Below are positions 1 through 64,000 of a DNA stretch of 64,000 bases, piece by piece (within the stretch, counting starts at the first letter, position 1; every line of letters starts with the position of its first letter). Both the position numbers and the translations under genes were made by a program. This stretch comes from Reticulascus tulasneorum (taxonomy: Eukaryota > Ascomycota > Sordariomycetes > Glomerellales > Reticulascaceae). Location of the stretch: positions 2,232,001 through 2,296,000 of the forward strand of contig LSAX01000008.1 of NCBI GenBank assembly GCA_001557505.1, read 5' to 3'. The notes beneath the pieces were generated by a model that was not told where the DNA came from, made no database searches, and saw only the letters and a list, made by a program, of their open reading frames with translations.

Positions 1-1373
1 ACGATGAAGAGGCGCTAACTGACGATGAAGAGGCGCTAACTGACGATGAAGAGGCGCTAACTGACGATGGCCACGATCTGAATGATGATGAACGCGACCT
101 GACTGATGATGAACGCGATCTGACTGAGGGTGGCCACGATATGAATGATGATGAACATGCTCTTATTGACGATGAACACGATATCACCGATGATGAACTC
201 CCTGTTAGACAGCGGGCCGAGGGACTTCAATCAATCATCAACAACGGCACCAAGGCGTTTAACGAGAAAAAGCAAGAGGTTGCGGATGGAAAAGTCGGTG
301 CAATGGTCCAGAACACAATCGACAAGGCGATGGTGGAAGGTTTGGGCGACCGAATTAAGCAGCACGTTGACGAGAGAATGGACGAGAAGATTGACAAACC
401 ACTCGACGAGAAGCTCAACAAAAGGCTCAACGAGAGATTCGACGAGATGCTTGACGAGATGCTTGACGAGAAGCTCAACAAGAAACTCGATGAGATGCTT
501 GGTGAGAAGCTCACCAAGCAACTCGATGAGGAGCTCAACAGAAAGCTCAACAAGAGATTTGACGAAGTGCTTGACGAGAAGCTCAACAAGAAACTCGACG
601 AGAAGCTCAGCGAGAAGCTCAGAAAGATACTTGACGAGATGCTTGACGAAAAGCTCAACAGGAGACTCGACGAGATGCTCGGAGAGAAGCTCACCAAGAG
701 ACTCGATGAGATGCTTGACGAGAAGCTTACCCAGAGACTCGATGGGATGCTCAGCGAGAAGCTCTCCAAGGAGCTCAACAAGATGCTCACAATGATGGTG
801 AACGAAACAGTTGCCAAAGAATTCAAGGCCAGAGTGGAGGAACCCGTCGCCAATAAAACAGATGAACCCGTCAACAATCCAAAAAGTGGCATCCAAATCA
901 CCCGTGATGAGTTGACCAGCATCATCAAGGAACGGGATAGCACAATGCTGACTTCATTCGATCGACTGGTGGCAACGGTGCAGGGCGAAATCAGCAACTC
1001 ATTGACAGCGGCTTTTGGACGACAGCAGCAGATGCGACACGATTCTATCGCCAGAGAGTCTCCACGAGTGCCATCATATTCTCTAGCGTTCGATCCGGCT
1101 CGCCGAGAGTCATCAAGACTCGCATCGCCCTCCATGCTTTTCGATGCCCGCCGAGATTCAACACAACCAGCTTTTGTATTGCCGCCTCAGCCAGCATTCC
1201 CAGCCAGGAACGAATTAGAAGGACACCATTTTGGCCAGCTACAACCTAACTTCTATCCCTCGCCATCGCAACCAGTGCCCCAGACATATGGCATGGGTCA
1301 TCAAGAGCGACGGGACTCAAGCCAACTCGCCAGACCCAATTTCGCCAGAGACACCCAAGAGACTAATCGCTGA
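1..1373 (+). CDS. Repeat-built coiled-coil protein, 5'-truncated by window edge
   Basis: The reading frame is open from base 3, so the ATG at 141 is probably internal and the true N-terminus lies outside the window. Three parts are visible. Bases 3 to about 206 encode about ten acidic 7-residue units (DDEEALT, DDERDLT, DDEHALI), the first three being identical 21-bp repeats. From about 342 to 848 there are about 43 uninterrupted 4-residue units, each three polar or charged residues plus one hydrophobic residue (DEKL, NKRL, DEML, GEKL, TKRL), predicting a long amphipathic helix. The last 170 residues are Ser/Pro/Gln-rich with repeated RRDS/RRES motifs and look disordered. No catalytic domain and no family that I recognise. 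The gene seems to have grown by 12-bp and 21-bp slippage. A structural or scaffold role is only a guess. Confidence 0.7.
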   Translation, partial: DEEALTDDEEALTDDEEALTDDGHDLNDDERDLTDDERDLTEGGHDMNDDEHALIDDEHDITDDELPVRQRAEGLQSIINNGTKAFNEKKQEVADGKVGAMVQNTIDKAMVEGLGDRIKQHVDERMDEKIDKPLDEKLNKRLNERFDEMLDEMLDEKLNKKLDEMLGEKLTKQLDEELNRKLNKRFDEVLDEKLNKKLDEKLSEKLRKILDEMLDEKLNRRLDEMLGEKLTKRLDEMLDEKLTQRLDGMLSEKLSKELNKMLTMMVNETVAKEFKARVEEPVANKTDEPVNNPKSGIQITRDELTSIIKERDSTMLTSFDRLVATVQGEISNSLTAAFGRQQQMRHDSIARESPRVPSYSLAFDPARRESSRLASPSMLFDARRDSTQPAFVLPPQPAFPARNELEGHHFGQLQPNFYPSPSQPVPQTYGMGHQERRDSSQLARPNFARDTQETNR

Positions 1374-2071
1374 GCTTGTCTCGAGCAAGTTGGAACTTTG
1401 ATGATCCGGACGTGTCCTTTGTTCTTTGGGAGGGCGATGATACTGTTGGTTACTGGGTCTTGAATCCTCTCCATCACCTAGCTAGATTGTCAATACACGT
1501 GTATCGAATGGGCGGCCGTTTGTGGTCCTTTATGGGTTGTTTGTCGACTGAGACTACTTATAGTGCTGTAGACCGTCTTAACCCCAGCCGTCTTGCCACA
1601 CAAATACCAGTGCCTCCAAACTTAACCGTTTCCACTAGCGAGAGCGCTATGCTAGTCTGCCACATGAAGGTGAATGTACACGAACGCCACACAAATCATT
1701 GATCATGTAACCTGCCGACGATGTAAGCCGACACTATGATGAAAGAAACGTCTATACACACATCCGCTGATTATGAACAAGCCGGATGATGCACGACCCA
1801 ACCCCACTTTCGGTTCCGTGTTCTACATTCCAGTCAACGTCCAGGACAATGAAGTCAATTGTGGGTGAACAAAGACTTGTTTGATGTGGAATAAAGAGAT
1901 TGTGTACGCCCATCCATGCTGTATCCCAAGCCTTGTGGAAGCATTCGCTAGTATATATAGCAGCTCTCCCTCCCGGTCAGAAAGAGCTCTCCATCCAGAG
2001 CTCTCCATCCAGAGCACGCATCCATACATCGAGACAGCCGATCCACAACCAGTTGCCATCAATATATCAAG
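1374..2071. other. Intergenic; TATA box before the Hce2 gene
   Basis: No convincing gene is seen. A TATA-type element (TATATATAG) lies at 1952-1960, about 110 bp before the ATG at 2072. A short tandem repeat (AGAGCTCTCCATCC twice) lies at about 1984-2012 in the likely 5' leader. Confidence 0.55.
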
Positions 2072-2647
2072 ATGCAGTTCACTAACCTTGTTGCCACAGT
2101 CTTTTTTGGCCTCGTTTCCATCTCCGGCGTCCGTGGGCTCTGGATCCCTCCTGCCCATCTAAACATCACCCGCCCTCCTCCACCTAAGCCCGACATCAAC
2201 ATCTCTCATCCCTCTCCACACTCTGGCATCTCCCCGCGTGCAATCTACTACTTCACTTCCCGGAAAAAATGGAAACGAAACCTCTGCGGCGGCTCCTCCT
2301 TCACCGAAACGACCTCCAACGCCGCCTTGAGCAGCGACTGCCAGGAACTGTCGTCGCAGATCTTCCATCAACCGGGCTACTTCACGGCCATGGGCCCCTG
2401 GGACATCACAATGTACCAGCCTCTGCTCACTTACGGCACCTGCTCGTTTGGGATCAAGCCTGCGAGCGAAGATGACTTTTGGATGTACGCTTGGTATGTA
2501 GGCAACCTTGACGTTGGCGACCTGCTTCGTGACTCGGTCTTGATATTTGGCAAGGATGGGATGGTTGGAGCCGAAGGCCAGATGGGCTGCAGGCTTGGAG
2601 AGAGTAAGATGAATGTCCACTGGAGCATCTACAATGCTTACCCTTAG
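2072..2647 (+). CDS. Small secreted Hce2/Ecp2-like effector candidate
   Basis: 191 residues, intronless. A signal peptide is clear (MQFTNLVATVFFGLVSISGVRG). A Pro/Asn-rich linker follows, then a domain of about 110 residues with four cysteines in the contexts NLCGGSSF, SSDCQEL, YGTCSFG and QMGCRLG. This spacing resembles the Hce2 domain (homologue of Cladosporium fulvum Ecp2), a family of secreted fungal proteins that includes plant-interaction effectors and necrosis inducers as well as fungus-fungus antagonism factors. It would be secreted and held by two disulphides. The upstream TATA box and compact structure suit a tightly regulated secreted protein. The family call rests on the Cys motifs and length; the role here is unknown. 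Confidence 0.65.
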   Translation: MQFTNLVATVFFGLVSISGVRGLWIPPAHLNITRPPPPKPDINISHPSPHSGISPRAIYYFTSRKKWKRNLCGGSSFTETTSNAALSSDCQELSSQIFHQPGYFTAMGPWDITMYQPLLTYGTCSFGIKPASEDDFWMYAWYVGNLDVGDLLRDSVLIFGKDGMVGAEGQMGCRLGESKMNVHWSIYNAYP

Positions 2648-3920
2648 GGGCCATTCACACGTCAAACGGTAAGTTTAAAGCAAGATCCCTTTTTAGGAGT
2701 CTACTGCACTAACCTCCATCAAGATACGACAACTAGGCCGCCGCTCCCAGGTAGGTTCCCATCCTTGAAGCTAGCTAACGTCCACTTATTTGAGTATTCA
2801 ATTTCATTCCCACCCGTACATGTGTCACTTTGATTCATCGCGACTGTGCTAATGTGTACAGTAGAGACCGACAAGTTCAGTTTTGGCAAGTCATCAAACA
2901 TTCTGAGCACGGAAATACCTGTGGGGCATTCTATGCTGACAGTGTTCCCCAGCGACGAAGACATAACAGGTAAATATTGGGGTTTGTGTTAGACATGCGT
3001 CGCACACTCTTGAGGCGTATATTGATAAGATCTCTTCAGCAATTCACAACTTGTCAACTGAAGCAGAACAAACTCGTCCTTGCTGACAGCTGATGGCACC
3101 GCTCCCAATATATTGATACACAGTGCCAGTCTAGGACCAGCAGTCCTTGCCTTTAGGTTCAGAATATCCCTATCCTGTTGCCACCGGACGTATCTGCTGT
3201 GGTAACTGTCCCATGAAATACTTGTTTCGGGCCGTTGATGACTGCCGCCGCCTCTACAGACATGCCGATGAAGTTATCAGTCCCTCCCGCGGAAACGTCC
3301 TGAAAGCTTTGGGCAGCTTCCCCTTGGCGTGCACTGTCATCTTGGCATGTATTGGTTCTTTGGTGCGCCTTTCCTCGTTGTGCTTTCACTAGTTGGGTTG
3401 TTTGGTCTTCAGCTACAAGATCGGTTGCATCCCAAGCCGTCTCCTTTCGCTTTTTTTCCGTGCTGCTCATATTCGCAATCGTCGCAACAGTTTCCGCAAT
3501 GAAGGTAAAAGCTTCTCGCTATGGGATATTGGATGTCTCAACTGAATGGATCTGGCTAGGAATCATTTGTCAATTTCCTCAAGACTAAGGTCAAAAAGGG
3601 TCCCTTACAGCTGCGCGATAACGACAGTCAAAATTGTTGTTTGCTTCGTAGTGTTGATTTCCGAAATGACATCGGCAGTCGCGCTTCTACCCCGCTGAAA
3701 CTGGATTCTCGCACGGCAACTGTAGCTAATCCGGGCTTGCTTCCCACTTTTGCGGTCGCTCATGTCCCCTCAAGTGCGGATGGACTCCGCGGCCGGGATG
3801 GATTTGCTCCCGCGACTCAGCTGACCCCTCCTCTAGTACCTTAAGCGAATATGTGCTGAGTGCTCTGTAGTCCGTAAAGCCGCTGTAACTATGAGATTGT
3901 TAGTGCTCTAATTATGCGCT
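2648..3920. other. Gene-free, degenerate DNA
   Basis: Only short open frames (78-103 codons) without recognisable domains, on both strands. It lies just before the NACHT-WD40 wreck and may include eroded parts of the same gene, but I cannot align it to anything. Confidence 0.4.
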
Positions 3921-4555
3921 GTAAACAGTACTGGCAGGGTCATGGATGGGTTTAATTGTCTCATATCCTTGCCATGCCGAGTACCTCCGTGGAGTCGATC
4001 CGCACTCGAGGGGATAGTTCCGCACAAGCTTTCCCGCAGAAGATTCTACAGTAAAGATATGGGATTTAGCTCCCGGCCAGTTCCAGTATCAAGCCACGCT
4101 CACGAGCCATAGCCGCTGTATTGAATTTCTAGCTTGGTCGCCCGATGGTAGTAGACCTGCGTCTGGATCAGCAGACGGTAGTTGAAGATCTGAAATAGGG
4201 CTACCGGCCAGTGTCAGGCTTTGCTTGAGATCAGTAATGTTGATTTTCTATGTTTAGACCGGGTCATGGCTCAAAATTTACAACGAGTGTCGGCATATTT
4301 GATTCGCAACCCTCCACGCCTTCAAGAGTTTCGGCTGCAGACTCGCACTACAGCCCATTGTGCCTACCTCGACATGTCGAGTATGGCTTCAATGACAACG
4401 AAACCTGGATCACATATAAAGGGGGAAATCTTCTTTGGCTACCAAAAGAGTATAGGCCATATTTATCAGCCGTATCTGGAACGGCTGTAGCAATCGGCTG
4501 TGATTCTGGCCGCATTCTGGTCTTTAATTTCAAAGATAACCCAGTTTTGGGATGA
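3920..4555 (+). pseudogene. Remnant of a NACHT-WD40 (NWD) NLR C-terminus
   Basis: Forward-strand fragments in several frames read like the end of a fungal NACHT-WD40 STAND protein. At about 4038-4190 a WD40 unit reads DSTVKIWDLAPGQ, then SHSRCIEFLAWSPDGS and SGSADGS. A second unit (RATGQCQALLEI) follows after a stop where IWD is expected. From about 4390 to 4550 comes the tail typical of these proteins: ETWITYKGGNLLWLP, EYRPYLSAVSGTAVAIGC, DSGRILVFNF. Stops and frameshifts interrupt it and no NACHT domain is visible, so it is a dead 3' piece. Such genes are usually multicopy and fast-evolving, and many are lost. The family call relies on several independent motif matches in the right order. 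Confidence 0.6.
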
Positions 4556-5004
4556 TAAAATCACGTAGTACTCCTATCGTAGGATACAATTCTCCGACAG
4601 ACATTGCTACCTTTAAACGCCCTTTAGACTATCCTGATTTAGAACACATGGCGTCACCGCCGTCAAGGGTCGCTAAAACCATTATCAGTTTCGGGCTACG
4701 TCAGACGGCTATTAGTTGCTCTCGCAGGGGTGCAGGTAATGATCACCAGGAAACATCCACACACACGAAGTAACTACCCGGGTTAAATGATTTCATGGCA
4801 TAAGCTGACTATGGCTCGCGCGGCCGCATCGGTGGATAGGTATGTGGAGATGCTAGAGGCGGTACCTGCATCTGACGTTATAATCGGCTTTCGGCTTTTT
4901 ATATCCGCGAACTACTATAACCACTTGCGGTCCTCCTAGTTCTACTTGTCTCGCGTTACACGGCTTGGTTGACGGCCGATTCTAGAGACATACACGATCC
5001 GACC
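4556..5004. other. Intergenic
   Basis: No supported gene. A 73-codon frame at 4552-4773 has no family features and starts inside the end of the WD40 remnant. Confidence 0.4.
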
Positions 5005-5751
5005 ATGAGTATCACAAGTGCATTAACTGCCTTTCCCAGCATATCACCAATGCCCTCTCAGCTGGGTATTGTATGTGCGCGGTTCAAGGAGCCCCTGGAA
5101 CCGTGGGTGCCTTTCGCCGCAAACACATACCTCTATTCGAAAGGTGCTGTTCCACAAGCAAACGACTCGGTTCCCCACTCGTCTTTCCGAGCATATGTCG
5201 AGCTGAATAACACTGGACGCGAAGGGCAGACGCATCTTTACCACATCGTCAACCACTACGATGCCCTAGACGACATCATGATCTTCTCTCAGGCCAATCC
5301 CTTCGACTTACTCGCACCCGCCGCCAATACCACGCAGCAGATGGTTGACATTGCTCTTCAAGTTGCCGAGAACGATGTCACGCCTTTCAACCCGACCCTC
5401 TTCCACGACGTCGCTGATTGGGAAAAGATCGACTGGAACAGCTCGAAGCAGTCCATCTGGATCAAACCTAGCCAGGTTGCGTCCCTGACGCTTGCTCCAT
5501 TTACCCCGGGCGATTTTTGGACTGCCTTGCTTGGAGGATGCCACCCTCCTGCCATCCGCGCTATGCACGGCGGAACTTATGCCGTCAGAAAGGAGACGAT
5601 TTTGAAACATCCCAAGGCGGTATACGAGAGGGCGCTGGCTGCATTCGAGGAAGCCAATGCTGTCAACCCCGAGGTCGGGTTCTTCATGGAGCGGATGTGG
5701 TCGCCGATATTCTCAAAGAAATACCGACTGAAGAGGATTGAGCGCCCGTAA
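5005..5751 (+). CDS. DUF3431 family protein
   Basis: Single exon of 248 residues from the ATG at 5005; an in-frame ATG at 4969 would add 12 residues. The pattern matches the fungal DUF3431 family: an early variable segment with SQLGIVCARFKEPLEPW, then YLYSKG, then GREGQTHLYHIVNHYDAL and DDIMIFSQANPFD, and a C-terminal HGGTYAVRKETILKHPKAVYERAL segment. The family is widespread in ascomycetes and looks like a glycosyltransferase-fold relative, but its activity is not established. No signal peptide or membrane segment is evident in this model, although many relatives carry one, so an upstream exon may have been missed. Reading frame is intact. Confidence 0.65.
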   Translation: MSITSALTAFPSISPMPSQLGIVCARFKEPLEPWVPFAANTYLYSKGAVPQANDSVPHSSFRAYVELNNTGREGQTHLYHIVNHYDALDDIMIFSQANPFDLLAPAANTTQQMVDIALQVAENDVTPFNPTLFHDVADWEKIDWNSSKQSIWIKPSQVASLTLAPFTPGDFWTALLGGCHPPAIRAMHGGTYAVRKETILKHPKAVYERALAAFEEANAVNPEVGFFMERMWSPIFSKKYRLKRIERP

Positions 5752-5754
5752 AAC

Positions 5755-6179
5755 TGTTGCGTGTGTGGCTGAAGAAGCCGGTCGTGCACAGAGCGCCGGG
5801 GATTGCAACTACCATCAGATAACTAAGGCTAATGAACAAATTGCCAAAGTATACATACCGTAATGTGCCAGGTGGTTACAAAGTAGATGTCAGGTTTGGA
5901 CTAAGTGATTTGTATGCGACCATGTCTATCCCGCAGACTCTGCCATCAATCACGATGACCACTTCAGAACCAAATGACTAAATTACTTTATACCCATTGA
6001 GAGTAAGGTTCTGTATGTGCCTCATTTGGTGGTGGCGCAGCGAATAGTGGCTGGGGCTGAACTTGGTCGCCGATACTTGATAAGGCTGCGATGGCGGTGA
6101 TATCGAATCCCAGAACCTTCGCCCTGACATATCTTCTCGCCGGCAAGATGCCGTGGTGATCAGAAGATATTAGCGCATC
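5755..6179. other. Intergenic, upstream of HET gene
   Basis: No gene recognised; this holds the 3' end of the DUF3431 gene and the presumed promoter of the HET-domain gene. Confidence 0.4.
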
Positions 6180-8207
6180 ATGCCCCCGTTCAAGGATATC
6201 TACAACGCTGTCCTCAGTCGTAAACCTCACCGCTCGAGCCTCGGTTCAACGTACAAATACAAGCCTCTGGATCAAACCAAGGATGTCAGACTCTTGACGC
6301 TGCATCCTGGGAGTCGATGGCAAGAGGTGCGGATCTCACTCGAGGTTGTCAGTATCGGCCAAGATGAAGACGTCCCGTTTGAAGCACTGTCGTATGCCTG
6401 GGGGACAAGCAGAATGCCACGGCCGATTGTAGTTCAAGACGAAGAGGCCGCGAAAGTGCTTGGGTCGTTGTACGTTACGGAGAATTTGGGACAAGCACTC
6501 CGGTATCTTCGTTACCATCAGCGTAAGAGGGTTATGTGGGTCGATGCCATTTGCATCAACCAAGCCGATACTCGGGAGAGAAACCACCAAGTATCCGTCA
6601 TGGCAGATATATACCGCCGGGCTACTCAGGTCATTGTATGGCTGGGACAAGAGAAACAGAATAGCTCGCTTGCCATGGGCTTGATACAAGACCTGGGCTC
6701 GAGAGTCAGGGTGGACTGGCAGCATTACACCATCAACCCTTCGGCGAACAAACAAGACGAGATTGGCTGGGCAGATCCTCACACCCGGTTTCCGCACTCC
6801 TCGAACTCGCTCCACGCCGTCTACTTGTTGCTCCAACGGCCCTGGTTCGAAAGACTGTGGATCAGACAGGAGATTCAGTTGGCCAAGAAAGCACAGGTGC
6901 AATGCGGTCTATACCAAGTTGATTGGGAGCAGTTTCGCTCTGCTACGTACTGCTTGTTCATGAAACCAGGCGACTACGTGGACACGAAGAAGCAGATGGA
7001 CCCGCTCAAGAAGAGACTGGAGCTGATCTTACAGTTTGCAACGCCATATAAAAGATACTGGCTGCCAGACATCTTGTACGACACGCAGTCTTCCAGGTGC
7101 TCGGATCCTCGGGACAGAGTATACGCAATGCTCGGTCTCCTCGTCAAGCGACACCAACTACTGGGCATCGAACCAGACTACTCCAAGAGTGAACTGGACA
7201 TCTTCCGCGATGTCCTTCTCCTCGATTTGACGCGCGGGCGATCTTTGGCCATGCTTTGCAGTTGTCGAATCGCCAATCCGAACAAGATCACAAGCTGGCC
7301 TAGTTGGGTGCCCGATCCATCAGATATGGCAAGGCCAAGCCCACTTTACTACTCAAGAGTGCATGGTGGCATAAATCCAGTCGCGCAATGCCTGGACGGA
7401 CGGGCTCTCAAGGTTATGGGGCTCGAGATAGCGACTGTGAGCAAAGTGGATCGAGTTAAAAGCACCGAGGGAAACCCACTTGATCGAGCGGAAGAGCTGT
7501 ATCGGATTATTTCAAGGCGAGATCTCTCGGCAGAGTATGTCGGCGGCGGTCAGCTTGTTGGAGCGTACGCGGACGCGCTCTGCACAGGCCGTTTCGCAGA
7601 AAACTACCACCCGATTCGAAGAGATCTTCCAGAAAGAGCGCGAGCTAAAGATGATCTTCAAAGCTTGATTGATAATTACGGCGATATAGACGTTCCTACC
7701 ATCCGGCTTGTCCTGGAACAATCTCTTGAGAAGTTTCTGTCGATGGCAGTCACACAGACCGCGGAGCGGGCTTTCTTCGAGACAGGCCAGGGTTATATCG
7801 GTCTAGGTGCGAAAAATGTCGAGCACGGGGATAAATTATGTGTACTCTTTGGTTGCCCCTTGCCTATCATTCTACGACCGCTGGGCTTCCAAAAGTACCA
7901 AGTTGTTGGAGACGCATACTGCCCCGGAATAATGCAAGGACAGGCGGTACTTGGCAACCTACCAGACGACATGGATATTGTGCTGGACGCTCCGGGTAGG
8001 AACTCCAAGTTCCCCTTTTTACTTCGACACGCGAACACTGGGGATATGATCCATATCGACCCTCGGGTTCTAGAGATTTTCCCGGGCATAACGTCGAATT
8101 CCCAGGAAGATCGTACAGTCTGGGTAGATGAAGATGGCGATGTGAACGTGGCCCGGGAGGCGCTGAATACCACCTTCGATGACATGGTGGAGTTCTGCTT
8201 AGTATAA
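6180..8207 (+). CDS. HET-domain (heterokaryon incompatibility) protein
   Basis: 675 residues, one uninterrupted exon. The HET signature begins at residue 67 with FEALSYAWG, continues with VMWVDAICINQAD at about 118-130, and closes with IYRRATQVIVWLG at about 147-159. HET domains trigger programmed cell death or growth arrest when non-self is recognised during hyphal fusion; they are distantly TIR-like. The segment after residue 200 (RPWFERLWIRQEIQLAKKAQVQCG) is the usual conserved extension of this large class. The C-terminal region lacks any NACHT, WD40 or ankyrin partner, so it is a stand-alone HET protein. No signal peptide. The intact frame among neighbouring wrecks suggests it is maintained. 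Confidence 0.9.
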   Translation: MPPFKDIYNAVLSRKPHRSSLGSTYKYKPLDQTKDVRLLTLHPGSRWQEVRISLEVVSIGQDEDVPFEALSYAWGTSRMPRPIVVQDEEAAKVLGSLYVTENLGQALRYLRYHQRKRVMWVDAICINQADTRERNHQVSVMADIYRRATQVIVWLGQEKQNSSLAMGLIQDLGSRVRVDWQHYTINPSANKQDEIGWADPHTRFPHSSNSLHAVYLLLQRPWFERLWIRQEIQLAKKAQVQCGLYQVDWEQFRSATYCLFMKPGDYVDTKKQMDPLKKRLELILQFATPYKRYWLPDILYDTQSSRCSDPRDRVYAMLGLLVKRHQLLGIEPDYSKSELDIFRDVLLLDLTRGRSLAMLCSCRIANPNKITSWPSWVPDPSDMARPSPLYYSRVHGGINPVAQCLDGRALKVMGLEIATVSKVDRVKSTEGNPLDRAEELYRIISRRDLSAEYVGGGQLVGAYADALCTGRFAENYHPIRRDLPERARAKDDLQSLIDNYGDIDVPTIRLVLEQSLEKFLSMAVTQTAERAFFETGQGYIGLGAKNVEHGDKLCVLFGCPLPIILRPLGFQKYQVVGDAYCPGIMQGQAVLGNLPDDMDIVLDAPGRNSKFPFLLRHANTGDMIHIDPRVLEIFPGITSNSQEDRTVWVDEDGDVNVAREALNTTFDDMVEFCLV

Positions 8208-8722
8208 CCATGGTTATGATCTCACCGATGAGGAATGAGTCTCTAATACCCCTCGAGGACCGACCATCGAGCTTGCTGGTCTTGCGGGTATAATCATGAC
8301 GTTCGTCGTTGCGATACGTTTTTTACGGGGCAGAGAATGTTAAACGGCTTGGGACGGGACAATATCCTCATTATGCTAGCATGAACTGGGTACATAGCAT
8401 GAGAAGAGAAAGGCAAGTGGTTAACGATAGAGGTTGTGTTGGAGAATGAACGGAAGTGGGGTTAGAGAGGTAGGGTCCCGGCGCCATGTACCGGTAGTGC
8501 TCATGTTACTAAATTGCCTGGATTCACGTCCTGTGAATGCGATGCTGCTCAGTATGGTAGCGATGTTATAGCCTAGGTGCTCATGGGAATGAAATGAAAC
8601 ATCTTATAAACTCGGTATTGACAGATATTTAACTAGTAGCGGCCTTAACAGGTAGCTCACCCTACTTCACCATTATCTGCTATAAACTGGATTTATGCCG
8701 CCATTCAATATCTCTTACACAC
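8208..8722. other. Intergenic between convergent genes
   Basis: 3' flanks of the HET gene (+) and of the esterase gene (-). AT-rich patches, no gene seen. Confidence 0.4.
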
Positions 8723-9579
8723 CTAATTAAATTGCGAAAAGAACTTCCAGGTATTTTGAGGGGCGAAAGGCGTTGATGAGCCGCTGTCCACCTGGGATGG
8801 GTTGTGGTCTCCGTTGTGGACCACCCAAGTTACGGGGTAGTCCTGCTTGCAGCCCGTATAGACAGTCGCGACTGATTTGGCCCCTTGAGGCTGGGTTTCC
8901 GAGGCTGCGGCGCATCCGTTGTTCTTGACGAACCTGTCGCGCATCGAGCGGCCACCTGAAATATTTAGGACGGAGTCGGCGGTGCCGTGCTGTCCGTAGT
9001 ATGCGACCGGGTCATTGCCGCCGACACAACCACTGAGCACCCCGCCTGACAGAACAGCAACGGCGCGGATGTCCTTCGGCCGGGCACATGCGAGGGCATA
9101 TGACATGGCCCCGCCGTAGCTGAAGCCAGTGGAGAAACGGAGCCTGGTATCCACGCAGAGATCCGCCTCGATCGTCTTGACCATGTTGTCGAAGAAAGTC
9201 ACGTCCTCGCCCCCGCGTTGGCCCAGCCGGCGTTGAGTCCGTTGGGTACGACGAAGATGGCGCTGTTGTTTGCGAGCGGCAGGAGACCGTAGTAAGGCAG
9301 CGCACCGCCGCGGTTCGGATCCTCTCCATTGACAATTTTGGTGGCGCTGCCGCTGAGTTGATGCCAGGTGAAGATAAGGCGGTATGGGCGGTCTTTGTCA
9401 TACTGATCCGGGAGCTTCATGATATACTCTCGCTGCTTGCCGTTGACTGTCATAGTGTAGGTCCGGCTGGCTATTGTCGGGTTCTTGCCGCAGCCGGCCG
9501 ATTTCTCCGCCAAGGCCATGCCCAGTGACGCCAGGACAAGAAACGTCACTGCCACGATCATATTCGGCCGTCCCTGCAT
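8723..9579 (-). pseudogene. CE1 feruloyl-esterase-like gene with a single-base frameshift
   Basis: Two abutting frames encode the halves of one secreted CE1 esterase of the feruloyl esterase / PHB-depolymerase-like type. The first (9579-9199) has a signal peptide, then GCGKNPTIASRTY, VNGKQREYIMKLPDQYD and a segment ending ANNSAIFVVPNGLNAGWANAG. The second (from 9202) continues with FFDNMVKTIEADLCVDT, the nucleophile motif GFSYGGAMSYALACARP, DPVAYYGQHGTADSVLN and a C-terminal NGDHNPS that could carry the histidine. The family alignment runs straight through if one base is added in the C5 run at 9210-9214, so no intron is needed. Intact relatives release ferulate from plant cell-wall arabinoxylan. 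The break could be a real inactivating mutation or a homopolymer base-calling error. Confidence 0.75.
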
Positions 9580-10741
9580 GTTGTATCCTAATCCGATAGA
9601 ATATGACTAGGTAAAAACGAGGCATGCACCAAGTAAGGGCAGCTAGAATGAAGTCTTGGTTGAGGCAAAGAATGGGTCATTCACAGAGGGCAGAGAGTAT
9701 TCATATATCTTCTGTCAACGTCCACGCTCATCAGGCTATAGTTGTACTATTAACCGACATTTCCAATAGCTCGCACCGGCGCATTCAGTCGTTTAGACGC
9801 AGACCTAGACATTTACATATCAAATCAATCTGTTTAGGCTCTAGATTGATGGGACCAGTCTATTCACTACCATCATTGGTGCACTTATAGAGGGTTGGTT
9901 TCGAACACATCTAATCGGCTGCGGCGTGGTGGAACGATCTCTAATCAACCCATCCTCTTTCTCTTGGCCGTAATATGTAAGAGCCGCCATTTGTGCTAAC
10001 CCAGAATCCAAATACGGTCAACAAAAAGAAAGCGCGTGCCGAGTCGGTTACCCAATTTAACTCTGCACTGTGGCTTGGTTCCCCCGCCGCACGGAACTAG
10101 GGCCGTCTCCTCGATCTGGACATTGCTATGACAGGTCTCCGGGATCTGCTGTCAAAAGTTCCCCAGCCTACACACGTAGCCTGACCGCACAGTCCGGCTG
10201 AAATGGGTCCCTGCGCTCAGAACCCGGCGTTCAGAGCCCGGCATCGAGGGTCGGCATCGAGGGCCAGCAAGTGGAGGTTGAGTCTATCCTATTGAGTGTG
10301 GGCGGACTGCGCCTTCCAGAGATTATAGCCAAATCTTTTAACCCAAACCTTTGACGCTTTCAGTGTACGATGCCACTAATAAGCTCGCTGTTTACAATGC
10401 TCCTCTACAGCACTTTGATATCACTGCGGCATCCTCGTCTCCAGGTGTTCTATCGGCAATGATCAACGGCATTTGAACGGAGCGCCAAGCCCGCGAAGCT
10501 GAAAATGGTTGTGCGAGTAAGGCATTGACGGGGTCTTTCGCGCTGTGCTCAAATTGCGGACAAAATCACTTTCTCCGCGATGCTGACCTAAGGTAGCACC
10601 GCAAATATTCATTATACAGACATCCTTACCTAAAACCATTCGTAGAACTGTTTCCGCTTTGTCATCGCCCTCGGCGCTCTTCTCCGTCCGGCAGTATACA
10701 ACTCATACATTTGTTGACTCTGGGCGCCCGCCCGGCCTCGT
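9580..10741. other. Gene-free stretch
   Basis: About 1.2 kb without a supported gene. Around 10200-10260 there are short imperfect repeats (CAGAACCCGGCGTT / CAGAGCCCGGCATCGAGGG / TCGGCATCGAGGG). No transposon ends or domains are recognised. Confidence 0.4.
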
Positions 10742-12316
10742 TTAGCTTAGTCGAGCTTCCTCGATTCTTCTGCTGGCGTCCTGCAGTTCTATCTCAGCTT
10801 GCTGGACTCGGCGGCCCCTGCTGCGGCGCTTTTTCCACATAGGGGCGGCCACCTCGGCGCCGACAAACAGGATTAGTCCGACGAAGAGCGTGCCCGCCTG
10901 GTCCGACTCGTGGATCGACTGGGGAGCGCACGGCATGAAGAAACATGACCGTGACACGTGGACAGTGCGCGCAATATACCCCTGGAAGACGTAGGCGATG
11001 ATGTGAAGTATGATGGTGGTCATGGAAACCGACACCAGCAGTGCATAGCCCAAGACCACGATTGGAAACAACAAAACCGGGCCACCTTCATTGTTATAAC
11101 TCCTCGCGCATGATACGAGCGGGTAGACGATGAACAAGAAGACGGCAGCTATCTTCCAAGAGTCTTTGCTACGAACGCTTTCGGTGATGCGGGAGATTCT
11201 GAGGGGCCAGGTTCGATTGGTGCTGTCTTGGCCAATCTGTAGCTTGTGACTGATCTTAGTGCAGAGCTCAAAGAGGAGCTTGGCAGAGTAGACGCATACA
11301 AGCACATAACTGATAAAAGCCGCGCCCCAGAGATGCCATAACTTGTCCATGCCCTCCCAGTACATGGCTGGAACATGAATAAAGGGCCCACTTTCAGCAA
11401 GGATGTCGACCCTGCCGAGAATGAGACTCGCGGTGGCCAGGGAGCAGGCAGGCCAGAACAACCCGAGCCGTAGGACGAAGATTCGCCACCGCCAAAACCC
11501 TTCTCCGCTGAGGGCAGCGTACCACTTGTAGAGCAGCATCTGAAAGAGTCCGTGCAGGATGCCCCAGAAGACGACGGTGATGGCTGCACCGACCGACCCG
11601 GCCTCCTTTTTCCAGGGTTCGGCCTCCTTGGACTGGCCGCTGCTGCCTTCGCCTCCCTGAGGACTACGCCGGAGGCGATGCAGGGCGATGGAATGCCGGG
11701 CCAACTCGACGGCGACCCAGTTCATGCCAGCCAGATACACCCAGGCGTTGATGTCGGGAAATTCATCGTTATTGGGGTTCAGGGCGTGAACCCAAGACCC
11801 GCAGATGCAGAGGAACCAGCCAGCCCACGTCCCAGGCCCATAGAGTCCGCTGACATTGGCGATGCCGAGCTCGTCCGGATCTTCTCCGGAGACATCGAGT
11901 AAGAGAGGCTCTGAAGGTTCGCTAGTAGCCGTTGCGGGCGTATTGACGGCAATTGCCGTCGCCGTCGTCGTCGTCGTCGTTGCCAGAGGTGTTACTGTCA
12001 TCGCCTTCGGCTCCACAATACCTGTGGCAGCTGTTGACGGAAGCCGCATTGAGAGGGAGACGATAGCCACATATATAAACAGCCGGCGCTGCCCGAGGCG
12101 AATTGCATGAGGCATTTCTGAGGATGCTCTTGCGCCGGATTGTTTAGAATCAAAATCAAGAATTAAGACTGCAACTCTGAACAGGAACGGCATATGAGCT
12201 GTCGCGTGGCGTGCAGTGTTGGTCAGAGCCTCGAAGACTTCAGCCGCACCGCTTCTTGCCCGATTGAGGCAGCCAAGAGGCGCCGACCCTTGACTGCGAT
12301 ACAAAAGCTTTATCAT
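10742..12316 (-). CDS. Multi-pass membrane protein of unknown function
   Basis: Open frame of 524 residues without introns. The first about 70 residues are unlikely to be real because they fall on repeat DNA; the Met at about 12112 (MPHAIRLGQRR) starts a signal-anchor-like segment and is a better start. A Thr-rich stretch encoded by a GTC-type microsatellite (about 11957-11985) is followed by a conserved-looking NVSGLYGPGTWAGWFLCICGSW segment and about seven hydrophobic helices, then a basic Arg-rich, helical C-terminus. The DELGIANVSGLYGPGTWAGW motif recurs in uncharacterised fungal plasma-membrane proteins; I know no function. It is the first of three minus-strand genes leading up to the repeat-peptide precursor, all transcribed away from it. 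Confidence 0.6.
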   Translation of the reverse strand: MIKLLYRSQGSAPLGCLNRARSGAAEVFEALTNTARHATAHMPFLFRVAVLILDFDSKQSGARASSEMPHAIRLGQRRLFIYVAIVSLSMRLPSTAATGIVEPKAMTVTPLATTTTTTATAIAVNTPATATSEPSEPLLLDVSGEDPDELGIANVSGLYGPGTWAGWFLCICGSWVHALNPNNDEFPDINAWVYLAGMNWVAVELARHSIALHRLRRSPQGGEGSSGQSKEAEPWKKEAGSVGAAITVVFWGILHGLFQMLLYKWYAALSGEGFWRWRIFVLRLGLFWPACSLATASLILGRVDILAESGPFIHVPAMYWEGMDKLWHLWGAAFISYVLVCVYSAKLLFELCTKISHKLQIGQDSTNRTWPLRISRITESVRSKDSWKIAAVFLFIVYPLVSCARSYNNEGGPVLLFPIVVLGYALLVSVSMTTIILHIIAYVFQGYIARTVHVSRSCFFMPCAPQSIHESDQAGTLFVGLILFVGAEVAAPMWKKRRSRGRRVQQAEIELQDASRRIEEARLS

Positions 12317-12368
12317 GCAGGTACGCCACCACTACCTAAATGTTGTAGGGATAGCATACACATCTTCT
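12258..12368. repeat. Direct repeat copy A (111 bp)
   Basis: Closely matches 14426-14536 in the same orientation; both begin GCCCGATTGAGGCAGCCAAG and share CATGCAGGTACGCCACCACT, and both end CATCTTCT. Copy A overlaps the annotated 5' end of the membrane-protein frame, copy B lies upstream of the next minus-strand gene, so both sit at about the same place relative to a gene start. Identity is roughly 80-85% by eye. Confidence 0.75.
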
Positions 12369-12955
12369 TCTTTTTTGGTTCAATTGCTGGAGGCGCACTG
12401 CTTTAGGCCACTGCTGTGGCCAGTCGACCAAGTCTTCGGAATGGGATAAACAATGGAGCAAGCATGCTTTCTGACCTTATGAATTGTAAATGAGCGGCTA
12501 GAGCTAACCACCGTGTCAAAGAAAGCCGGCACAGAGCTCAGTGACCTTAACAAGAGGGAGATGTCCTAAGCAATAAAATATACGATCGGCAGTTGAAGAC
12601 CACCTTTCAAGCTGGAGCATCCAAAGTACGAGCGCAAACTCTCAAGCCTTTGAAGTCATATTAAAACGGCCCCCTGCAGCAATAGCATCAACAGATGGGT
12701 TGTACCCCACGATTCCTACTGAATTCCTCCTATCTCGTGAGTAACCCCTTACTTAGCCATATCCACTCCAGTCCCAGATTCGTTTCGCGATGCAGTCAAC
12801 TCCTCGAATCCAGTGCTGTTGTGTTTTTTCAAACCGGCACTTCCTGTTCTATCATTGTTCTGTACGACCAAATCTATATCAGTTCGAAGTCTGATTCGGG
12901 ACGTTTTTCATAGCAATTTCCTACCGCCTATGAGGTTTGAAATATCCTAGTACTT
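12369..12955. other. Intergenic
   Basis: No gene recognised between the two minus-strand membrane-protein genes, apart from the repeat at its start. Confidence 0.4.
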
Positions 12956-13975
12956 CTAACATCTCCACCAGGCCCTCCCTGATGGCTGCCTTTTGGATTT
13001 GGCAATATAGTACTCGGCGACAAGATTTGGATAGAGATAGAATATATAAGGCAAGATCATTTTGGCGATGATAAGAAAAACAGCAATCCCGATTGGTCCG
13101 ACGATAGAAAATACCGTGAATCCATAGGAAGCAGCATGGAAAACATCGTTTTGGGCAAGTTGGTTCGTCCCTAGCCCTAGTTGCATTGCCGTCAAAACAA
13201 GAGCGATGTAGGCCGCGGCCGTACCTAGCCATCCCAGGTTATGACGGAATGAAGTCGCAAGCGCATCAGCGAAGGTGGGCCACACGCTGAACTCGGGGTG
13301 GACTCGCAGCTCCCCAAAATTGAATCGTTCGTGTATCTGCTGGTCGAAATCCTTCTTGCGTGCGAGGGTTTTGACGAATTCATGCCAAGTATCCCAACGA
13401 ACATCTTGTGGAATAAGATTCAGGTCCTTAGCAATCGTAAAGTCGGTTTCGTACTGAACGAGCGAGACATAGCTGTATAAGAAGCCAAGAGCACATCTCC
13501 GCAACGTTCTCCTCCTGCAGCATGGGTACTCATCGTGTAGGCAGGACAAATGGTCAACCCAGAAACTCGAGTTCAATAGGTATCGAGGTATCGGCTTAAG
13601 AAATATGCGCTCACCCCACCACACAAGATGTTGATCCATTCGCTCCGTGAGGACGAATGTGCGATTTAATACGAGCTGTTGATTGAGCGCTTTAGGTGCT
13701 TGTCGCGTGCCCCAGAGGTGGAATCGCGTTGTGTTGGTGTCCTGGAAGTGCAGGGAGAACTCTAATTCCAGGAACGGAAGAAGAGTGACAGTGTTGATGG
13801 TCACGATTTTGGACCCCTTTATTCGTAGCGCTACGGGAAGGGTTCTTATGTCCTGAAAGGAAGCCGGGAATGGCGAAGGTATGGTCCCATCATCAGAGAG
13901 CCCGAGAGCATCTTGCGCGACTGGTATTTTAACGTTTTCAACAGGAAACAGCCTATCTGTGAATGGGGCCTCCAT
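12956..13975 (-). CDS. Conserved fungal membrane protein, DUF6601-like
   Basis: 339 residues. The central block TERMDQHLVWWGERIFLKPIPRYLL, followed by RCALGFLYSYVSLVQYETDF and IAKDLNLIPQDVRWDTW, matches from memory a large fungal family (I believe DUF6601; relatives are often mis-annotated as subtilisin-like proteases, but no protease triad is present). Two or three C-terminal membrane helices follow (GWLGTAAAYIALVLTAMQ; FTVFSIVGPIGIAVFLIIAKM). The sequence just before the ATG reads as a splice acceptor (TGTGACAG), with a GTAAGT donor preceded by an ATG at 14039-14041, so a tiny first exon may exist. Unknown function. It lies between the other membrane protein and the UstYa-like gene, all on the minus strand. 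Confidence 0.65.
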   Translation of the reverse strand: MEAPFTDRLFPVENVKIPVAQDALGLSDDGTIPSPFPASFQDIRTLPVALRIKGSKIVTINTVTLLPFLELEFSLHFQDTNTTRFHLWGTRQAPKALNQQLVLNRTFVLTERMDQHLVWWGERIFLKPIPRYLLNSSFWVDHLSCLHDEYPCCRRRTLRRCALGFLYSYVSLVQYETDFTIAKDLNLIPQDVRWDTWHEFVKTLARKKDFDQQIHERFNFGELRVHPEFSVWPTFADALATSFRHNLGWLGTAAAYIALVLTAMQLGLGTNQLAQNDVFHAASYGFTVFSIVGPIGIAVFLIIAKMILPYIFYLYPNLVAEYYIAKSKRQPSGRAWWRC

Positions 13976-14589
13976 CTGTCACAGTCCATATATAAGCGGC
14001 TATTTAGGCGAAATCATAAGGTTTAGCAATGGACTTACCATGGCCCTCTCACAGTATCTTGCAGTGAAGTCCCAGATATTGCAGTGCGATTGAGTAGTCG
14101 AAATCGAAAATCACGGGCACGCGATTGTGTAGGGGCTGGCATGTTCTGTAATTGACTCAAATGAACGTCCCGACCACCAGATGTATGGCTGCCTTATGAC
14201 TGCATTGGAGTATGTATGGCTGCCTTATAACTGCAGAGGGGGCTTGTACCTGGTTCAATTTCTACTCCGATAGTCGATAGCCTCGTCTACATAGCCCTGA
14301 GCATACATATTTAGAACACTATACACCGAAAGCTCTACCTTGGACAATATTAGTTAAGAAGTGCACCTTCTAACTTTTATAAATTTAAAGGTGTAGATAA
14401 AGCCAGTCAACACCTTAAGAAATGCGCCCGATTGAGGCAGCCAAGAGGTGCCAAGTCCCGACTGTCAACACAAGCTTTCTCATGCAGGTACGCCACCACT
14501 ACCTAATGTCGGAGGGATAACATACACACATCTTCTATGGTTAATGTTACATTGCGAGACTGCTGCTCACGCACAAGAATACCCACATT
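13976..14589. other. Intergenic with short repeats
   Basis: No gene. Holds an imperfect 30-bp-period tandem repeat at 14182-14234 (TGTATGGCTGCCTTATGACT and a near copy) and direct repeat copy B. Confidence 0.5.
14426..14536. repeat. Direct repeat copy B (111 bp)
   Basis: Partner of 12258-12368; same length, same orientation, mostly scattered substitutions plus small compensating indels. Lies between the UstYa-like gene and the DUF6601-like gene. Confidence 0.75.
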
Positions 14590-15631
14590 TCATACGTATC
14601 GCACTTTTTTGTTCGTGCCCAGGTCATCCCCAATGACCAGAAGAGAGGGCTCAGCCTCAACTTCCATAACTGTCTTCGGCCGGGAGATGTTTTGGAACTT
14701 CTCAATCGTCTTCGCGAGACCGACCTTCTTCTGCCATTCCAGAAGAGGCTGGTGCGCGACACACTGCCGCTTTATGTTAAAGTCTGGGTAAGGGTTCTCC
14801 TGCGTCTTCATCCACACATGAGAAATCAGATCCACGCTTGGGTAGCAAGTCAATGCTTGCAGAATGATGTCGAGGCAATGCGAGAGATGGGCCTGGTGTC
14901 TTTTGGGTGCCGATGAGCTGGTTGATGTCAGTCGGTCGATGCATGCCATAAGCCAAGTATCGGGTGAGTTCCACTTACAGATTCGCATACACGTCGCCGT
15001 AGTAGTGGTCAAAAAACGCATATTTTCTGATCTCATTGAGACAGTGTATCTGATGCTGTCCGTCCAGCTCGACGAGATAAAGGTCGGAGCCTAGACCCCA
15101 TTCCTCTGGCAGCGTGACTCCCATTGCAGGGTCTTTGCCCAGCTTCCTGATGTCATCTGCGCTGACACCGAAGAAGTCTATTTGTGCAATGTCTGCCCAT
15201 GCCTGATCAACCTCCGGGCTCGGGTCCTGTCGATAAATGACCGGTGGCTCGTAGTCGTTGAATAGCGCTCCTCTGACGGTTACTGTTTCCAGCTGGATTG
15301 GGATCGAGTCGAGGACTGGGCCTATGAGTTGTTAGCCATCTAATACCCATTTTGGCGTTGAGACGAACTGTATGGTGTGAGCTGCTTGATCAACCGTCTC
15401 GGGTCATGAAGCAGCGTCCATGAGTAGAAAAGGATCGCACACGATGCGAGGAAAAGAATCGCATTAACAACTGCAATCAACTTGAGTCTCCGACCCCATA
15501 CCTCTCGGATTTGAGGCTGGCGGTTGTCAGTATAAAACTAATACGGTGGATGTTTCTCGCATTCAACATACCGCTCCAGCAAGGTCCTCGACCGAATCTT
15601 TAGTTGGCAAACTTTGGTAGGTTTGTTTCAT
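14590..15631 (-). CDS. UstYa-like (DUF3328) oxidase, candidate RiPP-tailoring enzyme
   Basis: Four exons, 292 residues: 15631-15572, 15516-15369, 15321-14979 and 14917-14590. All junctions have GT..AG ends and keep frame; introns are 55, 47 and 61 bp. Residues 1-25 are cytosolic, followed by one membrane anchor (LIAVVNAILFLASCAILFY). The globular part contains both family hallmarks: HQIHCLNEIRK and HLSHCLDIILQALTC, i.e. two HxxHC motifs. UstYa-family (DUF3328) proteins catalyse oxidative cyclisation, chlorination or related steps in ustiloxin, phomopsin, asperipin and other fungal pathways, especially on Kex2-processed ribosomal peptides. Its neighbour 0.7 kb away is such a precursor, divergently transcribed, which makes a joint pathway the natural reading. 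Only one UstY-type gene is visible; ustiloxin needs two. Confidence 0.88.
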
Positions 15632-16340
15632 GATTTGGGATAGAATATTTTGAGAACTTAGGCGGCACGCAACCGAGACTGAGGGCGAGACCAAGTTGAT
15701 GTTGGAGACGGAGCCTCTACTAAAATTTCCAACGTTACATCAGTTGCCACAAGCGCCCGCATGATGTGATAAGCCTAAACTGCCCGCCCATGGTAAATTG
15801 ACCCTAGAGCCTGCTGAGGGGCACAGTTGAGTTACCCCTCGCTGGGGAAAGTCTGATAATTGGTGGCCTTTAGTAGACCGGTGGAAGCATGCAACAATGG
15901 CTACGTAGTTACGCCGGCAAAGCTTAAGTCGTCAACGTCTGAATATGGTCTGCGCCGCACCCGTAGTTGGAAAAACTATCTTCACCTGCCTACTCAAGCG
16001 AGATCTCCTATGGCGGCTTATCTCCACCTTCCTAGAGAAGGCAGTGACAAAGCATTATTTCTGGCCATGGTTTCTGATGCTACTTTGTAATAGTAATATG
16101 ATTCATCATTGTAGTTGCCATTCGGTAGATAGAAATGGATGGGCCGATGGCATCTAGAGAAGGATTGCTTCTTTAAGCAGGATATAGGATTGCGGCCGCT
16201 GTCGATCAATGCTTGCTCAATGCTTGTTCGGTACAGGATGGCTCTGCGAACAACGTTAAAATGGCTCTGTCGCCAGTGAAGACGACACACCATCCTTCCA
16301 TCCATTATTCAGTACGAAGATAAACTTGCTAGGCGTCAAA
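15632..16340. promoter_or_regulatory. Shared divergent promoter region, UstYa-like / peptide precursor
   Basis: 709 bp between the start of the UstYa-like gene (-) and the start of the repeat-peptide precursor (+). No other gene seen. A head-to-head layout would allow co-regulation; I cannot identify a specific operator. Confidence 0.5.
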
Positions 16341-16838
16341 ATGCATATCAAAAGCCTTCTTACAGCCCTCGTGGCATACAGCGCTGCTGTCGTCGCCCTT
16401 CCAGTAGAGGGAAATGGCCCGTCTGCCAATGTCCTCGATAAGAAAGCCGAGGCATATGGACCTCCTCTCAACCACCATATCATCGCCAAGGACAAACATG
16501 CTGAAGCATACGGAGCTCTTCGCAACCCGGACCTTGTCCCCCCCCCTACCAAGCGTGCTGAGGCCTATGGACCTCCTCTCAACCACCATATCATCGCCAA
16601 GGACAAACGTGCTGAAGCATACGGACCACCTCTCAACCCGCACCTTGTCAGCCCTATCAAGCGTGCTGAGGCCTATGGACCTCCTCTCAACCCACATATC
16701 GTCACCAAGGACAAACGTGCCGAAGCATATGGACCTCCTCTCAACCCGCATATCGTCACCAAGGATAAACGTGCTGAAGCATACGGACCTCCTCTCAACC
16801 CGCACCTAGTCAGCCCCATCAAGCGTGATGAGGCATAG
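16341..16838 (+). CDS. Kex2-processed repeat-peptide precursor (candidate dikaritin-type RiPP)
   Basis: 165 residues, one exon, ATG at 16341. Signal peptide MHIKSLLTALVAYSAAVVA, a short leader ending in DKK, then seven tandem units: residues 36-53, 54-72, 73-90, 91-108, 109-126, 127-144 and 145-162, and a DEA tail. Units 3-7 are 18 residues long and read AEAYGPPLN, then HHIIAKDKR, PHIVTKDKR or PHLVSPIKR. Unit 2 is divergent (AEAYGALRNPDLVPPPTKR) and unit 1 ends KH instead of KR. KR and KK are kexin sites, so secretory-pathway cleavage would release six or seven similar Tyr-containing peptides; the AEA start also resembles a dipeptidyl-aminopeptidase trimming signal. This is the architecture of UstA/PhomA-type precursors. 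There is no Trp-Cys core as in alpha-pheromones. Alternative: an unmodified secreted repeat peptide. The UstYa-like gene next door favours a cyclised RiPP. Confidence 0.85.
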   Translation: MHIKSLLTALVAYSAAVVALPVEGNGPSANVLDKKAEAYGPPLNHHIIAKDKHAEAYGALRNPDLVPPPTKRAEAYGPPLNHHIIAKDKRAEAYGPPLNPHLVSPIKRAEAYGPPLNPHIVTKDKRAEAYGPPLNPHIVTKDKRAEAYGPPLNPHLVSPIKRDEA

Positions 16839-19389
16839 TCTGCCCGCCGGTTAGCGACACCCAACAGCCTCTCCTCGTGAGTGGAAGGAGAACTTCGAAC
16901 TCAAATAGGGCTTGCTAGAGGCAGATGGCATCAGTTCTGGCAAGGTTTATTAGGTGTGAGGTCCTTGTTGAAATAGGGTTCGATGCATAATGTACCTCTG
17001 AACCTTTGTATATGTAGATGGGGCGGCCTTACGAGATGTACTCTCCATTGGAGCCAATTACCTTCCTTCAACCCATTGAGCATAGTTATACACAAGAATT
17101 TGACAAAGAATTTGACAAAGAATTTGTTTGTGCAAGATGGCAATCATCACGTGTAGCGGGAATGTCATTCGTGTAAACGCGAGCCTTTTGCACTGCTCAT
17201 GGCGTAACTCGTATGTAATCCTGTGACGATTGGCATCTAATCGACTCGGTCAAGAACAATATTCATGTTTGCCACTCCGTCGCGAAGCCACCCTCTCGTC
17301 ACGTCTTACGTAACACCGAGCGGCTTTACTAAACCTTCTTCCGAGCAGGTTTCAGAAAGGCTAGCGTAGGCTTCCTGGAGCTGCACATGTAAGACCAAAC
17401 ATGGCAAGCTCTCGCCGGCTTACTCGATACTCTCCAGGGCTTAGATCGCCGATTTCGGAATCGACGGCCACCTGGCAGTTCACTTTCTATGACGTGGTCC
17501 TAAGCTATGGGAAGCTGAAGAGGCAAGTCGCCCCACGAGCCTCAAGTTTCAGCGTTTCCATTGTGGCGCAAGGCAATTAGTCACAGTTGACTCGATTGGA
17601 CGCCCCGTTTCAGGCTGAGCTCCATAAGTCTGTCTTCAGCCGAACAATGTCAACTTACGGCTAGCATCTAGGTAGCCGTACTTGGACAACGGCTCTGGAG
17701 ACTTGGCAGACGGTTGCCTAGTGCGCAGCCGCACGTGACTTCCAGGACTCGCAGGACAAGTCTTGCAGCCTTGTCGTTATGTCTTTCATCTAGGAAGCTT
17801 GCCTCGATGCGCCTAAAACGCAATGTCATTGTGCCAAAGGCAACTTCTCTACTATTCTGGCGGCTCAATAGTGGCGCCGCCTAATTCATGCCACGGGGTG
17901 ATCTATCTCCGCACGGCCGAGCCAGCATATTTAGTGGGGCCGGGCCGTAGTTTACGCTGTCGCCCGAGAGACGACGCCGACTGCATCCGAAGCACCCGAT
18001 ATTTGCCCAGTCTCCTATTTTATTGCCAGAACTGTGGCTTGACAAATAGCAAAGGGAGCTGGATAGAGATGAATGGGACGTTTCTGATTCCATGAGGCCA
18101 GCAACATTGAAATGAAAGCAGGTACCACCGAGTTCCAAATTCAAAACCTGCTATTCGTCACATCGACACTCTCCAGCGAGTGATAGCATCGCCATTTCAC
18201 AACCTATGGTGGCAAGAGGCCGTGAGCACATTCCATGGGCCATTCCTCTTCATAGCGTGGTTCGTCGCCGCAATATGCTTGGAACAGCGACTCATAATAT
18301 CCTGGACACAGATGGAAGTGATCATTTTCTTACCCTTTCGCTGCGTACGATTGGCTGAAATTTCTGAGTATCAGCCTGAAACACCGAGCCTTGAAAATTC
18401 GCACTTGTACATCCCATTCCATAATTTCTGACCCTTGCCTTCGCTTCGTTCATACAAGGGCATCAACAGACATATATGCCCTCTCAATTACAATGGCTAA
18501 GACGACATGCCAACTATTTTTAGATATCAGCCATGTGTACTTCTACTGGAGGCTAGGTTTCCTTGCGCCATCTGGTGTGAAGATGCCCTGGCAAAATACG
18601 GAGTTTTAACAGCAGTTTTCTCCTTATGCATATGCCGCCGCATGCGTTCCTGTTTTGCATACTCCCAGATATCAATCTTACACCTCAGTCGCCGGGAAAC
18701 CTTCCTCAGCCTTCCAGCTACTAAGCGCTTGAACTGGACGCGTCGTGAGGGTAGTAGGCGTACGAAAAGGCGGGGAAGGTGCGTACATGGATGTATATCG
18801 GCAACAATTTTGGGCGGGTGGTGGTAGTTGTCAGGTGCACTGCCACGACGCCTGCCAACTAAGCAAGCCCTGTCAAATTAAGAGATCTTATTTAGATCAG
18901 CCATGCCGTTAGATCTTTTGCTTTGGGTGCATCCACGACAAGTCGTTTTGATATGTTCTATGCTACAGGATTATTTTGTACGAGTAACCTTTTAAGTATG
19001 CCCACCAAGGCGTTATACGGCCTGCATATGAGGTCTTTGTAACTGGTTCTGTCTATCAGGCCAGCCAAGCACCAACTTTCGTCTAGCACCTCTTCCTCGT
19101 CGATAAATTGCAGCAGACTGACGAGTTTAAGTATCCGGTAATAGTAAGCCTGTGGCCACTCGTTAAGAAGCACAGCTGATAAGGGCACTGTTATAGGCAG
19201 CCACACAATAAACTAAAACAGAGTGCAAGATATTGCGTCCCCAAACACAAATAAAACAAATCTACCCTAATAAGAGGGGTAAGAGATGGAACTCGAGGCT
19301 GTATTGAAACGGCCCTAGGAGGGCCGTCCGCGAATCCGAAATGACGGTCAAGTCAATAACAACATGAAATTGGAAATGACACCTGCCAG
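16839..19389. other. 2.5 kb gene-free, low-coding DNA
   Basis: Only short frames without domains on either strand. I looked for a second UstY (HxxHC pair), a tyrosinase-like protein, a peptidase or a transporter that could complete the peptide cluster and saw none. A short ATTTGACAAAGA repeat occurs at about 17098-17121. Confidence 0.45.
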
Positions 19390-19761
19390 ATGACATTTGA
19401 TCCCTCGCAAGAGCTATTCCTCGACCCCCCAGAGCCCGCCCCCGGCGCTCCACTCCTTTCCGATAATGAAACGAAACTCCTCAGCTCGTTCTTCGAGGAC
19501 ATGACGGCTGATCACTACAATATGCCTTCATATGGCGAGAGCCTCAACTTCAGTGATGCATAGTTAGAGCTTCCTCCGCAGCTCATGGGTACGACCACAT
19601 CGTTTGACCAGTCGCCAGCTACCTCCGGTCTTGCTCCTGGCAATGGAATTCTTAACAAAGACTGTACCGATATGCTATCTATGAGCTCCAACATGATGCC
19701 GCCGTCTCTGGTCTCCCAGGCCTTAGATCAGCACCCCTCCGCAGATGTTCTTGCAGCTTGA
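19390..19761 (+). pseudogene. 5' fragment of a probable bHLH transcription factor
   Basis: From ATG 19390 the frame reads MTFDPSQELFLDPPEPAPG, LLSDNETKLLSSFFEDMT, HYNMPSYGESLNFSDA, then TAG at 19561 where a Trp codon (TGG) is likely, then LELPPQLMGTTTSFDQS and, after about 50 more residues, HPSADVLAA followed by TGA. Acidic FFEDMT / PSYGE / LNFSDA-type N-termini occur in fungal basic helix-loop-helix regulators, but the DNA-binding region itself is missing downstream. The TGG to TAG change is a G-to-A transition at TpG, as repeat-induced point mutation produces. Dead fragment; family call is from memory of the N-terminus only. Confidence 0.45.
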
Positions 19762-20686
19762 TGTCTTTGGGAATCCTAAAAATGCCAACTGGCTCAGGCT
19801 TCGAGGTCGAGGAACAGGGGTAGATTCTGCAGAGTCGCTGACAGGTTGATGTATTTAGACTCTCTCTTCTCTATCAAGTTCATTTCATCGACTTGGGTTT
19901 CGGCTTGGGTTTCGGCTTGGGTTTCGGCTCGGGATTAGGCTAGGGATTAGGATGACATAGGTCAGCTCAACGTGTTATAAAATACTTGTGCTCCACATGT
20001 GCCTCAACGAAGTTCTGAGAGAGGAGTTCAGCGTACAGCTGGATGACTGCCACAGAACAAACAAGTTACATTCGAGATGGTGTTAGGCTTTCCGCAAGTT
20101 GAGCAGACCCAGTATGCCATCCTGAAGATTATATTAGGCGGCCCGGTGTGTGTTGGGGTGGCCCTTAAAGGCTAAGGCTTGAATTAACCCAGAGTGCGCT
20201 TTTGCTTCGTTAATCTGTGTCAATGAGAGGGAGACCGAAGTCCTGGAGTATTTGAAGAAGGCGTGCGGGAATATGATGGGGAGATTCCCGACAGGACTTG
20301 GGAGGCCAGACTGACAAGTAGTTTTGAAGGCCCCAAGTTGCTACGTGTAGCCATGGATGCCTAAAACTGACTTTAGAAAGTGGGTGGTAGAATATGCGTT
20401 GACGTTGAATCATTGGCCGTGTTGGCCAGGAAGGCTATGTGACACGACAGGGCTTTGCGCCCGCACCAACATATGATAGGCGAATCTTAATTCGTATTTT
20501 TAAGCGCAGGTCACTGCTGTAAACCAATAGAAACTTTTACGGTACTTGTCCTACTCTGTGTAAGGCGATGAGGGCCGGTGGTCCTGCAGCCATCTCTTAT
20601 TGAGCCAGTGGAAGGGTTGGCCGCGGGACCCATGCACCTGCTGTATAAGACAAAGCTGCCACAAACGGTGCCTCGAGTAAATTGAG
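19762..20686. other. Gene-free with a 12-bp minisatellite
   Basis: No gene supported. A 67-codon minus-strand frame (20210-20413) has no family features. Contains the minisatellite listed separately. Confidence 0.4.
19893..19952 (+). repeat. Degenerating 12-bp minisatellite
   Basis: Five 12-bp units: three copies of TTGGGTTTCGGC, then TCGGGATTAGGC and TAGGGATTAGGA. The last units drift toward a telomere-like GGGATTAGG sequence, but this is too short and irregular to be telomeric. Confidence 0.8.
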
Positions 20687-22792
20687 ATGACATCCCTGAA
20701 CCTCAATCGGATTAGGAGCATGGATTCACACGTCTGCAATTACTGCCAGGTCCCGCTCACCGTGTCGTCGACACAGCTGATGCACCCTGTCTGCCGGATT
20801 CCTTTCCCTCACTCGACTAGCTTGGCTCGGCGCGCCGCTCAGGATGGGTGTCCCATCTTCCAGGCGGCGTACTCGCAGTTGGCTTGCCGCAGCATTTGGG
20901 GCCTGCTGCTGTCGCACATGTTCGGTCGATGCAACTGCTGCAGCGGATGGTGGCAGCAGATGCGATACGTAGTTCGGAGCCTGGGTCCAACACCGTTCCA
21001 GCTCCAACTTCCGGTGGCCTCGGTCGGAAGTGGATCGGCCTCACCACCAAGTTCCTTCGCTTATATCGATTGCGGCAATGGTCGGGCGGGAGGCCATTTT
21101 AATGCTTACACCCACACTGGTAGGGCAGTCACCATCGTCGGGTACTGCATCTAGAGGCTGATCCGATTTTCCTCATTAGGTGACCCTGCCGCCGTCATCC
21201 TGCCATCTTTTGATCTTGAAGTCAATACCATCAAAACAGTTGATAGTATACAGCGGTGGCTCCGAGCCTGTATATGCTTGGACGGGACGGGAAGCACAGA
21301 ACCCCGCGGGTTTAGGCCTATGCGCTTACTTTACCTTGGTAACAGTGCTGAATCGGAAATTGTTACGGTAACATCGACAGAGCACCTTGAGTTCCCCGCG
21401 TATGTGTGTCTCTCATATTGCTGGGGAGGACCTCAATCTCTAAGATGCACCACGCAGAGCTTTACGGGTTGCAAATCCTGGCCCATCCCCGTGCGCGATC
21501 TCCCCGACGCATTCCGAGACGCCGTCGAAGTATCGCGACAGCTCAACTTCCAATACCTCTGGATCGACAGCCTCTGCATCATTCAGGACGACATTATTGA
21601 TGTCGAACGCCAGATCCTGCAAATGCCTTACATCTACAAGAATGCCCAGCTCACAATTTGCGCCTCATCTGCCCAGTCGTGCTACGAAGGCTTCCTTCTT
21701 CCGCGGCCAGACTACAGCCAGTACCAGCTGCAACTTGACCTTCCCGATGGCCGACAGGGAACCGTCTTCCTTGACAAGGTTCTCTGGGCTTTCCCGCCCG
21801 CCACGGAGCCACTGGGTACTCGGGCGTGGGCTTTGCAGGAGCGGCTGCTCTCCCCGCGTTTGCTCGAATATGGCTGGAGGACGGCAAGGTGGTCCTGTTC
21901 TTGCTCGAGTCAGCACAGCGGCTTCGACGCCATTCCGGACTCTGGCGGCCTAACAGGGGCGAACGACGGACGGTCTAGCGACGGAGCTTTCCGCACTGCC
22001 ATCCTCTTTGGGTACCTTAACCCTCTCGGGATGCGACGCGTTGCCAGGTCGAAAGATGAGCTATTCAGTTGCTGGACTCGGATCGTTCGCCAGTATTCCT
22101 CGTGCATTCTCACGTTCCCGGACGACCGGCTAGCTGCCGTCGGTGGGATAGCTGCCGAGCTTCAGGCCATCACCGGAGTCCCATACCTGGCCGGGCTATG
22201 GAATGACGAAAGACTCCCTTCCTTCCTACAATGGAAAGTACTGTCGGCGCCGGACCATCTCTGCCCCCGGCCGTCCAACAAAGCGCGCGCTCCGTCCTGG
22301 TCATGGGTGGCAGTGGACAACGAGGTCATTTTCCAGAATAGCCGATCGGTCGTTGATGGCTTCCAGGTCATAAGTATCAACGTTGTTGGCGGATTCGGAA
22401 GCTCTGCGCAAGGCACGATGGTGCTAGAGGGTCGTTCACATACAGGATCCTGGTGGTATGGTGGCCCCGGCGCGGATTTTATACTTGAAGTTGATACATC
22501 GGGAAAGCAGGGCTTTGTTCATGTGAGACGGCCGGACTGCGATCTCCATCTCTGGCCAGACTGTACCCATGAGGTGATCACGTATGACAATGGGCTGGCG
22601 ATGGTCTCGTCGCAGGATTTGGTCTTTCTAGCCGTTGGCCGATCGGACATAGACCATCAAACAGTGCGTGGACTGTTACTGAGACGGGCGAGCGATCCTA
22701 AAACCCTCACGCGAGTAGGGCTGTTCCAAGCTAGGGACGAGGGAGTTTTTGCAGTTGGGGAGTGGGACGTGGAAAGAATCTGCATCATCTGA
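20687..22792 (+). CDS. HET-domain protein, two exons
   Basis: Exons 20687-21119 and 21180-22792 (60-bp intron, GTAGGG donor, ATTAG acceptor; the frame is kept) give 681 residues; a Met at 20720 is an alternative start. Exon 1 has a Cys-rich start (MDSHVCNYC) and a variable linker. Exon 2 opens with IQRWLRACICLDGTG and RPMRLLYLG, the usual lead-in of this class, then the HET domain: CLSYCWGG (about 221-228), YLWIDSLCIIQDD (about 270-282), and IYKNAQLTICASSA. Typical downstream blocks follow: PLGTRAWALQERLLSPRLLEY and DRLAAVGGIA with YLAGLWNDERLPSFLQW. HET proteins execute vegetative incompatibility cell death. Different HET subtype from the one at 6.2 kb, so the two are not a recent duplicate pair. 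Confidence 0.9.
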
Positions 22793-22919
22793 CTGGGATC
22801 TATAGCGAGGATTACAATGGGTAACTAAGACTAAGGGAGTAACAGCTCGAGACCTTAAACTGAAGCCGCGAAAACCGTGCCGAGACAGCTAAAGTAAGTT
22901 TGATGAAGAGACGAACTTC

Positions 22920-23065
22920 CGTGCATGCTCAGATAATAACATCACAATTCAATATACTTAATAACGATAATGTACTAGTAATATCTTAGCCCCTCGTTGG
23001 AGACATATACGCTCTACTTACCGAACGGCTAGAGTCCTTGTCCCAAGCCATCGGTGTTATAACGT
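22920..23065. repeat. Diverged direct repeat, left copy
   Basis: Matches about 23885-24025 in the same orientation: both contain ATAT(C)TT..GCCC, TTGGAGA, ACGCTC, CCGA(A/G)CGGCT and AGTCCTTGTCCCAAGCC. Most differences are transitions and the left copy is more AT-rich (for example CTTACC against CTTGCC, CTCTAC against CTCCAC), as expected for a RIP-mutated copy. Confidence 0.6.
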
Positions 23066-23210
23066 GGTACGCCGCGACATGCTTGGAACGGGCTCTTTCA
23101 ATGTAGCCTGTGATTCCTCGGGTGTATTTGTTCGCCACCGTTTTCTGGCGCGGGAGTTAGCAATACGGTATAGACAACCAACGAGTGCCCACGTGGAGTG
23201 GGAGAAGCAG

Positions 23211-23705
23211 CTATACTGACAAGGTGCCGAGGAGTTTGTTCGCCTCCCGGCCAGAGGTGCTGTGTCTTTGATGGAGGCGTTCGGTTGGGCCGTCGATAGG
23301 ACCCTCCTCACCTCTCTTGCCGGCATCATAGTCGGTTGTCGCTCGATCTTCCGGCACAGTTGAGATGATGGCCCTGGTGCTGGAGCGCAGGCGCGACAGT
23401 AGGGTGCGGTGGCCTGGCTGACACTCGGGCGAGTATGTAGGCAAGAAGTCGTCGAAGTAGGTGTTGGGATTGTGCGTAGGCGACGATGCCGACTGGGGGC
23501 TCGTCGGAGCGGCGTTAGGTGGGGCACCGGGTGCATCGCGGACCTTAGTCAGCGTGCCGTAGCGGGACCCGGGGGGACCTTCCCAGATACTGCCGTCGGC
23601 ATCCCGGTAGGTGTAGACCTGTTCGTCAGCATCGTAGCCGATTCGTACCATCCCGTGGGGCAGATTATCGTCCTGTTCGTGGGACTGCGGGCGTCGGTAG
23701 CTCAT
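23211..23705 (-). CDS. Small conserved fungal protein (YRDADG..WEGPPG motif)
   Basis: Unspliced frame of 164 residues. The N-terminus reads LPHGMVRIGYDADEQVYTYR, then DADGSIWEGPPGSRYGTL, a block seen in small ascomycete proteins (some annotated as CBM48-like or LysM-like). The rest is Pro/Ser-rich with YFDDFLPTY and a basic LLSRLRSS segment. An alternative splice form is visible: donor GTATAG at 23216 (right at the unspliced stop), branch GCTAAC and acceptor at 23145 would join 159 further bases and end at 22986, giving 215 residues; that second exon lies partly in the diverged repeat. Function unknown; no signal peptide. Confidence 0.55.
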   Translation of the reverse strand: MSYRRPQSHEQDDNLPHGMVRIGYDADEQVYTYRDADGSIWEGPPGSRYGTLTKVRDAPGAPPNAAPTSPQSASSPTHNPNTYFDDFLPTYSPECQPGHRTLLSRLRSSTRAIISTVPEDRATTDYDAGKRGEEGPIDGPTERLHQRHSTSGREANKLLGTLSV

Positions 23706-24272
23706 TGTGGCGAATTATCGTGTAGCTGATTCGGAGTGATGAGTTGAAATATGACAGACCGAGCAAGTTGTTTATATGCTTGATTGGTTAGATGGCTCCG
23801 AAGCGTGCTACAACAGAAGTGAAATTCTGTGACCTCAGGGCCAAATCTAGTTTGTTGGAAAGATGTAACGCGATAGAGACGCATGCCGGCAGGACGGATA
23901 ATAGCATCACAGTGCAAATACTTGACGACAAGGCACCAACAATATCTTGGCCCTCATTGGAGATATACACGCTCCACTTGCCGAGCGGCTGTAGTCCTTG
24001 TCCCAAGCCGCCGGTACTTTAAAAATGGCATAATGTGTTGTGCCGCCTTAATAGTATCTTCTTATTTTCTAACGACTTCAACTAATTCATAACCTAAAAG
24101 AACGGCCTTCGATCTCAACATACAGAGTCAAGTCCCAACATTAAGCTGAACTATCGTTCTGGAAGCTTTAGGCACCAATTTTAGGCCGGCCAGAACGCCC
24201 CAAGTACATTGGGAGAAGGGCTATCCTACCTTGCTTAGCATTACCAGGGTATCTTTGTCATACGACAGGATG
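23706..24272. other. Intergenic with right repeat copy
   Basis: Right-hand copy of the diverged repeat at about 23885-24025. Short frames on both strands across it have no recognisable domain. Confidence 0.5.
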
Positions 24273-25423
24273 CTATCGAAGATGTAGCCAATCGGCCGTA
24301 TGACCGCTGTCAGAATTCACGGCTGCCCTGTGCCAGTCTAAAGAGCTGTGACGGGTGTCATGAATCCTCTCACACAAAATGGAGATTAACGACTGGATAG
24401 CCAAGCACTTCTCATCATCGCTAATCACCTCGAACCATTGTTCAATTGCCTTGAGCTCGTTCGACATTTCCTTATCCTTGCGTGCCTCGGAAACCTGTGC
24501 TTGAAATGGGTCATCCTCCTTCAGACGTGTCAAAAACGTTTCCATGTCGTCTTCCCACGACGGGTGGACGTTAACCAGGCTATTCCCTGCCAAAGGCCCT
24601 AGCTGGGTAGCCTCCTCTTCCGAACTCAATCGCTCAGTATGGGCTTCTGCAACACTCTTCTGGCCCGCCTGAGCTAGAACCCGACGGTAGACTTTCGAGT
24701 TCACAATCAAGTCGTCGAATAGAAACGTAGTATCGGTGGCAGACGTATTGTAGGTTCCGAGAATGCTTCCGGAATCTAAAAGCGTGACGTCTAAGATGGA
24801 GTTTGGCGCCTTTACGCTGGGGTGTCTTGTTCTCAAGGACCGAGTTTGACTCGCGATTCGTTCCAGCATCAATGTGTTCACAATTAGCAGCTGGTGAATG
24901 TCCGATACGGAACCCCTAATAATAAAAGAGTCTCTAGTTAGCATAGGCATCTATTTATGATAGGCGGCAAGTAGGCTCACAGCTGAATGGCTTGGAGGAC
25001 CAGCAAAACGCCGTGCTGTTGACCGCGGAGTTGATGAAGCAAGTCGTTCATCAATGTCTCGTTCCACAAGTACTTCGCCTTTTCCGTCCACTTGAGATCG
25101 CTATCTGGGTCTTGAATAGACAATTTCTGAACTTCCTCATCCAGAACAGAAAATATTATTGTACACCCAGTAATTGCAACGTCGAATGTCGCGAGCAGCT
25201 CCGATCTTCGACTAAGCTGCGTCGATACTATTCCAGATTGCTGTATGAGGAGTGTTTGGATTTGCGAAAGCGTCGTGCAGATGACTGTGGACTCCGAACA
25301 CAAGGCTGCGAGCATAAGCTGTGCATGCCGGTATTTTTCGCGGAGGTCGCTCAATGATTTCGTAACCTTTAGGCATGCGCCAGTCAAGGCAATGATGCTG
25401 GTTGTGATGGACAAGGGATCCAT
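24273..25423 (-). CDS. PigL_N / fungal STAND N-terminal-domain protein
   Basis: Two exons, 25423-24981 and 24915-24273, give 361 residues; the 65-bp intron has a GTGAGC donor, ATGCTAACT branch and ATTAG acceptor and keeps frame. The N-terminus MDPLSITTSIIALTGACLK, followed by amphipathic helices with a VICTTLSQIQTLL stretch, is the signature of the fungal N-terminal domain of STAND proteins (PigL_N, related to Helo-like). In complete NLRs this domain is the death effector in front of a NACHT or NB-ARC domain. Here no P-loop follows; the C-terminal half is helical and polar. It may be a stand-alone effector or decoy, or an incomplete NLR. No membrane helix. Confidence 0.7.
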
Positions 25424-27570
25424 TGGTGACAGTGAGATTTTGTTAGTCCGGTTCGATGCGCTCTAGGCAGGAGTAGATCAAGGAATGGGATTTAGCTTGC
25501 GGAATCCATGATACCAGTACAAATGCTATATGTTATGTTAGGCAGCCTAAGCGCCTAGACCAGCGCGGCAAACGGCATTTGTTGATTTGCGGACCAGCGG
25601 CCCGCATTTGGCCTTGCTTCGGTGGGATTGCTATGTTTGATAAGGCTGAGGTGGAGGTGTGGTATGGTATGACACGTCTGCGGCATTATGTTATTGGTCA
25701 AAAGACCATGCAGTCGAGCTGGAGGAAATGAAAGAACTAAAAAGAATTGACAACTTGATGGTGACGGTCTGGTGTATTTATCAACATTGACCTGGTGGTC
25801 GAGGAGCCGGAACTCGAATCTGCAAATCAACTCTCACCATGATGATATGGTGTAGGTTGCATTGCACAGACGACGCAAGGACTGATTTCTGCAACCACAT
25901 ATACTTCGGACTTGGATCGCCACAGGGTAGCCGAAGCAGCAGAAGCAGCAGCCAAAAATGGCAAATCCCAGTGAGGTAAGCAGGACACCCGCAAGGCTAG
26001 GACACGTACACCAACATCAGCCGCGGACTGGGCGACAGTTCCTCCTGGTCCATGTGCGCCCCGACGGCAACCTCAGCTGCGCAATCGCTGTCCATGTGTC
26101 ATAGCAGCGAACGTCCGGTTTCGCTTGTCGTACTCTTGAGTTGAAGCGGGAGAGCCTGCAACTTCCTCGCGTCTTTCTACATATTCGCTGCGCAACATTA
26201 CACCTACCACTAGCGGACCTTGCTTTCGTCAAACCTTGAAGCCTTGCGCAGGCAGCGCTGTCGAAGAAGGTTACGTGGACGTGGACGCCTCGTCCGATAT
26301 CTGATGAGTCAAACTCGGCGAGCGCGGTCACGGGAAACCTAGGTCCACTGCGAGGTCACATGCTAGGTGTCTCGGTGCTTGGATTTGGCCTCGAGGTCCT
26401 CAAAGCGAGAGTTCCCGGTCAAGGCATATGTGTATTCTAGCTCCAACGCAGCCTGGGATTGCTCCTCAAATAATATGGCCAAACCTTCTCCGTGCTCGGC
26501 TTTGCTGAAGTTGACTTTCGTGGCGGTGTTTCCGTTGGATGCCGTGCTTCGGGGGTTAAAATGCGCTGATGCTGCTTCTAGTTTAGTGGACGCCACAGCA
26601 CTCCGGCACGGCAGTCCTGCCGTTGGATTTGCTGGGATTCCCCGCGAGTCAAAGTCTTAGCCTGGGTGGTGCAGACGGCTGGGGGTCGACATCAGCTTTG
26701 TTCTGGTTTATTGGATTGGGGATGGGATTGCTCATGTCAAGTGGCGACAAAGTCTAGCATTAAATGTGGTCAATACAGACGGGCGGAGGAGAGGATGACT
26801 CTGACCGGTCAAGCGACTTCTATACCAATTTCCAATTGACTGTCTCCATTCAGATATTGGTTCCCTTGATGTTGGGGTTATTAATGCAGACTCGTCGAAT
26901 CTGCACAGCACCATGCCGTCCACCATGTTGTCCCGCGTACTACCTCAGACAATATACTGGCCAGCTCGTATCAACGGTTTGGTCGTATTCCAACTCAGAC
27001 AGAATACTGAAGTCCTACTTGACAGCCCAGGCAGGTCTGCAGGATCATGGCGGGCCCCATAACAGGCACCATGTTTCGGAACAGTAACCGTGGCCCCCGG
27101 TCTAGTTAGCAGGCTAGCTGAGCCACTGACTGTCGCAAAACCACATCGCTGATTGGGCCAAACCAGCCACCCCCAGGGCAATCCGCACCACCCTCGTGCC
27201 CCAAGAAGCGCCAGCTTCCACGCCCTTTTTCTACTCTCTTTCCATTCTCCACGGGCTACGCCTCGCCATGTCTTGTCCTTACTTTCTACCCATCCAGGTT
27301 AATCCGGCACTGTCTATGCTGGGACTATCTGATCGGTGTCACCCTCCGTCATAGGAGCTACCAGGTTGCCGCATTTCGCTCGGCTCCACATACCCCTCCA
27401 GGAGCTGAGCTGAGCTGAGCTCATGGAACCGCACCCCCCTCTAGTCTTTATAAGGTGTCGTGCCGCATGTCTCCAGCTTGATTGTTTTCTGCAGGAACCA
27501 TAAGCTGCAGCAGCGAACAAAGAAGCAACAAATCAACCCCCTGCTGCTGACTCGTTCCGAGAAGGCAAGC
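25424..27570. other. 2.1 kb gene-poor DNA before the NLR gene
   Basis: No supported gene. A minus-strand frame at 26363-26656 has weak likeness to a GH47 mannosidase piece (see findings). GCAGAA-type short repeats occur at about 25937-25952 and GAGCT repeats at about 27405-27422. The last 350 bp are pyrimidine-rich and probably include the NLR promoter. Confidence 0.4.
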
Positions 27571-30500
27571 ATGGTAAGTGCCATCCTTTCCGTGGTGTGG
27601 TGGAACGGTGGAACACCTGCGGATCCGTGCCTGCAAGTGCGGGAGCGTCCGAAAGTTTCCTTTGACCACAAGCACCAAATCGCTGACAGTCGCATAGGGA
27701 TCCATCAACAAGCAAATCTCCCGCTACGAAACCACTGCCGTTTACACACATCCCGATGCGAAGGTCGACATCGTCCTGGTCCACGGCCTCAACGGAGGGC
27801 CCGACAAGACGTGGACCGCCAAGAATAACGTCTTTTGGCCAGCCGACCTGCTGCCGGCGTCGTTGAAGGATGCGCATGCGAACGTCTTGGTATACGGCTA
27901 CAACGCGGATGTCTACTCGAGCCGGAACGACCGCAGCGCGAGCGACAACTTCATCTTCCAGCATGCCCAGTCTCTGGTCACATCCCTGACGCTGTACAGG
28001 AAGAGCGAGGGGACGTTCAGGAACCCGATAATATGGGTGGCTCACAGTCTCGGCGGCATTCTCGTCAAGAGGGCGTTACTCTACTCGAACGACGTCCGGG
28101 TGCTGAACCACGAGGACTACCGGTCCATCTTCGTGTCCACCTTCGGAATCATATTCCTGGGGACGCCGCACACCGGCTCGGGCATCGCCACCTGGGGCCA
28201 GATGCTGCAGTCCATGTCGGATGTCGTCATGCCCAAGAAGCTGTTCGAGACCGAGTCGGTGCTCCTGAAGACGCTGAAGAGGGATAACGAGACGCTGCAG
28301 AACATCAACAGCCACTTTCTCGACGTCTACCAACGGTTCAAGATCCACATGGCCCACGAGAACCACAAGACCGACGTCAAGGGTACCAAGTAAGCATCCT
28401 CTTCGCAGACTGTGAACGCAAGCTAATCCAGCAGGCTCGTCGTGGTCGACGCAAACTCGGCCAGTCCACAGCTACCCGGAGTCACCTACTACGGCATCGA
28501 GGCCACGCATTCGGGCATGTGCAAGTTCGAGAGCAACAATGCACCGGGCTATCGCAATGTCTCGACAGCCATCAGGGAGTGGGTGGGAGAGGCGCCGCCC
28601 GTCATTCAGGTTCGGTGGGAGATTGAAGAGGATGAGAAGACGGCCAGAGCGAGAAACGAGGTCCAGGAAAGACTGCTCCCATTTGTGAGTACCCAGGCGG
28701 CGACAGGATGGCATGTCGTCTAAGCGTGATGCCATCCCCAGAGGTTCATCTGCTAACAAGACCAGACAAATCCCACAAGCCCCCAAGCAACTGGTAGGTC
28801 ATCTCAACGGCAAAGTGGTCTCCCCTCTGTCCCTGCATATCTCACCGGCACGCCGTCTGCACCTGCGCCGGGTCGGATTGAGACGGCCGAGACAGGAGAA
28901 CGGGAGGAAAGGAGGCGCTAGTTGGACATGGCTGATTTTGTTTCCGTAGATGACAGAAATAATCAAGAGTCCCCCACTTCACCCAGAGGCAGCTCGACCA
29001 CTATGTCTCCCATTGAAAATGCTCGCCCGGAGTCGGGAGTCGCAGGGCCGTCTCGTGAGCCGCTCTTCATCCATCCCGATCGGTTCCGTCCGAACTCGTA
29101 CTTCAAAGGCAGGGAAGGGGAGATGAAAGAGCTGCACAAGCTGCTTCTGGACAGGAAGCGAAGGTCAGAAGGCACGTCTGCCGTGCTCATCCAAGGCATA
29201 CCGGGCGCGGGCAAGACGCACCTGGCCCGGCAGTACGTGTTCAAGTATCGCGAGGCCTATCCGGGGGGTGTCTACTGGATCAGAGCCAAGACGTTGCAGG
29301 ACATGGAGGACGGGTTCTGGCAGATCGCGAAAAACGAGGCCATCAAGGAGCTGGTCGGGCAGGAAAAGAAGAAGGACCTGCAGAACCCCAAGAAGATGGT
29401 GGAGCTGGTCAAGAACTGGTTCAACGACTTCGAGGACTGGCTGCTGATTTTTGACGGGATTCACTTCGACAATCCGGCGGTCCGCGACTTCATTCCCGAC
29501 GTCAAGAACAGCAGCCTGATCTATACGTCGACCGAGCGCGCCGTGACGGGCGACTACCTGTACGACAACCCTGGAATCATAGAGCTGGAGCTTCTACCCA
29601 TTCGGGAAGCGCAGGAGCTGCTGCTGGAGGAGATGGAGAAGACGCGGCCGTGGACAACAGACGACCTGGGCAGGGCTATGGAACTCGTCCAGCTGATGGA
29701 CCGTCTTCCTTTGATGATACACGCGGCGGCACAGCAGATGAAGGCGACGAGAGAGCCGCTCGCAAAGTACCTCAAGTCCTTCAAGGAGAAGCCGAAAGTG
29801 GGCATCCTGCCGGCGTACAAGGCAGTGCGGGACCAACTGCAGGACAGGGGTGCCACGGCCGCCCTGAATCTCATCTACCTACTCTCCTTCTTCAGCCAGC
29901 ATATCCCTGTTGAAATGCTAGCCCTCGGAATGGAAGCTCTGGACAAGCGCACGCCGATCAAGACGAATGTTGTCGCATCCCGCAAGAAAAGCGTAAACAA
30001 AACCTTTGCCATCCTCATTGCCTTTGCGCTCATCGAACGGAACGAGATGGATGATATCCCGTCCGCGAGCAGCAGGAGCTCGAGGCAGAGCATCGACCTA
30101 GGAACGGACCTCTTGGATGTCATCAGGATGCACAGCATCGTTCAGTCATTTTTCATCGAGCTTCTGGTGGAAGAAAAGCAGCTGGCTTTCTGGCTCGAGA
30201 GGGCAATATCGGTGTTTTGCCGGTCCTACGACGAGGCCGACGCGCGGATCAAGCAGGACCCCAAAGCCGGCCTGCCGGACGACTACAGGCGGTATGCAAT
30301 TCACGGCAAGAAACTCATGGAGCATCTCGAACGGTACGGGAGGAAGGAAAAATCCCCCGAGCTTGCCGCTGCCAGGACCGAACTCCTGAATCGTATGAAA
30401 TGGTTCCCGGATGAGATCGACAAGCTGCAGAGGACAATATCCACTAATATCGTCAACGGCGGGGACGTGCCACATGGCTCGATTTTCGAACGGACAAACA

Positions 30501-32257
30501 GCCTCTCCACCACGCAGTCGACGGAAACAACACAGAGCGGCCAACTTAGCATGCAGACTGGGGCTTCTGGATCAGCCAGCGGACAGCCTGGAATCACTGG
30601 TAGAAATCCCGGCATCATGGCCCCTGGAGTAGGCTACGAGAACCCGTACCACTACCACGTCCCATATCCATATGAAGGCACGATCCCTGCGCCGGAGTAT
30701 AACGACGATGGGTTCCCGGACGATCGTACCGTAACACAGAACCCGGATACCGCAATGTCGGAAACGGGACTGGATGCGGATCACGACTGGACTACAATCG
30801 GCCCGTCCCACCGAGTTGTGAAGAAGCTGGAGACGCGGCGCTACCACGACAGGGCAGGTGCCTGGAGGGAGATCAAGAGCCCGACATATGACCCTCGGGT
30901 TAGTATCAGTCGAGAAGTGGCTAGGGGCTACATTTCGCCCTCGAGAACAGACCGAGGGGGCCGCTCGCCAAGCCGCAAGAGAATGACGGCCGGCAGCGAG
31001 GCCGAGCTGACGCTGAACCAGATCAAGAAGATGTCGCCTCCGCCAGCTCGGGGAGGCGGCTACATCCAAGACAAAATCAGAAGCTCGAGCATGGGGACGA
31101 CTACGCGGCCGTGGCCGGTTCTGGGGCAGTCGACATACGCGGACGTGCTCTCTGGCAGCGCAATAGACGATGAGAGCCCAATCACGCCCACGTTCTCCAA
31201 CGGGTTCTTGAAGTCGCCGCATGTGGGATTGGCAATAACCGCGGCGACTCTCCAGCGCTTGAGGGAGAATTCGCCGCCGTCGAGGGCAAACACGATAGAT
31301 CGCGCCATCGACGAGACGGTATCCCAGAGCAGCATCCACACCCAGGAAGACTTCATTGACGTCCCGCCGACCATGTTCCGTGGCGCTCGGAGTGCCAATT
31401 CAAGTCCTGGGATGCAGTCCGGACCGTTCAGCCCGCCTGGCCTGCCGATGGTAACAAACACTTCAAGCAGCCTCCAACAGGGGCCGGTGGGCCGAAGAGA
31501 AGGCCCATACCAGCCCATGGCTCCATATGGATATGATCCTTACGACGACTTACTGTCACAGTCATACCCGGTTGCCTATCGCCCGGCGGTCAATGTACAC
31601 CCACCTGGGATCGACCCCTGGGGCCCGCACGTGTTTGGGCCAGACGGCTACACTTCGCAGCCCATGTCGCGGAACCCCAGCTCAAACCCACAATTTCCCG
31701 GGGCAACGGGCTCGCCGCACACGCCGGGTAGCGCAAGTGGCAGCGGGAGTGGCCGAGGCATGAGCATTCCCCGACAGCGGCGCCCGTCGTTTGTCGAGAC
31801 AGAGCCGTCGCCCCGCCTCGCAGCCTTTGACATCGATCCTACCTCCTATCAGGCCTGGGAGCAGAAGCATCGTGGAAGAGCTCGTGGCGACTCTCTCTTC
31901 GGCGGGAGCAACGTGCCGGCCACTCGCGGATTCTCTGCCGCCAGGATGCCAAACTTCGTCGCCCCGCAGAGCCCCGACGTGGGTTCGACTGGCAGTCCGA
32001 GGGGGAGTCCGAACATCGGCACAGGTGGAGAGAACATGGCGCGGTCCGGCTCGGGAGGCATCAACGTCGGCGGTAGGATTATCGAGTTTGGCGACGTGCC
32101 GGTGGATGTGGTGGAGGCTGGGAACAGAGTGCAGGAGGACTGGGAGAGGCTTGGTAGGCAAGGCGGCCGGGGTATGAGCTCGGAACGGGGGAAGAGCTCG
32201 GGGAGTGCAAGTGCCTCTCCTCCAGGCGGTGCCAAGGTGGGCCTGGGCATTCTATGA
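27571..32257 (+). CDS. NLR-like STAND protein: alpha/beta-hydrolase + NB-ARC + disordered tail
   Basis: Five exons (27571-27573, 27698-28389, 28435-28684, 28766-28793, 28944-32257) read in frame to 1428 residues. Exon 1 is just the ATG, inferred from the GTAAGT after it. Residues about 20-300 are a lipase/DUF676-like alpha/beta hydrolase: IVLVHGLNGG and the nucleophile elbow VAHSLGG (Ser118). Residues about 375-720 are NB-ARC: P-loop GIPGAGKT (407-414), Walker B-like WLLIFDG, SSLIYTSTER, and an MHSIVQ motif in the place of the MHD. Residues from about 850 on are Pro/Ser/Gly-rich and seem disordered; no TPR, WD40 or ankyrin repeats are seen. Fungal LipA plus NB-ARC proteins of this kind are conserved and presumed immune or signalling switches. 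The second and third introns are 45 and 81 bp; the fourth (150 bp) is the least certain. Confidence 0.85.
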
Positions 32258-32924
32258 GTTTGTTGAATCGGTTCGTTACAAGATATGGTATGGTGTATGG
32301 GTTTGATTTTGGCATTTAGAAGGTGTGCTTGCATTGCTTGGTTTGGAAAAGTGACTCGGTCAATCTTGCTCAATTGTTTAGCTGTCTGTTAGCTGGTTGT
32401 TAGCTCGTCTCAAGGGCTTGTGCATAGATATACCCAATGCAGAAATGATTCTTGTTCATCGGGGGCTTGAGCATGTGGCCGTTGATGTAGATGGTGCGCA
32501 ATTGCTGCTAGCCTCGACGAACTAGGCACAGTATGTCGACACATCTTTGTCCCCGTTCCTAATGGCAGTAGCCTGTCTGTTATTGCTTCTGGAGCAAGTA
32601 CAGACCATCCGATTGTGCAGCTACGATGATCTTTTTGATTCGGGGTTTAATATGAAGGCCGGAAGGTGCAGAAACGAAGGATGCGCTCATAGACTCCTTC
32701 CTAACAACACTCGCGCACCTTCCAGTATACAACCACCCAGCACAATGAGTTCCAGCAGGATCGGCAACAAGACAGCCGACAGGACTCAGCAGTGGTCGCA
32801 CAAGGTATCAATCATTCATTGTATCTTCAGTATATTATTCACTAACATTTCCCGGATAGCTATTCGAATATCCAGGTCGAGCTCATGTGGCTAGTTCTCT
32901 TCGTTCCCTCATATATCCAAGAAC
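32258..32924. other. Intergenic between convergent genes
   Basis: 3' flanks of the NLR gene (+) and the MFS gene (-). No gene recognised. Confidence 0.4.
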
Positions 32925-34537
32925 CTATTTCACCTCGCCAGCGACGCTGGTCCGCTGGTGCTCCTCGTGCGTCGCCTGCTCCAGCTGGAGCTCCTTGTCG
33001 TTGAACGGCTCGATACCGACCTTGGTCTCGCGGTGGAGATCCATGGTCTTCTTGTTCCAGACGTTGACGTAGACGGGGTAGCTACAAGACGCCGTCAGCA
33101 TGGCACGGACACATTTGATCGGGGGGGAGGAGGAGACTTACATCCAAGCCATGACGAAGCCCATGAGGGGAATGGCCATCGCAATATGCGCATTTCGGTT
33201 ATCCATGACGGCACCGGTCATGGGGGGGAAGACCATGCCGCCGGAGATGGCGGCGACGAGCAGGGAGCCACCGCGCTTGGTGTGGCGGCCGAGACCACGG
33301 AGACCGAGAGTGAAGATGGTGGCGAAGCAGGCTGACTCGAAGCACATGACCAGGATCAACAGGGCGATGGAGGCGTTGCCGGTGGTGACGATGGCGGGGA
33401 TGATGATGATGAAGCACATTCCCAGGTAGACGAGGAGGATGTATCGGGGCTTGAAGAAGGGGATGGTCATGAGGCCACCGGCGATGAATCGGTTGGCGGC
33501 ATACAGGCCCTGGCCGACGGCGAGGAGATCAGAGGCTTCGGCCTTGGTCTTGCCGGACTCCATGCAAAAGTTGATAAAGTAGTTCTACACCGGACGTTAG
33601 CATCTGTTTGCAGCGCGGGGCGACGAGCGACATACTGCAATGGCAACTTGGGCGCCGACGTAGCAGAACTGCGACCAGATGGCCAGGAACAGGTTGTACT
33701 GCTTCCAGAACGAGCCGACATCCTCGCCGATCTCGCCCTCCTGGAGGCCCATGTCGGCGTCGGTGATTTCGGGCATCGGGGCCAGGAAGAAGAGGATGAT
33801 CAACAGAGCGACGAAGCCGGCAACGCCCAGGTACACCCACTGCACGTTCCTGAGGCCCTCATCATCGTTGACGGTGTGGGCGAAGAAGACGCGGGATGCG
33901 AGGAGGGGAGCGACGAAGGACCCGATACCCTGGACGGCCTGGGCGAGATTGAGACGGATCTCGGAGTACTTGGGAGGACCGCAGATGGCGAGGAAGGGGT
34001 CGGCGGCCGTCTCGAGCGTGGAAAGGCCAGCACCGACGACGAACATGGAACCGCAGAATCCACCAAACGACTTGTTGATACCGGAGGGCCAGAAGAGGAG
34101 GCAGCCGACGGCGAGGACAGCAAGACCTAGATGAGATTAGCATTGACCTCCAAGTATAAGGAAAGGGGCCGTACCAGTCATGAAGGTGACCCGGAAGCCA
34201 TAGCGGCGCAGGATCCAGCCGGAGATGGTGGGCGGGCAGATGAAGTAGGCACCGAAGTAGGCGGCAGACAGGCCGGCGGCCCTGGAGCCACTGATGCTCA
34301 GGGCGCTTTGGAAATGAGAGTTGAGCACGTCAAGGAGACCGTAGGCGAAGCCCCAGAGGAAGAACAGAATCGTGACTGCGAGCTGTTAGGCCATCCTGCT
34401 TGCTTGTGAGACGGGGGGAGGGGCAACAGGGGGAGCATACCGAGTCCGTTGGGGAGCAAAGACTGCCTGGTGGTCAAGTGCGCGGCACTGGTGACCACGT
34501 CGTCGGAGACGGTGATCTTCCGCTTCCAGATACCCAT
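32925..34537 (-). CDS. MFS permease of the FHS (fucose/glucose-galactose permease) type
   Basis: Five exons: 34537-34441, 34375-34175, 34126-33636, 33584-33142, 33081-32925; all junctions keep frame and give 462 residues. Twelve membrane helices are expected. Family marks: LFFLWGFAYGLLDVLN in helix 1, AAYFGAYFICPPTISGWILR with the loop motif after it, GSMFVVGAGLSTLETAADPF, and AQAVQGIGSFVAPLL. These match bacterial FucP-like proton symporters and their fungal relatives, which move sugars or sugar-like substrates across the plasma membrane. C-terminal tail is hydrophilic (HRETKVGIEPFNDKELQLEQ). The exact substrate cannot be told from sequence. A long GC-rich upstream region follows on the right. 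Confidence 0.85.
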
Positions 34538-34990
34538 GGTTGCAGGCTGGGAAGTTCCTTTTTCTTCTCTTCTTGTGGTGATTCCTCGCTGAGGGTTTTG
34601 GAGGTGGCAAATCTCGCTTATATCACTAGAGTAGGGGCTCGGTAGTCGAACGTGAGATCGCAGATAGAGACAAGGAAGCCCAAAATCCGGGGCAATGGGG
34701 AAGATGACCACGACTTATATAAAACGGCCAACCAGCCAGCCAGACAGCATTATTTCCATTAAGCCTAGATAGACACTCACACTCATCCCCAAAGCACCAT
34801 GCCCACCACCACCACACCCCCCCGGCAAATGCACACCTGTGGATTTTCTCTTTCTCCTCAATGGACCAAGCTTCGGTCGGGTGAACAGCAGCCGACCGTG
34901 GCTGGCAGTTCTTCAACAGCAGCTGTGCGGCGTCGCACCCCTGGGCTCGGACCCGAGCCAGCCTGAGCTGGGAATAGCTTCCTTCCATCT

Positions 34991-35012
34991 CCCCCCCCCC
35001 CCCCCCCCCCCC
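34991..35012 (+). repeat. Poly-C run of 22 bases
   Basis: Uninterrupted C22. Length is likely variable between isolates or unreliable in the assembly. Confidence 0.9.
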
Positions 35013-35141
35013 GTCATTTCGATTGGATCTGGGGGGGAGGGGAGGCCAGCTGGTTCCCAGGGTGAAGCCAAGAATGGGCTCGGTGCTTTGTGTGCACCCT
35101 TGTGGGGAGGGCGGGGAAAGGGAAAACGCCTCTGATGGCAC

Positions 35142-35177
35142 GGGGAAGGGGAAGGGGAAGGGGGGGGAGGGGAGGGG
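35142..35177 (+). repeat. G-tract array, possible G-quadruplex
   Basis: Five G-runs of four or more separated by AA or A (pattern GGGGAAGGGG repeated, then a G7 run). Fits the consensus for an intramolecular G-quadruplex; formation is inference. Confidence 0.6.
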
Positions 35178-36744
35178 TGTCCGAGCCCTTGCTGGGCTTC
35201 TGATGGCTTCTGGGTGCGGAGATTTCGAAATTCTTCGGCGCCATGCAGGTCAATATGGGTTGATATGGGATGGATGGCTCGCCGTTGAGAAAAGCCGAAG
35301 TCGTTTCGTGCCGAGAGTCTCTGGGCGTTGGCGGCCAGGGGTCGACGCCCACATGAGGGTGTGATGGTGGGGTGCACGAGGCTGGACGGTGCCAATCAGA
35401 TGCCAGCCCGCGTTTTGGCAGAGACCGAACGACCATAGCATTTGCTACGTTCGTATCTTGGCTTTTGGTGTTTTTATTTTCGCGTCGATCTTCAGTCCAA
35501 AGGGCGACACAAGTGATGGGCAAGGAAAGACGTAGACAGGCTGCGAGCCATGCAAGCTGGACGAGGCATTCCACGAGCTACAAGTTCACCGTCGAGTCCA
35601 AGCAAGCGCCCGTAAAGAAAACTACCCTCCATCTTGGCGGTTTGTAGGAGCGTGACTCTTCCTACGTACACGACATTTTATACGATTATTACCTTTACCT
35701 AGGATCGATGTGCATGCGGGATCCTGCCCTGTCCATGCCAAGTTACATCCCTCGCCCGCAAAGCTACTACGTAAATGTCAGCTCTGTCTCTCACGTATCC
35801 ACGAGGGCCCCTCTTCCTCTTGCCCCTCATCCACGTCGCATCAAATATTGATCGTAAACTTCAAAAGCGTAGATCTCCACGAGGGTCTGCACAGGACTGT
35901 GGTCGGGCATATCGACATCTCATGTGGCGTCGCGACCACACTCACTCCCCCCCCAGAACGCCACCCGGGACTCGTCATCCCGATGCCCTACTCACGATGG
36001 CAATAATGGCTGGCGTCCCACACTCCTGTCGGTCGGGCTCGGTATAGCTTCGTCCCAATAAAACCCCATGGGGCATGGACCCAGCTCACCCTTGGACCCC
36101 AGGATTTGGGGAATGGAGAAGCAAAACAGACTTTTTGAGCGGACCCCACAGCCATCACTACACTACTACTGCACGAGTAGTCATCAGGCAGTAGTCCAAA
36201 CCGATACTATTTTTTATCTATTTTCAGCTCCCCAATTAGTCCCTGCGACTAGTTTCGCTAGCCCGGCCCTCTAGCAGAAATTGTATTGCCAAGCAGTGTG
36301 ACCTTCTGCCTCATGATAACCCGACCTCTTGGTACAACCCTTTCCAGTCCACGGTTGACCCTATTTTTTATGCATGCAATCCTTGTGCTTTCTGGTTGGA
36401 GGCCCAGAGCCTCGCCATGCTCCAATCGTCTTCCCCAGGTAAAACCTCAGACTACGCCGGTCCTACAACCCCCCCTGCCCCCTGAGCCTCCACCTCCATG
36501 TCACTCATTCGCATTCATTCACGCGGGGCGGCGAGGACAACTCCCCAGATCATGTCAGTCATTCCTGTTCTTTTTCTAGTGCATCACGTAAAACATGTGG
36601 ACCTCCTCCTTCCAAGATCTTGGGTCCTGGGACCATCTCGGTCGAGTATCCTACCCCATATGCTGCCCCACCAAACGCCCCTCCGCACCCCATGATTGCC
36701 CGCCTGGCCGCCTTCTCTTGTTCCGGGGTTTTGCGGGGCGGCCA

Positions 36745-38986
36745 CTAGAAACCTTCCCTCTCGAGGGACTCAAGCTCCCGTAGCACCGACGACTTCGTGG
36801 CTATCTTTTTCATTTGCGTGTCCTCCAGCTTCTCGCCACCTGCGAGCCTCATTTCCAAATCCTCGATGGCCCGCACCTTCTTCTGTAAGCTTCTCATCTT
36901 CTTTGCGTTCGGATTCTGAGAGTTGTCACCCTGGCCACCATCCCCTCCCGCTGGCGGACCAGCCTGGTTACCCTGATTGCCCTGGTTGGCGTGGTTTCCG
37001 TGGTTTCCGTGGTTGGCGTGGTTGCCCTGATAGCCCTGGTTGCCCTGATGGCCTTGCTGGCCCTGGCTGCCCTGGTTGCCCTGCCCGTTCTGGAAGTTGG
37101 GTCTTCCGTGGTGCGTGTTGCTCCTGTTGCGATGCGTCGCAGGGTTGTTCCTAGACAAGCTCCTGTGGTGTCGATGCTGGGCTCCGCCGCGTCGTTCCGG
37201 GCTGCGTCCTTCGCCGTTGCCCGCCGGGCCCTGCTCGCGTGAGGGTGGTGGTACCAGCGAGGCTCCGCCGCTGCCCTCGCCCGCCGCCTTGGTCTCGGCT
37301 TCTTTGGCCTTCTTGTTGCCGCGCTTCTTCTTGTTCTTCAGGGCCGCCTTCGAGAGGTTCTCCTCGCCCTCGGCAGTGTCTGCACCGGGCACGGCACCCG
37401 TGGCTGCAGCGCCTGCTGGCTCAGCAAACTCGGCTCCCGGGATGGCGCGACGTGCACGGCCGAACCCGTTGGGCCCAAGCGACGGGGTCCCGTTGCCCGC
37501 GACATGCGCTGCACCACCCTCATCCTCCCGCTTGAAATGCAGGGGCGTCGCGAGACCGCGAGCGCCAGGGGGGCGGTAAGCCCCTGCAGGCTTGCTGGGG
37601 GTCTTAATTGTGCCGAGATAGGTGGTCGCGGACGCATGCGGGGCGGGGACGGGGTTGAGGGGATCCCCACCCGCCAGCTTCTCTGGCGCGACCGGTCTCC
37701 ACATGACATTGTACAGTTCGATCATATCCTCATTGTACATGATGCCGCCGCTGACGTGCCACAGCTTGATGCCGTTGTCCACGCGCAGGCGCGGCGAGGT
37801 CGTGGCCGTCATGATGTAGCGGCTGTCCGGGCTCCACTGGCAGAGACTCGGGTTCCCGCTCTCGATCGTGCAGATCTTGCGGAAGTCCTTTTCGAGGTCG
37901 TAGACGTCGATCTGGCCGGCCAGATTGCCGAAGCCGGCAACGAGCGTGAAGCGGCCGGTCGGCGAGAAGATGATTGTGTTCCGCGGCCCGAGAGCGAACG
38001 AATGGGTCACGACGGCCCGGTGGTTGAAGATGGTGGTCTTCGCCGGCATGAACCCGTACACGACGCCGAATTCTTTCGAGTTCGGCGACCACGAGACGTC
38101 GTGGATCGGCCCCTCCTTGTCGAGGGTCACCCGGGCGTCGAACGAGCCGTTGACGCTGAGGAGGTAGAGTGCCGTCTCGCCGTAGTAGCTCTTGTTCGAC
38201 TTGTCGACCTCGGTCTGCGCCAGCACGAGGATGCTCGTGCCCTGCTTGTTCCACTTGAGCTGGACCTTGTCGCCCTTGAAGAAGGTCTTTTGCGAGATGG
38301 GGGTGGCGAACTGCGGCACGTTGAACACTTTGACCGCGGCGGGTTGGCCCTGCGGACTGGGTTAGCTTGGCCTGCACGGCGATAAGGCTCGGTCATCATA
38401 CCTTGCGTTCCGGCACGAAGACGGCGACCGAGTGGGTGGGGCCCGGGGCAAGAGCAAAGTCGGCCACGCCCTCGACTCGCAGCTTGTTCCAGACGGTCCC
38501 CAGATCGTGGCTCTCGTAGAATTGGACCTCGTTGGTCACGAGCCGGGCGCAAAACTTCTCGTCGGCCGTGTACTGGAGATTCCAGCCTCCCTGCGATTTC
38601 TGGACATATCGTCCTAGGGGCTGCTTGTCGGCTCCCTGGACCCCTTCTTCGACGGTGCGCCAGACTTTGAGGTTCTTCGTAGCATCGCCGTTCTCGTCCT
38701 TGCCGGGCCGCTCCCAGGTGACGAGGAAAGTGCCCAGAGGCGAGAAGCCGAGCTCGTAGACATTCGTGATAGGCAGCGAGAGCACCAACTGGCCGCTGGC
38801 CGAGTCGACAACGCTGACGACTTCGGCATTGGCCCAAGCAAAATAGCGGCCGCAGGGGGAGTAGACACAGCAGCGTAGAATCCCCTCCGGTTTCGCGAAG
38901 CCCTCCAGTGGCTGGTAGGCGGGGGCGGCGTCGAAGAGACCGATGCCCTTCTGGGTCCTGTAGGCAAACTGCAATGAAGACGCCAT
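36745..38986 (-). CDS. eIF2A: Eukaryotic translation initiation factor 2A
   Basis: Two exons (38986-38402 and 38349-36745), 729 residues; 52-bp intron with GTATGA donor, CTAAC branch and GCAG acceptor. The N-terminal beta-propeller is clear: FAKPEGILRCCVYSPCGRYF, LGTFLVTWERPGK, GGWNLQYTADEKFCARLV, HDVSWSPNSKEFGVVYGFMP, HSFALGPRNTIIFSPTGRF, and LCQWSPDSRYIMTATTSPR with the diagnostic VDNGIKLWH. The C-terminal part has the usual basic, helical eIF2A tail (RAIEDLEMRLAGGEKLEDTQ). It binds 40S and Met-tRNAi in a GTP-independent manner and is dispensable for bulk translation in yeast. Unusual here is a Gln/Asn/Gly/His-rich insertion of about 55 residues (NQGSQGQQGHQGNQG-like, about 36950-37095). 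Confidence 0.92.
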
Positions 38987-41175
38987 AACTAGTCAAAGTC
39001 ACAGAATATCTCGATCACAGAGTGGCTTGGTATGACGTTCTTGGGGGTGATTGATGATTTTTCTTCGATCAGGATGCTCCTGCGGGCGTCGTCGAGGTGG
39101 ACAAAGACGCGGGGGGACCACGAGGAATGCGGACTGGGCAATTTCCAACAAGGCGACGAGATAGCGGGTATCAGGTTACTGTATCGTTGGTTCTTTTTGC
39201 GCTGTTCTTGGGCGTTCAAAGGGTGCGGTGGGGTCTGACGTCGTTCCGCCAAGGGATCAGGTCGGTGAGCCTGGTTCGATGGGTGGTGGAAGACTGGGGA
39301 ACCTGTGGAAACCTAACGCGAGAGCGAGCCTGGACGACGACCACACAAAGGCGGGGGGATTGGAGGGCTTTGTTGGGGATATCCGAAGAAGAAGAAAAAT
39401 AGGAAGAACGTGGAGGAGAGAGAAGGAAAACGGGAGGAGGAGGCAAAGCACCCTGAGGGAGGAATTGGCTTGGCTGGTGCGAGTTGTTGTGGGCTGAAGC
39501 GAAGGGAAGAAGGAGAGAAGGCGGAGTGGGATTTTGTGAATATTTTTTTTTTCCCTTTCCACCAAGGTCGGGTTCCAGGGAATCCAGAAGCAGACCTAAG
39601 CCAAGCCAAGGAGCGGATGACAGGGGGGTGGGCGTAGTTTTCTCGGCTGCTAGGCTCCCTGAAGGGCCCTGGGGTTACGCCTGTTGGCCACTGTAATGCG
39701 TAAGTTACCGCCCTAACGACTCGGGAGGAACTACTACGTAGTACTACGCAGTACATGATGATAGCTGGCCAATTAACCAAATAAACAAGTACTTTTACTC
39801 TGGAAGACCCATATCTAAGTGCTGGGCCAGGCCAATCACATGATTCTACCGCTTGCGGCGCCGGTTATCAGTGGGTTCTGGGGGGGGGGAGGTTTCTTTT
39901 CAGGCGGCCGTAGTTCAATGGCTGGACGTGACTGACTGCCTGATGCATCACGAGCCACTCATCTCGGCGAATGAGAAGGCCAACCACTGGCTGGACGTGC
40001 ATGTAAGATGGCCGTGATTCAGCAACTCGTCCGCCAGCTATCTATCTCCTCATCGCCAGTCACTCACCCAGACCGCACAGGACCCGGCCTAGCAGTTGCC
40101 AACTTCACTTCACGTCTCCGTCTGCCGACCTCGGATGTATCTATGCTCTTAATCGTGCAATATCGGCATCTCGGTACTTACGGCCTACCTGCCTACTAAA
40201 GACGTGGTAGTTGTTAGTTAGCACGTACTAGGACCGGCACCTACTGATCCCACACCCCCCACACGTCATTGTTTATCGCGCCACATAAACCGTATAAATC
40301 GGCAAACCAGACTTTGCGAGGCGTCGCATGAGAATGACGGAGATTAGGGCCCACATAACGTGTTGGGGAGCTTTTCTCATCTTCCTCAGACGTCCTGGCC
40401 TGCCTGGAAGATCCCTCTGCGCCGATGGCAGCTGCTTATGTCTGAACTAGCGGTCTGGGATGGATTGGCCTTGACTCGGATTAACTTAACCAGCAGCTGG
40501 ATGACTGCAGGTTCAGCCCTACAACATCCATACGCATCCTTCATATGCAAGAGCTTGTGTATGGTATCACAAACTACCGACAGACACGCAGTTGTTTGTC
40601 ACACAAAACGAGGATTTCATCACCGGAACTGTTTGCGATCAAGCCTGTGTAATTGCTTGTCTTGGTCCAGGCGATTGCGTCGCTACCGTTGACTGTCCAA
40701 TTTGTCAATCCATTTGCAAACGGAATAGCGGTATAGCTGCGTACTCATAGATGTCTACTAAGTGTTGCTGACTTGGAAGCGCTACGGGAGCTTCTCATCC
40801 CTCGCTCATGTCAGCTAATCCACCTTCCGGGGTAACAAATCAATTCCCAAGGTCCGTAAAGTCATTGGAGTTCGTGTGTATACTCTATCGTGGCGATAGG
40901 ATGGTGGTGCGAACGGGCAGAATCAGTTGTAGTGCTGGCACCCGCCTGGACTTCAAGGTCAAGTGTACCTTAGCCAGGGCCAATTCGACGATGGTGCCAC
41001 TGCCCGAGCATTTCTGCATACATCAATCCAGATCGCAGGTGCTTCTTTTCGGAGCCTTTGGTGTTTACCTGTCGATACTAGGAGCTCTCAGATCTGCCAT
41101 CGGGTCCACCTCTCTATAGGGCTATCGTAACTGTCGTTTTACCCCTCGCGCTTGTCTTGTCTTTCGAAGAATCCA
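38987..41175. other. 2.2 kb intergenic
   Basis: eIF2A promoter side on the left and the 3' flank of the PigL_N gene on the right. Pyrimidine/purine-skewed stretches at 39400-39560. No gene supported; a patch at 39906-39930 recalls part of a tRNA 5' half but cannot be folded into a complete tRNA by eye. Confidence 0.4.
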
Positions 41176-42807
41176 TCAACCTCTTCGTCGTCTCACTGCT
41201 CTCCACAAGGGAGTTCTAAACCTATATCGGCCTGCTGCTGGGGATCCTGGTACCAATGCCTGGGTCGCATACGATTTCACGGGGGAGACCGCGGGTTTTT
41301 GGGTGTGATTCACCGGTTCATGATCACCATTGTTGAGGCTCCGGCGTCCCCCGGCGTCGTTTTTATCGTCCTCTAGCAGGTCTTCCAGCATTAGTGTATA
41401 ACCTTCCGCCTCCTCTACATCTCCATCATGGCTGCATGCTTCGATCATAAACTTCAGCGCCATCCTTAGTTCATGGCTGTGGGAGAGGCCATGTTTGCGG
41501 TAACCCTTGATACACCTTTTGCAATACATTCGACCCTGGACGGTGTCGCCTGAGGAGTAATATACCGCTGCGATCATGACCGTCAGATCCGTTAGCCGTT
41601 TGGCTTCGTCCGTCGACGAGGCCCCGGAGAGAATGGGCACATTCGTCTCTGCGATTGATTTCGCTTCAACCCATTTTGACTGAGAGTAGTAAACCCCCAT
41701 TAGTACTATGGCCACTCGACCGCGTATGTCAAATTCCGAGGGTCCAAGAGCCCTTTTGTTTAGTCTGGATAAGACGTCGTTGAGATACTGCTCTGCGTCT
41801 CGGTACAGTTTCGTCCGGAATGCTTCAAGTCCCCTGTTCAGCTGAGCATTGATGATCTCCATTTCAAGTCCTTCGTCCGAGTCCGGGTCTGAGCCTTCCA
41901 AGTTTAGAGGCGGCTCTTCATGTGTTAGCCTTCTAGCCATCGCTGGCGAGTTAGATGGATTGAATAGAGCAGCTTCGGCTTCTGCAGCCGAGTTGTCGGA
42001 CATCCACCGTATCATCATCTCACTTGGTCTTGGTGGCAAAATGTCCCCAAAGTCGGACATATCTGCCACAGATGCTTTGTCGTCAAGCCCTAGCGATGTA
42101 GACGCGGATGATAGGAGATCTGCCGTTGTTCTGACGCATTCTTCCAAGTTCCCAATAATTCTAGCCTGTCCTTCTGTAGTCATGGAATCCACAAGCTCCT
42201 GGAGGGTGGCCTTCTGCTTGTTGATATCGATTGCAAGCCGCCGGGTGGATTGAATCAGATTGCTCAGGCCAGGTAGAATCTGGTCTTGGGATTCTTGGAA
42301 TGATATTTGATTCCACCTGGCCCTTATAAGCATCGAAAACCACTTCAAAAGTACGTAAACTTACAAGATTACAGTCCGGATCGAGAGCTGCATCATATCT
42401 CGGCAAGTCCGAATCTGGCGGTGATAAACACCAATCTCGTCCTCGACGCTTTTGTAGCGGAGATGCTTCCTCAGGTCCGCCAAGAAGTTGACGTTCTTAT
42501 ACACCTTGCAAAGGGTCTGACGAAGACTCTCGAGTGTGTTCTGCCCATCGGTGATGCACACAGAGATGCTGCGCCAATGATTCCCAATATGGCCGGTCGA
42601 CCGAAACGCCGTCTGGGCCATTTTATCTTCTAGGGTCTGCTTCATGAAAGCTAGGACTTGTATGAAACCCTCGACATCCTGAACGAGAGCTTTGGCCCTC
42701 ATGTCTGCAATCTGCGCACCATCGTAGAACCCTTTCAGCTCACTACCGATTTTGGCACATAACGCGATGAGCGAGGTGACGCTTGCTGTTATGGAGAGCG
42801 GGTCCAT
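41176..42807 (-). CDS. PigL_N domain protein with C-terminal TPR-like helices
   Basis: Two exons, 42807-42365 and 42316-41176, 527 residues; the 48-bp intron has a GTAAGT donor, and an alternative acceptor 6 bases earlier also keeps frame. N-terminus MDPLSITASVTSLIALCAKI and following helices match the fungal STAND N-terminal domain (PigL_N). The middle is a linker with several acidic and Ser-rich patches. The C-terminal part has TPR-like helix pairs (LEAFRTKLYRDAEQYLNDVL; GRVAIVLMGVYYSQSKWVEA; DLTVMIAAVYYSSGDTVQGR). There is no P-loop, so this is effector plus repeat without the NTPase switch. The gene at 24.3-25.4 kb shares the N-terminal domain but not the TPR part. Role in recognition or cell death is inference. 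Confidence 0.75.
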
Positions 42808-43446
42808 CTTCGATTGCTGATCAGAGGACTCTGCTTAAGGTCGACTTTAACCCTTGGTAAGATCACAGAGGATAGCTTGCCAATGTTGGGATAATTCTTA
42901 TGAGAAGAGAGGTTCAGGATCACGAGGCTATGGAGGGTCGTTGAGAAAGAATATAGAATCTACCGTCAAGGTGCCTCACTCCCAAAGTGGTGAGGCTGAG
43001 CAAGCCACCAAAGACACCACCTTCGGCCAACCATACACGTGACTTGGCAACGAAGAGGTTCAAATGACAAGCTACGTTGATGTTCTCAGACCGGTTCTCA
43101 TACCATTTTCTCGAAGGTTAGGTGTGGCCAAGCTATGATGTTTCTGGCGGATTGGCATTTGGAGGCAGAAAAATACAAACAACTGTAAATCCGGCTCCCA
43201 ATCGGGGTCGAGGTCTAGCGGACCCTCTGACCCTGTAGAAGACCTAGATTCCTGTAGGCTGGTATCGTATAAGCATTTGCCCGGCGGTGGCAGCTGAAAA
43301 TGTGGTTGCCGGGAGCGGAGCAGTAGACAGGCAATGGCCCATGTGATTAGTTTGCATATTCGGACCTAGCTATTGTCGACAACATTACTTAGAATGCGTG
43401 AGCTCCAACCCTTAAGCCTTGATCAGAGACGTTGCAATGCTGCAGT
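42808..43446. other. Intergenic
   Basis: No gene recognised between the PigL_N protein (-) and RPAP1 (-). Confidence 0.4.
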
Positions 43447-44661
43447 CTACCGTCCGCTCCATTGTTCTCTCCAGCCACCCTTCTCAAACAACCACAGGGC
43501 TTCAGTAGCATATGCTCTGCTCCCTCTATGGCCGCCCTCGACAATCGCTGCCTCAGCCAAACTCTCCAGGATCCTGCCCTCTTTTACGTTCCTCCAAATG
43601 CCCGAGGCCAAGCTATCCTCCTCGCCATTGCCCCACTCGTCTTTCCCGAGCCGATACAGTATCCTCCCCAGCGTCTGGAAGGTGATGCACCTCTGCGCAG
43701 GCACGGCACTCCGCGCTAGCCTCGCCAGTTCCGCTATGGTATACCCAGCCGCCTCCGGTGCCTCGCCATGGTGATGCAGGCCCTTGGATACAGGGATTGC
43801 ACGGCTGACCCGCGGGGGTAGGAGCCCGCCCCGGAAGTCGAAGCGCAGGGCCGAGACGGGGAGTGATTCTTGGCCGGGGTAGTATGGAGAGTCGCGGTCG
43901 GCGGGCGAATCAGTCGTGGGTATCGGGGCCATCCAGGCTAGCTTGCTGGGATCAGCCGGCAGGTTGGGGAACCATTTCTCGTGCAGGGTGGTGAGGAAGT
44001 CGGGGTGCGAGGGGTCGAGGTCGGGAAGAGGTGGCGGCGCGGGGAAGTGAGTCTTGTCGGGCTGCTGGTTTAGGGCGAAGAGGTCTGGTGGTGGACGACT
44101 CGGCACTTTGTCTTCGTCGACTGGCTTTGGCGGCGGGATCGTGGGTGGGCTCGGGTCTGCCTTTGCCTGTGGCGGCGGCTGTTTCGGTGCAGAGGTATCC
44201 TCTATCCTGATCTCCGGGGCCGGCTGCTTCACCGCCTCTGGCTTCACAACTCGCGACGGCGGCGGATCAAAGGGAGAGGGCCCGTTGGATTCCTCGATAT
44301 TTGCTCTCTTCAGCAGCCGTTGGATGAGGGAAGGATCCAGGCCCTGCATCAGCTCCTGCCGCTCCTTCTCGATCTCCTCCATCGACATATCCTGTAGCCG
44401 TTGCCTGTTCTCGCGGTCGATCCGCTTTCGCTCTGCCGTCTCAAAGTCATCTTGCTGCGCGCTGTCGTCGGGATTTGCGTTTGGTTGCGTCTTTGTCGGG
44501 GCAGTCTCGCCTTGCCGTCGTTGCTTGAAGGCGGATACCCTCGGACGTTTCTTGTGAGCGGGAAAGCCGGTCGCGGCGGCGTCAGCGTCGGAGAATGTGG
44601 GAGGCTTTGACTTTGAGGTGTCTCTCTCCAGGATGTCGCCGATAAACAGTGTCGGGTCCAT
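43447..44661 (-). CDS. RNA polymerase II-associated protein 1 (RPAP1 / Rba50)
   Basis: 404 residues, intronless. The N-terminal motif MDPTLFIGDILERD and the RPAP1_N helix EEIEKERQELMQGLDPSLIQ are diagnostic; the C-terminal RPAP1_C block reads LRFDFRGGLLPPRVSRAIPV and HHHGEAPEAAGYTIAELARL, ending in the RSAVPAQRCITFQTLGRILY helix. The 150-residue middle is Pro/Lys/Glu-rich and disordered. RPAP1 (Rba50 in yeast) helps assemble and import RNA polymerase II and works with the GPN GTPases. Length is like other fungal members, shorter than the animal protein. Start and frame are unambiguous. Confidence 0.92.
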   Translation of the reverse strand: MDPTLFIGDILERDTSKSKPPTFSDADAAATGFPAHKKRPRVSAFKQRRQGETAPTKTQPNANPDDSAQQDDFETAERKRIDRENRQRLQDMSMEEIEKERQELMQGLDPSLIQRLLKRANIEESNGPSPFDPPPSRVVKPEAVKQPAPEIRIEDTSAPKQPPPQAKADPSPPTIPPPKPVDEDKVPSRPPPDLFALNQQPDKTHFPAPPPLPDLDPSHPDFLTTLHEKWFPNLPADPSKLAWMAPIPTTDSPADRDSPYYPGQESLPVSALRFDFRGGLLPPRVSRAIPVSKGLHHHGEAPEAAGYTIAELARLARSAVPAQRCITFQTLGRILYRLGKDEWGNGEEDSLASGIWRNVKEGRILESLAEAAIVEGGHRGSRAYATEALWLFEKGGWREQWSGR

Positions 44662-47453
44662 GGCTGTGTCTTGTTTGGGTGATGTGTTTTTGGAGGTTGT
44701 TCAGATAAAAAATGAGGGGCATGGGCGGGGAGGTTTTGGGGTTGGCGCACCCCGCCCCTGCATGAAGCCTCGGAACTGCCCGCTAGATCAGACTCTGCTT
44801 ACCTGACACAGTGGCCCGCTACAAATCACATTTTGTCTCATCGCCACTACGATGTCTGGGTTGTGGATTTCGGGCACTCGAGTATTGAGCGGCTGCCTAC
44901 AATCCGGGTTGCACAGTCTGGCCTTTTTGAGCACCGTTCCATGCACAGCACTCCTCCTACTTGTGGTCCAACTTGGAAACAATACTGTTTAAGGTTGTGG
45001 CTGACCCCGGGACTAAGCCACAGCAGCATCTGCATTAGCGCCGATCGCGGATCAGATTCCAGCAGCATTCTCCCGGCACGGTTGGGCACATTTTTGGGGG
45101 CATCGGATCCGGGTGTGTTTCCATTTGATTCACCACAGATGCGTGTGGGACTTTTCAGCTGCACGCGTTGTGCGAGCAGTAGGGATGTCAAGTGGCAGCA
45201 ATTTTTGAGTCTGATCGTGAGGGCAAAAGAGGATTCAAATGCCGATGCCGGCCTGTCAGCCTCACTGGCAACGACGTCTCGGTTCCCACGGCGTGCTCCC
45301 TATCAAGGTCAAGTGCCGGCATTAATACGAGCGGCGACTTTTTCGCGGCGGGATTTCTCGTTTGGCCTGAGAAATGGCGCAGACGGGCTTTCTCCTCCTG
45401 GTGTCTTGCAGTAGGTGGTCGCACCGCATTTCGACATGTGGTCTGGTGCAGGCGAGGCGCGGTCGCACGATCCAGCTCTTACTAAGCTGAGGTTGACTCT
45501 TCACGACATTCCGGAACGAGACGACCTGGCTTGATGGATCCGATGCACCGAATCCCCATGCTCTGGAGATCCAAGTGGTCGAGAACCAAGGCATAAATGA
45601 CAGGCAGCAGCGATTAAATTTCACAAACACCCGGGTCTTCAAGTGTGGATCTCCAACCCCAAACAAACCCCCCGTTGAACATGTGGCTTGAGGTACCCCT
45701 GACCCCTGTTCGCGCGTCGACATGGAGTGGGTCTTGGGGAAATCCCTGCATCAGCGCGGCTATCCAGGTCGCTTGACGCAGGCCGTCGCTTATTGCGATG
45801 TCAGACAGCTCTTCGGGACAAGTACCATGTACCTGAGCCCAGACCCATGTCTCACCCAATGCATACCACCACACACACCACAGCACCTCGTTTCTCGTTC
45901 CCTTCCTTTTTTTCCCCCCCTTCCGTCCTTCCCCACGGCTCGTAAGACCCATGTTCACGCGCGGCTGGTGGCACCATACACCACAGGTCTTCCCGCCGGA
46001 GATGTGGTCCTTGATATTGGCTTACCGCATCAAGCAGAGCAACTGAAGGGTGCAATTTATTGCCTGATGGACTGAGGAGAGGGAAGCTGGCCCGGGTCTT
46101 TCGCCTCGTCTCTTCGCCCTGGTCTGTGTGTGCGGGCAAGGTCCCCCGATGTCTGTTCCCTACCTCACCTTACCTTACGCGCATTGCATTACGCCGCCGC
46201 CCCAGCGAGCGCGCAGCCCAGAAGGAATGACGCTTGAGGCCTGGCGATTGACTCCCTCCTCCCGAAACATGGTGTTGACGCGAACCCCCCAGAGCTGTGT
46301 GGCCTGGGCCCAATGTCTCCATTCATTCCCATCCATCCGTCTAGGTAGTCATTTGATGAACCTGGTCCCTCTTCTCGGTCCGCCTACCTTAGATCGTTGG
46401 TGTTTTCCTTCTTCCTTCCCTTCCACCCCCCCTCCCCCCTTTGGCCAGCTGGTCCGTGGTCACCCATTCTCTCTTTTTTTTCCTTCTGGTTCCTGGTGTT
46501 CCTATTTCCATCCATTCCCATTCCCATTCCCATCAATCCCCCCCATCGCCGCACACCCCCCCTTCCCTCTCCTCTTCCAGGCCCCCCGTCACGCATCTGC
46601 CCTCGCCGGTTCCCCAATCCGTCCTCCCTTGTGGCCCATCTCATCTGATTCCATCATGACCACCCACCCCCCCGGCTGGCTAGCCCAGATCTCTAATTCG
46701 TGTTGAATAATTCCGCTTGCCCATTCACCACACACCTGCCATACCTGTGCGTGATTCCCATGCTCGTTGCGTCTCCTCGGTGCCCCGTTTTTCTCATCTG
46801 GTTCGCCTTTCTGCTCTGCGCAGCCAAAAAAGCCGCCGAAAAAATAAATCTTCTTTCTCCCAAAAACGTAGCCATCCCCAACCCTCCTTTCAATCACCCA
46901 TTTCCTTTCTCCTTTCTCTTTCTCCCAACCACCACAACACCGCAAATTCGACGTGTCCAAACTTGAATCCATCAGAATCGGCATCAAATCCCATCCTTCA
47001 CATCTTGCGGACGCTGTCATTTTGTGCATCTCTGTTTGCCGCTTTCGTTGAAGCCCTCCATACCGCCGCACACCCCCGCCAACACCGCGTTACGATCGCT
47101 CAAAGGGATTGATTGTCGGACAGCAAACGTCCGCCTGCGAAAAAACCTCGTGAGGTTATTCAGAGGTCCCCCCCCTACCTCCGCACGGCCACACCCCCAA
47201 CTCCCGCCGCCGTCTTACATAACTTCCGCAACCCAATCACAACACCCGCTAATACCGCCTCCACTAATAATTAATTCTGAAGTCATTCGCGACTTCACCA
47301 AGTTTCATTGGCGGGAGCGAAAATTCAACAACACTTCGATGGTCAGCGACTGATTGGGTTTTCAAAGGACGTAATTTCTTTGGGGAGGTTGTTGCAGTTG
47401 CGTCTGCTTTGAATTGATTTGTGTCGCCACGACCCGTTGGCCTTTCCGCGAAC
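44662..47453. promoter_or_regulatory. 2.8 kb divergent upstream region of RPAP1 and HPC2
   Basis: No gene supported. A 46380-46600 block is almost pure pyrimidine on the plus strand (CCTTCCCTT, CCCATTCCCATTCC-type runs), common in fungal promoters and long 5' leaders. Long frames here are composition shadows. An undetected 5' exon or leader intron of the Hpc2 gene is possible. Confidence 0.5.
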
Positions 47454-49382
47454 ATGGCCAACAGGGGGCATTACAGCTCGTCCCCAGAGCTCTCCTCGCC
47501 GCCTTCTGGATCCATCTCCGAGCCCGGATCCCCCTCCAGAGGCAGGGCGAACATCGAGATGGACGAGATAGTTGTCGATCCCTCAGCGCCCAGGTTCGGG
47601 GTGATTGCGGGCACCGAACAGCCCGAGGTTCGTCTCACAGCGGCGGGCCTGCCGCGAAAGAAGCCTGGCCGAAAACCCGGCAGCGTGGTCAAGCCCAAAA
47701 ATGCCGACGGCAGCTCCGCCACAGACGCGCCAAAGGTGCGACGGCCTAGGAAGCCGCGAGACCCCAACGCGCCTCCCATCCAGAGAAAGCGAAAGAGTGC
47801 ACCTGCCACGGATGCAAATGCAGGCGCCGACTCCAAATCGCTGGCGGCTTCCGCGTCTCGGCAACCCAAAATCACAGAGGTGGTCGGCGTCTCTTCGTTC
47901 GACTCGCGTCCGCCCTCTGCCCAGCAGGAGCATATTTCCCAAAAGGTGCCGAAACGAGAGGCTATCCCCAGTTCCATGCAAAGCATCCTCAACGCCGACC
48001 CCGAGCCCCCGCAGCCTCACACGACCACTCTATCCATGCGCACGAGCGGGCAGAGTTACGATCCGGTAAGAGGCAACTACGACCCCGTCAGAGAGATATT
48101 CGGCAGTGCATCGTCGCCCCGACCACCGACCCAAATCATAAACAGGGCGAGCGCATCTCCATCAATTGCGAGCCTGGTGGATCCCCTGTCGCGCGACATC
48201 ATCTCGCCGTCTCGTCAATCCTTCCAGATGAACGCCCCGCAGTCCCGGATCCACGGCCAAGAATCCACGTCGGTCCCCGCATCGCCCTCATACCCGAGTC
48301 GCCCGCCCCCCTTGTTGGTTCCGAAAAACGCAGCTCCAGAAACCAAGAAGCCGGCACCTCCACCGCCAGCGCCGGCTACGAAGAGCGAGCCGAAGCAGAA
48401 GGAGGCCAGCCTGAATGCCGGGTTCGCCACCATCAAGAAGCCGTCGCCCAAGCAGAAGCCCCAAAAGTCAAACACGGCCGTCTCGTCGCCCAAGATGGGC
48501 ACCCTCGACGACCCATTTGCCCCCAATGAAGGAGGCAGCCGGTCTATCCTGGACTTTGGCAAGGTGCAGCCCGGCCAGGAGTCGCAGGCGCCCTCCATCG
48601 TTCTGAACATCCCGATCGTGCCCGGAGAGACCAACAAGTACGTCAACTTCATGCGCATGGCTGAGGAGCGCTACGGCTGGGATGCGCTACATCCTCGGCT
48701 GGCCGCCCACCGGGACCGCAAAGCACGCATCGCCGCTGCATCCGCCGCGCTGGAAAAGACTGCGTCGGGCCAAGAGTCGGGCGACGAGATGTCCGACGAC
48801 TCGGACAAGGAGGTCAGCAACGTCGAGATGGGCGGCACGACGAGCGGTCCCGAGGTCCCGGAAAAGCCGAAGAAGAAGAAGCGAAACTTCAAGGAAGACG
48901 AGTACGACAAAGGAGACGACTTTGTGGACGACTCGGAAATGCTATGGGAGGAGCAAGCCGCGGCGAGTCGGGATGGCTTCTTCGTATACTCGGGTCCACT
49001 TGTGCCGGAGGTCGAGAAGCCGGCCAACGCAGGGTACGTATTGCTGAGCACTTTCACGATTGGACGTTCACTGACTTTATACAGATCTGATGGCCCACCC
49101 AAGCGTGGACGCGGAGGTCGAGGTAGTCGGGGCGGCGGCCGAGGAGGCGCAACGCGCGGGACCGGCACTGGACGTGGAGGTGGCCCTGGTTCTCGGGGTG
49201 GTCCAGGCTCCCGAGGCGGCTCCATCACGCGGAAGCCGCGCATCACCAAATCCGAAAAGGAGCAGCTCGAGCGCGAGAAGGCGGAGCGCGAGAAGATGGC
49301 GCAGATGACCTCCAAGCCTACCAATGGCTACATGCTTCAGCCAACCACTCCTTCGTTCGCTGCCGGCATGGCCGGGGCGTAG
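47454..49382 (+). CDS. HPC2: HIR histone chaperone complex subunit Hpc2
   Basis: Exons 47454-49033 and 49085-49382, 625 residues; the 51-bp intron (GTACGT donor, CTGAC branch, ACAG acceptor) is a multiple of three and has no stop, so unspliced RNA would also be open. The Hpc2-related domain is plain: KKKKRNFKEDEYDKGDDFVD, DSEMLWEEQAAASRDGFFVY, SGPLVPE. An upstream conserved block reads SIVLNIPIVPGETNKYVNFM with AEERYGWDALHPRL. The N-terminal third is disordered with an AT-hook-like RKKPGRKPGS motif; the C-terminus is RGG/GSRGG-rich. Hpc2 (ubinuclein family) is part of the HIR complex, which deposits H3-H4 outside replication and represses histone genes. Nuclear. Confidence 0.9.
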   Translation: MANRGHYSSSPELSSPPSGSISEPGSPSRGRANIEMDEIVVDPSAPRFGVIAGTEQPEVRLTAAGLPRKKPGRKPGSVVKPKNADGSSATDAPKVRRPRKPRDPNAPPIQRKRKSAPATDANAGADSKSLAASASRQPKITEVVGVSSFDSRPPSAQQEHISQKVPKREAIPSSMQSILNADPEPPQPHTTTLSMRTSGQSYDPVRGNYDPVREIFGSASSPRPPTQIINRASASPSIASLVDPLSRDIISPSRQSFQMNAPQSRIHGQESTSVPASPSYPSRPPPLLVPKNAAPETKKPAPPPPAPATKSEPKQKEASLNAGFATIKKPSPKQKPQKSNTAVSSPKMGTLDDPFAPNEGGSRSILDFGKVQPGQESQAPSIVLNIPIVPGETNKYVNFMRMAEERYGWDALHPRLAAHRDRKARIAAASAALEKTASGQESGDEMSDDSDKEVSNVEMGGTTSGPEVPEKPKKKKRNFKEDEYDKGDDFVDDSEMLWEEQAAASRDGFFVYSGPLVPEVEKPANAGYVLLSTFTIGRSLTLYRSDGPPKRGRGGRGSRGGGRGGATRGTGTGRGGGPGSRGGPGSRGGSITRKPRITKSEKEQLEREKAEREKMAQMTSKPTNGYMLQPTTPSFAAGMAGA

Positions 49383-50452
49383 GTCGCTCCGCAAACGCGC
49401 CAACGGAGGAAATTGAACACTGCGATTCGGCCGGAGGTTGCTAGTTTCTAGGAACCGCAGCAGCAACCACATTCTACCGGCGAATCTTGTACAACTGGTC
49501 CCGACCCGCAGGATCTTGTTTCCGGCGTATCGGGGCCGTCGACCGCGCCAATCCGTCAAATACAACCACACCACCAACCATTACAACGAGTTAGGGAGTG
49601 GGAATATGACCACCCGCAGCCTCGACACGTGCAACGAGTCAACAAATGGCTGCACAAACCGCACAACGACTCTAATACACGAAAGGACTCCACTCGCGAG
49701 CCCTGATTTGAAGTACCACCATCTGCAAGCAGGTCTCTATACTCTGGCGTCGGCATTTGCATTACATATTTTATTCCCCGGTTATTTCTCAATTTGGCGC
49801 GTCTGGTAAATGGAAGAACATGGCGGGCTTTTGTGTCGGCATGGACTGCGACTGACAGGACCAAGGTCAGGATCCCCAGGCCACGGGGACGGCGTTTAGG
49901 ACCGTCCAAGGACGCAGTCATCTAGCTGTTCGGACAACCGAGCTTCATTAGACATGGTTCATAGACGTCAAGCTTGTAATTTGCTTGGCGGAAAAGTATT
50001 GACAAAGTCATTATTAATATGATTGTATTCTCAATGCCTTTGTTCGATTGTGCCGTTCTGACCTTGAGCTCACGAATGCATGATCACTCATTCCATAATG
50101 ACCTGCTTTAAAAACTGCTTTCACTCTTAGTATTTTAATCACGTTCCCATCTCAAACATCGACACTGGATCCCCGGATCTTTGGTCTCACCGCCCGGGCA
50201 GAAAAACGCCAAGATTTCGCAGGAAGCGAGCAGATCCACACCCAAAAAAATTCGACGCACCGAAAATTCACAGAGCCAATCCCGCCCGCACCCCCAACCG
50301 CCCGGAATCTGCGAGTTTGCCTGCAAACAGACTTCCCAGCAGTGGCGAGGCTTCCAACAACACCTTCTGCGACCGTGCTTCGTCCCATCCCCGCTCAATC
50401 GACAAAGCCTTCTGCATTTTACGGAGGCACCTGTGTGTCATTGTCGCAAAAG
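49383..50452. other. Intergenic between HPC2 and SURF6
   Basis: 3' flank of HPC2 and promoter of the SURF6 gene. No gene supported; frames at 49438-49809 and its complement lack any domain. Confidence 0.45.
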
Positions 50453-52363
50453 ATGGCGGATTCCACGCTGCAGGTTCGTCGTGTGCTGCTTTGCCCCGCT
50501 TCCAAAAAGGCGGTGGTGAGGTTGGAAAATTTGGACGATGGCATTGACCAGACATAGGATCGCCTGCGCGAGCACGCAAAGGCCTTTGACGGGCTGCTGT
50601 CCCTGATTCCGGCCAAGATGTATTATGGGGAGGACACATCCGTATGTTTGCCCTGATTGCGTCCCGTCACTTACACACGCCACTTCTGCCTGGTCATTGC
50701 GGCCCCGGCAAACTCTGTAACCTGCATCCTTTGACGGAGCCATTGCTCACACGCATCTTCGCGCTAGGACCAATGGAAGAAAAAGAAGCAGACAAAGGCC
50801 GAGGCGGCCGCGGCCCGAAAAGCAAAGCTGGACCCCGATAGCGAGCTGAACCGAAACGCCAAGGAGGTGATGGACGAGCGGGCGAAGAACAAGCGCAAGC
50901 TGCAGGAGATTCAGGATGAGGACGACAATGCGGACGACGTGGAGGGCGTGGAGAAGGAGATGCCCGGCCAGGGTCTGAAGAACAAAGAAAAGGCGGCGAA
51001 TAAGAAGCAGAAGGTCGCCCCGGAGCAGTCTGAGGCGGACAAGACGGCGGAGTCGTTGAAGCGGCAAGAGCGAAAGGCCGCGAAGAAGGACAAGATGAAG
51101 GAAAAGAAAGCTGCCAAGAAGGCGGAAACCAAGGCTGCGAAGAAGACGGGTGCTGGTGCGGCTGCCGCGTCGTCGAGCAAGACAGAGTCCAAGTCTACAA
51201 AGTCAGATAAGAAGTCGGAATCGAAAAAACAAAAAGGCAAGAATGAGTCTACCGATGCCGAGACCACTGCGGAGCCACAGCAGGATACACCGGCGGCAAA
51301 AGACTCTGATCTGCCAAGTAATGATCACGACAGAGATGAGGACTATGAGACTGCGTCGAGCGACGACGGCGATGACGAGCTGCCCGTGTCATCAGACCTA
51401 GTCCCGGTCGACGTTTCCGGATTGGAGGAGAACCCTGAAGATAGCAGCGCCTCCAGTCCAGCCTCAGAACCTCAATCACCGACCTTCGACACAACCGACC
51501 CTCCGCAAAATCCGGCCGCTGCCGTTGAAGCAGCCAGCACAACCACATCCATAAACTCCACCATACCGCCGTCAGAGAAGCCCAAGCACATCAAACTCCC
51601 AGCCGACACATCCGCATTGCGCGTCCGCCTCGCCGCCAGGATAGAAGCGCTACGGGCAGCCCGCAAGGCCGACGGGCCAGACGGCAAGCCAATCCGGACA
51701 AGACAGGAGCTGCTCGAGACACGACGATTCAAGCAGGCCCAAAGAAAGCTACACAAGCAGGAACTTCGCCGCCAGGCAAAGGCGGAGGAGGATCTCAAAC
51801 GTGAAGAAGCCCTCGCGTCCAATTCCCCCAGCGTCATGTCCCCAGGCCTCGAGCTGGATGACACGCCCGCCAACTTCACCTTCGGCCGTGTCGGCTTCTC
51901 CGATAACACGCAGCTCTCCCACGACCTCTCATACGTCTTGTCCGGCGCCAAGGCCAAGGGCCCTTCGGATCCCAAGACGGCGCTGCTGAAGCTGCAGAAC
52001 CAGAAGAAGCGGGTCGCCACGCTCGACGAAGAAAAGCAAAAGGACATCGCCGACAAGGAGATTTGGCTGACCGCACGCCGGCGGGCGCAGGGCGAGAAGA
52101 TCCGCGACGACGAGACGCTGTTGAAGAAGGCGGTGAAGCGGAAGGACACCAAGAAGAAGAAGAGCGAGAAGGAGTGGAAGGACCGCAGCCAGGGCGTGCA
52201 GAGCTCCATACACCAGAAGCAGAAGAAGCGCGAGGAGAACCTCCGGAAGCGCAGGGACGAGAAGGGCGGCAAGGGGAAGAAGGCGAAGAAGGGCGGCGCG
52301 GTAAAGAAGAAGGGCCGGCCCGGCTTCGAGGGCGGCAGCTTCGGCGGCGGGAAGAAGAAGTAA
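50453..52363 (+). CDS. Ribosome biogenesis protein Rrp14 / SURF6
   Basis: Three exons: 50453-50473, 50558-50641, 50768-52363, 566 residues. Exon 1 encodes only MADSTLQ; splicing reconstructs the conserved Rrp14 N-terminus DRLREHAKAFDGLLSLIPAK followed by MYYGEDTS and the basic DQWKKKKQTK helix. The C-terminal SURF6 domain carries TRQELLETRRFKQAQRK, NFTFGRVGFSDN and the long Lys-rich helices EKEWKDRSQGV and QKKREENLRKRRDEK, ending in GRPGFEGGSFGGGKKK, typical of the nucleolar family. The middle is acidic and Lys-rich. Rrp14 acts in 60S and 40S pre-rRNA processing in the nucleolus. A single-exon reading would miss the first 35 residues. Confidence 0.92.
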
Positions 52364-52925
52364 GGGTTAGGCGGGCTGCGCGTGTGCTAAAAGGCGGCGG
52401 CCGACATGTCCCGTCGCAAAACGGGCAGGTTGTAGAAAGCATTTTTTCTATGGAGTTGCTGGGTCTGATGATATTTGGTCACATTGCGGGCTGGCGCACT
52501 TTATTTCATGAAAAATGCATACATATCCCTTTACGAGAACGGTCCCATGGTTATGAAAATATTGATTGAATGCTCACCAAACGCCGGTTTCCCAATCTTC
52601 CACCACCCCGCCAGCAACATCGGCCACTGCCTACATTTTTAATTCGCGGAACAGCGCCCGACCTGACATTGGTAAACTAACTTGATCCCCCATTATCTCG
52701 GGGTGTCAATTCACCCCCCTCTCCTATCCCCTCCCGCCTTATCACTCTGGGTTTACCATTTTTTTCATGCGGAGGTTTTTTTATGTTTTGTGTGCTCTCG
52801 TTGGTTGGGTTGAGGTGGCGAGGGAGATTAGTGTGGTGCTTCCTGCTAGTGTAGGGAGACCTGGCGTAGGGAGACTGGAGAGGTTTAGGTAGCTTCGTTC
52901 GGGTACGAGGTGCGTGTCCAGTTGC
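52364..52925. other. Tail-to-tail intergenic (SURF6 / VPS74)
   Basis: 3' ends of two convergent genes; AT-rich patches suitable for polyadenylation, no gene. Confidence 0.5.
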
Positions 52926-54143
52926 TTAGAGGAGGGAATCCAATCTGGTGAAGACGCTCAAGCAGGCAGCCACAACTTCGAGCTGCAGCTCCCTATCCTT
53001 CCCCTTGGTCACCTCCTATTCGATCATTAGCACGTTCCCACGTCATCGGCAGCTGGAGCCATACCTCGGCAATAACCTGCGGCAAGTTGGCGCCGATGCC
53101 ATTGCCCACCGCCTTCTTGCCAAACGGCCACTGGCTGTAGTCGGCGAGCAGCTCGTCGGTCTGGGCGAAGGCGCGCTCCCTGGCCTCGTGGCCGAGGGTG
53201 CTGAGGGCGTTCTCGAGCACGTTGGCTGCGTAAGCGGCGCAGACCATGGCGATGGTGCGGGTGTAGCGGAAGTCGAGCGTGTCGGGGAGGAACTGGGACG
53301 ACGGCAGGACGATGGTGCGCTGGGTGAGGACGTTGCGGACGCGGCGCCGGATCTCCTCCTTGGCGCCGCCGTCGGCGACGGGGTGGGTGGCCATGTCGAA
53401 GAGGAGGAAGTTGCGCTTCTCGGTGCGGAGGATGCCCTTGTCCACGAGGCCCTTGGCGAGGCGTTCGCGGACTTGTTTTAGTTGGTAGCCGATCTTCATG
53501 AGGTTCCAGGTCTCGCCTGCACGATGTTAGAGCTTGGTCAATTGGGATGCGGCGGGAGGGGTGGCGTACCGCTCAGTAGGTCGATCCAAGAGCTGACGCT
53601 CATCTTCTCGCTCTGCTTCATCAGCTTCAGGGCCTCGTCGAGGAGGACCTCGCCGGTCAGGGTCTCGTCGATGACTTCGATGACGCGGTCGGCGAGAGGG
53701 AAGCGCCGTCTCGAGGCATCCTTCTGCATGCTGATCCGGCCACGGAAGGCGAGCTCGAGAACGATGCAGCCGCGGAGGGCGTAGGAGATGTTGTCGTTCC
53801 AGAAGGAGAGGTAGCCCTGTGGCGCCCGTTAGCCCGCGTGCCTTGCCCAGTCGGCTTCACCGCCGGGGCATCGCACCTGTTTGTCCTTCAGCCCGAGCAG
53901 CAGCACCTCCTCCATCATCGTCAGCTTGGGCTGCTTGCTCCTTTCGGCGCTCTCGCTGATGTCTCGGGGGTCGAAGGCGATCTTGTGGCCATTCTCGCTG
54001 TTCTCGTAGCTCGTCTCGGGCGCGTTGTCCTTGAAGTTGCTGGATGAATTGGTGCGGTTCGGGGTGCCGTTGCTGGCCTCACCCCCTTCCGTGTTGGCTC
54101 CCCCACCGCCTCGGCGTCGAGTCAGTCCTCCCGCCGATGACAT
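52926..54143 (-). CDS. VPS74: Golgi PI4P effector Vps74 (GOLPH3 homologue)
   Basis: Four exons: 54143-53877, 53816-53570, 53516-53065, 53015-52926; frame kept at all joins, 351 residues. Core motifs of GOLPH3/Vps74: [76 protein letters not shown] and [11 protein letters not shown]. The last exon, missed in an unspliced reading, adds the conserved end [20 protein letters not shown]. Vps74 binds PI4P on Golgi membranes and retains glycosyltransferases by contacting their cytosolic tails and COPI. The disordered N-terminus has the RRR patch expected in the family. A longer start at 54260 is possible but less likely. Confidence 0.92.
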
Positions 54144-56388
54144 TTCGTCGGATCTGGGGTAGGGCGGTGTTGGCGGATGCTTGCGGTTGTGTTGGGTCGC
54201 GGGGGGCTCGGGGTCGAATTGACGGCGAGGTGGTATTCTCGGCACGGCTGGCAATGCCAAGGATCAGAGGTTCGTGCCGGGACTGAGGATGGGATGGTGG
54301 ACGTTTCGATGTTTCGACGTTTCGTAAGGGGGACGGGCGTGGGTTCGCGCTCTCGCTCAGCCGTAATTCGAGGGTTCCTCCCTTTAATTTTTTTTGGGTT
54401 CGCGACAAGGGATTGGAGGGAGGGAAGGGTGGCGGTAACGGGCCCTGGTGGGGAAATGCAAAGTAACGGGGGTTCGGAATAGGGGGGGTTTGCCAAAGTG
54501 GTGTCGCGTCTTCGATCCCTTATCAATTGAAACCCTTTGGTTGACGCCAGAGAGTTGGAGGTGAAAGCCTTTGTCGTGTGCCCTCGTACATTCCAAGAGC
54601 CTGGTTTGGAACTTTTCGCCTCATTCAACTCAATTGTCGCAGCCTAGAAATTGGTGCCACAGCACGGACCATGTGGCTAGTGCGCCACCCAACCAAGTTA
54701 CCTTTGATGGATGCACTTGTGAATAACTTCAACGGACTCATATCATTCCCATCTTCAATCAAGTTTACTAGTCCTCGCTGAGAGATCCTACAGATGTCTT
54801 TCTGAGACATGTCACGGCGTCTGAAACCAACTGAAATTGTGTTGAATTCTTTAGCCGCCTTTTAGAACATCTTACTCGCTATCTGATCTGCCGTTCCTCG
54901 AATGGTGAGCTGGGAAGAGGCTCTCAACGCCGCTTACAATGGTGAAAAAGACAGTTAGTTGTCGTTCGAGACCAACTGAGCCTCACTAAATGCTAGTCCG
55001 AGAGCTTGACTGAAAGTAGGCAAGCCATTATTAGGATATTTCCGTTCGGGATCTAGCCTAGAGTACCTTAGTCAAGTTGGAGAGCCAGCCGCTGCCCGTA
55101 TGGGATATCACATTGCAGTCAGCAATTTTGGACAGCAATCCACCCAGCAGCCTGCTCTCTACGTAGTAGATGTCTTAAAGGTCAGATTGCATATTAAGTA
55201 AGCTCAACAGGGTGCATGTTCTTTTCACTCCGGTTGTTTCGCCACGAGTGATCCATCTCCTACGCTCTGCTCCTCTTGCACGTACCAGCCCATGAAGACT
55301 CCCCAAGGCAAGGAGGTCTGGGAGATGCACCGATTTTACTCTTTAAACTTGATACTGGGTCGAATGGCTTAATCTTGTAGACTGGGAAACACGTACTTCG
55401 TGTGTACGTTTGCGAGGTATCGCCAGGGGCTTGAGTCCGACAGCAAGATTTGAGCGATGTACAGACAAATGATAGAACAAAGCACACCGCCGCTCACCTT
55501 GAACATATATGCCAACCGGCATTTTCTCATTCCTTTTGACAGGTCGTATCATTTCTTAGAGCCGTCGGACCATTACAAACCTCAATTTCCACTGGGTGGC
55601 TTCAGACCAATGCATTTGGGCATGATTTGGTGTGCCGAATGTCATCCGCCTATCAGCGTCCACGCATCGCCATCCAGCTGCCAACCCCATTTCCCGCCCA
55701 TCCACTCAGCCTTACGGATTCACGACAACGAATGGCAGCCCCGTCACCGGTGCCGATCCTGTTTCCCGCCGTCAAATAATGTTTACCTCTGTGGCTCTCT
55801 TACTCGGCATCCGGCCAGGGATTGCTCTTCCCCAGTTTCCCCCCTGGCCCTCGGAGCTGCGTGTTTCACGATCTTGCCGTGCCACTGGGACTTTCAGCAA
55901 TCTCGCCTGTCAGTGGCTGATGCCCATATTTCATCTCGACCCAAGTGGTTCAATGGCGCATATTGTCCTTCCGGCTGATTACCAGGACCGGAGAGCGTTG
56001 TCTAGTACTACAATTTGCTTGGTCCGTCAGGCCTGCGCCACTCGTGGTTGGTTTGTGTTGACACGACTCGGTCGGAGTCCAGCGGACTGCCTCCCAGCAT
56101 GAGCGGCTGAGGCCAACAGGATAGAATTAAACCGCCATAAGCTGATTGCAAACGAGGATCCGATTGACTGATAGGTAGGAAACAGGTAAATGACAGCCAT
56201 TCAACACGTAAACCTGGTCTCGTCTCGCTTGTCCCCGGTAGTGTTCAAGTCGGTAGCATATAAGACTATGACAGCTCGCCTCACATGATGAACGGCGTTC
56301 TTCCCTGAGCAGCACATCTTGCCTCTCACTCACTTAGTCTTTCATTAACCAGGCAGCTCTTTGCCGTTCACTCATTTACAAACACATA
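54144..56388. other. 2.2 kb intergenic
   Basis: No supported gene. Short frames such as 55457-55978 and 55632-56102 overlap each other in different frames and carry no domain. The VPS74 promoter is at the left end. Confidence 0.45.
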
Positions 56389-58098
56389 ATGCGTTTTACT
56401 AATTACTTCGGCCTGGCTGCTGCCGGCCTGGTCTTGGCCGAGGACTTGCTCATGCACGAGAAGCTCCAGGAGGTCGAGTACAAGCAAGCGATAGCGTTGG
56501 GATACACCGGTAGGTAGCCTAGATGAAGACCGGGGACTATGCTAATAGCTCGCAGTCAAGCTGGTCAATGACAAGGAATGGAAGGCCCTGACGACCGCGG
56601 ACTTTACCAAGTACAAGGCCATCGTCATTGCCGACCCCGACTGCGTCTACGACGATAGCCCAATCGACTTCTTCACCGAGACGAAGGATGTTTGGAGCCC
56701 TGCGATTTCAGGAAACATTGTGGTGATCGGCACAGACCCGTCGTACCACTCGTACGGCGGCGAGCTGGGTGCCGATACCCTGATCGAGAACAGCATCAAG
56801 TTCGTCGCGGATGGGGAGAGCACCGGTCTCTACTTTGCGCTCTCGTGCTACTACCACCGATCCGAGTTCGCCACGATCGATGCCCTCTCCAACTTTGGCA
56901 AGTTTGTCGTGCGCGGCCAGCTCAACTGCTACAACAACGCCCACATCGTCGCCAAGCACCCCGCCATGGACTCGCTCTCCGACGCCGCTCTCAGTGGCTG
57001 GGAGTGCAGTGTCCACGAAGCCTTCTCGGAATACCCCGTCACTGGAGTCAACGGTTTTGAAGCGTTGGCCATTGCCAAGAACATCTTGGGTGTCGGGAGC
57101 CGCAGCTTCGGCGATGGCACCAACGGCCTGCCGTATATCATCTCGAGGGGAGCCACGCCGGCCGGCTGCGGCAACGGCAAGTATGAGGCCTTCTTCAACG
57201 AGGAGTGCGACCACGGTGAGGATGTCAACGGCGTGGGCGACGACCTCTGCTCCACCTCCTGCAAGTGCTTGTACGGAGTCCTCGATGCCTCCGAGGGATC
57301 TTGCAAGCCCAAGCCGCCCCCAGTCGTTGGAACCAGCACTGGTGTTATCCCAAGGTATGTCACAACCCTAGCATGACCTATCATCACGCTGACTGTCTAG
57401 CTACTCGTCCACCGTCATCCCCCCGTATCCAACCTCCAGCCCCGAGCCACCGAAGGATGACTGCACCGTCATTGTCGGAATTGAGGTGATCGTCACGGTC
57501 ATTGTATCCTGCCCAGCGGGGAGCACTGGTACGTTTCTTGCTGGCCATTTCTAGTGCATAAGCTCACGAGGACAGAAACCACGACTTTGACGTCCACCCT
57601 GCAGAGGCCGATCTACAGCACAACCGTCGAGGGCTTCCCGTGCTACCCATGCGCGCTCGGAACCCCTGACGCAGGGTCCTTCATCACCGTCAGCTACGTG
57701 AGTTTACTCGAACCTGTTCCCGCCTACAACGCTAATCTCCCTAGACATCCTGCGCATCGGAGGCTACCCCGACGTTGACGTACAAGATGTGCCAGACCTG
57801 CACGGAGAAGACCGTCTCGACGGAGATCCCGGGCTACACATCCGGCGAGTGCCACAGCTGCACCGACTACGTCTCTGAGCGCCCGAAGACCCACGTAAGC
57901 ACGGCTACCACATCCAGCGCCGTGGCCACCACTTCTTCCGTCAAGTCGTATGGCACAATCATGCCCACCACCTCGGGCAAGTCACCGATTAAGCCCAGCA
58001 CCACTGCAGCCTTTGTAACTGCTGGTGCCCCGAGAAACTTGGTTGGTGGTGTCGGCGCTGGTGTTCTGGGTGGTCTGATTGCCCTTGCTGCGTTGTAG
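56389..58098 (+). CDS. GPI-anchored, cysteine-rich cell-surface protein
   Basis: Five exons: 56389-56509, 56556-57354, 57401-57528, 57576-57697, 57745-58098; phases agree and give 507 residues. Signal peptide MRFTNYFGLAAAGLVLA. The N-terminal half (about 20-245) is an alpha/beta-looking module with KAIVIADPDC, SGNIVVIGTDPSYHSYGGEL and GLYFALSCYYH. Then comes a small Cys-rich unit like the Myxococcus-type disulphide repeat (CGNGKYEAFFNEECDHGEDV, then CSTSCKC). A Thr/Ser-rich segment with CxxC-type pairs (YKMCQTCTEK, CHSCTD) leads to a GPI signal (VGGVGAGVLGGLIALAAL). It should be a wall or surface protein. Function unknown; resembles uncharacterised fungal surface adhesin-like proteins. Confidence 0.8.
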
Positions 58099-60226
58099 AT
58101 TAGTATGGAAGTCGGCAGTGCACTCCTTGGGATCGATTTATGGTGGTTGGTCTCGAGGGTTACCACGGGCTTGCTGTTATAACAGCGCTAGTCTAGTTCA
58201 TAATGGTCACTATAAAGTCTTATATCAATAGCTGCGAGCATCAGGTTTTCAGTAGAAAATGTGCATACTCTCGGGCATAAATAACAACCTCCTATGAAGT
58301 AGAACTATGTTTGTCGATTCGGTCTATGCATGAATGCCAGTTTTTTATGATGAGCGACGTCTTCGACATGTTTGTCAAGGACAAGTTATATGTCTGTCTT
58401 GAAGATTGATTAACTTTGTCTGTCCTACACGAGTCCAAAAGCGACTGCTGTTTTCTATTGGCCCTAGACCTCGGTGTACATCATTCGCCACGATGACCCG
58501 ATATTTGTTGGGGGCCAAACTATACGGGCTTAATGTGTAAAGGTGCGCGCTGGGACCTTTAATTACTCCGCACAAATTAACTCGCCCTCTCCTCTTCACG
58601 CCTCAAATATGTCGGTTTAGGTGAAGCCCCACAGCACCATCCATACCAGCACTCTGCAGAGCCGGAAGCGAAGCATCAATCCATCATCAAATCGAACACA
58701 ATTTACTTTTATTTTTATGATCTTTCTTGTCAGCTACCATAAAACTGACATCAATTAGCAAAGAATCAATTTGACTGTTCTCTTTTTTTTACCAATTGAC
58801 TTACTGGGTCGAGTGGCTGATTTGGCGACGATGGCCAAGGTGGTGGTGGGTTCGAGACCTCATTTTTGACGTTCACGAGATTGGGCGACTTATGCTTCAT
58901 TTTTGGTCGCGGAAAACGCTGGGAAAAGGCGAGGATTCGGCTGGCAAGTGCTAAGCGAGATCCACGAATACCAAACTCTTATGGTGGTTGATTTTCCGAA
59001 GAGAAGAGATCTGGTCGCCGCAGGCTGGAACCCCCTCTTAAATAAGAGTCCTCCAAGTGGCTACGGATGGCGAGACTGACCTGGATGGTAGGAATCTCTT
59101 TTGGGAAGAGACAGATACTAGCGACGAAGCAGAGAAAAGCGGCGACGGCTTCCGCGATAGCTTCACAGATCCGTCTAGTCAACATCCTGGCTCTTTAGGG
59201 AGCTTGTGCCCGAGACAAGGCCGCGCTGGCCTGACGCTGGTGGTGATGGCTTCATGGATATGCCCCTGGAGTGCGAACCTTTACGCCGCTTTTGAAATGC
59301 GCAAGGTGTCTCTATAGTGCACCGTACGGCTTAAACCGTACTTGGGTCTCGCGAGGCGTAACCAGCTCGCTGGCAAGTGACTGCTGCCGAAGTCGAGCTG
59401 GATGACCGAGCAGTATCGCTGAGATCTCTGTCTGGTAGGGGTTGCAACTCACGATGAACGAGTCTCTAGGGCTTTGCGTCACTACATTCGGCGATCATCA
59501 GTCCAAAACGGACCCGGAGCTGGGGAATAAAGTATATAAGAGACCCTGCTGCGTGGATGGCATGGCGTATCAAGGCGACGGCCTCGCCAGTGGCAAAGCG
59601 GTGTATGGCAAAGCGGCGTATGGCAGAGGTTGAATAACTTTAAAAACAAGCACTGGATGATCTTGATCAGATCTACAGTGACCTTGGGACCACTGAGAGT
59701 TGTTCTGAACTGCCTCCTTCGTCCACCAATGCCAATAGATCGATGGCAAACATTTGCCATTCAGCTCGCCACTTCTGCTCGCCACACGTGGTGCGGACGC
59801 AACCCCTACTGCCGCCACAGTCATTACACTCATGGTGCCTCCAATGCGTGGAAAGGCTAGCTGATTGGACACTTGCGAACCCGAGTTGTTCATAGTAAGG
59901 CTGAGTCTGTGGCGATATGTTCCCATCAGATTTCGATTGGGTCGAATATTTAACGAGGACCGAGATTCTTACTACACCCAGACGACAACTACCAATGACA
60001 AATCCAAGCCGACACCTAGGATCACGATAGTCAAATACGTACTGAAGTGCAGAATAGTCATGCTCGCAATCGTGTAGTTGCACCGAGAATGCTTCATTTA
60101 TTCTTTTAGTTGCTAACTAGCTGCGCTGGCCATGGTATATCTATGTAGAGGCTCCGCATATGCCCGAGCTGAAGACATACGACCACCATCTGAATGCCAC
60201 ATGGCGACATAATTCCTGCATCCTGC
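58099..60226. other. 2.1 kb intergenic, AT-rich patches
   Basis: No supported gene. A minus-strand frame at 59673-60083 (136 codons) has no recognisable domain. A short 15-bp direct repeat GGCAAAGCGG(T/C)GTAT occurs at about 59595-59624. Confidence 0.4.
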
Positions 60227-61265
60227 TTACAGCTGATCGAGGAGCTTCTGGGCGGCATAGTCGACATTGGTGCCGTAGTACTTTGGCGGGGCCTGCACCC
60301 AGCAGGTGCCGTCCTCAACAACGACCTCTCCGTACGTGTCGTACTTCATGGTATCCACGAGACGGAAGGCGATCTCGCCCTTCTCGACCGCCTCGTTGAA
60401 GCCCTCCCGCAGCATCTCATCGTCGCCGAACTTCTGGTAGTTCATCTGGTACGCCACACCTTCGAAGTACATCCGCATCAGGTAGCCGATGTTGCTCTGC
60501 CAATCCTCCCGGATGTCGGAGCCCTTCTTGCTGGCCGCCTCCTTGAGCTTGGCGAAGACGTCGTCGAAGTTGGGCACGAGCTTGAGGTCCGGCTTCTCGA
60601 GCATGTCGGCGATCTTCTTGCGCGTGTCCTCGATCTTGGCGTCGTACTCCTGTCGGATGTTGGTGCGCGCGGCGTAGCTCAGCTTCGAGTCCGAGCCGGA
60701 GGCTGCGGGGGCCTCGTTCAGCGCCTTGGCGAGGTTGTTGCTGTCTACGGCGTAGTCTACGTTGGTGCCGAGGTTGTTCTCCGCGAAGAGGATGCGGAGC
60801 TTGCCATCGACAATGTCCACGCCGCAGTAGGAGACCTTCTTGTTCTCATCGATGTCGATGATCAGCGAGTGCTCATGCGCGATGCTGTTCAGCTCGGCTG
60901 TGCCCTCGTCGCCAAAGTTGGAGGCGAAGCTCTTGAGCTGGTAGATGGCGCCGTTGACGTACCTGGAAGCTCAGTTTACGCCCGTGGCCGGGACTCGGGA
61001 GACTCACGCTGCGAGGCAGTTGCCCAGGGAATCCTTGCCGTAGCCCTCCTTGGCGTAGGGGTAGATGGCATTAGGGTTGATCTCCTTGAGGGACCATGGG
61101 ACGCCGAGAATGTCGGAGAGCTCCTTCTCTAGGCCCTCCTTCTTGTTCTCCCATTCATCACGAACTAGACGCGTTAGTTGCTGGAGGATATATGCGCTGC
61201 CATGACTTACTGTTCTTGCGGAGAGCAAGAGGGAGTTTCTCTGCTGGGGGAAGTCGGGTAACCAT
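60227..61265 (-). CDS. Conserved fungal protein of unknown function
   Basis: Three exons: 61265-61211, 61164-61008, 60962-60227; GT..AG junctions keep frame and give 315 residues. Soluble, acidic, mostly helical; no signal peptide or membrane helix. Recognisable conserved stretches: ILGVPWSLKEINPNAIYPYA, GNCLAAYVNGAIYQLKSFAS, KVSYCGVDIVDGKLRILFAE with NNLGTNVDYAVD, ALNEAPA, and a C-terminal GEIAFRLVDTMKYDTYGEVV with YYGTNVDYAAQKLLDQL. The GTNVDYA motif appears twice. I have seen such proteins in many ascomycetes under hypothetical names; no activity is known to me. Confidence 0.75.
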
Positions 61266-62219
61266 GTTTGATGATGTGGGGATGTCTTAAAGTGTATCGT
61301 GAGAGTTGATCTGTAGCTGAACAATGTTTCTGAGCTTCACGAAGGACAAGCTCCCTTTTAAGGAACCAACATGATCCCCAAGCTCCCTCATCCTCAAAGC
61401 TTGGCTCCTGGTGCCTCCTATCCAGAGTACTCATTCGGCAATTGACTCAACAACCAACACCGCTTGACGCCACGAAATGCTCGACGCAGGGGTTCGTCCC
61501 CTCACCACGACCGAGTTTCTGTGGTCATTGTCTAGCTGTCAGCCTAACGTCTAGCCCTATATTCTGAATTGACGGCTTGTGGAGATGAGGGGCGCACTGA
61601 TGCCTTGAATAGCGCGTGAATTTAGCGAATCTAAGGTGGTTTTAGGCTAGGCCATTGTGGCGCAGAGCCATACAGACGCTACGGGTTCAGGGGGCCGGCG
61701 GACTAAATGCGGGCAGCTGCAGCTTCACCCCTTGCAGATGCGGGTTATTGAAGAATATCGAGGATCAATCTGCATGTTGCTGTTGAGGAATTGCTTTTGT
61801 TTGGTGTTTCAGGTCGTAGAGCTGTTGAGGGTGCGAAAAGATTGTGGCTGCTGACCCGACCCTGGCGTGCAGATTGGCTGATTCCTGTCAGTCCGCTGCA
61901 GAACCACTGATTTCTCCGCTTGTGTCAATAGTCTCTTGCCGGAAGACGGCTTCAGACCGGACCCAAGACGTTGGGGTGACGATCCTCAGAACGCCTCGCT
62001 GCCTGGACTCTGGAGATTTGCACGCCACAGAGTTCAGCTGGGCGGGTCGTCGAGCTTGGCGCAACGACCATCGTTGCTCTGTTGCGATGCATTCAGAAAA
62101 ATACATATCAAATGCGACCGCCCCTCAGGAGTGGAATCGTTTTCGGATGGACTAGTCACCTATCCTAGTCAACACATCGCTCTCGTTGCCAGGCAGCCAC
62201 TGATTCATCAATCCCTACA
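61266..62219. promoter_or_regulatory. Divergent intergenic region
   Basis: Head-to-head region between two genes of unknown function, transcribed away from each other. No gene recognised inside. Confidence 0.45.
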
Positions 62220-63339
62220 ATGCCGTCTCTGTAAGTCACCCAGTCGCGCAGCCATGCGAGCGAGCTAACTTTGGAAGACCGCTCAAGGTGCAAGTGGGCA
62301 TTCGCGACCACTGGACCAAGGATGACAGCTCGGTGCAGAAAACGTTGAAGAGCTTGCAAGGCCTCCTGGGGCTCGAGGTGGACGTCAATCCAGAATGGCA
62401 ACTCTTGCTGGCTGAGCTGGACAAGTTTTATCCCGAGAAGGGCGCCTTCGCTGCTGCTGTTGCGGGGATTGTCGAAACTTGGTCCAAGGGCATGATCGAG
62501 CTGCTCGATGACGAGAGCAACGAAGAATGGACCGAGGCGCTGCTGGAGAAGCTGAAGTCTTCGTACTCGCGCCTGAGGCTGTTCCTCGAGGTACGCCATG
62601 TGCAGGGCCAGGTCGAGCTAGACTGACAAAACTAGGTGTCGAAGGATGAACAAGCCTCGACTTCCTGGGCGGAGGATAGAGGCGGCTTCATAATCAACCT
62701 TCCGAAGCGCCAGCTGTCTCACCCACCAGAGCTCTTCCCGCTCCTCAAGGGTGAGATCATCGACTGCTTCAAAGAGAAAAAGGCGATTGCCCACCATACC
62801 GCTCCAGCAGATGACTGGGCCGACGTGGGAGTAGATACGAGGACCGGCAAGCTGGACGTCGTGGAGAAGTCCAGTTCCGCCCCAACGGTCGACTTCCTAC
62901 CGGACCCCAATACCCTCCCTCGCCCGGACGAGCTGCTGCTGAAACCGCCATACCACCTCTCTGTGTACTCGCGCGGCCCAACCGAGGTAGAAGTCCAATG
63001 CAGTCACAGCCCCACCCTGCAGCTGCTTTCCGAGTACCTGAAGAGGTGGTGTCGCGTGAACCACCAACTAAGCACAAAGGTATGTAGATGTCACAGATCC
63101 TGGATGGTGCTAATACTAGGCAGCCGCCGACTGTGGAAATCAAACTTCACCAGTGCGCATTCGGGCTGGGCGCGATGTACGACCGGCTTACTCTCTTTGC
63201 GGAGAATCGCTACGGTGGCCATACCCTCTCCCCTATGATTGTACTTTCTGTTGTGGAGGGGGTGCTGGGCTACCAGAAGGTGTATTCGGACGGGGGGACT
63301 TGGACGTATAGGAGGGATATTGAGTTTAAGAAGCTCTGA
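62220..63339 (+). CDS. Conserved fungal protein of unknown function
   Basis: Four exons: 62220-62230, 62278-62590, 62636-63079, 63124-63339, giving 327 residues; introns of 44-47 bp, all with GTAAGT/GTACGC/GTATGT donors and AG acceptors. The first exon encodes MPS plus two bases of a Leu codon. The N-terminal part is helical and acidic; the C-terminal block VEIKLHQCAFGLGAMYDRLT, LFAENRYGGHTLSPMIVLSV and VEGVLGYQKVYSDGGTW is well conserved in a filamentous-ascomycete family of unknown function. No signal peptide, no membrane segment. An opposite-strand frame at 62165-62599 is a shadow. Confidence 0.78.
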
Positions 63340-63587
63340 GACCCGGCTTGGATGCAAGCTGGGGTTTGAATTCGACTGTAATGTACATCAAGCGAGCCAG
63401 AGTGCCATCAAGGCTCGCCATGAAACAGATTTATGAGAGCGGAAGACGACCAGTGAAAAGAAACAAATAACTAGGAATTGCCTAGAACCCTTCCTACCTG
63501 ACCCCAACCCAAAAGACGCCGATGATACATTCCGTTAGCTTCAGATATCGGGTTCGAAAGCTCCAACCCCTGCCCGAAAGAGGCGGC
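63340..63587. other. Short convergent intergenic region
   Basis: No gene seen. Confidence 0.4.
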
Positions 63588-64000
63588 CTACCCAAACTTC
63601 GGGGGCTGGCCTGTTGGATGAGTAGGCGTCGAGTCCTCATTCAACGGGTCCAGCGGCGGAGTTGGGGACCCAACCTGGCTCAGATGCCTCGCCGCAGCCG
63701 CAGTATTAGCATCCAGTTCCGAATATCGATGCGGATTGCCATTCATCTCCTGGACCTGCACCTGTGGCCCCAGCGCATTCCCGTATAGCATCTTGAACTG
63801 CAAGAAGTCCTGCATCGAAGGCACGTGGGACGACGCCACGACTGTTGTGGGCAGGCTAGATCCCGGCATGTACGATGCTCGGTAGCGGTCGAGGTTGGCG
63901 GCGTTGTCAAGTTCAGCTTTCTCCGCGCGCTTCCGCAGGCTCTTGTTCTTTCTGGCCGTGTAGAAGATGATGCCGATTGCGATGAGCAGGACCAGGCCCA
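63588..64000 (-). CDS. 3' end of a single-pass membrane protein (cut by window edge)
   Basis: Frame open to base 64000, so the gene continues outside. Reading from the edge: a hydrophobic segment (GLVLLIAIGIIFYTA), then a stop-transfer RKNKSLRKRAEKAELDNAAN and a cytosolic tail of about 95 residues rich in Pro, Ser, Thr and Asn (LNEDSTPTHPTGQPP at the end). This layout is common in fungal type I membrane proteins with glycosylated ectodomains such as Mid2/WSC-like sensors, but the ectodomain is not in view, so no family can be named. Confidence 0.65.
   Translation of the reverse strand, partial: GLVLLIAIGIIFYTARKNKSLRKRAEKAELDNAANLDRYRASYMPGSSLPTTVVASSHVPSMQDFLQFKMLYGNALGPQVQVQEMNGNPHRYSELDANTAAAARHLSQVGSPTPPLDPLNEDSTPTHPTGQPPKFG

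What the first reader, a model, noticed from the sequence alone, without database searches (positions are those of the whole stretch)
14590..16838. Candidate fungal RiPP locus: repeat-peptide precursor beside a UstYa-like enzyme
The sequence shows a signal peptide plus seven tandem Tyr-containing units separated by KR/KK sites at 16341-16838, and 0.7 kb away a divergently transcribed DUF3328 gene with both HxxHC motifs. Known dikaritin pathways (ustiloxin, phomopsin, asperipin) are built on exactly this pair. The AYGPPLN-type core does not match any core I remember (YAIG, YVIPID, FYYTGY). No tyrosinase, second UstY, methyltransferase, peptidase or transporter with matching role is visible within 20 kb, so it would be a minimal or split pathway.
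Basis: partly seen in the sequence, partly recalled or inferred. Interest (0 to 1): 0.88.

Follow-up and report, generated by a model that had tools for sequence, protein, structure and literature searches.

The report
Fungal repeat-peptide precursor with cyclising enzyme
A fungal gene for a secreted precursor made of seven similar small peptides sits back to back with an enzyme gene of the family that ring-closes such peptides, and relatives of both occur in Colletotrichum fungi, so it is probably a small, undescribed member of a known class of fungal peptide natural products.

Summary
Window 16341-16838 (+) encodes an intronless 165-aa precursor: signal-peptide-like start, then seven 18-19-residue units starting AEAYG, cut at KK, KH or KR. 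Divergent from it, 709 bases away, lies a four-exon UstYa (DUF3328) gene, 15631-14590 (-), with HQIHC and HLSHC. In the six regular units the EAYGPPLN part varies only silently while the linker changes residues. The 3 precursor relatives at E <= 0.001 are all Colletotrichum and share EAYGPPxNPH. The UstYa protein forms a 100/100 group with 8 of 8 Colletotrichum proteins given to the tree. In C. navitas, the only species where both were seen, both are listed on a contig of 174,830 bases. Two of 20 other UstYa loci of this genome also carry a divergent repeat precursor. The alpha-pheromone gene lies elsewhere. No tyrosinase, second UstYa or S41 peptidase was found in the window. Best reading: a two-gene dikaritin-type RiPP locus whose Tyr is oxidised, probably ring-closed. 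Product and expression untested. Such pairs are common (22% of known repeat precursors): a new member of a known kind.

The parts
16341..16838 (+). Kex2-type repeat precursor gene (165 aa plus stop), intronless
   Evidence: relatives in Colletotrichum
16341..16403 (+). signal-peptide-like N-terminus (MHIKSLLTALVAYSAAVVALP)
   Evidence: sequence; judged by eye, no predictor available
16446..16820 (+). seven units AEAYG...; six are AEAYGPPLN[HP]H[IL].., unit 2 is AEAYGALRNPDL..
   Evidence: tandem array 16449-16800
16440..16445 (+). KK site before unit 1 (residues 34-35)
16821..16826 (+). last KR site (residues 161-162), end of unit 7
14590..15631 (-). UstYa (DUF3328) gene, exons 15631-15572, 15516-15369, 15321-14979, 14917-14590; 292 aa, hydrophobic N-terminal segment, HQIHC and HLSHC
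   Evidence: exon model by hand; Pfam PF11807 185.7 bits; genome search
15632..16340 (.). 709-base shared upstream region between the two divergent start codons
   Evidence: coordinates; no convincing element found

Best explanation
The pair is a two-gene dikaritin-type RiPP locus. The precursor enters the secretory pathway by its signal peptide (inferred). The membrane-anchored UstYa enzyme, with its paired HxxHC motifs, oxidises the Tyr of the repeated EAYGPPxNPH[IL] units, most likely closing a ring from the Tyr to a downstream residue (inferred; His at +7 and Ile/Leu at +8 are conserved candidates). Kex2 cuts at KR/KK and exopeptidases trim, releasing several copies of one short modified peptide (inferred). 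Shown here: gene structures, silent-only variation of the unit core, a shared relationship of both genes to Colletotrichum with both on one contig in one species, and no larger tailoring set found beside them. Not shown: expression, cyclisation, product, role.
For: Both genes open and divergent, 709 bases apart. In the six regular units, 4 of the 8 EAYGPPLN columns vary, all silently; of the next 7 columns, 6 vary with a change of residue and 1 silently. Over 20 units of four precursors, P5 is 19, P6 18, N8 16, P9 16, H10 17 of 20, and position 11 is I or L in 18 of 20; the units were located by the string EAYG, so EAYG itself is 20 of 20 by construction, but the full sequences show no regular unit without it. 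Residues before the unit differ between lineages (A here, mostly DxV in Colletotrichum). The 3 precursor relatives at E <= 0.001 are all Colletotrichum. The UstYa protein groups with 8 of 8 Colletotrichum proteins at 100/100, 57-65% identity, against 37-42% for the three best own-genome paralogues. C. navitas precursor LY79DRAFT_524846 and UstYa LY79DRAFT_593618 are both listed with a contig of 174,830 bases. The best-scoring own-genome paralogue (C32, 39%) also sits divergently beside a repeat precursor with EALYKGDGLYVLRTLAK x4, and a third pair has SADESYLPM x6. Published: 1,758 of 7,878 such precursors (22%) have a DUF3328 gene among the 15 closest genes, most often the next gene; Tyr is in 65.6% of their repeats against 38.2% of the others; just one DUF3328 protein is present in the asperipin-2a pathway (PMC7329392 section 7). 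The genome has a Kex2-type P-domain gene on C17.
Against: No product, expression or crosslink evidence. Of the 10 named species whose UstYa protein was listed, 9 returned no precursor; C. higginsianum and C. tofieldiae have the precursor but their UstYa protein was not listed. This may be missed annotation or 90% clustering, or real absence. UstYa homologues can also desaturate residues (phomopsin, passage in PMC10512285). Unit 2, one C. higginsianum unit and the last C. tofieldiae unit are degenerate. The YxI core and tyrosinase of ustiloxin and phomopsin are missing. No solved or predicted fold supports the catalytic reading.
Confidence: 0.62

Rival explanations
1. The precursor yields linear secreted peptides (signal or antimicrobial); the UstYa gene acts on something else and is a neighbour by chance.
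For: 6,120 of 7,878 known Kex2 repeat precursors have no DUF3328 gene among the 15 closest genes; both genes were seen in one relative species only.
Against: Shared contig in C. navitas; UstYa orthologue group in Colletotrichum; divergent adjacency again at 2 of 20 other UstYa loci; a Tyr in 7 of 7 units.
Confidence: 0.15
2. UstYa modifies the units without closing a ring: hydroxylation, or desaturation of a residue.
For: Three UstYa homologues of phomopsin biosynthesis are needed for desaturation as well as cyclisation (passage in PMC10512285).
Against: The known single-DUF3328 pathway, asperipin-2a, is described as cyclised at Tyr (PMC7329392 section 7).
Confidence: 0.17
3. Structural repeat protein of the cell surface whose dibasic-cut repeats coat the hypha (repellent-like; recalled, no call).
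For: Kex2-cut repeats also occur in such proteins (recalled).
Against: Pro- and His-containing units with an invariant Tyr; UstYa gene next door.
Confidence: 0.05
4. It is the alpha mating-pheromone precursor.
For: KR followed by AEA looks alpha-factor-like (recalled).
Against: A WC[TRV]KPGQPCW repeat precursor lies on C1, 7 pattern matches; the units here hold no W or C.
Confidence: 0.01

Closest known systems
Colletotrichum proteins ColKHC_12476, LY79DRAFT_524846, Ct61P_12748 (uncharacterised)
   Same: Unit EAYGPPxNPH[IL], signal-like start, KR/KK sites
   Different: 3 to 6 EAYG units instead of 7; mostly DxV before EAYG instead of A; C. tofieldiae protein ends in unrelated letters; not found in the papers searched
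Asperipin-2a pathway (Aspergillus flavus)
   Same: Kex2 repeat precursor with a single DUF3328 protein
   Different: Core FYYTGY (as given in the finding); four genes were expressed to make it (passage in PMC10512285), two seen here
Ustiloxin / phomopsin type (N. crassa POI2)
   Same: KR-cut Tyr repeats beside UstYa genes; a Glu two places before the Tyr (EDYxI against EAYG; EDYXI from a passage in PMC6339444)
   Different: No YxI core; no tyrosinase, second UstYa or S41 peptidase found in the window
Victorin, epichloecyclin, Venturia inaequalis precursors such as Cin3
   Same: Repeat precursor plus DUF3328 gene (passages in PMC10512285 and PMC9632046)
   Different: Unit sequences not compared here

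Membership tests
Dikaritin (RiPP from a Kex2 repeat precursor, cyclised by UstYa homologues) | N-terminal signal peptide | tested here: inconclusive
   Hydrophobic N-terminus by eye; no dedicated predictor
Dikaritin (RiPP from a Kex2 repeat precursor, cyclised by UstYa homologues) | Tandem near-identical repeats separated by Kex2 sites | tested here: met
   Seven units; sites KK 1, KH 1, KR 6
Dikaritin (RiPP from a Kex2 repeat precursor, cyclised by UstYa homologues) | UstYa/DUF3328 gene nearby with HxxHC motifs | tested here: met
   709 bases away, 185.7 bits, two HxxHC
Dikaritin (RiPP from a Kex2 repeat precursor, cyclised by UstYa homologues) | Tyr in the repeats | tested here: met
   7 of 7 units here; in the relatives units were located by EAYG, so not an independent count
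Dikaritin (RiPP from a Kex2 repeat precursor, cyclised by UstYa homologues) | Side-chain cyclised product | not testable with these tools
   Needs LC-MS/MS
Ustiloxin/phomopsin subtype | EDYxI / YxIx core | tested here: not met
   Units are EAYGPP or EAYGAL
Ustiloxin/phomopsin subtype | Tyrosinase gene in the cluster | tested here: not met
   None in the window; nearest on the contig about 45 kb from the UstYa gene
Ascomycete alpha-pheromone precursor | WC...GQPCW core | tested here: not met
   No W or C in the units; such a gene is on C1

The most novel reading that the evidence does not exclude
A single UstYa enzyme without a tyrosinase closes an unusually large ring (Tyr to His +7 or Ile/Leu +8, spanning the rigid GPPxNP stretch) in an EAYGPPxNPH peptide that is kept across Colletotrichum and this other lineage as an endogenous developmental signal, in the manner reported for N. 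crassa POI2, and not as a patchily inherited toxin.
Probability: 0.15. Interest if true: 0.65.

Novelty: new member of a known kind. Interest (0 to 1): 0.45.

Why it matters
Only five dikaritins had been reported by 2022 (passage in PMC10512285), against 1,758 precursors with a DUF3328 gene nearby. A two-gene pair with a unit shared between this genome and Colletotrichum is a simple case in which to ask what one UstYa enzyme does alone, and whether long-kept dikaritins serve the fungus itself. It also suggests that such precursors are easily missed in annotation: three Colletotrichum precursors were found although the UstYa protein was listed under ten named species of the genus.

Tried and rejected
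Alpha-pheromone reading: rejected, a pheromone-type gene was found elsewhere. Solved-structure relatives of the UstYa protein by sequence: none convincing (one match, E 0.7). AlphaFold2 model of the C. navitas relative P0004 from 20 proteins: mean pLDDT 69.0, pTM 0.56, blocks for residues 161-210 at 85-93; Foldseek against PDB: 0 of 98 matches at E <= 0.001, so no fold assignment. The sigma-70/terminator scan is not suited to a fungus; repeats in the intergenic region are short. The profile search with the four precursors returned the same three proteins plus P0024 at E 0.68, a 100-aa repeat precursor with KRAEAYGHLPNFVDDT units from a 1,275-base contig: a hint of a wider EAYG family, not counted as a relative; only the 7,991 candidates sharing most words were scored.

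Repeat detectors: the strict one (a 4-mer at least three times with dibasic sites between) and a looser one were run on the own-genome loci and the window. The looser one gave 15 hits on the real sequence and 10 on the reversed sequence, so it has little power alone. Kept by eye: window, L010, L017. Dropped: antisense and wrong-frame echoes of these arrays, L012 (Cys-rich), L018 (lysine-rich, no signal, two frames), L029, and two other window frames (3-1370, 48674-49327). L025 has little sequence on one side of its UstYa match (contig end), so that locus was half tested.

Tree: 15 of the 20 proteins, the window protein and four own-genome fragments (of 20 other loci). Left out: P0006, P0007, P0014, P0015 (all Colletotrichum) and P0022. 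10 of 17 inner branches are open and long branches are flagged; only the window + Colletotrichum group (100/100) is used.

Papers: PMC7329392 section 7 read whole, otherwise passages; PMC6339444, PMC10512285, PMC9632046, PMC12048977, PMC7099791 and PMC11943440 passages only. Supplementary files could not be read, so the Colletotrichum precursors may be listed in one.

Full report
What is there. At 16341-16838 (+) an intronless frame of 165 residues begins with a hydrophobic stretch and continues with seven units of 18 or 19 residues, each starting AEAYG. At 15631-14590 (-) lies a UstYa gene; reading three introns (55, 47, 61 bases) gives 292 residues with HQIHC and HLSHC and a Pfam UstYa score of 185.7 bits. 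The start codons are 709 bases apart on opposite strands. The exon model is mine and has no transcript behind it.

More than chance. The array scores 479 in Tandem Repeats Finder, the top score in the window. Among the six regular units, 4 of the 8 core columns EAYGPPLN vary, all silently, while 6 of the next 7 columns vary with a change of residue and 1 silently. Recent copying alone would not spare the core. Unit 2 (AEAYGALRNPDL) was left out of that count; with it, the core has changed residues too.

Relatives of the precursor. A search of about 5.8 billion clustered proteins found 3 at E <= 0.001, from C. higginsianum, C. navitas and C. tofieldiae. A profile search returned the same 3 plus one weak unassigned protein at E 0.68. 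Over 20 units of the four precursors the places after EAYG read P 19, P 18, variable, N 16, P 16, H 17, I or L 18 of 20. The units were located by EAYG, so those four letters are invariant by construction; read against the whole sequences, no regular unit lacks them. Degenerate units exist in three of the four proteins. The residues between the dibasic site and EAYG differ between the lineages.

The enzyme. The UstYa search found 20 proteins; the best 12 are Colletotrichum at 56-65% identity over 74-98% of the query, the other 8 at 31-43%. In a tree of 20 rows the window protein and the 8 Colletotrichum proteins given form one group at 100/100. In the own genome the precursor is single-copy and the three best UstYa paralogues are 37-42% identical. 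The C. navitas precursor and the C. navitas UstYa protein (which stands for a cluster of 11 sequences) are both listed with a contig of 174,830 bases. For a genome of tens of megabases (recalled) sharing such a contig by chance is unlikely; the distance is unknown. C. navitas is the only species in which both were seen: 9 of the 10 named species with the UstYa protein returned no precursor, and the UstYa proteins of C. higginsianum and C. tofieldiae were not listed.

Other pairs in the same genome. The 33 UstYa matches group by my reading into 21 loci including the window. Stretches of 10 kb around the 20 others hold two more repeat precursors with a signal-like start: L010, ATG at 6474 (+), units EALYKGDGLYVLRTLAK x4 after a first exon, UstYa at about 4485-5297 (-); and L017, 3004-2630 (-), SADESYLPM x6, UstYa match at 4755-5225 (+). 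Both pairs are divergent, as in the window. At the published mean of about 5.3 such precursors per strain, 200 kb of 42.8 Mb would hold about 0.025 (my arithmetic). The detectors differ, some picking was by eye, and a random background could not be fetched, so the comparison is rough. The L010 UstYa is the best-scoring own-genome paralogue of the window's.

What is absent. Tyrosinase: 0 of 20 matches in the window; the nearest on the contig, C34:2200282-2201195, is about 45 kb from the UstYa gene. UstYa: no second locus in the window. Peptidase S41: 0 of 5 matches in the window. Methyltransf_25: 0 of 52 matches in the window, but only 50 of 125 candidates were scored, and other methyltransferase or peptidase families were not searched. 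Pfam scans covered 30 proteins, 28 of them open frames picked from the left 35 kb, not all frames. Over their cut-offs they gave DUF3431, HET (2), DUF6601, DUF676, Hce2, AAA_16 and NB-ARC besides UstYa; under them PigL_N, Abhydrolase_6, nSTAND_NTPase5 and the MFS_1 fragment 17 kb off. The neighbours at 12956-13978 (DUF6601) and 10742-12331 (no family) could belong to the locus; nothing shows it.

How it most likely works. By analogy with the families: the precursor enters the ER, UstYa oxidises the Tyr of each unit, Kex2 (P-domain gene on C17) cuts at KR/KK, and trimming gives a short peptide. Conserved partners for the Tyr are His at +7 and Ile/Leu at +8 with GPPxNP between; which, if any, is joined is unknown. 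A one-enzyme pathway has a precedent, since just one DUF3328 protein is present in the asperipin-2a pathway (PMC7329392 section 7), though four genes were expressed to make that compound (passage in PMC10512285). The structure model of the relative P0004 is of middling quality and matched no solved fold.

How new. Pairs of this sort are common: 1,758 of 7,878. The unit was not found in print by these searches: AYG and related strings are absent from the main text of PMC7329392, PMC6339444 and PMC7099791, AYG from PMC12048977, and a library-wide search gave 5 papers on other subjects by listing. Supplementary tables were not readable, so it may be listed there. I file it as a new member of a known kind, with the cyclised product untested. 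A UstYa protein listed under ten named Colletotrichum species looks more like an endogenous function than a host-specific toxin; that is inference.

Noticed in passing
L030 (around G000:C1:4302983-4303702, minus): Alpha-pheromone-type precursor with seven pattern matches to WC[TRV]KPGQPCW.
   Followed up: partly
L010 4485-6920: Divergent UstYa and repeat precursor, units EALYKGDGLYVLRTLAK x4, signal-like start apparently on a separate first exon.
   Followed up: partly
L017 2630-5225: Divergent UstYa match and repeat precursor MKAAVILTLL..., six units with SADESYLPM.
   Followed up: partly
P0024 (1,275-base contig, unnamed source): Short repeat precursor with KRAEAYGHLPNFVDDT units and a Cys-containing EAYGCPSTPNR unit: possible wider EAYG precursor family.
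   Followed up: no
window 1961-2644 (+): Hce2 (Ecp2-type effector) domain protein, 76.2 bits.
   Followed up: no
window 3-1370 (+): Long frame of LDEKLNK-type and DDEHD-type tandem repeats at the window's left edge.
   Followed up: no
window 6174-8204, 21155-22789, 28922-32254: Two HET-domain genes and an NB-ARC/AAA gene, with a DUF676 hydrolase-like frame at 27698-28390, surround the locus.
   Followed up: no
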